From NCBI GenBank assembly GCA_014871385.1, contig CM026431.1:5183089-5247088 (forward strand): a stretch of DNA of 64,000 nucleotides, read 5' to 3'. The DNA is from Ceratodon purpureus (lineage: Eukaryota; Streptophyta; Bryopsida; Pseudoditrichales; Ditrichaceae). A program made the translations under genes and the position numbers. A model generated the notes under the pieces. The model made no database searches and was not told the origin of the DNA. It saw only the letters and a list, made by a program, of their open reading frames with translations. Within the stretch, counting starts at the first letter, position 1, and each line of letters starts with the position of its first letter. Below are positions 1 to 64,000 of the stretch, in pieces.

Positions 1-1005
1 TCTGCGTAGTCTGGTCCGATCTGGGCATGACTAGGCGGATCCAAGCAACGGATCACTATCGGCTGCGACGGTTGGGGATGCGATAGCTGAACTCTGCCCT
101 GCTGGCACTAGAAGGTGACCTCCAAGGGAAAGACGGAGACGAAGTCTCGGACACGGCCACCACCAGCAACGGGATCGCGGTCCGCCATGGGGGGGACATC
201 GAATCTCAAGACACTTAGCTATGCTGTAGCACTACATATGCAGCTTGCACACGCCCCCAAGAAGGCTTCGAGCCAAGAGAACAAGAAGTGGCGGAAAGGT
301 TGTTGCGACACGAGCAGGTGGAGGCCGAATTAGTGGCGGCCACCACACACTTGGAACAGTTTTCAAGAACCCACTCAACTCGTGCCATGCCGGGTGAGAC
401 TTTGCTAGAGAGGGTGGAGAGGAGTAGGGCCGGATTCCTCATCAAGACAATGACACATAAGGTGCTACTCAGCAAAAATATAAAATCCAAAAGGAAATAG
501 AACACTTCTAGAGTAAGGTGATCATTGCTTGTTTTGTAGGTGGAAGTTGACAATCGTCACGAGCTTCAATTGAATGGGCAATTGAGTTGTTCAAGGAGAT
601 CAAAGAGGGATGTTGAATTCCAGGTTGTGACTAGAAGAGCGGTTGCTACGTAGAGTGTGTTGATGCTCACACCACATCTATTCAAATGGGGAACCTGCAA
701 AATGCAGCCATGGATACCGGGTTTTAATACTAGCAAACTTAGAGGAATAAAGATGCCAATATGGATAACCCTAAATTTTGTCCCAGGAAAAATCCTTTCT
801 AGTTATATGATGATCTTGCTCAAAGCCTGGGAGTAGTCTTGGGTCGACACAAAGGCTAAGTTCTAAAAACTTAATAAAATTACTAAGTTCTAAAAACTTT
901 AAACTGTAAACAGATTATGTCAGAAACTATTGAAACAAAAGAACAAACATAAGAAAAGAGAAAAACTAAACAGACTTATGATTGAGGATCGTAGAGGCTC
1001 CCGTC
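1..1005. other. Leading spacer, no gene recognised
   Basis: Nothing convincing is seen here. Two overlapping short open frames on the plus strand (115-333 and 288-500) have no recognisable motif and no clear splice partners. Bases 840-960 hold a near-duplicated phrase (TTCTAAAAACTT twice). The stretch after 900 is AT-rich and may be the 3' flank of the minus-strand gene that follows. Confidence 0.4.
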
Positions 1006-3479
1006 CTATTTAGTGACTTGGAGCTCAAAATCATGGAGAAGTTCAACGAAACCGCGAATGTCATCTTCCTCCGAAAGTTCTCCAATGGTCTTCTTGGTGG
1101 AAATCCCTCGAAAACGCCTCCATTCGTCAAAAGCGTTTCTAGCCCAGATCTCAAAATGCAGACTCCGTCTCTCACCACCCATTGAGGTATTTTTGAATTC
1201 CTTCTCGTCCAGTTCACGGAACCGGGAACTATTTTTCACACGGCCTACAACCAACAAACCGAAACAGAAAACTGGAAACCAACTCAAATCTTAATAGAAA
1301 AATGAAAGCCGCAATAAAACAAAACAGACAGTTTACAAATTCATATATTTATTAAACTTCAAAGATAGGCAGCTTAAAAAAGGGACAAACCTGAGGTTCT
1401 CTGATTATTGTCGTTATTGTTATCTTCAGCGTCGTCGTCGTTCGTATCATCTTCATATTCTGGAAAGTTTCCACTCTGTGGAATGAAGACATTATCGGCA
1501 TCATCCTCCTCGTCATCATCGCGATCATACTTATCCTCTCCGCGGCAAACATCTCCATCGCCCTCCCTTAAATCTTCTTCATCGTCTTCCTCTGCCACCG
1601 CCGCAAACATCCCTCCCTCGAGCAACTCTGCAATCACCTCGCCAATACCACACAAACCCAATATCAGTCTAGAGGTAATCTAAGTAGACAGTTATCTCTA
1701 AGCAGACGAAAGAAGTAAAATCAAAATAAAACTGAATGTATTAAGTGAAGCACTAAGCAGGAAAAAAAGATCAGACATAAAACTTACCTGGAGCCTGGAA
1801 TCACCTCTCCAAGAACAGTAACCGCAGAAACCAACTCCTCCGGCGACGTTGGAATCACTTGTGGTGGAATCAACTGCTCAGGGACAGCGGGTAGCATCTC
1901 CTCTTTGGCAACTACAAATTCACAATAAACATATTAGATTCAACAAAGATGAAAAAAAAACCCAATAAACAAAGACAAATCACTAAATCAACTCAAATAA
2001 ATTATTAAGATTCTACACTATACCTCCGCAAAATCTACACAATCTAGGATCTTGAATATAATTGTAGACAAGCAATCTCCGAGCCTCAGCTTCTCGCCAA
2101 CTATAACTATAGACGACACATGAATCTGGAAAAAACATAGAAACAAAAATTAGATACAAAACTGCGCTGCCGCTCGGCTTCAGCGGCCTTCGGCCACACA
2201 TGGCCTCTAACCTTCGTCAACATAGCCATATTTGCCGTCTTGAAGGACTCCAGGACCATCCGCTCGCGCAACAACGTCCACCTCATCACAAAGATCCAGG
2301 CTTGAGTCAAAAAACAGAAATCAGAAACCACTAATCATAAATCTGATAACTAATACATTCACAAAATACATACAATAGAGAAACAGAAAACAAATAACAA
2401 CAACAGACAACAAGAAAATACCTGAATCATCAACCATCGGCTCGTACATAGAAGAATCATTGATATCGAACGAATCACCCTTCGAAGCTACAAACAAATC
2501 AAAGAAATATATTAGAAGACCAAAACACATGAAGAATCAACAACAAAGGACACAAAAAAAATGATACTGTTAACAAAACAATTTTATACAAAGATGCGCT
2601 GCCGCGCGGCTACAGCGGCTTGCGGCCGCACATGGCCCCAAAAAATGATTTAATCCTAAACCAAACTAAACATAAACAGAAAAGAATTTAAAACAGATTA
2701 ATCTATTTTCATAATTCTTCCACCTGTTACAACTAATTAGTGAATGTATGATTACATACCTTTAATATCTGTTATGTCTTCAACTTCCTCTAATCCCTCG
2801 CAGACGATATTACTATTATCCTCAGGATTTAACGACCTTACAGGATTTTAATTATTTTTAGTATACAAATCAACAACACATTAGAACTAATTCCTTTATT
2901 AGAATTCATTTCTTTTATTACAAATCAATGAAATACAAAACGAATACTCACCTGAGTCGTTTGTGTCGATTGTGTCTGGGAGATATACTCATCCAGTACT
3001 TGGTTGCACAAGACGATGTCGAGTTCGCCGCTCACGCTCTCAACATTCTGTCGAATCTTCTTGTCCAGTTCGTGTTCACGCTCCAGATTCTCGAGAAACT
3101 CATTCTCTGTAACTTCGACTCCGAAACTTGGAACAGAACTACTCGGCATCACCATCCCTAATCAAACAATTAACAAAAACAGTTAATAAAGATAATACTA
3201 TGCATTTGAAACATAATAAACATCAATAAACATTATACTATGCATTTGAAACATATTAAACATAATAAACTAGAAAATTAGATTAAAATGGAACGATTAT
3301 GAAACTAATCTAAGATTACCTTGGGAGTAGATTACTTCGGTCTTCACAGATACAACGGTGTCGTTGCGTCGATGACGTAAATTAAACGAAGGAATAACCA
3401 GCATCTTTGGGATAGGCTGCAAGTCGAGATCACTGGGCTCCAGCAACCTCTTCTTTCCTGCACTCTTGATATCCTCCAT
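1006..3479 (-). CDS. Multi-exon gene of unknown function ending in a Crypton/ZMYM-like helical domain
   Basis: Not a protein I recognise as a whole. The first ATG is at 3479. Exons on the minus strand with GT-AG borders: 3479-3320, 3157-2952, 2820-2760, 2487-2422, 2300-2212, 2125-2024, 1911-1788, 1668-1391 and 1244-1006. Phases agree at every join except 2212/2125, so that junction is unsettled; the protein is roughly 440 aa. Visible parts: a charged helical stretch (exon 2), a very acidic Asp/Glu/Asn-rich block (1400-1600), then a C-terminal domain with ARNAFDEWRRFRG followed by ELSEEDDIRGFVELLHDFELQ. The last resembles the helical N-terminal domain that precedes the recombinase in Crypton elements and their ZMYM/QRICH-like host derivatives. 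No recombinase catalytic domain follows. It could be a host regulator built from such a domain or a decayed gene. Splicing is well supported; function is not. Confidence 0.5.
2163..2205. repeat. GC-rich intronic repeat, copy 1
   Basis: About 43 bp beginning TGCGCTGCCGCTCGGC, very GC-rich in an otherwise AT-rich intron. It matches 2595-2637 at most positions, and the internal GCCGC/GCGGC blocks can pair with each other. It sits beside the only exon junction of this gene whose phase is unclear. Confidence 0.55.
2595..2637. repeat. GC-rich intronic repeat, copy 2
   Basis: Same module as 2163-2205, beginning TGCGCTGCCGCGCGGC and ending in GCACATGGCC, in the same orientation but in a different intron of the same gene. 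Confidence 0.55.
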
Positions 3480-4345
3480 CTACATGAGACAATAAAATTT
3501 AAGAACACAAGAGTCAAGAAAATGTGAAGCGAATTAAAATTAACAAGACCGAAGATAAAATGAAATGAATAAAATCAAAATATAAAAACCTAAACAGATA
3601 TATAAATATAAAGAAAACTCACCTCGAACAGTAAACACAACGTTGTCGAAATTCCTGCTGCCGCTCCTATTAAACCTGCTGCAATAAGAAAAACAAGTTA
3701 AAATACTAAACAAGTTAAAACATATACACAGAAAGCCGTCCAGGTGTCTAACATTTCCAATTGAATCTTAAATCTTGACAACAATCATTGAAAGTACAGA
3801 AGAAAATGCGGCGCAAGGTACCTGACGTAATCAGACAATTGCCGAGGCTGCAATCGATCGCACCCAAAGCCGCACTAAACTGCAAGAAAACCATAGAACA
3901 ATAAGAACAAAACGAGAGTACAAAGATAACTCTAAAAACCATTAACGAAGAAACGAAAGAAACAAAATCACAAAAGTACAGAAACGTACCGAATGACGAA
4001 GAACACAGACGCTCCAGAGAAAATCACCACCGACTTGATAAGAAACGAGAACAAAATGCAAGTGCGAGTCACAAAACCTACTAATACAAACTAAGAAACT
4101 TAAACCCTAAACGGCCGCCGCTAAAACCTCAGCAAATTAACAAGAAACAACTACCGCAACACCCTTAAAAGCAACAACGTCGAAACAAAACCAATCGCCG
4201 AAAACAATTGCTAAAAATATCGCCAAAAACAATCGCCAAACAACACAAAACAGCAAAATCTAAAAACAAACACAATACAAAAAACTAACACAAAACTCAC
4301 AGCGCGCACCCGCAGACGCGGAGCTCGCGCGAGCAAAAATGGAAA
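3480..4345 (-). promoter_or_regulatory. Spliced, ATG-free 5' leader
   Basis: Between the TATA box and the first ATG (3479) the minus strand shows exon-like blocks with good borders near 4037-3994, 3882-3825 and 3680-3624, each flanked by TTNCAG-type acceptors and GTA/GTG donors. I see no ATG in any of these blocks, so they read as untranslated leader exons. The last intron ends directly at the start codon (CTCATGTAG before ATG). A telo-box-like run AAACCCTAAAC lies near 4102-4113. Confidence 0.4.
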
Positions 4346-4370
4346 GAGAGCGGGCTTGGGACCTCCACTT

Positions 4371-4382
4371 CCTATTTATACC
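4371..4382 (-). promoter_or_regulatory. TATA box of the minus-strand gene
   Basis: The minus strand reads GGTATAAATAGG, a strong plant TATA box, about 0.9 kb upstream of the first ATG at 3479. Transcription would start near 4340, where a GC-rich leader begins. Confidence 0.55.
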
Positions 4383-5253
4383 CCCCGATTCCACGGCCAC
4401 AGGTAACAGATGCTTCTGGAACCATCGCCCAATTACGACGAATGGTTCAGATCTTCCAAATTAGATCCTACGGCCACAAGATGTCCAGCACATTTATCAT
4501 CCATTTCAAAATTGGACGAACGTACCGCGGTCACGGATGATCAATCCAGCTGTCAAGGATTCGAGGTCGCAGCAAATCGAGAACTGCCACGTGTCTTACT
4601 CTAGAATGTTCTGAGACAAAACCCATATCGTTTGCAACATGTAATTCTATCCCGTATATATTCATAAGAACTCTAGGTCTCGATATATAAATCAGACATT
4701 GAGGTCCGTAAAGGTTCTAAATGTGTCCGGGATTGTGGCTCGATTAATATCCGTTCTATATCCTGACCCACAGACCATGGAATCCATGTATATCTGTCGG
4801 GTATACAGGGCTAAGTCCTGATTAAATAATGAATCTTCATTGCCTGGCGTAATAATGTATGTGAAGTATAAATCCATAGTGAAAAGCGTTATGAACTATA
4901 TCGGTTCCGTGGCAATTTTTCCACTTGACATCGAATCCCATATCGTTTGCAATCACAAAGGTGTTCAAGTATAAATCGATTAGCTTGTATAAAGTAATTA
5001 ATATTCAATGGTAACGTGGCCTGGTGGTTCCCGAGAATGGGTTGTGGTGCAAACCACATGCACATGGCATTCACGCAATTCAAGGCCGATCAGCGTGGGG
5101 TACTCGGTCATCCTGGGTAGTGCTGGGATTGTACACGAGTACGCTTAGGTCAGCATGTTGACTTCCCGGGCAGCGTTGAGCAGCTGTCGGGCAGCGATGG
5201 GTAGTTGTCGGACATCGAGGGCAGAAACATAAATTTCCTTCGGGCGTTACGCC

Positions 5254-5378
5254 GGGTGAGGCCCCCGCAGGGGTGGCTACGCGATGGGAGGCACCCCTAC
5301 GCTCGGGTCGGGCTACGCCCTACCCCTACGCTCGGGGTACCTCCCATCCCATGAGCCCCCCCTGCGGGAGGCTCACCC
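5254..5378. repeat. GC-rich fold-back (imperfect palindrome)
   Basis: The 125-bp segment starts GGGTGAGGCCCCCGCAGG and ends with the near-complement of it (CCTGCGGGAGGCTCACCC). Inner blocks GATGGGAGG/CCTCCCATC and CCCCTACGCTCGGG/CGAGCGTAGGGG also pair, so one strand can fold along nearly its whole length. No open frame is credible. It looks like a small fold-back element or MITE; no clear target duplication was seen. Confidence 0.6.
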
Positions 5379-5760
5379 TTTACATTCCAACTCCCAACGG
5401 CTATAACAACATGGCAATATTCGAATCAATCCAGAAGCGCACCCAAACCCGTCACTGAACCCAAAACCACCGTCACCTACTAATCAACAACAACTTCCTC
5501 AAATCTATCTTCACCAAGGTTTTGGGTTTCAACGGTTTCTAGGTACAGTGACGGGTTTTCGGGGTCAGCCTTCCTCGACGTCAATCACGCAACATTGTCG
5601 CCATAATTGTGTGCATGACGAGATCAGACGACAATCAATCCGAATTCTAGAAAACAAATAGTGGGCTCTTGCGGATTTGTTACACTGATGGACACTTGAC
5701 ATGATTTGGGCAAGTTGCGGAAGCTGGGGTGTTTGGAGCAGCGATTGTCTACTGTTGAGG

Positions 5761-6833
5761 ATGGCTTCGGAAGGGGAGGAGGATTTCGATACCGGTGAGT
5801 CGGAGCCGGGAGAGGGAGGTCGTGGAAGGGGTGGTGGTCGAAGCGGGACGATGAGTGAAGCGATGGTGGGGCAGGATGTGCATGTTGTGGGTGAGGCTGC
5901 AGGCGTTGCCGTTGTTGTTTCTTTGGAGGATGAAGGCTCTGGAGATGATACAGGTGAAGGAGTTTTTTGATTTGGGTTGATGGCTTGGATTTGGTGAACT
6001 TGTTGAAGTGTGTGAATTAGGGCTAGTTTGTGAATAACTGAAAGCTTATTTGACAGAGTTAGTCATAGACCGGATGCTCAAGGCGTTAGGAACGCGGGAT
6101 TCCCGAGGCATTGCGCTCGAGACAACTCAAATTGGGCAAGCTGCTACACCACTTAGTGGACTGAGGTACTCTTAGGACTACGCAAGCATTTCATATTTTT
6201 AGCCCAATGTCATCGTTTGCACAGGATTATGTGAAACGTTTCACAGGATCACAGAAAAACATGATTCCTTTTGCAGTTTCCATCCTGTGAAACGTTTCTA
6301 GGCACGTAATTAACCACTGTAGGTGTTTCTATTCTTGTAGGCACAGGAGATTACGCCGAGTGTCTGCCGATGAAGAACCATTGGTTCCTATTCCAATGGC
6401 AGTTCTTGGTAACAAGGGTGACACACCTGGGGCATCGTCTAGGAGCCTTCTAGGTTCCTTAGAAGACGTTGTTTACCGGGTAAATAGACTCAAACAAGAG
6501 CTTCTGTGTGGGGTAAGTTTTCTCAAACTACACGTTCAATATACTCACATCAATATTCGAATGAAAAAGTGATAGTTATACATTACTAACAATGTGGAAC
6601 TTGTGCAGGTGTGCCTAGAAGTTCTAGTTGAACCCACCACAATCATATGCGGTCATACTTTTTGCAAGCTTTGTTTAAAGACATCATGCAAAACTAAAAG
6701 CTTATGCCCCATATGCCAAGCCGAAGTGCCCCTGCCGAGAGAGGATTTCGTAATCAGCGTTATCCTATGGAATATCATTCAGTTAATGTTCCCGGAAGAC
6801 ATTGCCGATCGTTGGCTCAAGAAGCTAGATTAA
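5761..6833 (+). CDS. RING-finger (C3HC4) protein, probable E3 ubiquitin ligase
   Basis: Four exons join in frame: 5761-5953, 6057-6165, 6341-6512 and 6609-6833, giving 232 aa. The C-terminal half carries a textbook C3HC4 RING split by the last intron: CGVC, then 11 residues, CGHTFCKLC, 10 residues, CPIC. Such domains bind two zinc ions and recruit an E2, so an E3 role is the family expectation; the substrate is unknown. The N-terminus is acidic and Gly/Arg-rich (about residues 1-45) with no other domain seen. The RING resembles those of LONRF/ORTHRUS-type proteins, but no partner domain is present. An in-frame ATG at 5701 would add 20 residues; I chose 5761 because MASEGEEDF starts the hydrophilic tail. 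The gene converges on a lipase pseudogene. Confidence 0.75.
6166..6340 (+). other. RING gene intron with palindromes and a segment copied near 56 kb
   Basis: This intron holds a perfect 14-bp palindrome GTGAAACGTTTCAC, repeated in part about 60 bp later as TGTGAAACGTTTC. Its 5' part (6182-6232) is almost identical to 56047-56097, about 50 kb away. Confidence 0.6.
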
Positions 6834-6899
6834 GCCCTGAACATTAAAGTAGACACTGTACAGTTTAAATATACTCTCCGGGCTAGACCATTGATCACC

Positions 6900-8424
6900 A
6901 TGTGATCCTAGCTTTCGGAAGAATATTACTTCAAGATCAACAAGAACCGGCATTCATCTGCGTATTAGTCCAACATTGTAAGCAGGGGGAGTCATTTGAC
7001 CATATGCCTGCATGTTTCGGGAACAAAATCACAACAGCAGTTCGGGCGTGCCATTACAAACGCAGTGATCAGCACATGCTAATTAGTGACTCACGTGGAA
7101 TAATTGAACACTCCATTTTGAAAACCCTTCGCATAATATTCTTGCATAATCTCAACAATGCAAAGCCAAACAATGCTCAATCTATCAGCAACTGCTTATC
7201 GACTCTGACCAATGAGACTGAAAATTTCAATTACAGATACACTTCACATACCAGTAGCTCAGCGAACTCTAAAACTTCCAAGTCAACGGCTGCTTAGATT
7301 TTTAACCTCTTGACAAAAAAATCTTTGGCAGACCAAACAACATTCACTAGCAGTAGATCCTCACCGAGTCAATGGCATATTCAAAAATGTACGCCCAAGC
7401 GTCCAGCACCAACAAATTGGTATATCCCCGGTATGCGGTAGGGCCAATGAGTGTCAAACTTCAAATCATCTGAGCCGTTTCATGATCGGTAGCCGCTGCT
7501 ACACCAACACTTGCAGCCTGCAATGAGACCATCACAAGAGAGCCTGTACGTTAACGAGGCTCCATCATTACCTGGCAGTTTATCTTTAAAAAGCCACGGA
7601 ATGAAAGTTACGAATTCGACGTCACCTGAAGAGATCTCAAGTGCAGCATAAAGACATGAAACAGCTCGGATAACAAAGGGTTGACAAATGATGGCCCTAC
7701 CTCGTACCTTAGGTCAGTTATAAAGCTTACCTGCGACAAGCCAATGAAGTGAACAGGTTGATTCGTCTCCGTAGAAATGTAAAGCACCTGCGCGGGGAGG
7801 TCATACTGTGCATGCTGATCCCACGACCAGTTCCAGTACTCCTGCATACAAATATTGAGGAGTCGATCGAGGAACTATCAGATGTGTCGTTATATTTGCA
7901 GCATAATTATTCCTCCTCATTCCATAGAAATGTTCATATACAATCATCAACGCATTTCTTCGACGCTAATGAGCGAACTTCAAAGTATAACAGTCGGGAA
8001 TTCATGTCATTCACAGCAATTAGACACACCGAGAAGAATTAATTAGTAATTTGAGATTTATAAGCTCATGCAGAGAAAGTCCGGACGGACTCTCAAGCTG
8101 GAATTTATTGCGGGCATAGGCTTGGTTATTGAACAATGACATTTACGAACACTAAGCACGTAGCGCTGATCATATCCATGCGCTTATATTGATCAAAGAT
8201 GAAAGATTTTGAGAGTGACCTACCCGATCCGTGGACTTGAGGCGAGTATGACCACGGCTCCAGTACGTTGCACGTTGATGGCCAATCCAGACGTCAAATC
8301 CGTCATTCAGCAGCATAATCGGCAGGAGACTGCTACTTCGGTTTTCTAAGTCACCGAACTCAAACCAGGTATTGCCATTCAAAAACTCTTGATGCATAAG
8401 TAACACCGGGGAGCCCTTTCCGGC
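6900..8424 (-). pseudogene. Acid lipase (AB-hydrolase, MPL1/gastric-lipase-like) pseudogene
   Basis: On the minus strand, pieces of an acid triacylglycerol/steryl-ester lipase lie in the family's order. 8424-8224 encodes GKGSPVLLMH and GFDVWIGHQR; 7841-7731 encodes EYWNWSWDQHAQYDLP and then HFIGLSQ, where the family has the nucleophile elbow GHSQG; 7517 to about 7390 matches the AALLxP region (TLIGPTAYRGY); about 7150-7095 and 7007-6905 match the later KGxFxxYD and YGQxTPPxYN motifs. Splice borders of the first three pieces are good. Decay is plain: an in-frame TGA near 7463, a further stop in the last piece, His lost before the Ser, Gly after it replaced by Ala, and no N-terminal signal/lid exons upstream. 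It is a broken host gene with an old 736-bp repeat just upstream. Confidence 0.75.
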
Positions 8425-8495
8425 CTGCAAAGAAGACAATAATGATCACATGCACTCCAATTGCTGAATATAATGCGTCATGTTAAAAGGATTGT

Positions 8496-9231
8496 GGGCC
8501 GGAAGCACAATAAAGTGGACCACAAAAGTGCTTAGCTCATTGTCGATTTCAACCCGTTTTGTAAACATGCAAGAAAGTGGCATCTAAAACTTCTTGATGG
8601 AAAATGAAGTTTGGGATATGGAAAGTAGACTTGACGTACTACAACTTCCGAAATTTGCGTTTGTAGTTGTTGAGTTGAGACACCTCTATGAACACCACAA
8701 ACTTGAAGAAAGTTAATGCAGTCATTTGGAAAAGTGACCATATTAAATCGTAGTTTTGACAGAAAATACTTTTGACTTCGTCGGGCCCTTTGTTTGTACA
8801 TTACGCTTGTAGAAATGATCCGAGTGGTCGTGTTTGCAATCCTACATTGGCAAGAAGAATCTCCGAAACGTTTTTAAAACACTGTTTTTGGTGAAACTTT
8901 TTGTGAGGTTTTTTCACCGAACATTGTTTTATAAATTGGAAAAAAACATCCTTTAAAGACAATAAAGGGCCCCAAATGAAGAAATTAAGACTTTGGAAAA
9001 GTTCATTTTCATGATTTAGAACTAGCGGTCAAATTAGGTATCAATTGAAGATGTTTTTTATGGAGATGCATGTAAGATACCTTATGAAACCTTAAAAAGT
9101 GACTAAAATGCTCAAATACTGCACCAAAATGCTCAAAATCAGCTTTGAGCTATAAAAAACAGCACACTTCATATTCACTTCCTAGTGATCACATATTGCA
9201 CTTGGTGGTCCACTTTATTGTGCTTCCCCCC
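8496..9231 (+). mobile_element. 736-bp short inverted-repeat element, copy 1
   Basis: The left end is GGAAGCACAATAAAGTGG and continues ACCACAAAAGTGC; the right end is its complement, CCACTTTATTGTGCTTCC. The interior is AT-rich and non-coding. The same family recurs at 35735-36472 (reverse) and 60404-61139 (736 bp), with a fragment at 55940-56047. This copy is the most diverged in its left half. It behaves like a non-autonomous DNA transposon; the superfamily is not identified and no clear target duplication was found. Confidence 0.7.
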
Positions 9232-9728
9232 GGTTTAGGGTTTTGTCAGAAATCACTTTTAATTTTGCGGTGCTCTTTGTATATTTAACAGGTATTCTAA
9301 AATAGTCAATTCATATACTCATTAATTGGTTTAGGGTTCCAAGAGTATCGCAACTTTGCAAGGATGTTTTTTAAGGGGTTCACTTCCGCGGTACTTTCTT
9401 TGTGTATTTTTTCACCGAACATTGTTTTTTGAATTGAAAAAAACATCCTTTAAAGACAATAGAGGGCACCAAATGAATAAATTAAGACTTTGGAAAAGTT
9501 CATTTTCATAATTTAGAACTAGTGGTCAAATTTAGTTTCAATTCAGGATGTTCTTTTAATAAAGATGCGTGTAAGATACCTTTTGACACTCTAGAAAGTG
9601 ACTAAAATGCTCAAAAACTACACCAAAATACTCAAAATCAGCTTTGAGCCTTAAAAAACAGCACACTTCATATTCACTTCTTAGTGGTCACATTTTGCAC
9701 TTTGTGGTCCACTTTATTGTGCTCTCCC
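9232..9728 (+). mobile_element. Partial second copy of the 736-bp element, joined to copy 1
   Basis: It begins abruptly inside the element (GGTTTAGGGTTTTGTC) right after the right terminus of copy 1 and runs to its own right terminus (CCACTTTATTGTGCTC). The two copies therefore stand head to tail with the second lacking its left third. This could be a nested insertion or an unequal-exchange product. Confidence 0.65.
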
Positions 9729-11705
9729 TTCATGTACAACTTTTGTTCAACCTCAAAGTAAGAACAAGCTAATGAGCTGTAGCTCGTGGTGGTGTCCTAT
9801 GGCTGCCCTGATAGGCCCACGCTTCTCTAACGCTCGGGCCGCGGCATTATACAAATCAGGCCTGCTTGGCATAGGGGATGGTTCCTCACAGCCCTGGAAG
9901 CTAAGAAGAAATTCGGATTGTTGAGAATTTTGCTCTTCTACAGTAAAGTGAATGACCTTGATTGGGATCCCCTCAGCATTCAATGGACGAAGGGACTCAG
10001 TTTATGAATTTTACCGCTAAACTGGGATGGAAGTTGCTCTTTAAAACGACATATCGTTCCATCAGTTGTAAAAAAGAAATGGAATGGGACCCTTGTAGTG
10101 TCGTACAAACTCAAATGGCTTAATTCCTAGGATCCACAACGTGAAAAGAAGGAGGGGGTGTTGCTCTGGGTCATCTGGCACAAAGGAGTAGCCATTAATG
10201 CGTGGATGAGTAAAGGTCAGGTTTCGATTGATGAGTGTTGTGCGGTGTTTAGGACAGGAACGAGAGAAATGGTGATGCATTGTTTCTTGGATTGCACTTC
10301 ATCACAAAAGATATAAAGTAGTGCGCCCTCATTCTACATCTCATGTGCTCTTCTTCTCTAGAATTACCACGTACACTATCTGGAGCTACGAATCCCATAA
10401 CTTCTCTCTCTTTCAATCGGTCTCAAGCAACATGCATCATTATAGACATGGCAATACCCATGCAGCCTTGGGGCAATTTATCCCTGGCACCAGCAGTCTT
10501 ACCAGTACCGCGTTGAATCTTAGCGCAACACAGGTCTACACTAGATGCAACGCATACACCTGGTGCGCCCTAGGCACGCACTACCGAAAGGGCTCATGGT
10601 GCCTCAAGGGCACAAGGTGTCCTTGGGGTACGCAGCTCCCGTAGGCCACACAAGGCTGCAAGTGCACCAGCCCCTTGCACACCATCAGAACCTGACATAC
10701 ACCGTTGTTTGATCTTGAACTGGAAGCACAGTATTTTTGCACACCGGCTCCCTAGACGCTTTAAGGCCATTAGTCGTATTTGGCTACTCATGAGGGGAAC
10801 CGTTATGTGGATGATTTAGTGAGTAAGAAACGATGCCTTGTTCGAAGGAAAACCTTGGCACCCGCTGCTCGGAAAAAACTTGCTGCAAGCCAATAGATGG
10901 GTCTTATTGAATACGGCCATATTGCTTGGCAGAAGACTTGCCGGAATGTCGAGAAGGTCGGCAACGAGGAGAAACAAAGGCATATGCTGGAGCAATTCCC
11001 ATCTCTTTGGTGCTGTAAGGCAATTTTTGCTAGATGGAACAATGAACAACCTTGCTTGAATCTGGCTGGGCCCGGTCTTAGTAGATGTTGTAAGGAGTAG
11101 TCCTTTTCTTTTTGGTTTGGTCCCGTCCTCGTCGGCCCTGGCGGGGACGAGTTGTATTTGTGTCTCTTTCTTCCTGCAGCAAAGGGCTCCATTTCTCTTG
11201 TGTCAATTTTTATAAAAAAAAAAAGAAAAAAGGAGAAAGAAAAAAAAGGGGCTCTCTATATAATTGCTACAATATAAACTCAAGAAACATTTCACTCCCA
11301 AGGGCTAACAATTAAACAGGATGGACGGTAGTTTGATATTTCTTTCTGTGGAAGAGATCCTGCATAGTTTGTTTTGTTCTCTCGTTGAAAAAGTTTGTTG
11401 TTTTTTCTTTTTTGAAAGGGATCCTGCATAGTTTGTTTTTTCTTTCCTTGACAGAGATCCTGCATGGTGGGCTTGTATTGCAGAATCTGCCCTTCAAAAA
11501 CAGCATGCTAAATGATAAAATTGGTGGAATCAACGATCTACAAAGTCGATCTTTGCCAATCTCGTACAGACCGTTTGCAAGATTTGATCCTGGTTGGGGC
11601 CAATATTGGCAGCCACTGACAGCTACAGCCCACTACCTCTGACAATACTCACGTTTCAAAATTTTCATTTGTCCATTTGGTCCAAACAAAAAAAAATCCA
11701 ATAAC
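9729..11705. other. Spacer with no assignable gene
   Basis: Short open frames on the minus strand (9753-9983, 10062-10280, 10803-11192) show no motif I recognise and no convincing splicing to each other. An A-rich run at 11211-11250 on the plus strand could be a retroposed tail, but no reverse-transcriptase or endonuclease motif lies upstream. Bases 11350-11470 carry GATCCTGCAT three times, at about 11356, 11420 and 11456, each within a similar T-rich phrase. Confidence 0.4.
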
Positions 11706-11933
11706 TAAGGTAGGATGCTCTAATGTGGAGAATGACCAAAAATGGTTAAAATGTACTACATAAGCTCATTTTAGGGCGGAAAAGTAGACTCTTAGTGGAT
11801 CGGATATTTATTAGGTCACAATAAATAAGGGTTGTACTAGGCACCTACATTTCTGCCCTTAAATGAGCTACTGTATCACAATTCAGCCATTTCTAGACTC
11901 TAGTCATTCTCTATTTTAGAGCATCCTACCTTA
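11706..11933. mobile_element. 228-bp MITE with long inverted arms
   Basis: The left arm starts TAAGGTAGGATGCTCTAA and the right arm ends in the complement (TTTAGAGCATCCTACCTTA). Pairing continues inward through AGAATGAC/GTCATTCT and AGCTCATTTTAGGGC/GCCCTTAAATGAGCT, so the arms are about 90 bp. It has no coding capacity. The TAA/TTA ends suggest a Tourist-like (PIF/Harbinger) MITE, but the family is inferred. Confidence 0.75.
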
Positions 11934-14032
11934 ATATAAAAACTACTGCCTTGTAATAATTGTCAATTATTTGAACCATGTTCTCGTAAAAAGTACATAT
12001 TGCATCATGATCAAAAATTGGTACTACTATATATTCTAAAATAAAGTATACCACTTTTGAAATAAATAAAAAAACAAATCAAAATTGCATTGAATTGCAA
12101 AAAATGGGAAAATACAAACTGGAGCAAGTAACATATCCCATTTTTCACTAACGCACTATTGTTTGGCAGTACACTATTAATTTGCTGCAGGTCGCTTTGT
12201 ATCGGTATCTAGTTCATGCAGGCTCACCACCGCTTTTAAAGACTCGCTTCTAAGAAGGGACCAAATTGAGAAGATAGCAACAAAAGCAAACAAGAATGAA
12301 GGAGAATCATTGAAGATGGGCATGAATCCTGGCGCTGTTCACTCGCAGACGTCCTCTGGAGCTCATTCCAAACTCCAAATTCCAACTCTCCCAGTGACAA
12401 GGTGGAAAAAGGTCAGCAATAACTTACATGTTAGAATGCTCATAGAATGTGAAAAATACTTTCAGAATGTGATAGTGCTTTCACTTGGAATGTGAAAGTG
12501 GCAGCGGTGATGTTGTTTGCAGTCAGGTCGGATTTCCCAACCGACAAGAAATGGAATTTGCTACTTGCAAAGTTGCAGTGAAGTGTAGAGATGCGAGTTG
12601 CAGTGGTAGCCTCGTGGTAACGGTATACATGTGGAGGAATGCCAAGTGACCTTGAATTAATAGCCTCGTGCACACATGATAGTATGATCGAAGGGAGGCC
12701 CCAATTGCAATGGCTGTCGATCAACTTGTCAACATGATCGATGCATGTTTCATCATGTACTTCCAGTGGCACCCCTTCGGTACTGACCCTATGATTGCAT
12801 TGGACTGAAATAGTCCATTGCATGGGAATATTGGATTTAATTCCATTATGTACTGTGGTAAGTTAGAACGTCCTAAAATCACCAACTTAACCCATGATCG
12901 GCCATGACCATTTCTCATCAAAAATACTCAAAAATATGCCATTTCTCAAGCAAGAGTGAATGAACTGAAATTAAAGTTTTTTTTTTTTGTATATTTAAAA
13001 TTAGGATCTTACCTAAGACTTCTAAAAAATCATGCATAAAAAATTTCAAAAAATTTGACCGTATGGATTAAAACTTAAAAGAGTATTCATGAGGTTTGAA
13101 TAAAGAATTTTATTTTTTTTAGTTTTAAATCCTTCTTAACCACAATCAACATATTTTGACTTATGTCTATGTCCAATTATTACAATACGTAAGTTGAGGA
13201 TTTTATACCAATGAAATGTATATGATTTTAGTTACTTGTATACCAAATTTTAGAGGTAGAAAAAAAATGTAGCAATTTCAATAAAATTGAGAAAAAAACA
13301 TAGGTTCATTTTATTGTTTGTACTCATTTTTTTATTTAAAAAATCCATTTTTGTTAGAATATATCCAGGAAAATAAATAAATTATATTTGTATTTAAAGT
13401 AGGAAAATAATAGGAACTCGTTCAAAAGAAAAAATCTCTTATCTTCTATGGAATGAAGACGTTTTTTACATCTAGACCCAAATGGCAAAAATGTGATAAA
13501 ACTTGAATTCCTTGTAGAATAAAGGTTTTCCAAAATAAAATATTCCATTTTATTTTTATTTTTATTTTTATAATCTATTCAAAAATCATATTAGTTACTT
13601 CTCTAGAAAATTCTATAGGTAGTTGAAACTTGAAGGGTGTATCAAAAAAATTGAAGTAACGCAAGGATAGAGTAAACTGCTTCAAGCACCATAAATATAT
13701 TTTTCAGATGTTTAGTGTTAAAAAAAATTATGTACCCGCGAAGCTCTTGCAATTCTTTGGATATAAAAAATCTAGATAAACACATTCAAAATTGACATTG
13801 TTGGACCTACCCCAAATATCAAAACGTCCATTCTATGACTATTGACTATTATGATTAAATTGTTGTGGATGTTTTTGGAGCACTTATATATAAGAACTAT
13901 TTTCCATTTAGAAAGATGACTTTTTAAAAAGACTACAAAAATTTTCTTTGTTTATTTCTCAATGGTACAATTTATGTAAAACCTTCAAATTTTGTTTATT
14001 TATAAGAAACATTGGCTATAAATTCATTGGTG
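11934..14032. other. AT-rich spacer, no gene recognised
   Basis: A minus-strand open frame at 12440-12823 (127 codons) has no recognisable motif or splice context. From about 12980 to 14030 the DNA is strongly AT-rich with homopolymer runs and no open frame of interest. It forms the target region of the large transposon. Confidence 0.45.
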
Positions 14033-14041
14033 GTCAATCAT
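14033..14041. repeat. Target-site duplication, left
   Basis: GTCAATCAT directly abuts the left terminus of the large element and is repeated exactly at 35696-35704 beside the right terminus. Nine bases is the duplication length typical of Mutator-like elements. Confidence 0.9.
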
Positions 14042-14070
14042 GCGTCGCGTTAATCACCCCCCTACAAACT
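14042..14070 (+). repeat. Left terminal inverted repeat
   Basis: Begins GCGTCGCGTTAATCACCC and continues CCCTACAAACT. The complement at the right end begins GCGTCACGTTAACAACCC. A GC-rich subterminal zone follows on both sides. Confidence 0.85.
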
Positions 14071-14728
14071 TCTATTTGAGGGCGCCGCCGCTGCCCGTGC
14101 CTTGCTGCCCGATGACGGGCCCCGCTTCTCCAAAAAGGGCCCGGGGTGACAGGCTGGGTCGAGGAGGGTTGACCCGGAGAACCTGCTGGCTGTCAGGCCG
14201 GGTCTCTTTTTGAACCCGATATTGAAATGATGGGTCCTGGGTTCAAGGTGGATGATTTTATTTGGCAAGTGCTATGGATGATTTTCTTTTTGCACTACCC
14301 AACAATAGAGAATAATCTAAGCGGATCCTTTTAACCCTCTACAGTGCGACTGTACCTGTAGTGTCACTGTAGCTGTAGTGTCAAGGGTCTAGTCAGTAGG
14401 AATGCTCTGTGCGCCTAGATTTGTGACAACCAGGTCCGTTTTTGGATACTACGTAACACTTTGTACTTCAAATGGTATTGGATATGTAGTGTAAGGAAAA
14501 ATATATAATGCCGAGAATTTCGGATCTTGGAATTTTGAATTCTCGCACTACATCTCCCTTAAAAGGGGATATATTGGTGCTGATGGACCACAAGTTCGAC
14601 CGTCTTCTATATTTCAGAAATCTTGAGATTTGTTTGAAGTGTAGAGTTTTTTCGTGGGTGACTGTTGTACTTTGTATAGGAGTGGTTGTTAGTTTTCTTG
14701 AGTTATCTAGTTGAAATACAAGGGTGAT

Positions 14729-16437
14729 ATGGCAGGTGAGGGGTCTTCAACGATTGAGTTTAGCCGTACTTGTTCTAGCGAGGATGATACACTGTGTGAT
14801 TACAACTCTATTCCGGAGAATAGAGAGTGCATGGAATCTGCTCTAGAGCTACACCAATTACAGAGGGTAGAAGGTCTAGCAGGCTTCTCCGATTACAACG
14901 AAGTGAACGTCCTAGTGAGCGCTTTACCAGATCATATGCTGAACTGTGTTGAGGTCAAGGACGAGATTGAGTGTCCTGTGGTCCTTGCTGTAAGGGAACA
15001 GAGTCCTCACGAAACCCTCTCATTTGAAGAAGTTACTAGGACAAGAGATTGTCCCCTAGTCTCAGTGGTTTTGCCAACCGGAGTTGATCAACACTCCGCA
15101 TTGATGATGGAGAGAGCGTTATCGAATGTTTCAATCAGTAAAGATATGTTTGTCCAAGCGAAGGACCTCTGCAACATAGCAAACAATCGTGCATATGAGT
15201 CTTGGATGAAGCAGAAGGAGACTGCTAGCATTAGGCTCTGGAAGGATAAGAACATTGGAGACGTTTTCTTTTATCAAGAACTTAGTCTGCTGGATATCAA
15301 TAAGAAAGAACAAGACGACGCTCCCTTCACACTTGGAGTTCAGACATCCTGGCAGAAGGCTATGCTTGTAAGATTTGGCCATGGAAGTGCTATTTCGGTG
15401 GACGCCACGTTCGGTACAAGTCACACCCGGGTGAGTGAAGTCTCCCATAACCTGAGCTGTAGTAATTTTGTAGGTGTAGTGCAATAGGTTTAGGGATTTT
15501 TATTTTGGCATGTCCCAACACCTTGATCCAAAACCAACTCATGTGAGTATACTTTGATGCAGTATCTATTGTACACCGTTTTGGTGTTTGACGAATGGCG
15601 GAATGTTATTCCGGTTGCTTATATCATTGTCTCTAGATCGAGCAAGATTGCTTTGAAATCCGTGCTACAGGCACTAAAGGACAAAGCCATATCTGTCAAG
15701 CCTGATTGGGAGCCATCTTCGATAATTGTGGACAATGCTCGAGCTGGATTGAATGTCATAGGGTAAGCTTATACATTGACTTTATTTTCTTTTGAATTTA
15801 GTTTAGGATAATTATTAATGATCACGTGTAGTGCACCTTTCTCACAACTACAATGCACTACAGGGAGTTGTGGCCGACGTCAAGGATCCTAATCTGTTTC
15901 AGGCATGTGGAGAAGGCATGGGCCAAAAATGCGGCAAATACAATACGTCGGATCGAAGACAGGACCGATATCCTGAAGGGTGTTGAAGACGTTCTGCACG
16001 GTGTAGGGTATGTTGTAGGAACTGATCCAGTGGCATGGGCTAACGAGGAGCTTGACAAGATTAAGGACGCACAGACTTCGGGAGCTAAGTTCATGGAATA
16101 TATTGATAAGTACTGGAGAAAGGACATTGGGAAGTGGAGTGCTGCAAATCAGGACTACCCTCATGCTGGCCAAAACATGAATGCTAGTATTCATTCATTC
16201 CAAGCTAGTTTGAAAAGGATTTTGATGTTGAGGAAGCAAAATGTCGCAGGACAGCGGTTGGATTGGTTAGCTGATGATCTCAAGAACAAGGTCACGGGAC
16301 AGTACTGGTATGCTAGAGCCCTAAAGGAGTATGGTTTATATCGTAATATCAAGCAAGAGTTTATGAATGGTAATCCTCAAGAAGGGGCTTATTTCGATGG
16401 GGATTTAGTTTCTCTACTGAAAAAATCCGTATTGTAG
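14729..16437 (+). CDS. Shortened MULE transposase paralogue, likely catalytically dead
   Basis: Three exons (14729-15430, 15563-15762, 15864-16437) splice into an open 491-aa frame. The start MAGEGSSTIEFS matches the start of the full paralogue at 17274, but about 650 residues that follow there are missing, including the GCM1-type zinc finger. The DDE core is recognisable: ISVDATFGTSHTR, VFDEWRN, IIVDNA and ICFRHVEKAW. At the position of the catalytic Glu the paralogue has GIESFHANLKR while this copy has SIHSFQASLKR. The frame then ends about 55 residues later, without the SWIM finger. Upstream DNA (14500-14728) also resembles that of the full gene, so promoter and gene were duplicated together. 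The frame stays open despite these losses, which would fit a retained regulator or dominant inhibitor; that is inference. Confidence 0.75.
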
Positions 16438-17273
16438 AAAATTTGTGTAGCACATGTAGTACATGAATTTAGTGAACACTACATAACAATGGCAGATGAA
16501 CACAATGATATTGAATTCTGACATGTTGTAATAAAAAAAAGCATTTGAGAACTATATATGGTGTGTACTTCCAGTCCCCTCCTTTCCAAAAAACGGGACA
16601 ATATGATAACAAAGCTCTTGATTTTCTACACATATGACCACCCCTTGCGTTGCTTACAGCAACAGAAGTGAGTGCATGCTGACCCATCTGAACATGTCTT
16701 CAATGTCGGTGAACCCTCCAACACACCAGCTATCAACACCTAGCCTTACTTAAAGACTCATGTACCTTTCGACCTCCACATGAACTCTGTGTTTGCCACA
16801 AGTACATCAAACTCAAAATATACATAGTGTGACAATACAGATGTGATGTTCTACGTACTGTTATAAATGCAAACTAAGGCCATCCTTACCTTTCTGCATT
16901 TTAACCCCACTTCTTACTACCAAAACCATGTAGTGCAAAGAAATGAACTACGAACTACAAGATCAAGACCTACGGACTGTTATGATGTACTATACAACAA
17001 CTTGTCCTACACTCCATTGTGGATGAGTAGTGCAATTACACATCCGTCTTGCCTGAAATTATGGATTTGGAAATTTTGAAATTGGCACTACAGCTTCCTT
17101 GTAGTGGAGGATAAATTGTTGGCTTCGGCCACTTATTCTATGGTCCTCCATATTTGTTATATGTTGAGGTTTGTATGCACGGTAGAGATTTGTTGGTATC
17201 GAGTGTTATAGTTCCTAGAGAACAGGTTGCTAGTTTCTTTGTTCCTTGATATGGTAGAGAATTTGGAGTGACT
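16438..17273. other. Spacer between the two transposase genes
   Basis: No open frame of interest. It carries several copies of the TGTAGTGCA-type word (for example near 16930, 17028 and 17084) and, from about 17060 to 17273, sequence related to the upstream region of the first transposase gene (TTGGAAATTTTGAA followed by CACTACA). It probably contains the promoter of the full transposase gene. Confidence 0.5.
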
Positions 17274-20200
17274 ATGGCGACAGATGGGTCCTCTGTGGTT
17301 GAGATTAGCAGTACCTGCACTGCTGAGGGTGACACATGTTCTGGTTCCCCTTATGAGAGAAACAAGGATTGCTTCATATCTTCTGTGATGCGTCGCCAGG
17401 TTCCTGATATCATTGATCTCACAAGTCCTTCCGACTATGAGAGGAAGAGTGCGCTTGGTAGAATTGCATCGAGTACGCATGACGGGAGGTCATTGCTAGC
17501 CCACAAGGTGAACTATGTCGATCTTGAGGATGACAGTTGGTGTGATTTGCTCCTGGGTCGAAGGTCGCCGAGTCCTCAGAAAAGAACGTCTCATGTTGAT
17601 ATAAGCAGTGAGAGTCATCCACCTCGAGTAGTTCTGCCACCTCGTTTCGGTCATCACTCCCCTGAGGACGTGCCACACGGTTGTAGTATGACAAGCGCCT
17701 CCGAGGCATCACTACATGGCGCCATGTATCATCTTGAGCAACATCGTACAAGTGACTCAGTCCGAACTACGAGCTCTCTTGCTTCCACGGGGTCGGAGGA
17801 TGGGAGTGTGGACTTAGCTGCAGATATGTCGTCGTGTTCTACAGAACTGTCCCTAGCAGGTTCAGCTATGTCTACGTCTCTGTCCATGAGATCTCAGCGT
17901 CCTGCAAAGCCAAGTCCAAAACCACAATATGTTGATTTTGTCTCTAGCTATTGTACATCAAGTTCATCTGTCTCTGAAAAAGAGAATTTAGAGGATTCCA
18001 GAGGTAGTCAGTACGAAGTTTCCTCGACTTCAAATCCTTCCTTCAATCTGACATGGCATGTTGTTGACGAGGGTTTAGATTCAAATTGTAAGGACAGCCA
18101 CAAGCAATTTACAAACGTGAGTAGCGATAGGAATGTCAAGTTTGCTGCGGGGAACACTGTCCCTAAGGGAAAGGCTAACAGCGGTAGAGATGATAAACCA
18201 ACAACCAAAGTGCCGTTGAAGAAGGAAAATCCGAAGGACAGCAAGCCCATGCGGCATATCTTGTCAGAGGATTGGGAGGAGGATGACCCACCATACCAAG
18301 GGCCAGAGCGAGAGGAAGAGCTAGTTAGAAGGCTTCGAGAGATGAAGCAAACTCCTCCACCTGGTCCATTCTGTAGGGAGGATCTCACTTGGGAACCTAT
18401 TCGAACCCAAAGCGGAGGCCGTTATTACATACACGAGGTCGCAGTCATCCCTTGGAAGAAACTTTCAGACTTCAGGGAGGGCGAGGGACAGGACAAATTG
18501 TATCCTTGTTGCTTCAACAAGGAGACACTCTACAAGAATAAGCCTGGGAGCTTGGTACTACCAAGGGCTAACAGTGCTGCCAAAGTTATTAAGTAAGTTC
18601 CTTCTCGTCCTTAATCTGCTCGTTTGTTATTTTCTATTGTAGTGTATCATTATATATACTATGTAGACAATACATGATTTAGGGTACCAGGTGTAGTGCA
18701 TTTATTGTATTCATTCAACTCAGGATACGCTATGTCCTTTCCATGTAGTGCATATAGATTTATCGGTATGGTATTTGATTGAACTTGAGCAGGTTCAGCT
18801 GTAATTTTGGACCTGAAGACAATTCACATATCTACATTAAGGACCTGAAGGGTCTTCTTCAAGCAGAACAGCAAAGGAGGAAGAGAAGGGTCACTACTGC
18901 AGTAGAGAAGAAGCGCAAAGGGAAGAAGGTTATCCCGGATTTCAATGTAATGTGTACTGATAGAAGTACAGGGCAGAAGAAGCCACGCATAGGTCAAAAG
19001 GCTGCTGGCATGTCCAGGAAGCGAGGATGCCAACGGCATTTCCTGGCAAAGCAGAACTACATGGACACTACGTTGTGCCAATTAGTGTACAAGGTTACTA
19101 AGCACGTAAATGTGCATGGTGAATTGTGCCACGGTGTGACGGTGGCTGGATTCAAGCACTCCATGGGGACTTCATTGTCGGAGAATATGAAGAACAAGCT
19201 TGGCAGTATGTTAGACATGGGATTGACTTCTACACAGGTTATGATCCAACACAAGGCATGGGTGATGGAGATGGCACTGACAAACGCCCCAGTGAGCAGA
19301 GATATGTTTGTCCAGGCGCACGACGTCCGGAACATAGCAAACAAGCGTGCACAAGAGACTTGGATGAAGCACAAGAAGGAAACCGTTAGTATCAGGCTTT
19401 GGAAGGACGAGAACATCAAGGAGGTATTCTTCTACCAAGAACACGGTCTATTGGATGTAAACAAGAAGGAACAGGAGGATTCCCCATTCACACTCGGATT
19501 TCAGACAGTTTGGCAGAGGACTATGCTTGTGAAATTTGGCCATCAAAGTGCTATTTCCATTGATACCACGTTTGGTACAAGTCACTCCCGGGTAAGCATT
19601 GTTTGACATTACTTGAGTACTGAAAAATGTTAGTTGATATGCATGTAGTGCAAGTAGGCTCAGTGAGTACTCAATGTGACTTAGACCTAAACCGTGGTCT
19701 GATAACAAGCTTTGTGAGCGTTTTGACTTGATGCAGTATCCATTGTATACCGTTATGGTGTTTGACGAGTGGCGGAATGGAATACCAGTTGCTTATTTCA
19801 TTATTTCGAGTTCCACCGAAAACGCATTGAAACCAGTGCTACAGGCGCTGAAGGAAACAGCTTTAGCTGTCAAACCTGATTGGGAGCCCTCGTCAGTGAT
19901 TGTGGACAATGCTCAAGCCGAGTTGAACGTCCTAGAGTAAGTGGAATTAAATTTCTTTTCAATTCAATTAGCATAAGAGGATTTGTACTTATTCAAGCAT
20001 CAATTGTACTTTATGACTCTTACAGCCATGTTGCACTACAGGGAGTTATGGCCGAGGTCCAAGATCCTACTCTGTTTCTGGCATGTTAAGAAGGCATGGG
20101 CAGAAAATGCGAAGAGCAAGATAAGTCGAATAGAGGATAGGGCGACTATGTTGAAGGATGTTGGTGACGTATTATATGGCAAGGGGTATGTTGTCGGAAC

Positions 20201-21371
20201 AGATCCTGTGGCATGGGCTAACAAAGAGCTCGACAAGATAAAGGAGAAACGCCCTTGGGGTGCCAAGTTCATGAAGTACATCGACAAGCACTGGAGAAAG
20301 AAGATTGGGATGTGGTGTGCAGGAAACCGGAATGTCCCTCACGCTGGACAGAACACAAATGCCGGAATTGAGTCTTTTCATGCTAATCTGAAGAGAATTC
20401 TCTTGTTGGAGAAGCAAAGATTTGCTGGGCGCCGGTTGGATTGGTTAGCAGATGATCTGAAGAATAAGGTCACGGGACACTACTGGTATGCGAGAGCCTT
20501 GAAAGAGTTCGGATTCATTCGCAATTTCTCACAGGAGTTTCTCATTGCCAATGCAATCCTCCTTGCATATGGGATCCCCGACTCGTATGTTTACTTGAAT
20601 CCGGAGGGGGAGGATATTGCGCTGGTAGTTTCCGTTGCTAATTATCCCAAAGTTTGGACAGTATACGGAACCGACACTGAGTGGGCACAATGTGACTGTT
20701 TTATTGGTCAACAGAACACTATGTGCAAGCATGTTATGAAGGTTTTTCTTATGAAGCATCCTGATATTGATGAAGGACTGATTCTTAGGGAAGCCGGGAC
20801 AAGGTGTGGGATAGAGAGGACGATTCCGATGGTGGACGCGTTTGGATCGAAAAGGGACGACTTTGAGGGTGCCGAGGAGGACTTCTCTGGCCTCCCTAAG
20901 GATGAAAAGTACAAGGATGCATGTGTGCCAGATAGAGGCTGCACAGGGAAGCCTGAGAACAACGCAGGACTTGGAACAGAGTCCAATCCGATTGTTCTAC
21001 GGGATGTATCTCATCCACAGGAGTACAACTCTAAAGATATTATGGAGAAATGCTTTGGTACTGAAGAAAATCCCATTGACCTTAACCCCGTTCCCCTGCC
21101 ACAGAATCAAAAAACTAAAGAAGACAGCCCCGTGGAGTTGATAAAGGATCTCCTTGGCACAGCAGGTAAGCACACTGAGATTGGCCACCACCTGGTTGCT
21201 GATTTGAAGAAGATACGTGGGAAGTACAGGAAGATGATAGCACGTGGAATTGCATGCAACGAGCTGAAGGACACTACCCCGAAATTTCCCTTGCGGGAAG
21301 GTGATTGGTCATTGAAAAGGAAACTAGGTAGACTAGAAGTACCTAGGGCCGGTAAGCGTTGCAAAAGTTAG
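17274..21371 (+). CDS. Full-length MULE transposase (GCM1-type zinc finger, DDE core, SWIM)
   Basis: Exons 17274-18592, 18793-19591, 19737-19936 and 20042-21371 join in phase to 1215 aa. A long Ser-rich N-terminal region (about residues 1-430) is followed by a WRKY/GCM1-like zinc-binding stretch (KRGCQRHF, CQLVYKVTKHVN, GELCHG), the DDE core (DTTFGTSHSR; VFDEWRNGIPVAY; VIVDNA; LCFWHVKKAW; NAGIESFHANLKR, whose Glu is the likely third catalytic residue), and a SWIM finger CDCFIGQQNTMCKH. A basic C-terminal tail follows. The protein would bind the element ends and cut and paste it. An ATG six bases upstream (17268) is also possible. DNA identity to the shortened paralogue in the core is roughly three quarters by eye, so the duplication is old. 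Confidence 0.85.
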
Positions 21372-21769
21372 AAGGTAGACCTCAATGACTATAAGCTAGA
21401 CTCGTGTAGTGCAATACAATGTAGTGCGAATGATATATTATACTATATAAAACTACATGGACTTCACTATGACCGAGACATTCAGTCGAGTGAAGCACTA
21501 TTCTGGTCTTCCATGCTCAGACGGTCACATGTTTAATTTCAATAGATTAGTTATGTAATCCATGTTCTCAAAATAAGATTGTGACGGTAATGTATTACGT
21601 GTAGTGCATATATAAGTGTATTTGGCGAAGAAACCATGACATGTAGTGGTGCTTTTTAATTAGGCGATGGGTAACGCTGGCGCACGATCACGATGAATTT
21701 GAATTCTGTCGCAGTCCACATAGGAACTACATATTTAAGCTATATATATATATATATATTTATCCGTAC
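21372..21769. other. Tail-to-tail spacer with TA microsatellite
   Basis: About 400 bp between the stop of the full transposase (plus) and the stop of the first ULP gene (minus). It contains four TGTAGTGC/TGTAGTGG words (about 21405, 21420, 21600, 21643) and a (TA)n run at 21741-21759. It should hold the poly(A) signals of both genes. Confidence 0.6.
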
Positions 21770-24700
21770 TTAGTCATCTATTGGAAAGACGCTTTCTGTA
21801 ATATGTCCTTTTCTAGCGGCTCTATGGTTGGACTTTTGACGTACAAGACCTACTTCCTTGACTACGAGATGTTCTCTGCTTGAATCCATTGATGCTCCTC
21901 TGTTGACCTCGGCAGTAATCCGGCACGGCATTCCGTCCACAGCACCTGAGACCATCGCCTTCCTAACTGCGTTCTTTAACTTCTGCTTCATGTCCAACAC
22001 ATCCCGAATGTCAAATACATCGGACATCTGCATCAACATAATGCCATGATGTAAGTATAAGTACACGGTGTGCCACATAAGATACCTTTATGTCACACAG
22101 AGATACCCAAGAATGCGGTAGCCACATACTCTAACAGTGCTACGATTGAATATAAAATCCAAAGGGGATTGATGCCCAAACCTCTGCTGTCCAGTCGATG
22201 TCGTTTTCCTTTCCCAGAAACGCCATGTATGTGATAACAAAGCACATGACGTAGTATCCACACGACCATCCATCGCTAAGTTTGGGGCAACGAACGTGAG
22301 TCCAGGCTTTTGCGTCGGTACAAGTATTCCATCTGGGCGATCCTTCCGACTCACCTATTGCCATACACCACAACTTGCCTAAACAGTCATGTAGTTTACG
22401 ACCTCCATGGAAGGTGTTGGAATCTATGGCACCTGAGTCGAACTTGAAGAATCTAGAGGTCGACAATATTGCTAAGCTCCAGTGAGTACTGTCGACAATG
22501 GGAACTATGACTGTCGTACCCTTCATCCGTCTAAATCCTGATTTCTTACTATAAAACCTTTGTAGTGCGTCAATTGAGTCATCTTCTTTGATGAGCGTAC
22601 AAAGGCTAGTTGCTATTAGAGAATTGCACAATAAAACCTCGTTAGGAAGGTATGACTGAAACCAAATACAAAAGAAATCCATGAGAGGCGTAGTGAGCAG
22701 TCCCTCTTGGGAATCTAGGGCTTTCATGTCCGGAATAGGGCGTAAAATCGTACTGCCCGAATCAAAAAGGAACTCCAGATGTCCCCTTGTGGTGTCGCCA
22801 TGCGCCAGTCTTATACGTTCCATCATAAGATGGTAGGCACTGCAATACAGAACGAACAGCGTATCTAAGTGTACCAACAACATGTAGTGTAAAATAATAA
22901 TATGTAGTGCAGAGTAATAAATGGATTTTAAAGAAAAAGTGCACAACTACGGGGCTCTACAGCCAGAGGAATATTACTTGGATCTTTAAGTGAACATGTA
23001 TAGAGCAGTGACATATACTACCTACTGTTTACAGTAGGTGAATCCATGGGGGACATGAACAGTGCTACTGCTGTGCTCCCAGGTGGGGTCTCCTCCTGGG
23101 AAGTTATTGATGTCTGCTCCTCACAGGCTTCATCGGATGAAACCAATTTCAATGAACGAATAGGGGAGAGCATTGAACGCACACGACACGGACCTAACCT
23201 AAAATCAACATGTGTTGGAGTCTTCCTAAACCAACTTGATCCCGCCCGCATGATTGGCGGTGATGGGTTCCTTATGTGTAAGGAAAGAAGTTCTCTCTCC
23301 CTCAAGGCCCGGTCCTCATCTAGATGCGTCGTATTAGGTATGGTGGAAAGTGTACTTGCGGCTACCGTTGTAACCATTTCTAAGGACATAGAATGTTGTT
23401 GAACTACAGTCTTTCCACTTGGGTCCACAACTTCCAGCGGCATGACATTGGCTGTAAGGATGGTTTGAGCGGTAATTGTTTCGTTATGTCCAGGGTAACC
23501 CAGCTCTCTGAAAGTCCGTTGGAGCTCCTTCTCACGAAGCTCCATAAACTTTCGTACAACGCCATTTACGGACTCTCTCAAATCCTCAGGGACTGGTCCT
23601 TGATTGTCCAACCCCAACATTGACCACCCGATGTCCACATCCTCGCGTATACATAACGACCTTGACATCACCTGTATTGCAAGAGCAATCACATTTAGTG
23701 GCTATTTACATATACGATGGAGAATTACAGCGTTAATGATTGCTATGCAAATGTTGAAATAATGACCTTACTGAGTGTTTTTACCTCGTCGCAATGAAGG
23801 CGCAAAGTTGTAGGATCAGGTGGTCCACGAACCCACCACATGGCCGCAAGCTCGGCAGAATTTCTTCCCGTTCTGTGTAGGTCCACTATTGCTCGGCGTG
23901 CAACACGGTTGAGAAACTGCTCTATCACATGCAGTACGTCGTCCTGGTTCCATCCTTCGAAGCCCATTAGTCCCAGCATGTCACCCCAGCATCGACGAGG
24001 TGGAGCGCAAATTCCTCCAAAAATGCATGGGAAATATGCCCAGCCAATGTCAACAACATCTTGGGCACATGCGGAAAGGCATTTTGATTCTACCTCGTCC
24101 TTTGCTATAGCAAGTATGTTTTTTCTTGTCATGCCTGTAACTGGATGTGAAATCGGCGAGCGTCGTCCAAGTGAGATGCGACCATATAACTTGAGGGCAC
24201 GAACAATATGGGGACACTCCAGTTCCAGCGTCATTGGCTCGAGCTTCACATCCGACTGTAGTGCACTGAGTATACAGTCTAACTCTTCCTGTGTATGAGA
24301 CCAAGGACGTGGAGGCATTATTGGAGATCCTTCCTTGCATAAAATTCGGAACATGGGGGACCATCCCCAATCCCTGTCTTCCAAACGCATTTCTTGCTCG
24401 CAGTCATATAATCGGAGTTGGCCTAGAATATGAGACTTCCGCAAATCCTGTAGTGCAATATCTGCATTGAGTCGTTTGGAGACGTACAAAGCCTTGTCCT
24501 TCAGGTACTTCAGATAGTGCTCCAGCTTGGTAAGTTCGTTGGTTCTCCCGTCGTGATTTACCAACTCAATATAGGGATTCCATGGCTTCACAGACATCAT
24601 GACGAAATTCACTTGTTCTTTATGTAGTGCGTCACGATCCCCCAAAACCTGCAATACAGAGAGCGTCGCAAATCAGGCATTTCCGCCTGCACTACACGAG

Positions 24701-26972
24701 TATGTTATGAATAAAGCTAAACAAAACCACAGCAAGTGGGGTTCTACACGCGCGTACCTGTGATTCTTTCCATTGTACCCACGGTCCTATAGAAGCATGT
24801 ATGCGTTCTCCAAGTTCATCTCGTGATTCTAAAATTTGAAGCTCCGCCATGCATTCTTCATGGTTGTGTAGGAGTCTGCGATCGATGATAGTGCTAGCCG
24901 GTGAATCCTGGATCAGGTGATACAGTCCGGGACTACTCTGTACCTGAGGAGGACGGCCAATATTAGGGTACGTGTTCTCCACTGTTAGTGAGGCTGCATA
25001 CCGCTGGGCCTTTTCCAGTACTTCTTCTCGCGTACAGTCAACAGAAAACGTATAAGACGATATGGGCGCATCTTCATGCACTACATTAAAGTGGACGGCT
25101 CCCATCTGCGACCCAATACGTGGGGAGGTATGAAACCGGGATGTATCCTCATGATCTGCTGAAGGCAGATTAGTTGTGTTGGGATTGTCTTGCATCCGTG
25201 AGAGCACCTCCTCCTCAGCTACTACGTCCTTCTTCCTCTTACGTGTGCCTGCTAGCGAATTACTCTTCTTCTTCACAGGACCTTTTGGATGTCCTCTGAA
25301 ATGTGCAGGAGCAACTAGCGACCCTTTGCGATCTCGTTTGGAATACTTCACCCGGAAAACCGTATCCACTGTATCAGAATATTCTCCGAGGGTCTGCACT
25401 ACAGTATGGCTATCCTTCGTGAACCTGTCATGCATTACCGTGGTCCTCTCCCTCTCAACCATCTCCTTTTGTGCGCATTCTTTCTTCTGGTAAAGCTTTG
25501 TCACATGTGGCTGTTGCGTAGTGCAAAGTCCCTCTTTCGGTACCTTCTCGTTGGGCAAGACTACATCCTTACTTGTCCCTCGACTGGTTTCCTTAAGAGA
25601 CTCCCTAGTCTTTTTGGACTTTGGCTGCACTACACGAGGTACCTGTACCCTCGGGTTCCAGGGGCGGTGTCCCTCTTCCTCTGGGAACTTCAATCCTCTT
25701 TCCTGTAGGATACCTTTGAGCACGTGCTGTTCACTCTGAGTAAATGTTGGATACATTTTCAACACTCCAGACCCAACTTCTCTCCACTTATCACACTGGT
25801 CCTTATAACGATGATACGAAAGTGCATTCTTGTCGCTAAAGTCTTCATGACAGTAGTTGCACCAATAGAAATAGCGCTTCTCCTGCCCAGGGTTCTCGTA
25901 GTAGTGATAACGGCAGGTGTAGTGCGCCTCAACTACGAGATCCTTGTATTCCTGCTCAGTATATAGACATGCGCACGGCACTCTACCTTGCTTTAACTCT
26001 GCTCTATAGACCCTCTCACCTCCAACCTCATACCCCTGCAACGTAAAGCAAAGGCCTTCAGAGACCGTAACAACAACTTCTGGTACAATCACAAGTGCAG
26101 AATACAACGAAGTGCCTCATGATATTCTACTGACTATGACGTACCTCTTGCAAACCTTGCACTCCATTTAGCAATAGCGTCTTCCACGTTGCAACTCCAA
26201 GCCCGTCTATAATCCGCTTATCCTCGTTCACAATCAACTTATCATCCTCAGGGAATTGAATTCTAGGACCTGTCACACCCACACCTAGAAAAGATATGGA
26301 GCCTGTACTCATGGCTGGGGGCAAATGTGGTCTACTGTCAGCTGTAGCTCCGCTACAGCTCACACCCTGTTTGGGACGTCCCGGCACATGTTTTTTGAAG
26401 ACAAGATCTGTATCTGTAGATGCATCGTCGTCTTCTTCTACACTGTTTCGCAGCCCCAACAACGGTTCAATAGCTTCGTCAATACTAGTTTCTCCTACCA
26501 CGACCTGTTGAGACCTTGCCCTCGTAACTCTGCGGTTGTTATCTATAAAACCCGAAAAAAAGAAAACAACAAACAAAAAACCCCGGAATCAGTAGAGTGT
26601 TGTTCTATAGAAAAACGAAATTGAAAAAACCTGATAGAGTATGAGGACATCACTACGACTCATAGAATTCTATCACGTGTTTCTGCAACTATATTCCGGT
26701 CTCCACCTCACTATTTGTATGAGAATCCTCAGCATTCACCCCTGACCCTAATCCAATAGCAGAAGGACTTCATATGCAAGTTATGGCTACAAATCTCAAT
26801 ACCCAACACTTATATCTACACTTATACTGTGTTTCTTCCCAAAACGGACACTGAAAATGCCTCACCAGAACAACCCACTTGCAAAAAAACAAGCTACACT
26901 CAAAACGAGATACAAATGCATACTCATCCCTAACCCCTGCTCTCTGAACTTGTAGGACTCACCTGATTCCAT
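21770..26972 (-). CDS. Transposon-borne zinc-knuckle/Ulp1 (C48) protease fusion, copy A
   Basis: Seven exons: 26972-26963, 26542-26145, 26035-24758, 24648-23785, 23671-23022, 22839-22182 and 22027-21770. All phases agree and give 1371 aa from MESDNNRR. Order: a short conserved block (GVGVTGP, then LNG); a Cys/His motif CNYCHEDFSDKNALSYHR ending DQC; a basic variable region; a conserved region with ECPHIVRALKLYGR and CAQDVVDIGWAYFPC; GWSMLGLDNQGP; then a C-terminal Ulp1-like protease with STHWSLAI (His), FFKFDSG (Asp) and GWSCGYYVMC (Cys). The usual oxyanion Gln six residues before Cys is Leu here. Ulp1/C48 proteases cleave SUMO or similar proteins; the target here is unknown. The function for the element may be anti-silencing or maturation, by analogy only. 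Confidence 0.8.
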
Positions 26973-29655
26973 CTCGTCGTCTTACTCTCTACCAAGAACT
27001 CTGCCACAACCATCGCCGTGCCTCTCACCCTTCCCAATCGATGAAACGCTAGAAATTACACCCATGATTGTAGGATCGCACCAAGATTCCGCAGGTTCCA
27101 ACACCTCCCCCAACATGCCATCGTCCCTACAAAATGAAGACCCACATCCTCCTTGCAAAAGTTTCGACTCATGTCTACAATGAGGAGACCACGTCCTTTA
27201 TAGCTAAGAAGGCCTTGCTACAGAACACGGGAGGAGCAGCACACGTGTGCCTGCGGACCATATGAAGTGGACTCTAGCCGAGACAGGCGGTGGCCGCGGC
27301 TCTAAAACTGAACGATCACCCTAAGCATTACCATGCTAGAAATTATTTATCCAGCATGGTGTAACTTCGAAGTGGATGGCTCTTTAAAAAATTAGAAAAC
27401 TCAAAAATTAAATATTGAATAAACGTATTAAGATACTTACTAATTGAAATATTATTTAAGTAATTCATGTTTTTAACCATGTTATAATTTATTTTTCTTA
27501 ATACAAATAAGACCTGTTGTAAGCAATACATTTCCTAATCCTTCTACCCATTTCTTCGCGTCATTTAAAGTTTCCCCCTTACCTAGGAGAAATAACGCAC
27601 TATCCTAATACTTTATTTTTAGTTATTGTAAATTTATAAGGCATATGCTAATCCTTCAATGAATCTTGCCTTGTTCGACCACGTAATTTTAATTATGTTT
27701 CCTTGTCTTCTCCTCTATTAATTTGCATCTCTTCTATTTTTTTCTTAATTTAGTTTCTTACTCTAATTCAATGCTTCACATTGTTCTTATTTTTTTTACT
27801 TTCATTCCTTCTTTACTTCTTATGAAGATCACACATTGCATTTTTTTTTATTTTAAATATATTCACTTTGTTTATTCAGCCTTTTGTTTTTTGTGGAAGC
27901 CAAAACCTTATCTTATATTTCATAATATTCCTTGATTTACATATATAATCTATTTAATTAATCAATTTTCTATATATGTCTTTGTATTTTCCATGATATG
28001 CATCTCGGAAATTTATATTATTATTGCAATTATTTACATGTCTAAATCATATAATTTTATATTTTACCATTTGATGTTTTTTATGATTATCTCTATTGCA
28101 AATGTTTTTTTTTTTTTTTTTTTTTTTTTTTTTCTTCAATTTTTTTGCGATTTTCACTTTGCACATTGACCTTTTTTCCTTTATCTCTTAATTTAAATCG
28201 TTTAATTTCATATTTCAAATTTTCCTTTATCTCTTAATTTAAATCGTTTAATTTCATATTTCAAATTTTTTTATTTTATTTTCCAAATCTCACTACATCT
28301 ACATTTTTTATTTTTATTCATCCTTGTTTCGTTATTCCTTACGTTCCAATCTCAGCTTACTTACTTATTACTTTTTTCCATTCGGTGATATTCTCACCTT
28401 GTGCATCCATCCTTCAATCTTCTTAATTACGTTCCACTTATCTATATACGGTGTATGTATTTGATGTTTTTATTATTTATTTAATATGTTATCATCCTCA
28501 TATTTTGAATTTTTGGGTTTTTATTTACTTCTCGTAATTTATTATTCTCTTTAATCCCTAAACCTTATTCGTTATGGCATTAAACATTTTATCTTTAAAT
28601 AATATATATATTTTGTTTTAATCTTTAAATTGTGACCAACCAATTATTTTTATTTTTATTTTTAAATATTGTGTTTATTTTTTCTATTATCTAATTCTCT
28701 TCTTTTAGTTTACCTTAGTTTCTTTCGATCAATTTTTATCATGCCTAGCTTTCTTCATTTGTTTTATTTGTTTTTGAGCATGTATGTTTCTCTAGTTTAA
28801 TAAGTTTTCTTTATTCATGTATATTGTATTTTTTTATTGCATTAACATAGAGTCTTTATATTTTAAATGTATTCACTAAAATTTCACATCTGAACATTAT
28901 ATTTTATTTTCTCTGTTTCAATTTCAATCTACTATCTACAAGCCTTTTATTTCTAAATAATAATTTTATTTGATTCATTTATTTTCCTTCTTCTATTATT
29001 ATCGTTCATGATATTCATTGTTTTACACATTTTATTTTATTTTTAATTTTACTCCACAGTGGTTTAGAAACTATTTTCTTGTATTTCTTTCTTCTTCTTC
29101 TAATGCGTTTGATATATTTCTCATTTCAATGTTTATTTTTTAATTCCATTTTTTTTTAATAAAAAAATCTTAATATTGTAATTCTGTATATCTAAAATCA
29201 TTCACTTATTACTTCCTCTTACTCGATATTCATCCATTCAAAATCCACTGTCGTTTAATCCTTTTATAATTGACTTCCTTCTGCAATACACATCCTTCCC
29301 TTTTATATCCTCATGTATTTCCTTAACACCTTTTTCCCATTTCTTATTTGTTTTCCATAGTGGTTGTTTGTTTGCTTCAAAATCTGTTACGTCAGTATCC
29401 GTATAGTTTGTTTAATTATTTCACTTTTTTTTATTTGTAAAATTTGAATGTTCTCACTCAATATACTGGTTGCGGAAAAATAACTAAATAATTTAAAAGC
29501 CACAATCAAAATGTACAGTTAAAAAGTTACACAAAAATTTACCCCTCGAAATTTACATCTGACCCTTGAAAATGGCGGCATTTCAAAATTTCTTGCATCT
29601 ATACACTACATAAATTATCACTCCTACGATGATTGTACACTTCATCAACAACCTC
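26973..29655. other. Leader of ULP copy A and T-rich spacer inside the transposon
   Basis: Bases 26973-27330 should hold the promoter and leader of the minus-strand copy A gene. From about 27340 to 29500 the plus strand is markedly T-rich with few G and no gene. It includes a T run of about 29 (28105-28133). After 29600 the TGTAGTGC-type words return (29605, 29671). The T-rich block lacks those words, unlike most of the element. Confidence 0.6.
28175..28266 (+). repeat. Tandem duplication, 46-bp unit
   Basis: Two adjacent, essentially identical copies of a 46-bp unit containing CTTTATCTCTTAATTTAAAT and then TTTAATTTCATATTTC, within the T-rich spacer. Confidence 0.85.
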
Positions 29656-32600
29656 CTAAAATCCAACAGATACACTACATCTGCGTCGACCTGCCTTTCC
29701 GCTACTCAATGCAAAGACTATAGCTTCCTTCAATCCCTTCCGTAGTACAAAAATCTCGTTGTGCTCGAAACAGTCCGACATCTGCAAACATAATCGAAAC
29801 ATTAATATTATGTTGTATATCAAACGAAGAGACCCTAATCCAGAGTTGTGCTCTTCGTAAACTGACAAATATCCAAAGCACTACACTCAGCACAGCACAA
29901 TACTCGATATACACTACATGACTACATTCACTACAACACTACAATCATTCAAGTAGTCCATAGAGCAGGTTACTTACATCACCCTCCCAATCCCTCTCGT
30001 TGGCGGTGGTTTGCTTCAAGTACGAACTCAACATCACAATATAGCACCCTACATAGAATCGACATGTCCAATCGTCTGGTTGCTGTGGACATTTGACATG
30101 GACCCATGACTGAATAGAGGACGCCCGCTTCCACTGAGGAGTACCCGGTCCATGTCCATTGGCCATGCACCACAACTTTGCCATTGCCACGTGGAGACAT
30201 TGTGGCCCATGAAAGTTTGGATTTGTGTGATAACCTGAATCAAACTTGTAGAAGCCCTCGTCTGATATCACCGCCAAACTCCAGTGCCTGCAATCAAATA
30301 CTGGTATGAACAGTATCTTGTCCTGAAAATTAGCAATGTAAGGGTTGTCCTCATAAAATCCACGTGGTGCGTGTTGTGAGACAGATCGATTTGTAAGGAT
30401 TCTTAGTGACACTGCAAAATCGGTCTTGCAGATAAGTACGCCAGGAGGTGTATCACCCTCAACCCACTTAGCAAACCAATCCATCAATGGAGGACTCAAT
30501 CCCATCCCAGATAAATCCAGTATCTCCATGTCTCCATCCTCGGTCAGCCTGATCTTCTCATCGCCAAAACAGAAGTCAAAGTATCGTCCTCTCACACGGC
30601 CATCTTCTAGAGAGATTTGGTCCATTGGGAGATTGAGTAAGCTGCAATAATAGAAACCCTTTATTTATACAATGCGCATGTTCAGATCCAGAAAAATGCC
30701 ACAGGGAGCACGTAGCTACTTGACCTATACCGCACTACAGATTTCCTTAGCACTACTTCTTTGGACCAAAAGACAATTGAAGCAGTAAACACTATGCTAC
30801 TCCTCATGAAGTAACAGACATAGGAATTGTAGGGCTACACTACCTACTAGGTGTGTGGACCTCTTCGGTAGCAGGTCCATGCACTACATCAGCAGCACTT
30901 GCAGCCTCCTTGTTCGCAGGTTCCTCCTCTCTTCTGAGAACATTTTGGCTTGCCAATGCTGCCCCTTGAATGTCTCCTTCAACCATTGCAGAGGCAACGT
31001 CTCCAAATGAACCCTCGTCTCTATGATCAAAGTCCAGTACCCGCATGGGTGTATGACATGTACCTGAGCCTTGACCAAGCATAACTTGAAGGTGATACGG
31101 AGTCTTGCGGTGCCATTGTGTACAACCATCCTCCATAACCACCGGCCTTGGCATCTTTATGTGCTCGCAAAGGAGACGTCTCTCCCTGTCCTCTGTACCA
31201 ACATCTGGAGAGATCTCAATTTGAGACCAATCTAACTGTTGTGTAAACTGAGAGCCCACAATCTGGGACATCTGAGGAATCTCCAGATGATCCAAGTTTA
31301 CAGGACTGCTCATCGACCTTGGCTCCGAAGCTCCTCCATCAGAATATCCAAGAAGCTTGAATGTTATGTCTTGTTCCTTGCAGTGCAACTCCGTAAGTAC
31401 GTCGACGACCTTCTCTACACATGGTCTTAGATTCTCCGGCGGTGGCCCTTGATTCTCCAACCCAAGCATAGACCAACCCAAGTCGACGTTTTCTCGCAAG
31501 ATAAACACCCTAGAAAACACCTGAAACCTCCCACCCAATACAATATTCAAGTAAGCCTCACATTCACCCTAAACTGGGCTGCACTACAGCTCTCTCATAC
31601 TAAGGTAGATGTGCATTCTAGGCATTAAAAGCACTTACAAGACTCAATGCAAGAGCACGTCCAAAAAAAAACGCCAAATTCGAATGTAGCTCACCTCCTC
31701 ACACTGCAGTCGTAGTGCACAGACATCCTCTGGTGGAGGGGTGTACCACATTGCAGCCACATCGGATCGATGCTCGTCAATCCGATACAGATCTACAAGG
31801 ACACGACGAGCTATCTTTCGAAGAAAAAGTTCGACCTTCTCCAGCACAGGATCCTGGCTCCACCCTTCGAAACCCATCAATGCAACCATGTCGGAGCATG
31901 ACATAGACCTTGGTTCTGTAGTTTTCCCGAATGTGCATGGAAAATAAGCAAATCCAATGTCAACCACGTCTTGGGCACATATGGACAATCGCCGTGACTC
32001 CACTACATTTTCAGCAATCTCCAGGAGCTTTGGCCTGGTTACACCCTTCACTGGGTGTGCTAGTGGTACACCGCGTCCCTCTATCATTCTAGTGTATAGT
32101 TTTAACGCACGCACTACATGTGGGCATTCGGACTCAAGACTAGACCTGTTAGTCCCTACCTCCTCCCCTAAAACCCGCATGATCTCCTGTAGCTCTTCCT
32201 CAGTATGCTTCCAAGGTCGTTGTGGTCCGGTACTTGGGAGGTCCCTGATAAGGGCCTGATAGATAGGCGACCACGACCAAAGCCTCTCCTCTACTGCATA
32301 GGCTTCCTCCTCTGTCTCCAATTCCTTCAACGCTTTTTGTATGTGCGAGTCTTGTGCTTCTTGTAATGCACCATCTACATATACCTGGTACTCCCGAAGC
32401 TGCTGAGTGTACTCCAGATACAACTTAAGCTTCTTTAGTTCGTTGTCTCTGCCCATCTTGTCTTCCATCGCACGATATGGGTTCCAACAGCTTGTAGCAC
32501 AGTGTACAAAAGACTGCATTTGCTCTTCATCGGGAAAGGTGGCCATGTCATCCTTCAGAGCACGGGGAACGGTCTCACTGCAAATACATAAGTCAACCAT

Positions 32601-34317
32601 CACAAATTGTGCTACACTACATCAACTCAGTATAGTTGTGCACTACATTAACTTAATGTAGCTTCATTAGTTAGGAAGTTAGCGATTTACTTACCACTCT
32701 TGCTAGGCGCCATTGTACCCAGTGACCTAGCGCTGAGATTATCTTCTCTAATAGTTTCCCATTACGTTCCATGCTGGTAAGGTGCTCCATGCATTGGATA
32801 GGCTGCATCAACAAGTCCTTCTCCACTACACTTATAGGTCCTTCACTGAGTAGGTAGTATAGGCCCGGCATAGGCACAGACTCTGGGGCATCACGAAGAT
32901 CCCTAACATCATTGATAGTAAGGAGGTCTGCTTCACGCTGAGCCTCTCGAAGTACCTCATCGCGTCTCTTACTTGATATGTGCGATACTGGTGAGCAAGA
33001 GGTGGTGGGTAAATGGAGACCGTTATCTGCCATGGCCTCTTGAACCTCGCCTTGGTCCTCTGTCATTACAACGTTGTCCTCCATGTCTTCCTCACCTTCA
33101 TCATAGATCAGATTTCTAGGTTTCACACAGAAATGTTGATGGTCGTCCCCTGTTCCTTCAGAATGTGCAACATTCAGTATGCACTGTGCCACTGCTTCTC
33201 TAGGACTATCAAACTCTTTGTCTGACTCCCCTAAGTCGATAGCGTTCCCTGAAATCCCCGCACTACCTGAATCCACCCTTGTCTTCTTCCTACTCCTGGT
33301 TTCACGTACCGACTGCAGCCGCCTCATACTCTTTCTCCTTGTCTCGAGCCCGTCTCTTTCGCTACCATCCCTTGTACTCTGCGACCCTGTCCTCGACCTT
33401 CTCCTCTTATTCCCGCTACCTCCTCCCACATCGGTTGTAGTGTCCGCCGAGGATTTGTGAGCAAAGTTTGGAAGGTCGGGAGAACTTACCACAGTATTCT
33501 TCATCCTTCTTGGACGCATCGAAGGTGCATGTAGTGCATCGGATCTGCGGCTTTTGGTGTGGCTCTTGTCCCCTCTGCTACCTGTAACCCATGTTCCCCT
33601 TTCACCCCCTCTACTCCTCGAAGTTGACCCTAAACCATCTCCATGTGCTCCAGTTGGATTTGCCGCCCCCTCTTGTCGTGGAGCCCAAGGCTGGGACCCT
33701 GACTTAGCTGGGAACTTGAGCCCGTACTCAGCTAGTATGGTCTCAGCAGCCTTGGTATCGCTAGGTTTGAATGTTGGATACATCTTCAAAATCCCTCCCT
33801 TACCATTCTTCATCCTCCTCCATTCTATGCACTGATTTCTGTGGCGGTGATAGGACAGTGCATTCTTGTCGGAGAAGTCTTCCTTGCAGTATAGACACCA
33901 GTACCATCTTCTTCTATCCTTCCCCTCGATAACATGGTAGACGTGATATCTGCAGTTGTAATGGGCTTCTACTACCAGGTCTTTGTACTCCTGCTCCGTA
34001 AACAGACATACACATGGCTCACGGCCCTGAGTGAGAGTGCACCGATACAGATTCTCACCTTTCACCTTTGCCCCATGTACTAAACCCACTGGCCCATTCA
34101 ACACTATGTCCCACCACTTTTCAAATCCTAACTCTGCAATAAGCCTGAAATCCTTGTTCACCCTAATGCTACCAAGCTCTCTGCCCTGTTCATACTCAGG
34201 ACCAGTTATTCCAATACCATACCCCTCGATTTGTGTATCAGAAATTGTTCCCACTCTGTGCCTCTCCGTGTTGCCCTGTCCATCGCTGATCATTTCTTCG
34301 TCCCCCCCACCCTCCAT
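29656..34317 (-). CDS. Transposon-borne zinc-knuckle/Ulp1 (C48) protease fusion, copy B
   Basis: Paralogue of the 21770-26972 gene. Exons 34317-32695, 32573-31695, 31520-30844, 30641-29978 and 29781-29656 join to 1322 aa. The acceptor at 32573 follows GCAGTGAG and is less certain than the others. Shared blocks in the same order: GIGITGP; CLYCKEDFSDKNALSYHR with NQC; ECPHVVRALKLYTR; CAQDVVDIGFAYFPC; GWSMLGLENQGP; then the protease with CRHWSLAV, FYKFDSG and QQPDDWTCRFYV. Here the oxyanion Gln is kept, but the Gly after the catalytic Cys is Arg. The intron that splits copy A at 26145/26035 is absent. A further open stretch to 34555 could extend the N-terminus. The two copies are much diverged in the middle, so they duplicated long ago or were selected for different jobs. 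Confidence 0.77.
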
Positions 34318-34555
34318 TGTCCCTCTGACCTCGTACCTGTAGAAATATTCCCTTCGAATCTTGCTCCCAGTTACTACTACCCTGCTCCCTGCGCCAGATT
34401 GTTCCTACTAAGTGTCCCCAGCTTGTATCACTTCCACATATCCATTCCACAATGTATTCCCGATTAGCTATCTTCTTCGAATTATCAACCTTGACAGCAT
34501 ACCTGATATCCGAAATTCTTTGAGATGCTCCAGTACCAACCCCAACATCTTCCAT

Positions 34556-35665
34556 CCCCTACCATGATCGCAACACAACTCTGTCGCCACTTCTTCGGGT
34601 TGACATCCAGCATTAATCAGACATCTACGAACTCTGGAATTCGCAATCCTTACATTTTGCACGTCTGCCAGAAAAAGCTTTCTAAATGTAAGTGCATATT
34701 AAAAAACAAAACAAGACAATTTAGCAAAACATTCCGTTTCTTCAGCACCTGATGTTCCCCCCAACAAACCCTAAATCGATTTTTAGCCATTCTCCTTGCA
34801 CAGAACATGCAACCCTAAACCAGAAAATCCGTGGATACTAAAAGCAATAAAAAGAGATAGCGTGCCAGGGCTCTTTTGTGCTCATATCAGGAAACCCCGA
34901 TCCATTTCGAGCTAGCTAGAAAACAAAAAACTGAAATCAGGCTGTCACTTAGCAATTTCTAGCTTACCTCTCGCATGTCTCTACCTTCAATTCGCAATCC
35001 ACTCCAGGTACTCATGCCCTACCCATTCTTCATTCAGCTGTCATACACCGAAACAAACGTCCCTTAGAGAATGCTTGCTAACCCCAGAAATAGGAAACCC
35101 TAAACCTACATGAACAAGGTGAAGGCCATGCAATAAATGGTAAACAAATGGCAAGAAAGGCAGCAAAATGAAATTAGGAATTGGCGAGGAAACGAACCCA
35201 TGCTGATATGGCGATTGATCACCTCCCATCCATGCTGCTACGTCTCCTTCATTCCATGGTGCCGCTTGATCACCCCCCCATCTCCAAACTAGAACCCGAA
35301 ACCCCACGCCCCACTACCTGAGTGCAGACAGGATCTTTGTTGCCGTTGGTGCACAGTAGTCGCACCACAGTCGACGACGCAGTACAGAGAGAGATGCCTT
35401 CCCCAAACGCAAGACAGCTCCAAATGCAAGACATAGGTTTGATGAATGTAGGACGTAACCCTAAACTGAGATCCGCCGTCATCCCTAAACCTAAACCGGG
35501 TTTCAATGGACGGGGACGGGTCTGCCACCCAGGACCCGGTCTGGGCGGTGGGACCGGGACGGGTGAGCCACTGGCGCGGGCCCGGGCTGACCCCATGACC
35601 CGGCAGGGATGGCCCCGCCGCCTTTTCACGGGCTGCCCCTAATTCCCTCACAGGTCCAATTTTTG
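34556..35665. other. Right subterminal region of the transposon
   Basis: Promoter/leader side of ULP copy B, with telomere-like words (ACCCTAAAC near 34745 and 35098-35105, AACCCTAAACTG near 35458) and a GC-rich zone at 35480-35640. Open frames over the GC-rich zone lack motifs and are taken as chance. Confidence 0.55.
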
Positions 35666-35695
35666 GGGTTCGTAGGGGGGTTGTTAACGTGACGC
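35666..35695 (-). repeat. Right terminal inverted repeat
   Basis: Read on the minus strand it starts GCGTCACGTTAACAACCC and then CCCCTACGAACC, matching the left terminus with a few changes. It is followed on the plus strand immediately by the second GTCAATCAT. Confidence 0.85.
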
Positions 35696-35704
35696 GTCAA
35701 TCAT
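35696..35704. repeat. Target-site duplication, right
   Basis: GTCAATCAT, identical to 14033-14041. Confidence 0.9.
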
Positions 35705-35734
35705 AATGATTTAGAGATTATTGGAGAAGGCATT

Positions 35735-36472
35735 GGGGGGTAAGCACAATAAAGTGGACCACAAAGTGCAACATGTGACCACTAACAAGTGAATATGAAG
35801 TGTGCTGTTTTTAAAGCTCAAAGCTGATTTTGAGCATTTTGGTGTAGTTTTTGAGCATTTTAGTCACTTTTTAGGGTGTCGCAAGGTATCTTACACACAT
35901 CTTCATAACAGAAACATCCTGAATTGAAACTAAATTTGACCACTAGTTATAAATCATGAAAATGAACTTTTCCAAAGTCTTGATTTCTTCATCTGGTGCC
36001 CTCTGTTGTCTTTAGAGGATGTTTTTTTCAATTTAAAAAACAATGTTCGGTGAAAAAAAAGTGACAAAAATAACCGCGGAAGTGACCCTCTTAAATAACA
36101 TCCTTGCGGTACTTTTGGAACGCTAAACCAATTAATGAGTATATGAATTGACTATTTTAGAATAGCTCTTAAATATATAGAGGGCACCGCAAAATTAAAA
36201 GTGATTTTGGACAAAACCCTAAACCGTTATGTTCACTTTTCCAAATGACTGCATTCACTTTGCTTGGATTTAAAGCCTTTATACAATAACTTTAAAGTGT
36301 CTACTTTGCACGAAACTTTTCCAAGTTGTAGAAAAACAAGTTAAGAATCCATATTAGCAAAAAAAATTGACTTCAATTACATCTTTCAGTCACTTTTGTG
36401 CAATTTTTGCAAGAGGGCTGAAACTGACAAATAGTTAAGCACTTTTTTGGTCCTCTTTACCATGCTTACATC
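35735..36472 (-). mobile_element. 736-bp family element, copy 3 (reverse orientation)
   Basis: Starts GGGGGGTAAGCACAATAAAG on the plus strand and carries the family's conserved interior (GTGCTGTTTTTAAAGCTC; CTTTTCCAAAGTCTTGATTT) in reverse. The far end is eroded (GGTCCTCTTTACCATGCTTA). It lies only about 30 bp outside the large transposon's target duplication. Confidence 0.75.
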
Positions 36473-36511
36473 CATTGAATCAATAGTTGTGATCTAGCTC
36501 ATGTGGCTTAA

Positions 36512-36948
36512 TTAAGAGCATGGCCACCGGCTCGCACGCCGGTGAGCCAAACGGTGCCAGCGCCGAGGCCGGAGCCTCCCTCTTCCCCACTACTCCCCGT
36601 TCACCAGTCCCTGCCTCTCCAGCCACGGCGCTCAGGTGCTCCAACCCGGCAACCTGCCGTGCCTCTCCTCTCCTCACAGGGCGCCTCATATTCTGCAAGT
36701 AATTATTGTTTTGTGTTTCTTTCTTGTATTGAAGTTCAAATGGGAGAGATGAAGTACAGAGAGGGACAATTTTGAGGTATGTGCAATGAAGCATGGGCTT
36801 AAAATGGAACTAGAAGTTAGTGAGGGCGGGAGGGAGGGTCGGGACTGGGTGGGGGAGTGGGCGGGTCAAGTGACGCAAGGGCTGAAAACAGCCCCGCCTG
36901 AGAGGTCGCCACCGGTGGCGTCGGGAGCCACGGGTGGCGATGCTCTAA
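36512..36948. mobile_element. GC-rich MITE-like element with GAGCAT ends
   Basis: The left end is TTAAGAGCATGGCCACCGGC and the right end the near-complement (GGTGGCGATGCTCTAA). Several GCCACCGG/CCGGTGGC blocks inside can pair. GAGCAT-type termini are common on plant Tourist/PIF-like MITEs. It has no coding content. Confidence 0.55.
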
Positions 36949-39360
36949 GGTATTTAATAAGGTATTTTGTCGCCTATGTGTCACTATTCCTACACTCCGC
37001 ATTCTACAAGTACATCAAGAGTGTTTAGTTTCAACATCTTTTATTATTTGATTACAGACGTCCACCTATCCTAAATTCAATGATTATATTTTTTTGTGTT
37101 TTTTTTTTAGTGCCTTCCTTTAAGTTAATGGGGCTAATGGAACTATTACATACAAAAACACAAAGCAAAGGAAATAGTGGTACAAAATTTGTTATTCCAT
37201 AGTCATTATTGGGTTGAAACTTAAAACTTCTAAATACAATATTATACTCGTTATATGTCCAAATCAAGAATTTTAAAAGCCTATCTTTTGTATTTTTTGA
37301 TTGTGATTATAGTGAAAATGTGTTAAAAATCTAATTATAGCTGTATCAATATATATGACTTATCAACATAATTAGTGATAGTAGTTTAGTATGCCTTAGT
37401 GTGGGGTCTTCAATTTTCGGAAAGGTTTTAAAAATTAAAGTAGTGCTATTTGCTGAGTGAATTTGATGAATCCGTTCAAGATGCTCTGAATCCCATAATT
37501 CGGGCCCAAGCTTTAAAGTACTATATAGTATATGATGTGCTGGAATCTGGAGTGGGATCATGGCAGCCAATTCCTGCCTGATTTACCAGGAAAAAATAAA
37601 TTATACTTAGTGAGGTCTCCAGCTAAGTGAGCTCGGCTGGGGATTAGGCCCTTTAATTAGAAGGACTTTGGTAGTACACACCTTGGTAGTACACATAGTG
37701 TCACCAGCATCAATTAATTAAAAAGTGCTTAAATAAAAAAATTATAACCATGATAAAACAGTTAGTGTAAGTGTTGATAGTAAAATTAGTGTAGTTTTCT
37801 CTCTGCAATGAAAGTCTTCTATGACGCAATACTGATAATGACAACAATGATAAGAATAAACTATACAATTGCTGACTACACCTTCATGTTCCTAAGTTCC
37901 TTCATGTTCGACATCCAACAAAACGACAATATCACTGCAAAAATACTCATGATTCACGATTTTGTTTCATGTAGTTTTTGCAGCAAAATATTAAAAAGCC
38001 ACAACATCGACTGTTTTTGCTTGAATGATATCATGGTTCCGTGCTCAATGCCCATCTTCTGTCACCTGTGCATGCGCCTTTTTCTAATGTAACATACACT
38101 ACTTCTGACGTGTTAATGCATGTTGAGATAACTTCCGCCCAATCGATCATCGAACCAAGGAGCCTATCACATGTGCAGTGCCGAGGTCTGTTAGAAACAC
38201 TACCATATTCGTTAAATTGGCCGTTCGGCGTAGTTAATCTATCCGCTCAAATCATGTGTGATTTTGGTTCACTTTCTCTCTTGATTAGATTAGCGTGGAC
38301 AAAATCGACTAAACTGTTATTTACGTTGATTGTTTTCGCTTGCAACACTCTTCTTTTTGCAGCACTTCTTGCAACGGAAGTCACTTTCATTTTGTTACAA
38401 ATCTATAAAAAAATAATCATAAATGGTGAACCAATAACTAGAACAGCATGATAGTAAGAATTTCAGTATGCAACGGATCGACAACGTTGCTGCTCCACTC
38501 AAAACTGGGCGATTCACTGGTTACTGAAATGCTGACTTTATAATAATTACTAGGATCTGGCTGATTCGATTCAACTACTTCTGAGCTACGAGAATGTAAT
38601 ATTAAACTGTAGCGCACCTGCGCTACAGTCACGTGTCCAAATCGGACACCATTAAATTTACTGATATCCTTGCTGAATTCAGTGAGTGCATGTCTGGCTT
38701 ATTCTGTCCCCTCGTGGTTCGTTGCATCTCTAGAAAAAATCCTCGCAGGACTCGCAGCCGTCCGGACTCCGGCAGCCCCCGCCCATCCCTCAATCATTTG
38801 TGGTGACTTGTTAAGTTACTGAATCGATTTAGAGAAAATCAGATTCTTCAAAACGATTTGTCAGACTCAATCATGAAAGCGTAAGTTAATCTCCTTTGTA
38901 AGTTAAATGCAATCAGTTGGTCTTCCTCCGCGAAAGTGTAAAATTTTGTTCCTTTGCACCGATAGAAATCTGTACTCTTTTGACATGAAGATGCCAGCCC
39001 CAGACATTACAGACGTAATGGTCTTCAAGCGGCATCGAATCGCCTTGTTTAAACGGTTCAGGTACATTTGAGTAGTTGGAGTTAGACAAAAATAGTCGAA
39101 GTTAGCCTTTTGTGAAAGCTTCTCTGATGCCAGTGTAGAACAATTTGGAGTTTGTGCTTGAAGTATATACTGGACCCGGTTCTCTAGAGTTCTTTGGGAT
39201 GAGCTCACACCTGCGCAGCTACTCAACTGGCAGCTAGTAAAGACAATGATATTATGGAGATGAGAGATTCCCGGAGCGCTGACGCTGACGCAAACACTAG
39301 TTAGTAGCTAGTGCGAGTTCACTTGGAAGTCAGCTTGGACCATTTCGGTCTCGAGGCTGA
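36949..39360. other. Spacer upstream of the NPF gene
   Basis: No gene is recognised. A short tandem duplication CTTGGTAGTACACA lies at about 37670-37700. Open frames such as 38041-38451 have no motif. Confidence 0.4.
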
Positions 39361-39362
39361 GG

Positions 39363-39370
39363 CTATAAAT
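39363..39370 (+). promoter_or_regulatory. Putative TATA box of the NPF gene
   Basis: CTATAAAT followed about 30 bp later by a likely start and a good donor (CTCCAG then GTAAGT at 39427). This predicts a non-coding exon of about 35-40 bp and an 1.8-kb leader intron ending at TTCAG 41227. That would account for the non-coding stretch 39427-41227. Inferred from consensus only. Confidence 0.4.
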
Positions 39371-41255
39371 TCCGCCTGCTGCAACCGCTTAGCCACACTT
39401 CTGTTCAGTGTACCCCTATCCTCCAGGTAAGTTAAACCTCTCTGAAATTCCTTTCGAACGTCTGAGCTAGATGCGGCAGTGTTTGCATACCGGGCCGCAT
39501 CCTCACACAATTGGGTTCGTTCTATGAAACTGGCATGATGCAGAACTCGGCGATTTGAATCATCTAAGTTTGCACAAGTGTTTGCTTTTGTGCATACTTC
39601 CACAAGTTTGCTGAAGCTTGCTATGTTGGTAAGCTTCGCTGTACGCACTGCTGCTCGTCACGGAACTGGTGCAGTAGACAACCGACAGTCTGAGTCATCA
39701 ATGACTCACTAATACTAACATGCCGTCGTCGTTCTTCAAAGTAGGTCTCCAATCCACATGATATTTAAAAATCCGTCGGAGTGGCGCTGATTTAGGAAAC
39801 TAGGGTCTCATTCTAGACAGCAGTGAAAGTAGACGGGATTCTGGCACTTCCACTGGTGCCAATTGCTGGCTATTCCCAGTGCATCGTGCCATCCTAGTTT
39901 ACACAGACGGTATCCTTCCAGATCTCTCCGAGATGGCCCAGTATTAGCTTTGTTTTTCAGTACCACGATGAAGTTTCGGACCTCTCGGTGCTTAGAAGGC
40001 AGCTCGCTGCCTTGGTAAGGACATTCTGATTCATATCATTGCTTTCTGCGTCATACGACCCATCTCTAGTTTGAATCTTCGCATGGTTTTTTAGGATTTG
40101 AAGATAAATTGTAGTCGGTATCGCACAGATTTGAACCCATTTGTTCTTTCATGCAATTAGAGTCAAAGGACACCGAGACGTTTCTTTGACCTTAGGTGAC
40201 GCATGTTACCGAATGAATGCACACTTAATATGATCTGCAGAAATATAAATGCCCACTGAACTTGTCTGGGACAATTTGGAGGGGTGCTTCAGTTAGGACA
40301 CATTCCTGCATGGAACTTGATCACCTAACTGTCACACCAATGAAATTCTAGGGAGGCAATTGGCTTGTGAGCATTAATTATACCGTGAACTGTTTACAGA
40401 CATATGATAACAATATGGTGGCGTAACTTTGCTTCTAAGCAGTCTGAGAATTGTCTTCTCTCTCACCTCTTAGCCTCAGCTGGCCGTGTGTATGGGTTTA
40501 TAGATGAAGACTGGCGGCCTAGGATTTTGTGAATCGTCACTGCGAAGTACTGTGGAAGTTTTGTTCGAGTTTTGTACCCATATAATATGTGCTACAGTGT
40601 ACTTATTACTGCATCACGTCCGAGCTATGATCCTTCATCTGGACAAACATACTAAGGCTGTGTTGATAATAAGTCACTGATACCAGTTTCAAAACTCTTC
40701 ACCATTTACACATGTTTCCTGTTTAGAATTTCAACAGCGCTTTTCTCTCAAATCATCAAAGGATTCTGCAAAGTTTCAATTCGTTTACTTTACTACTTGA
40801 TCAATTGATTTGTACTCATTCTGTGTATCTTACTCGGACTTGTAGTTGTTACACAACCAGTCGGTAATTTGCGTCGAATTCTGCAACTTTCTGGGATTGA
40901 GATTGCTACCAATCTGGTGATCATCCAGTGTGTTTCCAGCATATCAGCTCCTCCAATTTTGAGACGTCCAAGAGATTTGTAACAATGGTACAGTGCACTC
41001 CTACATACATCCATTTGTGCCTCATTTAAATAGTTGTTCCATCTTCTTCGATGGACATGATGGTCCCAGTTTAATTTCTGCCGTACGTATGTTATATTGT
41101 GTTGCCTGACAGTGTTATTTTTTGAAGTAATCAGTATTATCGGTTCTACATTTAGTTGGTAACTTTGTTGTCCATGACAACTATATCAAAATAAGAAACA
41201 ATTAGGATGTACCTTCATAATATTCAGGTTAGAAATACATCTGCATTCTTGGAGA

Positions 41256-43949
41256 ATGAAGACGTCATCAACACTAACAATGTATAATCCCCATTTACAG
41301 AAGCTGAAGGAGAGCAGTCAAGAGACTGGACCTGACCAAGATTTGCAATATGATGGGCGCATTACAGATGCGGCCATTGATGGATCTGTTGATTACAAGA
41401 ACAGACCCGCCGACAAAACCAAAATTGGGCGCTGGCCTGCCGTGTATTTCATCATGGGTATGTGTCCAGCTCAGCCTAATTCCAACCCTCTCTGCATGCT
41501 AAACGCCTCTTTTTTTTCCAGTTTTAAGTGTTGTACTAGCCTTAGGAATACAAGTTTAAATGTGGGATCACAAGGTCATGAACTCACTCGTTTTGTTTGG
41601 TAATGCTAGCATATTTCCCTTGATTTGCAAATGTTCCTGCAATTACAATCTTACAGTTTGAGGTACAAGTGTTGTCGGTATACTAACTGTATTTAGTGGC
41701 GGTTTACAGGCTCGGTGATCATAGAAAGGCTGGCATTTTATGGAATTGCGTTCAACCTGGTCTCATACCTCACAAGGGTGTTGCACGAGGGCACTGCTGA
41801 ATCCATTACAAGTGTCTGGAATTGGGGTGGCGTGGCTTGGATCACACCTCTGATTGGAGGGTTCATTGCTGATACGTACCTTGGCCGTTACCAGACCATC
41901 AAATACAGCCTATTCGTTTACCTTGCGGTATGTCCTAATCCTTTTCACTAGTTTCTCTTAACTAAAATAAAAACATGACTTTAAAATATTTTGATCCGTT
42001 TCAGTCTCTATGTTGGTTGGCTTCTCCTTGGTCTGTTCGGACCAGAAGTAACGTTCGCCACGTCAAATACTTAAAGAACAGACATGACAAGTACTCAATC
42101 CTGATCAATTCATGTTAATTATGTTCCGGATATATTTTTGTGTGCAGGGAATGGTGTTGCTGACATTAACTGTAGCATTACCAAGCTTGAAACCTCCAGC
42201 ATGTCCGACCCAGACGAACTGCAAAAATGCTTCCAAGTCTTCAGTTGGGCTCTTCTACCTCGCCCTGTACATTATTGCCATTGCAATTGGCGGTGTTAAA
42301 CCGTGCATCTCATCACTCGGGGCTGACCAGTTCGATGAGGAAGACGAGAAAGAGCGTCCTATGAAGCGGTCCTTTTTCAATTACTGGTGGATTTCAGTCA
42401 CTGGTGGTGCGTTCCTTGCCCTGACTTTCCTTATATATGTTGAAGACAATGTTGGATTTGGTTGGGGATATGGAATCCCCACGGTTGGGATGGTAGTATC
42501 CATTGGTCTGTTCCTCGCTGGAAGGCGCCGATACCGTTACAAGTTGCCCAGGGGTAGTCCTCTCACTCAAGTTGCCCAAGTTTTGGTTGCTGCAATTCGG
42601 AAGTTTAATGTCAAGGTGCCTGCTGATGCTAGTCTGCTGCATGAGACTTATCGGCCGGAGAAACGGAACATCCTCCATTCCAATAACTTTAGGTGCACAA
42701 TCAAACTTATTTATTTTCAATTTGTAAATCCAGTAGTGATTGCTCTCAAAGACTGATACTGACTGTGTAACTGCTCAAACACCTTTATGTTGTTCTGTTG
42801 ATACATGACGTTGAATTAATTCTAAGTTAAATCCACTGATTTTGCTCTCAAGCCGATATCGTATTGGCTTAACGTGATGCAGGTTCCTTGACAAAGCGGC
42901 AACTCCCACTGCAGAGGATCACTTGAAAGAAGGCCAAGCCATCACAGAAACAGACTCAGTCCAGACACGGAAGCAGAACTGGCACCTTTGCACGGTAACT
43001 CAGGTTGAAGAAGTGAAACTGCTTGCAAAAGTGATGCCGATTTGGGTGACTACGCTAATGTTTATTGTGACAGCGCAGCAATTGGGCACAGTCTACCTAC
43101 GCCAAGGCCTTACGATGGATTTGCACATGGGTCCAAACTTCAAAATCCCACCTGCATCCCTTGAACTCAGTTGCACCATCACTGCCCTCCTTGCCATCCC
43201 TTTGTATGACCTTTACCTTGTGCCCCTTGTACGCAAGTTCACAGGAAACGAACGAGGGTTCACTTTACTTCAACGGATCGGGATAGGTCTGGTGCTCACT
43301 GTGCTGGGCATGGCAGTCTCAGCAATTGTGGAAATCAAAAGATTGGACGTTGTTGACAGAAATGGATTGCAGCTCAGCAAGTCTCCTTTGCCAATGAGTG
43401 TGTTTTGGCTGACGCCTCAGTACAGCATCATGGGCCTCGCCCAGGTAATGTTACAGTAATTTAAGTTGCAAGCATGGTTTGTTAATTTTCTTTTCTTTGC
43501 AAGCTTTTATTTTATATTTATTCAACATAATTTTGGCCTTGCTTAGTTGTTAGATAACCTGCAAACTGATGGACTTCTGGCTACGGGTTCAGGTTTTTGG
43601 GTGGATGGGCATGCTGGAGTTTTTCTATGACCAAGCTCCTGATGATATGCAAAGCATAGGGACAGCGCTCTTCCTGACCAACACAGGGGTTGCTCACTTC
43701 TTATGCACTGTAATTGTCAACATTGTTGGCAAAGTTACTGGGAGAGACGGCAAGAAACAGTGGATTCAGCCCAACACTAACCAGTCCCGGTTGGATAAAT
43801 ACTACTGGTTGCTGACCATTATGGCAGCTGTGAACTGTATATTCTTCTTCATTGTAGCAAGGTGGTACACATACAAGCAGGCTGAACGGCGCTCTTCCGA
43901 CCAGAAGTCTAAAGTTGCGCCAGCTGAAGCTGCCGAACCAATTACTTGA
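41256..43949 (+). CDS. NPF/PTR family (NRT1/peptide transporter) membrane protein
   Basis: Five exons (41256-41457, 41710-41927, 42148-42692, 42883-43444, 43593-43949) join in phase to 627 aa. This is a 12-helix major-facilitator protein of the plant nitrate/peptide/hormone transporter family. Seen: ERLAFYGI in the first helix, TNWxG-type VWNWGGVAWITPLIGGF, DTYLGRYQT, LGADQFDEED, FFNYWW, IGLAQ-like MGLAQ and the hallmark EFFYDQAPDDMQSIGT. The large central loop between helices 6 and 7 is present. Sequence style resembles subfamilies 5 and 8, but I cannot place it firmly, and the substrate (nitrate, peptides, hormones or glucosides) cannot be read off. The first Glu of the proton-coupling ExxE[K/R] motif is Val (VIIER). 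It probably sits in plasma or vacuolar membrane. Confidence 0.9.
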
Positions 43950-44375
43950 TGTTAAAAGCTTGTATCACAATGGCTGGGCACAAGCCCTTGTATGTACACT
44001 CAGTAATAGCACTCTAGAGAAAACTTTCAGTTCATCGATTTCAATGTAAATTATAAGGTTTTTATGAAATACAATGTGCTCTTCACACTGCTACAATTGG
44101 AATGATATGAGTTGTGCAAGTCAAAATCCTGTGGTTCTCAAGAATAGCTTGATAGAGTTGTTGAGTCGTTTAACCTAGTCCTTTCAGTTAATAATGAAAT
44201 CCCGACGTACAGTAAGATAAGTAGCACGATACGATAGAAGTGACATACTTCTTTAGGCAAGGATTTGGAAGGTTAATATTAGCTGGATTGTTGGTTAATG
44301 GCAACAAACCAAATAGTAAATTCAGATCTATTTGCTGATCCAGATACTATAAGCATGTCTTTCTACAGATATATA

Positions 44376-46990
44376 TCATGAGAGTGTCACCTCTGGTTTT
44401 AAAGATTGGGGGACAACAACAACAGATTTTCTTATCTGTGTAGGAGAGAGTGATTTCGATCGTGATTTGTTGCCGTTAGCAGTTTCTTCCTCCAACCATC
44501 TCTTTCGTTCCCTTCTCCTTTTCCTGGTATCCACCTGAGAAGCAAAAGTTTGTTAACAGTAAATCCATACTCGACCTACCTTTAGATTCCAAGTTTTGGC
44601 CTTGTAAAGATAGAAACATGCTTAAAAAGGTGACCATTTAGTGAAATCAACAAACGCAACCGAGGCAAGGAACACGTCGTTAGTGGGGTTCAAACATTAC
44701 TTATTTCATTTGTATTGGACTAGTATCATTTAAAGTTGGATAGAAGAAGATAAGCACAAGGAGGTTGGAGGACTTTGCTAAAGTTTTAGCATTAAAATGA
44801 AGCTTGGAAACCTCAGCCACATTTCTGAGAATTCAACCTATTTTCAAATTGCACTTCTTGTTTTAATATAGAGATAAGCCAAGTGGCTCATAAGAGTGTT
44901 CAAAGTTTCAACTTCGTTAATGTTCTCTGATTAGTCATTTAAAGAAGATTGCTTCTTTGAGTCATCAATAATTTCGCTTGAGATAGCAATGTTTGAACCC
45001 ACTATTATACAGAACAGCTAAACTTAGTGTTAGGTTAAGTTCAATTGGGTCAAGCAACAGCCCTCAGATTGTCGAAACACAATATTGTTCATGATAAAAC
45101 AGAAGCTGATATCTAATGTCTTTGCACATTCACAAACCAGCAACAAATTAGCCAGGGTCACACTAGAGTGATGAGGTGTAAGTCGTGTTCTAACCTGTTG
45201 GCAAGAGCAAATAGTTTGGCATTCTGCATCACGAACATCTACATCATGATCCTCACTGCCTCCCCTGAGCATTCTAGAAGCTTGGAATTTGTTCAAAGTA
45301 GCTTCTCTCTCAAGTTTAGCCTGCACTTGAGCCTTCTCTTTCTCCAATGCTGCATTCCTGTAGACGAGTAATGTTTGTTTTATACAAGATTTCATAAACA
45401 AACTCGTATATTCAGGTTTGTTAGTCTTAGGAAAAGTTGGTGTCAAATACTTCCTCCATACTTAGAAGCTGCCTTCCTTCAATTGAACATAGCGAATTTT
45501 TAAAACACAATCCCTAAACAAATACTGCTGAGATGGAGAAGGACTCGAGGAATAACAAGGAAGCCCATTTCTGCACAGACAATGAAGGCATTTAGATCTA
45601 TTCTTCGAAGTTGGAATGACGCAGACCACCGCTTCTATTGTTCACCAAAATCCAGCAAAAGGACCAAGATCAAGCAAAGGGTTACGATAAAATGCAGATG
45701 CTAGTGCAGTCCTCGCACCAACTCCCAGAAATTAAGTCACGAACTGTATTAAGTGTACCTCTCTGACAAATGCCGGAGAAGCTGAAGGATTTTCTCCATC
45801 TCTTCGTTTAGATTATCAAGCTGTATATGCATCATTCCAGCATCATTCAACTCACGCAGGCACACTTCCAATCTGCCTGACGTTGAAACATCATCAGCTG
45901 TTAGCTGTAGCGACAATCAAAAAATTAAAAAATTGACCATTGCATAACCCAATCGTCACCAGTAGATCAAAATCCCAAGTTCAAATAATAAAGTAGAAGT
46001 ATCCTGTCAACCACGATGACATACCTTTTACGCAACTGTTCATTAACGGACAACAGCTGACGCTCATTCCCAACATGAACGTCGAGCTCTAACTCCAAAG
46101 CTTCCACCTTCTTGATCAATTCTTCAGCATTGATTGCAGGAAACGTCATCACTCCTACATCCCTCGTCTTGGAATCTGATGCAGCAGTTAGTCTTCTCGT
46201 AGACGCACTCCCAGGTCCTGTCCTTGGAGGAGAAGTTGGAGGCCAGTTGCATCTTACATCGGAATTCCATTTCACTTTTGGTACCTTCGGTGGCGATGCA
46301 GGACGCGGTATCTTGGATACACTTGGAATGTTAGCGTACAATTGGTTTCTTGCGGAAGCACCAGGAAAGCTTGAAGCCCACGTTACTGAATTGGGAGCAC
46401 TTCTTTCACTTGCACAAGAATGCTCATGCTCATGCTCATGCTCGTGCTCATGCGCATGGGGATGCTCATGGGGAGATCCCCCACCTCTGAGTTGGGGAGT
46501 ATGGGCATGGCGCTCACAGTGTACAATCTGGGCCAGGTTGCTCACCGCTTGCATCTCGGTCATGCTAAGAGCTGTCTGGCATGATTCGTTTGCCAGGCTC
46601 CCTCTGTCGTGATCAGCTTCACCATCCAACTCTGCCACGCTGTAAGATTCTACAAAACAAAGCACGAATGTCAAGTTGTCAAATATAGTTGTGGTCTTTA
46701 CTATCTTATGACTTCCAAGCTTAGATCTATTTGAATGCAATTCATAAACCTCAACCCTAAAGCGAAAACCTAGGACGTGGATACATACAAACAGCCACCA
46801 TGTCCCTTAACTCGTCTGCGATAGAAGTCCTTAAGCAGAAGTCCATAGAATCTGACAAGGAGATCATGAAAGGTATAGGCTGTGTATGGAACATATGCTT
46901 ACCTTGGCAGCACACTTTTGGCATCCTTGTCATAGCCTTGCGGTGATTCAGTGAGATGATTTTGTTAACGGTAATCTCCAGAGTCACCAT
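44376..46990 (-). CDS. Coiled-coil protein with a His-Glu repeat, function unknown
   Basis: Five minus-strand exons (46990-46903, 46649-46025, 45872-45759, 45357-45195, 44534-44376) join in phase to 382 aa. Residues about 80-100 contain the charged repeat HEHPHAHEHEHEHEHEHS, encoded by CATGCT-type hexamers at 46420-46465. A Pro/Ser/Arg-rich stretch follows (SKIPRPASPPKVPKVKW), then a long coiled coil of about 120 residues (EELIKKVEALELELDV through EKEKAQVQAKLERE) and a basic tail TRKRRRERKRW. His/Glu repeats can bind metals; the coil suggests self-association or a cytoskeletal/nuclear scaffold. I do not recognise the family. Acceptor choice for the third exon (45872 rather than a few bases upstream) is fixed by frame. 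Confidence 0.7.
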
Positions 46991-48317
46991 CAGTACTTAG
47001 ACTCCGAAAACCTCCAGTACCTGATCATGAAGCTCTTCAAGCACCAAGCTTGCTCTGAGAACCTCTTCAAAATTGCACTTCTTCTTGATGTCTCCAGCAA
47101 ACCTTTCCCGGGTTATTGCTCACATGATTGCCTTGTGTATTTATGGGCCTAACATCGAGAACGGGTATTCACATGTAAATTGCAAATGACCAGATTCACG
47201 GTCCCTCGCCATTCCGCGTGAAGTGTGCCCATCGAAAAGCATATTCTGAAATGACTCCTTACTTTGTTGGCAGGACAAAACTGCTGGGAACTGCCAAAGA
47301 TGTACTAAGATTATGAAATGAGGGAATAAGAAGGGTGAGGATGACCATGAGAAAGTGAAGCCCTACATAAATCAGAAAGCAGCCACATAGACAGGTCTCA
47401 ACGACTTGAGTACCTTCTCAGCTTCCCTATAAAAAACGGTTTTTGGCATAACTGTAGGCCCGAATTGTGAATCATATATGCTTAGGACCTTTCAGCAGAT
47501 AGATCTCTCTGGATCTGAAGTGGTGATTTGGAGAGCAAGAAATGTCTGTTCAGGAATATCTGTTTTGAGTCACTGCAACCAACACCCTACACTTTAGGTT
47601 AACTCACCACTACCAGGTTGGTAAGATGCAGAGCGCTGGCAAACAATGATATGGTGTCTGAATGCTTGTCCGTAGGGAAAGTGCTGTTTCCAGAACTTCC
47701 ATGACATAAGTTAGGGTTGACGCCTTCAACCTCAAATACTAGTACAATAATCAAGACAGCAAACAAGTGTAACCGCAACCCACCCCCTCACACTCTGTTA
47801 AGAGCGGTTAGAGGTGGTCAAGAAGTATGGCATGCGAAGTTCTCCTGTGCCAATTGAAGGAGCCTACTTAACGTCCATCTCTCAACAAGACCCACTTTGC
47901 TGATCTGAGAAAATGAAGGCACACAAAGTAAAAGTCTACAGTTGGAAGGACTCCAAAATCCCAGTGACAAAGTTTCATAGGAAATATCGAAATTCCTCAC
48001 TGTCAGCCATGGTTATGCCATCAACAACGCCGGGGTACATGTAGCGATCACCAGAAAATATCACAAAAAATACCTACTATATGAGAAATGCACATGAAAT
48101 ATTGGCAACCAGAATATCCACTCTTCCAAAAAAAACGATAGTCACGTTCACCTCGATTTAGGTCGGTACAATGTAAGTTTCAGCCCCCATGGAAGACTAC
48201 AAATGACTCAATAATTTCAATTTTTTTTTACAGAATCATGCCTGCTCTACTCGTACATGTGAATGATGGCTACAAACTATTTCGAGGAAAAGAAAGACTC
48301 AGCAGGCAATGGAATAG
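46991..48317. other. Spacer between two minus-strand genes
   Basis: No gene is supported. It should contain the promoter of the coiled-coil gene and the 3' region of DGAT2. The short open frame at 47818-48000 has no motif. Confidence 0.45.
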
Positions 48318-51300
48318 TCAGTAAACATGCAACGAAATATCTTCGAACCCTGCTGCAGCCTTATGCTTTTCGAAGAGGACCTCGACGGCCTCGATGAACT
48401 TTTCGAGGACCGCAGCCACCTGTGCGAAGGATCCCAAAGATTAGTAAGTTGAAATAGAGATTCTATGACTGGCGCTACATCGATATGGATTAGCTCCAAG
48501 GTTGCTGTACAGGAGATGTACTCTTATGGTACACAGTATACTACTTCCACAATCCAATCCTAGTAAAAGATTGTCCTATTCCGAGAAACACATTCAGGCG
48601 TGTGATTTATGCCTGATCCATAAAAATTCCTAGCTACGTGAACCATTATGCAAAGCAACCATATTTTCAGAAAAGCCGAAGTTACCTCTTCATGAGTTGC
48701 CTGAGGGTTTTTTGTAACTTCGATTGGCTTCCCAATCACGTAAGTCATAGGAGATCGAAATGGTATTGGTGTTCTGCAACAAACCACCATTGTCAATGGA
48801 ATCAAAGCTCACTAGACTTGATTTTGCCGAAGCCATAGTTCCTGCATTATCATGAAGTGGTTGATGAACAAAGAGAAGATTGGTAGCTAACAGTGAGTCT
48901 ATTTAGGAAAAACAATCAGAATTCTAGATTAAAACGACTTACAGTGGTGATTTTGAGATCGCTATTGAAGAAAGTAAACAACGGAGAAATACTTGGTGAC
49001 AACTAAAAACTGTAAAAAGTGGCAGCACTCATACCCAAATCTACCCCAAAACAGAAGAGGCGTGAAGCCAATTGCTCGGGACAGTTGATGATACCAATGC
49101 CCTTTGGGTTTCCACCATCCGTATGTGTTTGACTGGAGAGCAAAGAAATTGTTAATGGTTTTACAACAGATATTTCCATTCCAACTACTCTCTAGCTGCA
49201 AGTGCAAACTACCAGCAATTATTCTTAAACATGGAAGAAGACGAAAGCGAATCAATGGTCTCCTCTAAATTCGTGCAGATGAAAGAGGCTGATCAGAACG
49301 CAACTATCAGTATTTAGAAAACCTCAACGAACAAACACTTGCTTACTACAACGTTTATATCTATTTCTTATAGAGGTTATTCCCAAGACGAGAAACATTC
49401 AAAAACAGGAACTGTGAATAAATACACACCTGACCAAAGCAGAAAGTAGGTACAATATGTGCACCAGTTTCCATCGCAACCTTGACGAATCCATATCTCT
49501 TCTTTAAATATACCACCTGACAATAGGTAAGACCACATGAGCACAGGTCCGATAAGTAAAAGCACTTCAACAAAAGACCACTACAAACTCGCTACTTGTT
49601 CTTTCCTTCCCCCTGAGATTTATAAAATATAGCACTTCATTTGTTGCTATTCCTCACTGTTCTTGTCAAAGGTAAAGACTGCCTCTGCTCTAGAATGCAA
49701 GGCTCGCATCATACTCTACATCAATTTCAATTCGCATTAGCCTAAGAATATCTTCCGTCAAATAAATTCAAATCTTCATACCATGTGAAATTAAGTGAAA
49801 TATTGAGACAGTCTTAACTACGATCTAGACCTAGTCAGAGAAATCTCACCCCTGTTCTGAGAATTCTCACACAATGACGCGGAGAAGTTCAAGGTTAGCA
49901 ACACACACACCTCGCGGCCACGCTCCATGTAGAGGCATTCTTGAACACCTCCTGGTATAATTATAGCACTTGTCCCTCTTTGAAGAAGTTCTGTGAAATA
50001 TTTCCTCGATACAGGCGCGACCCCCAACGATGTCCAAACCTGACGCACATAAGGTGTCCAGAAAACCTGCCATTCCAACTCATTTTCAAAATATGGCTTC
50101 CAGTATATATATTCTGTATGAATTTGAGACCCTCAATCCTAAATACCTCGATTAAACGCCATGATCTTCGTATGCCTACAAATCCGAGGTTCTTAATTAA
50201 CTTCTGCAAGTCCGGAGTCAAATCATTTGTAAACCAAATCTGCAAGCTCATCCTACAATATCAGCTCATGTAACAAGGGAAAAAACTCACTGCTGAGGTT
50301 GCAAGAGCACGTAGATCGGATACTGGAAGGACCCCGCATTGAGGAGTCAAAATAATTATGCCAATTGGTAGGAAAGAATGCGGCTCTCCTGCAATCACTG
50401 CTCGCTCCAAGCATAACAGTTTAGAACACAAACATTACATTCCTCAGCAGTACTGATTCCTCTTTACCTTTAGAAGAGGGAAAACTTAGAAGGATGTACA
50501 TTGATTGCACCACAATGCATATGGTAGCAAGTGGGGAACCAAAGGAGTGAGATTGAAAGCGTGCCTCCATCCATGTTAGTCACCTCAAATTTGTAATACA
50601 CATCAAGGTGACATCTTTTTAGTTGGAATTATGCTTTTAGATCTCTAAAGAATGTAATAACCAAAATAGGATATTGTCACCAAACAAATTTTAATCACAA
50701 ACTGTAATAATTTTAGATAGAAGAATTGCGGCAGTGAAGTTTCTCGTTGGCATTAACTGGTTTCAAACTAAGTTTGTGCAACAGTGAGGAGTACCACAGC
50801 AGGGTGTAAGTACCACCCACCATAAGATTGCTTCAACTTAAACGCGCTCTTGTCCTCGAAGACGACTTTGATAGGGAAGTAAGCTGGTGCATATTTACAT
50901 ATGAATCTAGCGACTGAATCTCCGACGCCACCATTGTTATATCCAACAGGGGTAAAAATGAGCGCAATCCAGAATGCCAGTAATCTGCACAGCTTCAACA
51001 CATCAAACTCTTCCTTCATTGCACGTCTCCCAAAAAAAAAAAAAAAAAAAACATCAAGTTACGTGATGCACAATACAAAAACCGAGTTCTGAGGAGTCTT
51101 TCCACAGATTATAACGAGAAATAGCCTTCATGTTCAGCAGACAGAGTTGTGACATCTTCTGCTTAAAATTATTGGAGCTAGCACCAACCCAAAAATACCA
51201 AAGTCTGAACAAAAGTTCATTAATGTTTGAGACCTTGCTTCTACTTCAAGCCTAATGAAGCGTCCGATTCAATCCAATTTAATTCTCTTCTACAATCGCT

Positions 51301-51527
51301 ATTCAGAAACCGCAAAAAAACACAAAAACACAAAACCCCATGACCTAGTTTCCGAACCATCAAAGACCATCACAGAGAGCTTACGTGAGCGCCCAAGGCT
51401 TCCCGAAGTTCCAGATACAGAGCCCGGCCACCAGGAAGTTGAGATGAAATCCTCCCATCCACAACACAATCGCCAGAAACGTCAAAACGTCGGACTTCCA
51501 CCCCTTCTTCACATTGTCATCCGCCAT
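48318..51527 (-). CDS. DGAT2: Diacylglycerol O-acyltransferase 2
   Basis: Eight exons (51527-51385, 51026-50821, 50388-50291, 50066-49911, 49516-49430, 49132-49035, 48773-48686, 48419-48318) join in phase to 325 aa, the usual plant DGAT2 length. The enzyme transfers an acyl group from acyl-CoA to diacylglycerol, the last step of triacylglycerol synthesis, in the ER membrane. Seen in order: an N-terminal hydrophobic hairpin (DVLTFLAIVLWMGGFH; LLAFWIALIF), YFPIKVVFE, GEPHSFLPIG (the plant EPHS form of the HPHG active-site motif), IIIPGGVQECLYME, RYGFVKVAMETGAHIVPTFC with FGQ, and GKPIEVTKNPQATHEE near the end. An in-frame ATG at 51593 would add 22 residues; MADDNVKKGW was preferred. Its start faces the Fes1 gene about 1.3 kb away. 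Confidence 0.92.
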
Positions 51528-52815
51528 TGAGCTCCTCTGTCCTCCACCTCCTCCCAGAGCTCCCTCTCCTTCAACCCAACTGCAACTCTTCACATCAATC
51601 TAAGCTACTTCTGATCTCTTTCGAGCTACTCCATAGCCACACCAAGCACAAACAAACTCCGAACTTGGAACATGAAAAAAAAAAAAAAAAAAAAAAAAAA
51701 ACAGCTCTATCAAAATAGAAGCTCTGATAAACCAACAAAAAAAAATGGCAGACACTTCCCCACCTTGTAAATTAATGCAACAAAATTGGTAAAGTTTTGG
51801 AAGCAACTTCTGATGCCCACACCTTGTAATTGAAAACTGGCAGCAAGTATGTGCATGTGTCGGTGCTGCCAAAACCCCCAAAACTCACAGTTTTACTGGA
51901 AAATTATTTGTGAACTCATCACAGTTTTGCTTGAAACATTATTTGTGAACTGAAAACCCAAACCCACTTTGTGAAAACATCCAAAACTTATGAAAGAGCT
52001 CAGGTTGGTGAAGAGAGTGACAATCTGAGCCTGGAAGGGGAGTGATTTAACTTAGTACATTGGCTATTGGCAAGAGGTGATGTGAAAGCCTTCTTAAACC
52101 TTTGACAGGAATCCAGGTCTTCTTCTGCACTGAAATCATTCACATCACTAAGTTAAGTTAAGTTGGTGAAGCTGTCTGTGTGATGTTTGTTTTGTTGTTT
52201 TCAGAATCAGAGGTCATCATCTTCAGGAAGCAAAATGCTTTGTTCTTGAGTGGCATGCATGCAATTATGTTTCACTTTGATAGCCACATGTCACCTTCCT
52301 CCTTTTGGTTGGAAAGGGTTTCCCTCGTGAATGCCTCCATGGGTGTCTTTGGACATGAGAATTGTTGTAAAAGTATTAGTTTGAGGGTGTTTTAGGGATG
52401 TGGTGTGAATCAAAGTTGTAGGACCCCACCAAGCTGCCTTATGGTAAAGGAGATATCCCAGACTCCTGGGTATCAAAGGATGGTCATGGGCCGGGGTGCA
52501 AAGCCGGGTATGAAGGATGGGGTAACAACATCAACATCCAAAAGGCGGGTTCCGGGTATTGTTTCAACCTGCATCACAGTGACAGTGCAATTCTCAAGTT
52601 ACCGATCCCTACTTGCACACATCCAATCTCATCGTCCTCAACACAATCATCTTCCGACTCAGTTTGTTGAGTTTGTTGAGCTTGCATCTCCGCAGCTCTG
52701 CATCGACACAGAGTAGACAATCTGGTGCATGCAGGCTCCAAGTCTTCCAAGCCAACTTTCAAGGCTGCTGCAGGCCAAGGTTTAAGCTCTTTTGTGTTGC
52801 GAGAGTTTTGGAGCC
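51528..52815. promoter_or_regulatory. Divergent promoter region between DGAT2 and Fes1
   Basis: About 1.3 kb separates the two start codons. It contains an A run of about 27 (51675-51701) and short AGTTA repeats near 52150. Only leader sequence and promoters are expected; no separate gene is supported. Shared control is possible but not shown. Confidence 0.45.
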
Positions 52816-55234
52816 ATGGACGGACTCGGACCAGACTGGAAGGGATTGCTCAAATGGAGTGTCGCCAACAGCGACGGCACCGTACCTCCTCGACAAGTCA
52901 GGTAGTTTAAAATCCTTCTGCTTATTTGGTCTGCAATGGGTTTTGTGATTTCTGCGATAGATGCTGTTTCAATTGATTGAGAATTGATTGGAATTGGAAG
53001 GAGACGTGGGATTGAGCAAGGAGCCAGAGGTTTAGGAAATATGGGGTTTTGAAGGGAGGTTTTGAAGTTTTGTTTGTGTGATTGTAGCTGTTTTGATGTG
53101 TGTGGATGGGGATCTGTCATTTGAGAGGTTTGTTACCATGTGAGATTGGGTAAGGACGTGATTTTGAGTTTGAAGGATTTTTAGGGTTTAGGAGGTTGTT
53201 GTTGTTGTTGTTGTTGTTGTTGGGTGAGCGGTGTTTGATGAGGTTCTTTTGTTTTTATTGTTGTGGTGTTTTGTTGCAGTGAGGAGGATAGGAGATTTTT
53301 CGCGGAGGCCATGCAAGCGCAGACTTTAGATGTTGTCAAGCGGATGAAGGAGATTTCGACGGTGATGCAGCTGCCCGGTGAGGTCATTGAGGCTCAGGGT
53401 ATTACTCCCGAAGAAATTGAAGGTATGAGTTCAGCTGCTTATTTCGATCGTTGAATTTGGTTATAAGAAGAGTTGTTTGTAGGAACGTTTGATCCATGTA
53501 TGTATGAGTGACAACCTTCACTGCGGTTGAAGGAAGCATGTGTTGAGGCTGGGTTTAGGGTTCCTTGTGCCGGGCATATGTGACCGTTATGGTTAATTGA
53601 ACTCTTCGGCTCTGCTTACTGTCATGTAAAGTTTGTAGATGCAGTTGGTCTGCAGTCAGCAGTCAAAACTTTAGAAATAAGTCACTGTGGCTCAAAGTAA
53701 AGGTTGACGTAAGGGTTTTGGAGTAATTAAATTTCTCCTCTTGATTTTCATTAAAACAAGCGGTTGCGTCTCCGAAGTCAAGGTAAAGAGGTTGTTTGAT
53801 TCACATTTTGAGCGGTGTGTTTTACAGGTATGTTGGAGGAACTTCAAGAACATGTCGAGTCCATCGACATGGCCAACGGTATGACTCACTCACTTGTAAA
53901 TTTAGCATCGGAACTTGTCTAATTAGTGTGCGTGTTCATAAAGTAGCTTGTTGAGAACTTTACAGTACGCGCCAGTCTTTGCTGTAATCCAGACTTGTAT
54001 TGTTTCTGATTACTGAAATTGGTTTTCAATGAATTGGGCAGTCACGTTGGACTCCTGGTATGTAGCGATAAGATTCCTCATCCCTCTCTCCCCCTGACAC
54101 AAACATATTTACTATCGCAGACTTGCATGCAATTGGAGGCCTGGTGCCGCTCTTGAATTATTTGAAAAATCCGAATGCTAGTATCAGGGCTCGAGCAGCG
54201 GAAGTTGTGAGCACTGTAGTGCAAAACAATTCGAAAAGTCAGCAGCAAGTGATCGAATGTAACGGTTTGGAAAATTTGTTGATCAATTTCAATTTTGACG
54301 ACGACATGAAAGTGCGAACGAAGGCTTTAGGTGCCATTTCATGTACGATACTTTACCAAGACCACTTTTCTTTATTACTTTATGTTTGCATATGGTCTGT
54401 CTTATTATTTTGAAAGTGTGGAACGCTGAGCTTTTGATTTCTTAAATGTGGAAAGTGTTACTGAACTTTATTCATTTCTTGTATTGTGACAGCTTTAATT
54501 AGGCACAATAAAATAGCTACTGATGCCTTCAGACTTTCTAATGGTTACGCGGGATTACGAGAGGCCCTTGCATCGGGAGACCTCAGATTTCAGAGGTATG
54601 TGGCTTCTGCGTTTTTTCGCTTGTAACTACATTTTGGTAATGCTCAATCATGCAGTCGTGCATTGCTTTAGCCTAGGTCCTAATTATCACTCTTGTGGGA
54701 TGTTTCTGTTTTTGAAATTGCAGGAAAGCGCTGCAGGTCATGCAGTATCTACTTCAAGAGAATCCAAAAGACCATTCCGTGGCCACTCAACTAGGATTTC
54801 TTAGATCGTTGACGAGCTTGGCGAATAGCTCAGATCTTGATGTGCGGCAAGCCGCTCTGCAAGCTTTAGTGGAGATTGTCCGCTACCAAGATACTTTGAG
54901 TCCAGGAAAATTTGATGACACCACCCACCTGAAGGACGTAGTCACCAGGCGGGTAGAGGAGATTAAAGGCTTGAATCAGGAAGATCTAGCAGCTGTGAAA
55001 GAAGAGCGGCAATTGGTGGATACCCTCTGGCAGCTACTGTACAAGGAACCCTCTGAATTGAGGCACGAGGGTTTGTTAGTTTTACCTGAAGATAATCAGT
55101 TGCCACCAGACGTTGCAAGTCGGCAGTTTGAACCGGGGCTGCAAAGTTTGAGTGCGGGTGCACCTTCGGAGCCTCCAACTGAGCAAGACAAATCTCAAGA
55201 AACGAAGCAGCCGGTTCTGCTATTGGGTCCTTAG
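52816..55234 (+). CDS. FES1: Fes1A/HspBP1-type Hsp70 nucleotide-exchange factor
   Basis: Six exons (52816-52901, 53280-53422, 53828-53878, 54121-54342, 54493-54595, 54724-55234) join in phase to 371 aa, close to Arabidopsis Fes1A. It begins MDGLGPDWKGLLKWSVANSD and contains AMQAQTLDVVKRMKEIS, HVESIDMANDLHAIGGL, armadillo-like repeats (SIRARAAEVVSTVVQNN; RTKALGAISSLIRHNK; ALQVMQYLLQENP; VRQAALQALVEIVR), EERQLVDTLW, LPPDVASRQFEP and a C-terminal LLGP. These are the landmarks of the family. The protein binds cytosolic Hsp70, triggers ADP release and, in plants, protects Hsp70 from degradation under heat stress. Intron 1 carries a GTT microsatellite near 53193-53221. Very sure of the family. Confidence 0.95.
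53193..53221 (+). repeat. (GTT)n microsatellite in Fes1 intron 1
   Basis: About nine to ten GTT units in a row, about 60 bp upstream of the exon 2 acceptor. Confidence 0.9.
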
Positions 55235-55939
55235 TTTAAGATCGAAGTATTCATCGAATTAAACAGTACGTGTACTCGTCTGCAGACTTTGGAATAAATC
55301 ATCTTTTAAAAAACAAAATGAATCTCCTAGTATAATTTTGAGTTAGAAATCATTCTGCGTGACAAGTCAAAATTTTCTTTCTTTTGAGATAGACAATTTC
55401 GTCATAGACGATGCTTCAACGAGTTCTGTCAAGGAATTGCGTGTTTTGACTAGGTTACAGTACATTGTGGTCTTCTTAATCGAGTTGAAGATGTGTTTCT
55501 TGAATTATTGTCGTGTAGCGTTAATTGTATTTTATGACAATCATCATCGACGGAAAAGAAGAGTAGGGATGGCCGCGGCGATTCGGTGGTAACCCTTAAT
55601 AGACTTGGCTGCAATGGTGAAATTCAGTGGACGACACGCCGATGATTTCTGAGAGCCTCGTACTGAAGACGAGCGAAAAGACGGAGAGAGTGCCCTCGAA
55701 ACAACTCGAGCTGTTACGCGAAGGGGCGTTTCACCCATTAGTTTCAACAAGGAGGTGGACCGTTGACAAAAACGTCCCTGCCGTGACGGCAGTGAAGCAC
55801 AGACAGCTGAAGATGTAGAGCTGCCTGTTGAACTACAATCCAATGTAGTGCCGCCTCTTCCCCATGACGATCGAACTCGCAGATGAAAATGTCCAGGACT
55901 CAAGATGACCAAGTCTATTTTCTATATCCCATCCCGCTT
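55235..55939. other. Spacer 3' of Fes1
   Basis: An early part is AT-rich 3' flank. From 55550 to 55912 base composition becomes balanced and gene-like on both strands (a minus-strand frame of 122 codons at 55544-55912), but no motif or splicing supports a gene. Confidence 0.35.
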
Positions 55940-56047
55940 TCAACATATCAAAAACTTATATGGCACTTTTCTTAGTGTTTACAACAATGGCTGAAATTGG
56001 CAATGAGCTAAGCACTTTTGTGGTCCACTTTATTGTGCTTCCCCCCC
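55940..56047 (-). mobile_element. Fragment of the 736-bp element family (one end only)
   Basis: The segment ends in GTCCACTTTATTGTGCTTCC and then a C run. In reverse complement it matches the left end of copy 1 (8496 to about 8600), including AAGTGCTTAGCTCATTG. Only about 108 bp remain. Confidence 0.7.
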
Positions 56048-56099
56048 GCAAGCATTTCATATTTTTAGTCCAATGTCATCGTTTGCACAAGATTATGTG
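56047..56099 (+). repeat. Copy of a RING-gene intron segment
   Basis: GCAAGCATTTCATATTTTTA and the next 30 bases match 6182-6232 in the second intron of the RING gene with two differences. It starts exactly where the repeat fragment ends. Confidence 0.75.
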
Positions 56100-56752
56100 C
56101 TCGTGTGAGCAACAAGCTTGGGTGTCACGCATGGAATAAGTCACAGATGTAGAGCATTGTAATGATTAACGACATTGTCTGCTCTGCGTTTGTAACGGTG
56201 TATAGGATAGCTGTTAACGGGAAAAAAAGGATCACCTCAATCCTCTCAACTTTCAACTCTGGCTCGGCTGCTGGGGCCACTCTTCGAACCCCGAGCCAGT
56301 CTATTTAGTTGTGGTTTCTCGTCGCTCCCGATCACCAATTCCAACCCGCGATCATGACCGGTCATTTCGGGATGAAGCGCGGATGCGCAGCTGGTGTAGT
56401 GGTATCAAAAGATTAGACTTTTACATTAAGGTAAAAGTACAGGCAAAATGGAAAAGAAAACGAAAAGTAAAAGCAACTTGGCTCTGGTTGAATATAAGGC
56501 AAGGGGGTGAACCACATTAGTCATTATTATATGTTATGTGTGAGGTTCTAAGTTTGGGAACAAAGCCCATATATTTATGTTTTATGTTAGTACCACTAGT
56601 TACAATTCCTTTGATATTTTTTGTTTGACTTTTCTCACACTCGTAAGAATAGTTTGGGCCATATGAAATGCATTGACTGTTCATTATTCTGCATTATTGT
56701 GTAGTATTGTGAGATCAGCTGCTGCAAAACACACAGTGAGTGTGCATGCAAT

Positions 56753-58021
56753 ATGGCAACGTTGGAGATGGAGAGCATGTGGAAGGATTTGCCCACAGAG
56801 ATCCTAGAAAACGTCTTCACATTTCTTCCAATCTCGTCTTTGTGCCGGTTTAGGACGTTGTCCAAGAGTTGGAACATACACATAACTAGCTATGCTTTCC
56901 GGCATGCACAAGCCTCAAGATCAGTATCTCCGGAACAGTATGTTGACGTCTGTAAGAGATCGAGAGCCTATTTGCGTGGTGGTTGGGATGTGCTAGATAT
57001 GGCCAAGAGGAGGTTCCTCTTTTTCAGCGACAACTTCGTGAGGAATCCTCTCCTACAGCGGCGTCCGTTGAGTTTCGGGGGAAACCTAAGGGGATATCTG
57101 GAAGCAGCTGCCGGAGGGCTCTTCTGCGTGGAGTATATTTGGAGTGATTCTTTGAAGAATGTTTTACATACAGGCCTCTTTGTGTGCAATCCTGTTCTGA
57201 AGACCTTCAAGGAGCTTCCGCACCTTGCGGCCAAATCTTCTCATTGCATAGTGATGTCAACAGATACAGTCTCGATGGGGTATGAAATCATTGCTCATGT
57301 CTCCAACTACGAGTCTCCAACTTCAACGGTTTCAATTTTCGTTTACGAATCCAAGATTGGCAGTTGGAGGGAATTGGCTTCCTACAAACTAATGACTCAA
57401 ATTGGAAGGATGAATTGGGGCGCTATGACTATCTTCAAAAACAAGCAGTATTGGACGCACATCTACAACTGTTGTGAAAGGATTGTTTCTTACGATAAGG
57501 AGACAGGAGTGGTTTCCTATCTTGCCGGTTTGGATATGTCATTATATGACCGTACAACATCCGTCTGTGGTGAGACACGGTACCTAGTAGTAAGCCAAGA
57601 CAGGCTATTCAGTGTCATGCAGGTCAAATACGGTGAAACCTTTTTCTCAGTTGACATATTCGAAATCAACATTGCCAAGGAAGAGCGCATTCACCTGACA
57701 AAAGTGCCGCGGGAGTTGCTCGTCTGGGTTCTTCGTCCAAACCTCGAATCACGTACTATTCACGATCTAAAAAGCGGTTCATTATCTGCCATGAGTCGAA
57801 GTGATATTTATTGTGCATTTAATAATCATGCTGTTGTCACTGGGAGTGCAGACTCTATTCTCATTAGCAGTGTTGGCCGGTGTGTTGCTTACAGTTTATC
57901 TGACAAGTCGTGGTATCAATGCCCCGACGGTCATAACCTTCTGGAAGATTATGGTGGAGCTAGACAAGGTATTGGCAAGTTTAACGGTTGTAGTTGTTGT
58001 CTGAGTTTTTGTTCTCCATAG
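56753..58021 (+). CDS. F-box protein (intronless)
   Basis: A single open frame of 422 aa. An F-box lies at about residues 8-50 (WKDLPTEILENVFTFLPISS, then LCRFRTLSKSWNI). It would bind Skp1/ASK in an SCF ubiquitin ligase. The rest resembles the F-box-associated/kelch-like beta region of plant F-box proteins (FVCNPVLKTFKELP; SWRELASYKLM; YLVVSQDRLFSV; SLSDKSWYQCP), which selects the substrate; the substrate is unknown. The start chosen is the first ATG (MATLEMESMWKDL); a later Met at residue 6 is possible. No intron signals interrupt the frame, and codon use is like the other host genes. Intronless F-box genes of this size are common in plants. Confidence 0.85.
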   Translation: MATLEMESMWKDLPTEILENVFTFLPISSLCRFRTLSKSWNIHITSYAFRHAQASRSVSPEQYVDVCKRSRAYLRGGWDVLDMAKRRFLFFSDNFVRNPLLQRRPLSFGGNLRGYLEAAAGGLFCVEYIWSDSLKNVLHTGLFVCNPVLKTFKELPHLAAKSSHCIVMSTDTVSMGYEIIAHVSNYESPTSTVSIFVYESKIGSWRELASYKLMTQIGRMNWGAMTIFKNKQYWTHIYNCCERIVSYDKETGVVSYLAGLDMSLYDRTTSVCGETRYLVVSQDRLFSVMQVKYGETFFSVDIFEINIAKEERIHLTKVPRELLVWVLRPNLESRTIHDLKSGSLSAMSRSDIYCAFNNHAVVTGSADSILISSVGRCVAYSLSDKSWYQCPDGHNLLEDYGGARQGIGKFNGCSCCLSFCSP

Positions 58022-58575
58022 GCGCTTCACTGGCATGATGTAGGGCATCTTTGCTTCTAAGCACACGGGGGATTAGTGCTAGCATGTGGGATTGGTTAGA
58101 GGGGATAGGGGCTCTCAGGTTTTCAGAGCTGCTTAGGAATTAGGACCTATCGTCGATTGGTCAAGGGGATGTCACATAGCAATTCCCTGGTTAGGAAATT
58201 GTTTCTCTAAATGTAATTAGGTGCATAATTAGCTTGCTTGAATTCAACTTTGATCACATTGCCACCGCATAGGAGCAGGCTAGGACTTTAGGTTGGGCCG
58301 TTAATCTCTAGTTAGTATCATTGAATCCTCTGCCAGAGGATTAAGATTTTCTAGCCTATATTTCACCAAATGCACTGTGAGACACAGTAAGGATGTGGTG
58401 GGGAGAGTTGGAATCATGGAGAGTTTGATGATGCATCTAGCCTTAATTATGATATAGAGGTGCTTAAGTCTCTTCTTAAGAATGTTATGAATAGTGTAAA
58501 TGATATGAGATGAGAGACGAGTCAGAGAATTATACAAATCAAAAAATGTATTCCCAAAGCTAACCAATGTTCTAT
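58022..58575. other. 3' flank of the F-box gene
   Basis: No gene is seen. The region should contain the F-box transcript's 3' end. Confidence 0.4.
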
Positions 58576-59450
58576 TGTACAGTACCAGGCAACTCTCAAT
58601 CGTCTCCCCTATTCTCCAGTCAAACAATTTTGTATAATATAGAATGTAAATGATATTTTTTGTCTTGCATTATAAACTTTCATTTCTTACACAATTCCAA
58701 TCAAACATACCAAATTTGGATTTCAAGAAAGGCAAATTCCATTTTTGGTAAATCATTTCATTTTAAATTCATAGTTTTGCACAATAATTCATTGAAAACC
58801 ATTGGTGATGATTTTTTTTAATTTGATTGTGACAATATGTGGGAAACATCCAAATGCACATCTTTGCTTCAATCAACATCTTAAAAAAGTTTTAAAATTT
58901 CCCCACAAAATTTTCAAAACTTGGAGTGACAATGTCTAAATTTTGGAAAATAGATATTTAATAATTATAATTAGATTTTTCTATTTGACCTTCACATTGT
59001 TACTATTTTTGTACATTTGACCATGAAAGTACAATTGCTTTGCCAAAATCTGATTACAATGAAGAAATATCTATTTTTCAAAATTTGGATAGTGTCACCC
59101 CATTTTTTGAAACCATTGCGAGGAAATTCTAAAACCTTTTGGAGATGCTTATTAAAGAAAAGATGTGTATACAGATGTTTCCTACATATTTCCACAATCG
59201 GATTAAATTAATTCCTCATCAATGTTTCTCAATGAATTAATTTGTAAAATCATTAAAACTGAATAAAACAATTTACCAAAAACAAAGTTTTGGTTTTTTG
59301 AGATCGAAATTTGGTATGCTACATTGAAATTGCACAAGAATTGTATGATAACTATGCAACACAAAAAATATAAAATATTTAATGCATTCTGCAATTTTTG
59401 AAGGGATGGCAGAAATGGGGGGACGATTGAGAGTTGCCTCGTACTGTACA
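58576..59450. repeat. Large fold-back (875-bp imperfect palindrome)
   Basis: The ends are inverted copies: TGTACAGTACCAGGCAACTC with TCAATCGTCTCCCC on the left, and its complement at 59417-59450 (about 32 of 34 match). The arms go on pairing to the middle (centre near 59005). For example GGAAACATCCAAATGCACAT on the left matches the complement of 59160-59185, and AAAATAGATATTT matches the complement of 59060-59080. Inner identity is about 70-80% by eye. It is AT-rich and non-coding. A fold-back transposon or a source of hairpin RNA would fit. Confidence 0.7.
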
Positions 59451-59689
59451 AGTGGGGTTGTTATGCTTACGAGCAATCATAATGTACAGGGATGCAATTC
59501 TTTGGTTTTTGGCTTTCCTAGTTTCTCAACAGAACAGCTACTTGTCACAGAGGCCGCTTGCTAGTAATTTACAAAAACTTCGAAAACCGTTTGTATGTTG
59601 TACAAGCTAAAGTGCAACAAGTGGTCGGCCGCGGAATGAAACAAATGTATGTAGAAGCCGGGCCAGCACGCTCAGATTACACCAATCGT

Positions 59690-60330
59690 GGGTGGATATA
59701 CTCATGAGAGAGAAGCAGAAGGATGCCCTTCTTCAACCGTGTCCTCATACAGCTTAATGTTCTGGTCGATTGGAGCGGCATCCGAGCTCAAATCTATGCA
59801 CATCACCTTCTTGTTAAGATCTGTCCACAATTGCAGTTTTTCCTTGAAATATCCAAATGCTCGGTCCAAAGCACCTGCCAATGATACACCCATTTCGAAC
59901 AGATCTAGCACCTGAGCGGAACTATTTGAGAAAGTTGCATGACTTAGTACACTTAGTAGTGCATTCTGTAAAGACACTTTGGAATCTAGAAGTTTTTGTG
60001 TCTTTCACCTCCTCGGTCGGTTCAGAGAAATTGAAACCGTTACGCTTCTCCTCCAAAAAATATTGTCGAACGTTGTCCACATCGAAGACGCTGTTATCAA
60101 GCCCACATTGACACACACATCAACAAACTCCTCCAAGGAGATTTAAGTTTATACTTGCGGCTTTGAAACTTGAGCTAGAGATTATGGGATTAACTTGTAA
60201 CTGAAATTGATTCTTCATATGCTCACACTTCCAGAAATTGCTCCTGGGACCTGAATTATGGGGTCGTGAGTCTTGGGATGTGGATCGTAACATGGGACTT
60301 GAGATATGGCTTGTGAATGTGGACGTCAAT
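59690..60330 (-). other. Possible gene fragment, unassigned
   Basis: Two overlapping minus-strand frames (60116-59922 and 59977-59702) read on from each other with normal-looking composition (NSVFDVDNVRQYFLEEKR; AQVLDLFEMGVSLAGALDRA; EKLQLWTDLNKKVMC). They may be one exon with a shifted frame or two exons. I recognise no family and see no start or clear splice set. Confidence 0.3.
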
Positions 60331-60403
60331 GGTGGGGCTCAAGACTTGGGGTGTGGGATGGGGGACTTGGGATGTGGGATGTGGGACTTGGGATGTAGGA
60401 TAT
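60240..60403 (+). repeat. Purine-rich short tandem repeats
   Basis: Degenerate repeats of GGACTTGGGATGTGGGAT-type units. After the inserted 736-bp element the pattern resumes briefly (ATGTGGGACTTGGGAGG at 61142-61158), so the element landed inside the array. Confidence 0.65.
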
Positions 60404-61139
60404 GGGGGAAGCAGAATAAAGTGAACCAAAAAAGTGCTTATCTTTTCATCAATTTCAGCCCCTTCTGTAAACACTAGGGAAAGTGGGATCTATGTTATGT
60501 CAATGCAAGATTGAGTTTGGGATACGGAAAGTAGACTTGATCTTCTTCAACTTCCCAAAGTTGCGAGAGAGGACATTGAGTTTACAATGGAAAACGGAGA
60601 CATCGAACTTGGGCAAAGTGAATGGTCTTATTTGGAAAAGTGAACAAAACGGTTTAGGGTTTTGTTCGAAATCACTTTTAATTTCGCAGGGCCCTCCATA
60701 TATTTAAAAGGTATTCTAAAATAGTCAATTCATATACTCATTGATTGATTTAGGGTTCCAAAAGTATCATAAGGATGCTTTTTAAGAGGATCTTTTCCGC
60801 GATACTTTTTGTCACTTTTTTTTCACCGAACATTGTTTTTTAAATTGAAAAAAACATCATCTAAAGACAATAGAGGGCCCCAAATGAAGAAATCAAGACT
60901 TTGGAAAAGTTCATTTTCATGATTTAGGACTAGTGGTCAAATTTAGTTTCAATTCAGGATGTTCTTTTTATGAAGGTGTGTGTAAGATACCTTGTGACAC
61001 CTTAGAAAGTGACTAAAATGCTCAAAAACTACACCAAAATCCTCAAAATCAGCTTTGAGCCTTCAAAAACAGCACACTTCATATTCACTTGTTAGTGGTC
61101 ACATTTTGCACTTTGTGGTCCACTTTATTGTGCTCTCCC
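60404..61139 (+). mobile_element. 736-bp short inverted-repeat element, copy 5 (best preserved length)
   Basis: Starts GGGGGAAGCAGAATAAAGTG and ends CCACTTTATTGTGCTCTCCC. The interior matches copies 1, 2 and 3 over its whole length (TTTAGGGTTTTGTTCGAAAT; CACCGAACATTGTTTTTTAA; CAGCACACTTCATATTCACT). It is inserted in a purine-rich tandem array. No open frame of note. Confidence 0.8.
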
Positions 61140-62100
61140 ACATGTGGGACTTGGGAGGCAAAGTGTGAAGAGGGAATTTAAAGCCTAAAATGTACACCAT
61201 AAAGACATAGACATTTGAAGTTCGAAGCTATAATGTACCTCCTCCTTGGATAGGTCTAGACTGCGGTTTGTGGTGTCGCGCCGGTTTTAAGCCATCTATT
61301 CTCAAAGCTCCCCAAGACTAAAAGATTGGCCGGACTAAAAGATTGGTGGTCTTCAAACTGAAGGAAAAGCGATTTGTCATCATTGCATCTTGGAAAACTT
61401 GTTTATACATTGAATATAGAGCTTGTCATGTCTACCATCAAAGCTTGCCATGTCTACATGCTATTTGGAGTGAGTAAATGAAATTTTGTTTAAATTAGGA
61501 ATCTCTTTATATAAAGTGCGGATAAACTTGACCCATATGTAACCCTAATTATTTGACTTGTCTCCACCATTCTCGGAGCTTTCTTCCAATCAGATTAATT
61601 CCTAAAGCATCAACTCAACAAAAATGGTATGATTTAGGGTCCAGTCAGGCTCCCCAGAAGTCAATCTTTATAGGATGAAGCTTTAAATTTAGCATAGTAT
61701 AAAAAAGTAGCATATCTTTCTACCAAGACCATTCCTGCTTCAAAATTCCTCATACTTTAGAAGATATCGGTAGTCAAAGTTTGAAAACACTATTGAGGCA
61801 TACTGAATATTAGCATACTTCCTTGTGAAAAATGAAGCATTTCTTTAGATTTTATATGTCGTGTGACGAAATAAAGTGCATGGACATATTCCTAAGCCAC
61901 CTAGGTCATAGCAGGGCCACACCAAGGCCCTGAACTCTGGTGAGGACAAAAACTTAAAACACAAGCTCTTGATTCAGGGCTGGAGTATGGGAAGGTCATT
62001 CATACTTACACACACAATCATGCATTTCAATCAAACTTACAAACTTACAAACTCACCATCTTGCAAGCTCTCCTCTGCCCTGCCCTTGCCTTGCTTCTCA
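61140..62100. other. Spacer, no gene recognised
   Basis: AT-rich with no motif-bearing frame. It lies upstream of the CCCH nucleoporin gene. Confidence 0.45.
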
Positions 62101-62499
62101 TAAGGTGGTTTCCCCATTCCCAACTAGCTCCTTTCACCAACAGCTAGGAATATTTTCCGCAATCAATGCTCTAATGATGTTGGTCGTAGCATGAGTTCCA
62201 GTTGGTAGTGGGTTTTCCTTTGTTGGTTTTAGCACATGTAAGTGTGGTTATGGATTTGCTGTAGTTGGTTTAAGCATCTTTAGTACACAGAAAGAGGTGT
62301 ACCTATATGATGTGAATGGAATAGGTCATACTGCAACTTTGAAAATTTATAACTAATTCATTCTTCATCCAAAAATTATGTTTCAACTTGTGTTGGATTC
62401 CATTTTTTCTTGCGTACCTCTAAAAAATAACAACACCAAATAATATCAATGACTCATATCTGTATTTCTTATTCAGTTGGGAATGGGGAAACCACCTTA
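62101..62499. mobile_element. MITE with perfect 25-bp-class inverted repeats
   Basis: The left end TAAGGTGGTTTCCCCATTCC, continuing CAACT, and the right end AGTTGGGAATGGGGAAACCA, continuing CCTTA, are exact complements. The total is 399 bp, non-coding, with TA-flavoured ends. It lies about 640 bp upstream of the next gene's start codon. Confidence 0.75.
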
Positions 62500-63040
62500 C
62501 CTTCATTTCAATTTCATCTCTTCCTAACAAACCAGGCTCAACATCAAAGTCTCCTTGTGGAGTTGCCTTGTTCTGAGCTTATTTCCAGCTTGGATTACTA
62601 AGGTTACAGGCTCGGTCTCTTCATTGGGGCTCTTCTCTGTGCAGGGAAGGATTGGATTAGGGTTTACCCGGAATCATCAACTGCTTGCTTCAGAAGCTCT
62701 CCATTGCTTCCCTGCTCTGCCCTTCACACATTACAGTGGACTGCTATTCCCTTGTTTACAATTTGGCAATTTTTTTGGATCAAACCGCAACAGAGAGAGC
62801 AGGAGGAGTCTCCTTGGTTGGGGTGGTTGGATTTTTGAATCCAAATTCACACTCTTGATTTCGTCTTCAAGCATCTTCCCGGCTCTGTTCTCAGCTCACA
62901 ATCATGGCATTCCATTGGATTGGCTAGAATTCGCCGCCTGTTTCGGACGAATTGGAGTTGTTAGTTGCGTTTTGAGCTAAGAATTTCACGTTGGAGTTGG
63001 AGTTTGTGGATAGATTGCGACGGAGATCGAGTCGCTCTCT

Positions 63041-63070
63041 GAGTTCAGGATTAGGGTTTAGGGTTTTAGA
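63041..63070 (+). promoter_or_regulatory. Telo-box-like leader motif
   Basis: GGATTAGGGTTTAGGGTTTT lies about 80-100 bp upstream of the ATG at 63143. Such AAACCCTAA boxes are common near the starts of plant housekeeping genes. Confidence 0.5.
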
Positions 63071-63142
63071 GTGCTTGGAGGTTTGGTGATTGGGGTTTTT
63101 TTGTGCGTGGAGTGGAGCGTTTTGGAATCGTGGAAGAGCGCA

Positions 63143-64000
63143 ATGTCTCGGCAGATATGTCGAGATTTTCAGCGGGGAAAGTATGTGGTGTTCTTTCCTT
63201 AGTTTTTTTTCAATTATATGAGTATTCTTCGTGTTTTCGCTTGTCTTCTTATGGGTTTTATGTAATTGTGAGTATTGTGACGATTAGTGGGTTTTGGATC
63301 ATTTTGGTTTTGGTGGTTTGTTTCTTGGGTTGTTTTAATTCAGGGCTTGTATGCGATTATTTGTGAGCATCGGAGTGGTGTTAGAAGGACTGAATTGAGT
63401 TTGAGAGTTGAATTGTACGAATCTGGGGGTTGATTAACGACTGAATGGTTTTTCCACAGTTGCCGATTTGGCACACGGTGTAAGTTTCTGCACCAGACGG
63501 GCCCTACACAGCAGAATGCGTACAATTCTGGGCCGAAACAAACACAGCAACAGGTGAGTTACCTTGACTACGTATTCTGACCATGTTTTACAGTGTGGTT
63601 TCTTCTTCTTAATTACTTTGAAGTAATCGTACTTGGTGCTTGTAGGGGTTTGGTACAAACCGTTTTGGAGCATTCAATGGTGCCCCTAATAATCAACGAG
63701 CACCGCAACAGCAAACGGCACCTGCGAAAGATCACAAGTAAGTGCTTTTTGGAGCTATTTTTTTGTGTGGCAATTTGCATTTTATTGCTCGGAGTGTTGA
63801 TTAGACGCTTGCTTCATCTGTTCGCTAGTGGATCATTATCTGTCGCAGTATGGCTTAATCTCTAGAGCATACTCTACATCAACTGAAGAAGTATTGTTTT
63901 CAGTTATGGTCATGGCCAATAATGCTAGACGTGTTCTATTTTTCTTAAAACAAATCTGCGTGGCAGGTGTGGCAACCCCAAGGTTTGCCAGGATCAAATC
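63143..64000 (+). CDS. CCCH zinc-finger nucleoporin (NUP42/At1g75340-like), 5' part
   Basis: Exons 63143-63180, 63460-63553, 63646-63737 and 63967 onward join in phase; the window ends inside exon 4. The start MSRQICRDFQRGNCRFGTRC with KFLH is a C-x7-C-x5-C-x3-H zinc finger split by the first intron. Next come Gln/Asn-rich sequence with FG dipeptides (GFGTNRFGAFNG) and DHKCGNPKVCQDQI. This order (CCCH, FG/Q-rich linker, DHKCxxPxxC) is that of the plant zinc-finger protein At1g75340, related to NUP42 at the cytoplasmic face of the nuclear pore and mRNA export. About 90 residues are seen; the conserved helical C-terminal part would lie beyond the window. Leader sequence lies at 62550-63142. Confidence 0.85.

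Follow-up and report, generated by a model that had tools for sequence, protein, structure and literature searches.

A multi-copy family of giant compound Mutator-like elements with an enriched TGTAGTG word in the moss Ceratodon purpureus

A Mutator-like element (MULE) of 21.65 kb, located at positions 14042–35695 of a 64,000-nucleotide stretch of Ceratodon purpureus DNA (the window), is one of the copies that make up a family of giant compound MULEs, in which the unit between the 28 bp terminal inverted repeats (TIRs) moves as a whole. It can be regarded as nearly certain that the element is a mobile compound MULE. The enrichment of the word TGTAGTG in the element, its above-background retention in relatives and its 25 bp arrays in two of them are new observations. 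This pattern parallels the targets of the VANC/KIU anti-silencing system of Arabidopsis VANDAL elements, an analogy from which we infer its function. The best overall explanation, in which we place moderate confidence, is that of a mobile compound MULE whose word-binding protein would counter silencing.

The borders given in the initial annotation were borne out (Table 1). The exact 9 bp sequence GTCAATCAT is found on either side, the left and right TIRs are the same at 24 of 28 positions and the element ends are GCGTC. The TIR pattern was matched exactly twice in the window, with a chance expectation of 0.00, and a nested element marked by internal TIRs was rejected, as the best internal match reached just 19 of 28 positions. 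The right flank adjoins a dispersed repeat, other copies of which show no empty site because the repeat begins ∼40 bp beyond the duplication; the candidate empty site in the window was accordingly rejected.

Table 1. Positions of the element, its genes and its other features in the window
Feature	Position	Exons	Strand	Remarks
Left target-site duplication, GTCAATCAT	14033..14041		no strand	from sequence
Left TIR	14042..14069		+	identical to right TIR at 24/28 positions
TGTAGTG, 49 copies (34 non-coding, 15 coding)	14357..33536		no strand	spread throughout element
T1, MULE-transposase-like gene, shortened	14729..16437	14729-15430, 15563-15762, 15864-16437	+	491 aa, PF10551
Relic of third ULP gene	16575..16907		-	33% identity over 113 aa to U1 catalytic region
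T2, MULE transposase	17274..21371	17274-18592, 18793-19591, 19737-19936, 20042-21371	+	1215 aa, PF10551 E=2.7e-17
U1, C-terminal Ulp1-like protease gene	22140..26312	26312-26145, 26035-24758, 24648-23785, 23671-23022, 22839-22140	-	1219 aa
AT-rich spacer	27300..29600		no strand	14-37% G+C per 100 bases
U2, second Ulp1-like protease gene	29945..34317	34317-32695, 32552-31695, 31520-30844, 30641-29945	-	1284 aa
Right TIR	35668..35695		-	TIR pattern match
Right target-site duplication, GTCAATCAT	35696..35704		no strand	from sequence

The initial annotation had proposed a search of the host genome with the termini, and had named the lack of any other locus carrying them, together with an orthologous site holding the interior but not the ends, as grounds for abandoning its interpretation. 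Such loci were found: the search of 362 Mb returned 36 termini with no more than three mismatches (control, 0). Of 15 elements with paired ends, the window element among them, 14 are flanked by exact duplications (9 bp in 13 and 10 bp in one), while in the last the duplication is unclear and lies in a poly-C tract. Furthermore, four further full copies are collinear with the window element across the whole interior at 97.8–99.5% identity, and a fifth has a divergent U2; each of the five possesses both ends and its own exact duplication. The duplications and the collinear copies therefore indicate that the 21.65 kb unit moves whole, in support of the earlier view of a single transposing unit.

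MULEs are recognized as a superfamily by the PF10551 domain, a target duplication of 8–11 bp, a DDE triad with C..H between the second D and the E, and a SWIM-type finger. In addition to the 9–10 bp duplications of the paired elements, PF10551 was detected above its cut-off of 27.6 bits in both T2 (63.4 bits) and T1 (49.9 bits, E = 4.4e-13). By reading, the D, D, C..H and E residues and the SWIM-like CxC..CxH residues are all present in T2, the Pfam SWIM score of which was 14.2, below the cut-off of 19.6. The position of the third-block Glu was assigned from the usual anatomy of MULEs and from its occurrence in the T2 of all of the copies compared. Judged by homology, T2 would be the catalytic transposase and would work on the TIRs. 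A protein search for relatives of T2 yielded 6095 candidates, none of which reached E ≤ 0.001, and no relatives were returned from plasmid and viral collections. The best PDB match of T2 by sequence, a Tet4 variant (E = 0.024), was judged to be a chance match.

The initial annotation had described two transposase genes, both apparently intact. The four large frames do remain open after splicing and T2 is full; however, T1 is shortened, lacking the central part of T2 and the SWIM region, and the third DDE block contains His in T1 in place of the presumed catalytic Glu of T2. T1 therefore probably does not function as a transposase, and would be unable to cut because the Glu and the SWIM region have been lost. 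It may be in decay, or may act as a partner or repressor without catalytic activity, and the chances that it is merely a decaying passenger duplicate without function are evenly balanced. Decay is favoured by the loss of SWIM, by the His, which is found in the window and in all five full copies, by the sister T1 copies, which are broken although they have kept the Glu, and by the singletons within the family (35 nonsynonymous, 17 synonymous and one stop). On the other hand, the T1 frame is open in the window and, among the five full copies, in four, the variants shared within the family comprise no nonsynonymous and four synonymous changes, and the long-term dN/dS of the T1/T2 core, in which the T2 branch is included, is ∼0.2 (dN 0.17–0.19, dS 0.86–1.06).

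The earlier assignment of two large ULP-protease genes holds in part. U1 and U2 are open genes of ∼1200 amino acids and are homologous, matching in the C-terminal Ulp1-like region at 35% over 225 amino acids (E = 9e-47), but the scores for the Pfam C48 family in the window are weak. The last exon of U2 (E = 4.6e-4, 20.5 bits) and the full spliced U2 protein (E = 0.0089, 16.3 bits) both fall below the cut-off of 20.7, which the U2 of three other copies passes with 27.4 bits; the last exon of U1 gave E = 0.19, and the full spliced U1 protein had no C48 match in Pfam. In an alignment of U2 with yeast Ulp1 (PDB entry 1euv), the H, Q and C correspond but the Asp does not, and U1 and U2 have in common the H, the C and the Asp of KFDSG, but not the Q. 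Both have a zinc-finger-like N-terminus (zf-C2H2_4, E = 0.033 and 0.12, both below the Pfam cut-off), and the start codon of U1 is uncertain, its frame being open to 26588. AlphaFold gave a mean pLDDT of 37 for the middle domain, which is unusable, and Sey1_3HB as the identity of this domain (Pfam E = 0.056) was judged to be a chance match. The pN/pS of family singletons is 0.52 for U1 and 0.74 for U2, a weak sign of current constraint; the dS between U1 and U2 is saturated.

A relic of a third ULP gene, which had been missed in the initial annotation, has stops in all three minus frames and is also present in the sister copies. As this broken relic lies beside T1, the element is taken to be a compound of duplicated modules, and the gene plan (T1 with the ULP relic, T2 with U1, and U2 as an additional ULP gene) reads as a duplicated convergent transposase–ULP module. 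The same plan is found in two sister copies that are ∼75% identical and internally deleted, and is older than the split from this sister subfamily, which is ∼25% apart in DNA. The AT-rich spacer contains a perfect 46 bp tandem duplication at 28174–28265. All four gene frames are open in one of the seven other copies examined, and in five of the seven both U1 and U2 contain a stop, a frameshift or divergent sequence. Since T2, U1 and U2 are open in the window element, its autonomy is plausible.

TGTAGTG, a word picked after inspection of the window sequence, occurs 49 times in the element versus six times in the 42.3 kb of flanks. The non-coding copies (34) compare with an expectation of 1.8 and a maximum of six in 200 simulations, and the coding copies (15) with an expectation of 2.5 and a maximum of eight in 1000 codon shuffles. 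Among the 21 one-letter variants, TGTATTG alone is clearly raised (nine copies). The word is kept exactly at nine of 19, 12 of 19 and five of eight sites in three relatives, of which the first two are from one subfamily and none is independent of the window element, against a background retention of 14.0, 15.5 and 14.6% when every non-coding 7-mer is counted (p = 5e-4, 3e-6 and 2.5e-3, respectively). In two relatives it lies within tandem arrays of 25 bp. Some window copies are in short tandem duplications (14349–14383, 22882–22920 and 29912–29947), while most are dispersed. A genome scan for close TGTAGTG pairs gave 101 matches, yet the reversed control gave 357.

From this pattern and by analogy, the 49 words may be sites bound by a protein that the element itself encodes, with U1 and/or U2 the likeliest candidates, and on balance we consider binding by such a protein to be rather likely. 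The protein would coat the DNA of its own family and strip host silencing marks, as VANC/KIU do for VANDAL; that the system of TGTAGTG, U1 and U2 is anti-silencing is put forward tentatively, at somewhat less than an even chance. More doubtful still is the fullest version, in which a private word of 7–9 letters, TGTAGTG[C/T]A, would be read by ULP-tailed zinc-finger proteins for anti-silencing, either convergently or since before the split of mosses from flowering plants, with a catalytically disabled transposase retained for regulation. Against a VANC-like role, the exons of U1 and U2 are enriched in TGTAGTG as well, while the signal of VANC21 has been reported from non-coding regions, and the majority of the window copies are not in tandem. 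Also counting against the model are the outcome of the genome scan for close pairs, the zinc-finger and full-protein C48 results, which miss the Pfam cut-offs, and the damaged or divergent state of both U1 and U2 in five of the seven other copies.

Two other roles for the word were considered, each of which is unlikely and to a similar degree. The words could be binding sites of the transposase, dispersed or subterminal, for synapsis. Four of them lie 315–504 bp from the left end, of which sister copy A retains three and sister copy B two; however, the word is also found in introns, intergenic spaces and U1/U2 exons distant from the ends, and even the rightmost copy, at 33530, is more than 2 kb away from the right end. 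Alternatively, the words could be transcript-level signals of the element genes, such as poly(A) elements, of which UGUA is one, or splicing elements. Most of the non-coding words are in sense orientation (27 of 34, p = 8e-4), a bias that a signal at the RNA level would produce as well, and in T2 and U2 several fall within introns or 3' regions. This account is opposed by the exonic words, which are seven sense and eight antisense yet outnumber those in every one of the 1000 codon shuffles, and by words upstream of T1. Least probable of all, the notion that the two ends are unrelated insertions merely flanking an old region, for which nothing speaks except the nested insertions in some other family copies, is refuted by the five other full copies, each of which has both ends and an exact duplication of its own; four of these copies are near-identical throughout.

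A literature search of titles and abstract openings found none naming such a moss element. A DNA transposon called Lanisha has reportedly been named by workers on Ceratodon. Membership of Lanisha was rejected for the present element, which has 9 bp duplications, GCGTC ends and a MULE domain. In the excerpted text of PMC12730594, the Lanisha elements (Maumus, McDaniel and Carey 2020, cited therein) are EnSpm-like, and their group mostly has CA..TG ends and 2–5 bp duplications.

VANDAL elements with VANC/KIU (Kaonashi; Arabidopsis and other eudicots) are, like the moss element, MULEs with a transposase and large further genes. According to excerpts of the cited papers, they also have 9 bp duplications (PMC6446971), some have a ULP domain in the further gene, with Ulp1 carried by KIU-type VANC genes (PMC13317346), and a short word is multiplied through their non-coding parts, partly via tandem repeats (PMC5735166, PMC13317346). 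VANC21 is described there as binding YAGTATTAY in introns, intergenic regions and terminal non-coding regions, the targets having grown by tandem repeats (PMC5735166). The moss element differs in its 28 bp TIRs, its 21.65 kb length and its moss host, in having two transposase-type and two ULP genes rather than vanA/B/C, and in its word, which is another one and exonic as well. In Pfam, neither U1 nor U2, as exon pieces or as full spliced proteins, matched DUF1985 or DUF287, the domains named for VANC proteins. ULP-bearing MULEs of grapevine, melon and rice (TIR, Jittery-like) similarly combine a mudrA-type transposase with ULP, sometimes in opposite orientation, but have one ULP-like region per element in the part of PMC2528002 consulted, whereas the moss element has two separate ULP genes of ∼1200 amino acids, a third relic and a disabled second transposase. 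MuDR, Jittery, Hop and the remaining groups in Dupeyron et al. 2019 share with the moss element the MULE domain, 9 bp duplications and, by reading of T2, the DDE residues and a SWIM-like finger, and its TIR length is within the 14–500 bp reported for them; in contrast, the table of that paper gives one or two ORFs wherever a number is stated and contains no bryophyte host (PMC6446971).

With this family, a giant MULE that has several copies and exactly defined borders is available in a tractable moss, one that possesses U/V sex chromosomes. A named DNA word and candidate proteins make it testable whether MULEs also use sequence-specific anti-silencing in plants other than flowering plants. If the moss MULE does have such a system, the capture of Ulp1, which excerpts of PMC13317346 place at the monocot–eudicot separation for non-TIR MULEs, would be far older than this separation or would be convergent. 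The finding also bears on the purpose of the ULP domain that recurs in plant transposons.

The borders proposed in the initial annotation for the 21.65-kb Mutator-like element (MULE) were borne out: the exact 9-bp duplication GTCAATCAT lies on either side of it, and its two 28-bp termini agree at 24 of 28 positions. A joint terminus pattern found no third match in the window at up to three mismatches (chance expectation 0.00). The genome search that had been suggested with these ends likewise recovered other copies with duplications of their own, yielding 36 termini at up to three mismatches in 362.5 Mb, of which the window occupies C11:5183089-5247088, against 0 in the control; an additional left end, at C6:55423609 (copies are named by chromosome and position), was found through alignment. 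Thirty ends were paired into 15 elements, including the one in the window, with exact duplications of 9 bp in 13 and of 10 bp in one, while in the last the duplication is obscured by a poly-C tract; seven of the 36 listed ends are unpaired. End-to-end spans range from 9.4 to 48.9 kb, for which nested insertions are partly responsible in the copies read. Three relatives of 31–41 kb, known from their ends only, have termini that differ slightly and 9-bp duplications that are exact; they are either nested insertions or even larger native elements. Chromosome C6 carries 21 of the 36 termini and 30% of the genome, about twice its share (p = 5e-4, paired ends not being independent). At 110,524,308 bases, C6 is a probable sex chromosome; according to PMC9273592, the Ceratodon purpureus U and V measure 110.5 and 112.2 Mb. 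Separately, 93 PF10551 matches were obtained among 150 scored of 384 candidates, and the genome has many MULE transposase exons outside this family.

The full sequence was compared for five further copies (C6:475875, C6:59686778, C7:2008323, C7:5283590 and C6:55423609) and partial sequence for C6:31353726 and C10:236693, together with two short copies of a sister subfamily about 75% alike, the remaining five elements being represented by their ends and 800 bases of one. Four of these full copies align collinearly with the window element at 97.8–99.5% per aligned piece, with a 1.9-kb insert close to the end of intron 1 of the transposase gene T2 in C7:5283590 and one of about 24 kb near window position 21972 in C6:59686778. 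The fifth, C6:55423609, matches at 98.5% over 14042–22439 and 94.3% over 22440–28414; exons of its Ulp1-like protease gene U2 are only 70–84% alike, yet the last kilobase is 92% alike. The same divergent U2 type occurs in C6:31353726 (95.1% over 16421–26429, 84.2% over 26430–28406; U2 exons 69–82%, last kilobase 93%). Subfamilies have thus swapped modules. In the C10 element, compared over 251000–274700, the window's 28439–35695 is present at 99% or more, interrupted by an insert of about 15.5 kb. Among these seven copies, all four frames are open in one, another has only U2 in the part compared, with one stop, and five, including the two with divergent U2, have two or more genes interrupted by stops or frameshifts.

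The gene models combine open frames with GT-AG sites that correspond from one paralogue to another, so that their splicing is predicted. The initial annotation had claimed two transposase genes with open frames; T2 (1215 amino acids) upholds this with a MULE domain far above the cut-off, whereas T1 (491 amino acids), a 70% match to T2 over 346 codons, lacks the central region of T2 and everything past the core, including SWIM. Furthermore, the third catalytic block reads NAGIESFH in T2 and NASIHSFQ in T1. The window T1 and that of each of the five full copies have the His, and HSF is also present in the broken T1 of C6:31353726. Two sister copies retain the Glu in broken T1 genes, and the loss is therefore probably derived and would have spread as the family multiplied. 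The dN/dS between T1 and T2 is about 0.2, a value that includes the T2 branch, and T1 singletons within the family (35 nonsynonymous, 17 synonymous and one stop) are no proof of current selection. The window T2 has a private Thr adjoining the first Asp; in the other copies compared, this residue is Ala.

The protease genes U1 and U2 are 38.7% identical over 1177 codons and share a C2HC-finger-like block, recognized by reading (Pfam zf-C2H2_4 E = 0.033 and 0.12, below the cut-off), a central domain about 280 residues long (46% identity) that matched no known family, and an Ulp1-like domain at the C terminus. The evidence for Ulp1 comes from the U2 scores (E = 4.6e-4 for the last exon, 0.0089 for the full protein, and above the domain cut-off in U2 of three other copies) and from H, Q and C aligning with yeast Ulp1; U1 is presumed Ulp1-like by homology to U2. 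The gene order, T1> <ULP relic, T2> <U1, <U2, reads as a duplicated convergent transposase–ULP module, and the duplication would predate the subfamily split because the broken third ULP fragment beside T1 recurs in sister copies.

Features in the window, in relatives and elsewhere in the genome (window coordinates unless a locus is named)
Feature	Position	Strand	Remark
Element	14042-35695		
Third ULP fragment	16575-16907	minus	broken
Tandem duplications with TGTAGTG	14349-14383, 22882-22920, 29912-29947		short
Tandem arrays of TGTAGTGCA	L055 362-440; L056 179-270		25-bp unit; relatives
Relatives of 31-41 kb	C6:26529328-26560475, C5:10274104-10314681, C13:14611863-14648774		
Perfect 46-bp tandem duplication	28174-28265		inside AT-rich spacer; 29-T run nearby
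Dispersed repeat right of element	35743-36263		
Further copies of this repeat	60613-61139, 9365-9723, 8909-9231	minus	
Short piece of this repeat	56012-56047		
POT/NPF-type transporter exons	42088-43456		peptide or nitrate; PTR2
HEAT-repeat frame	54716-55231		E = 2e-4, just below cut-off; presumably resembles Hsp70-binding protein
F-box protein frame	56705-58018		weak KIB1-4 beta-propeller match

A k-mer comparison of the element with the rest of the window ranked the heptamer TGTAGTG first, with 49 occurrences against six (2.26 versus 0.14 per kb); eight stretches of other DNA, mostly inserts in copies, contain six in 45.8 kb (0.13 per kb). The 9.0 kb of non-coding element DNA holds 34 where 1.8 are expected, and the overlapping GCACTAC and CACTACA top all 7-mers under a second-order model. 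The word is extended mainly by C or T and then A. The exact word is kept, since only TGTATTG (nine) is clearly raised among the 21 one-letter variants. Coding occurrences, nearly all in U1 and U2, exceed all 1000 codon shuffles and use both strands. In three aligned relatives, the first two from one subfamily, 9/19, 12/19 and 5/8 words are retained versus 14–16% of all non-coding 7-mers, and two of the three comparisons show four gains each. Arrays of 3.2 and 3.7 units carrying the word stand in two relatives where the T2 intron 1 match stops. When the genome was scanned for two words lying close together, there were 101 matches, some in family copies, against 357 in the reversed control, and so the scan provides no evidence of genome-wide enrichment.

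The word may be a binding site for the transposase, or it may be a transcript signal. The likeliest use, as proposed here, would be anti-silencing by U1 and U2, since the two components that such a system needs, large proteins with a ULP tail and a word peculiar to the family, occur together in the element. According to PMC5735166 and PMC10398659, VANC21 of the Arabidopsis element VANDAL21 binds YAGTATTAY in introns, between genes and in terminal non-coding DNA, and the number of its targets expanded through tandem repeats; KIU genes are described in PMC13317346 as VANC with a Ulp1 domain in some VANDALs. Unlike these, U1 and U2 matched no VANC domain, which a member of the VANDAL/KIU line would be expected to carry, in a domain search that included the full proteins; that the moss element works as VANDAL and KIU do is a hypothesis.
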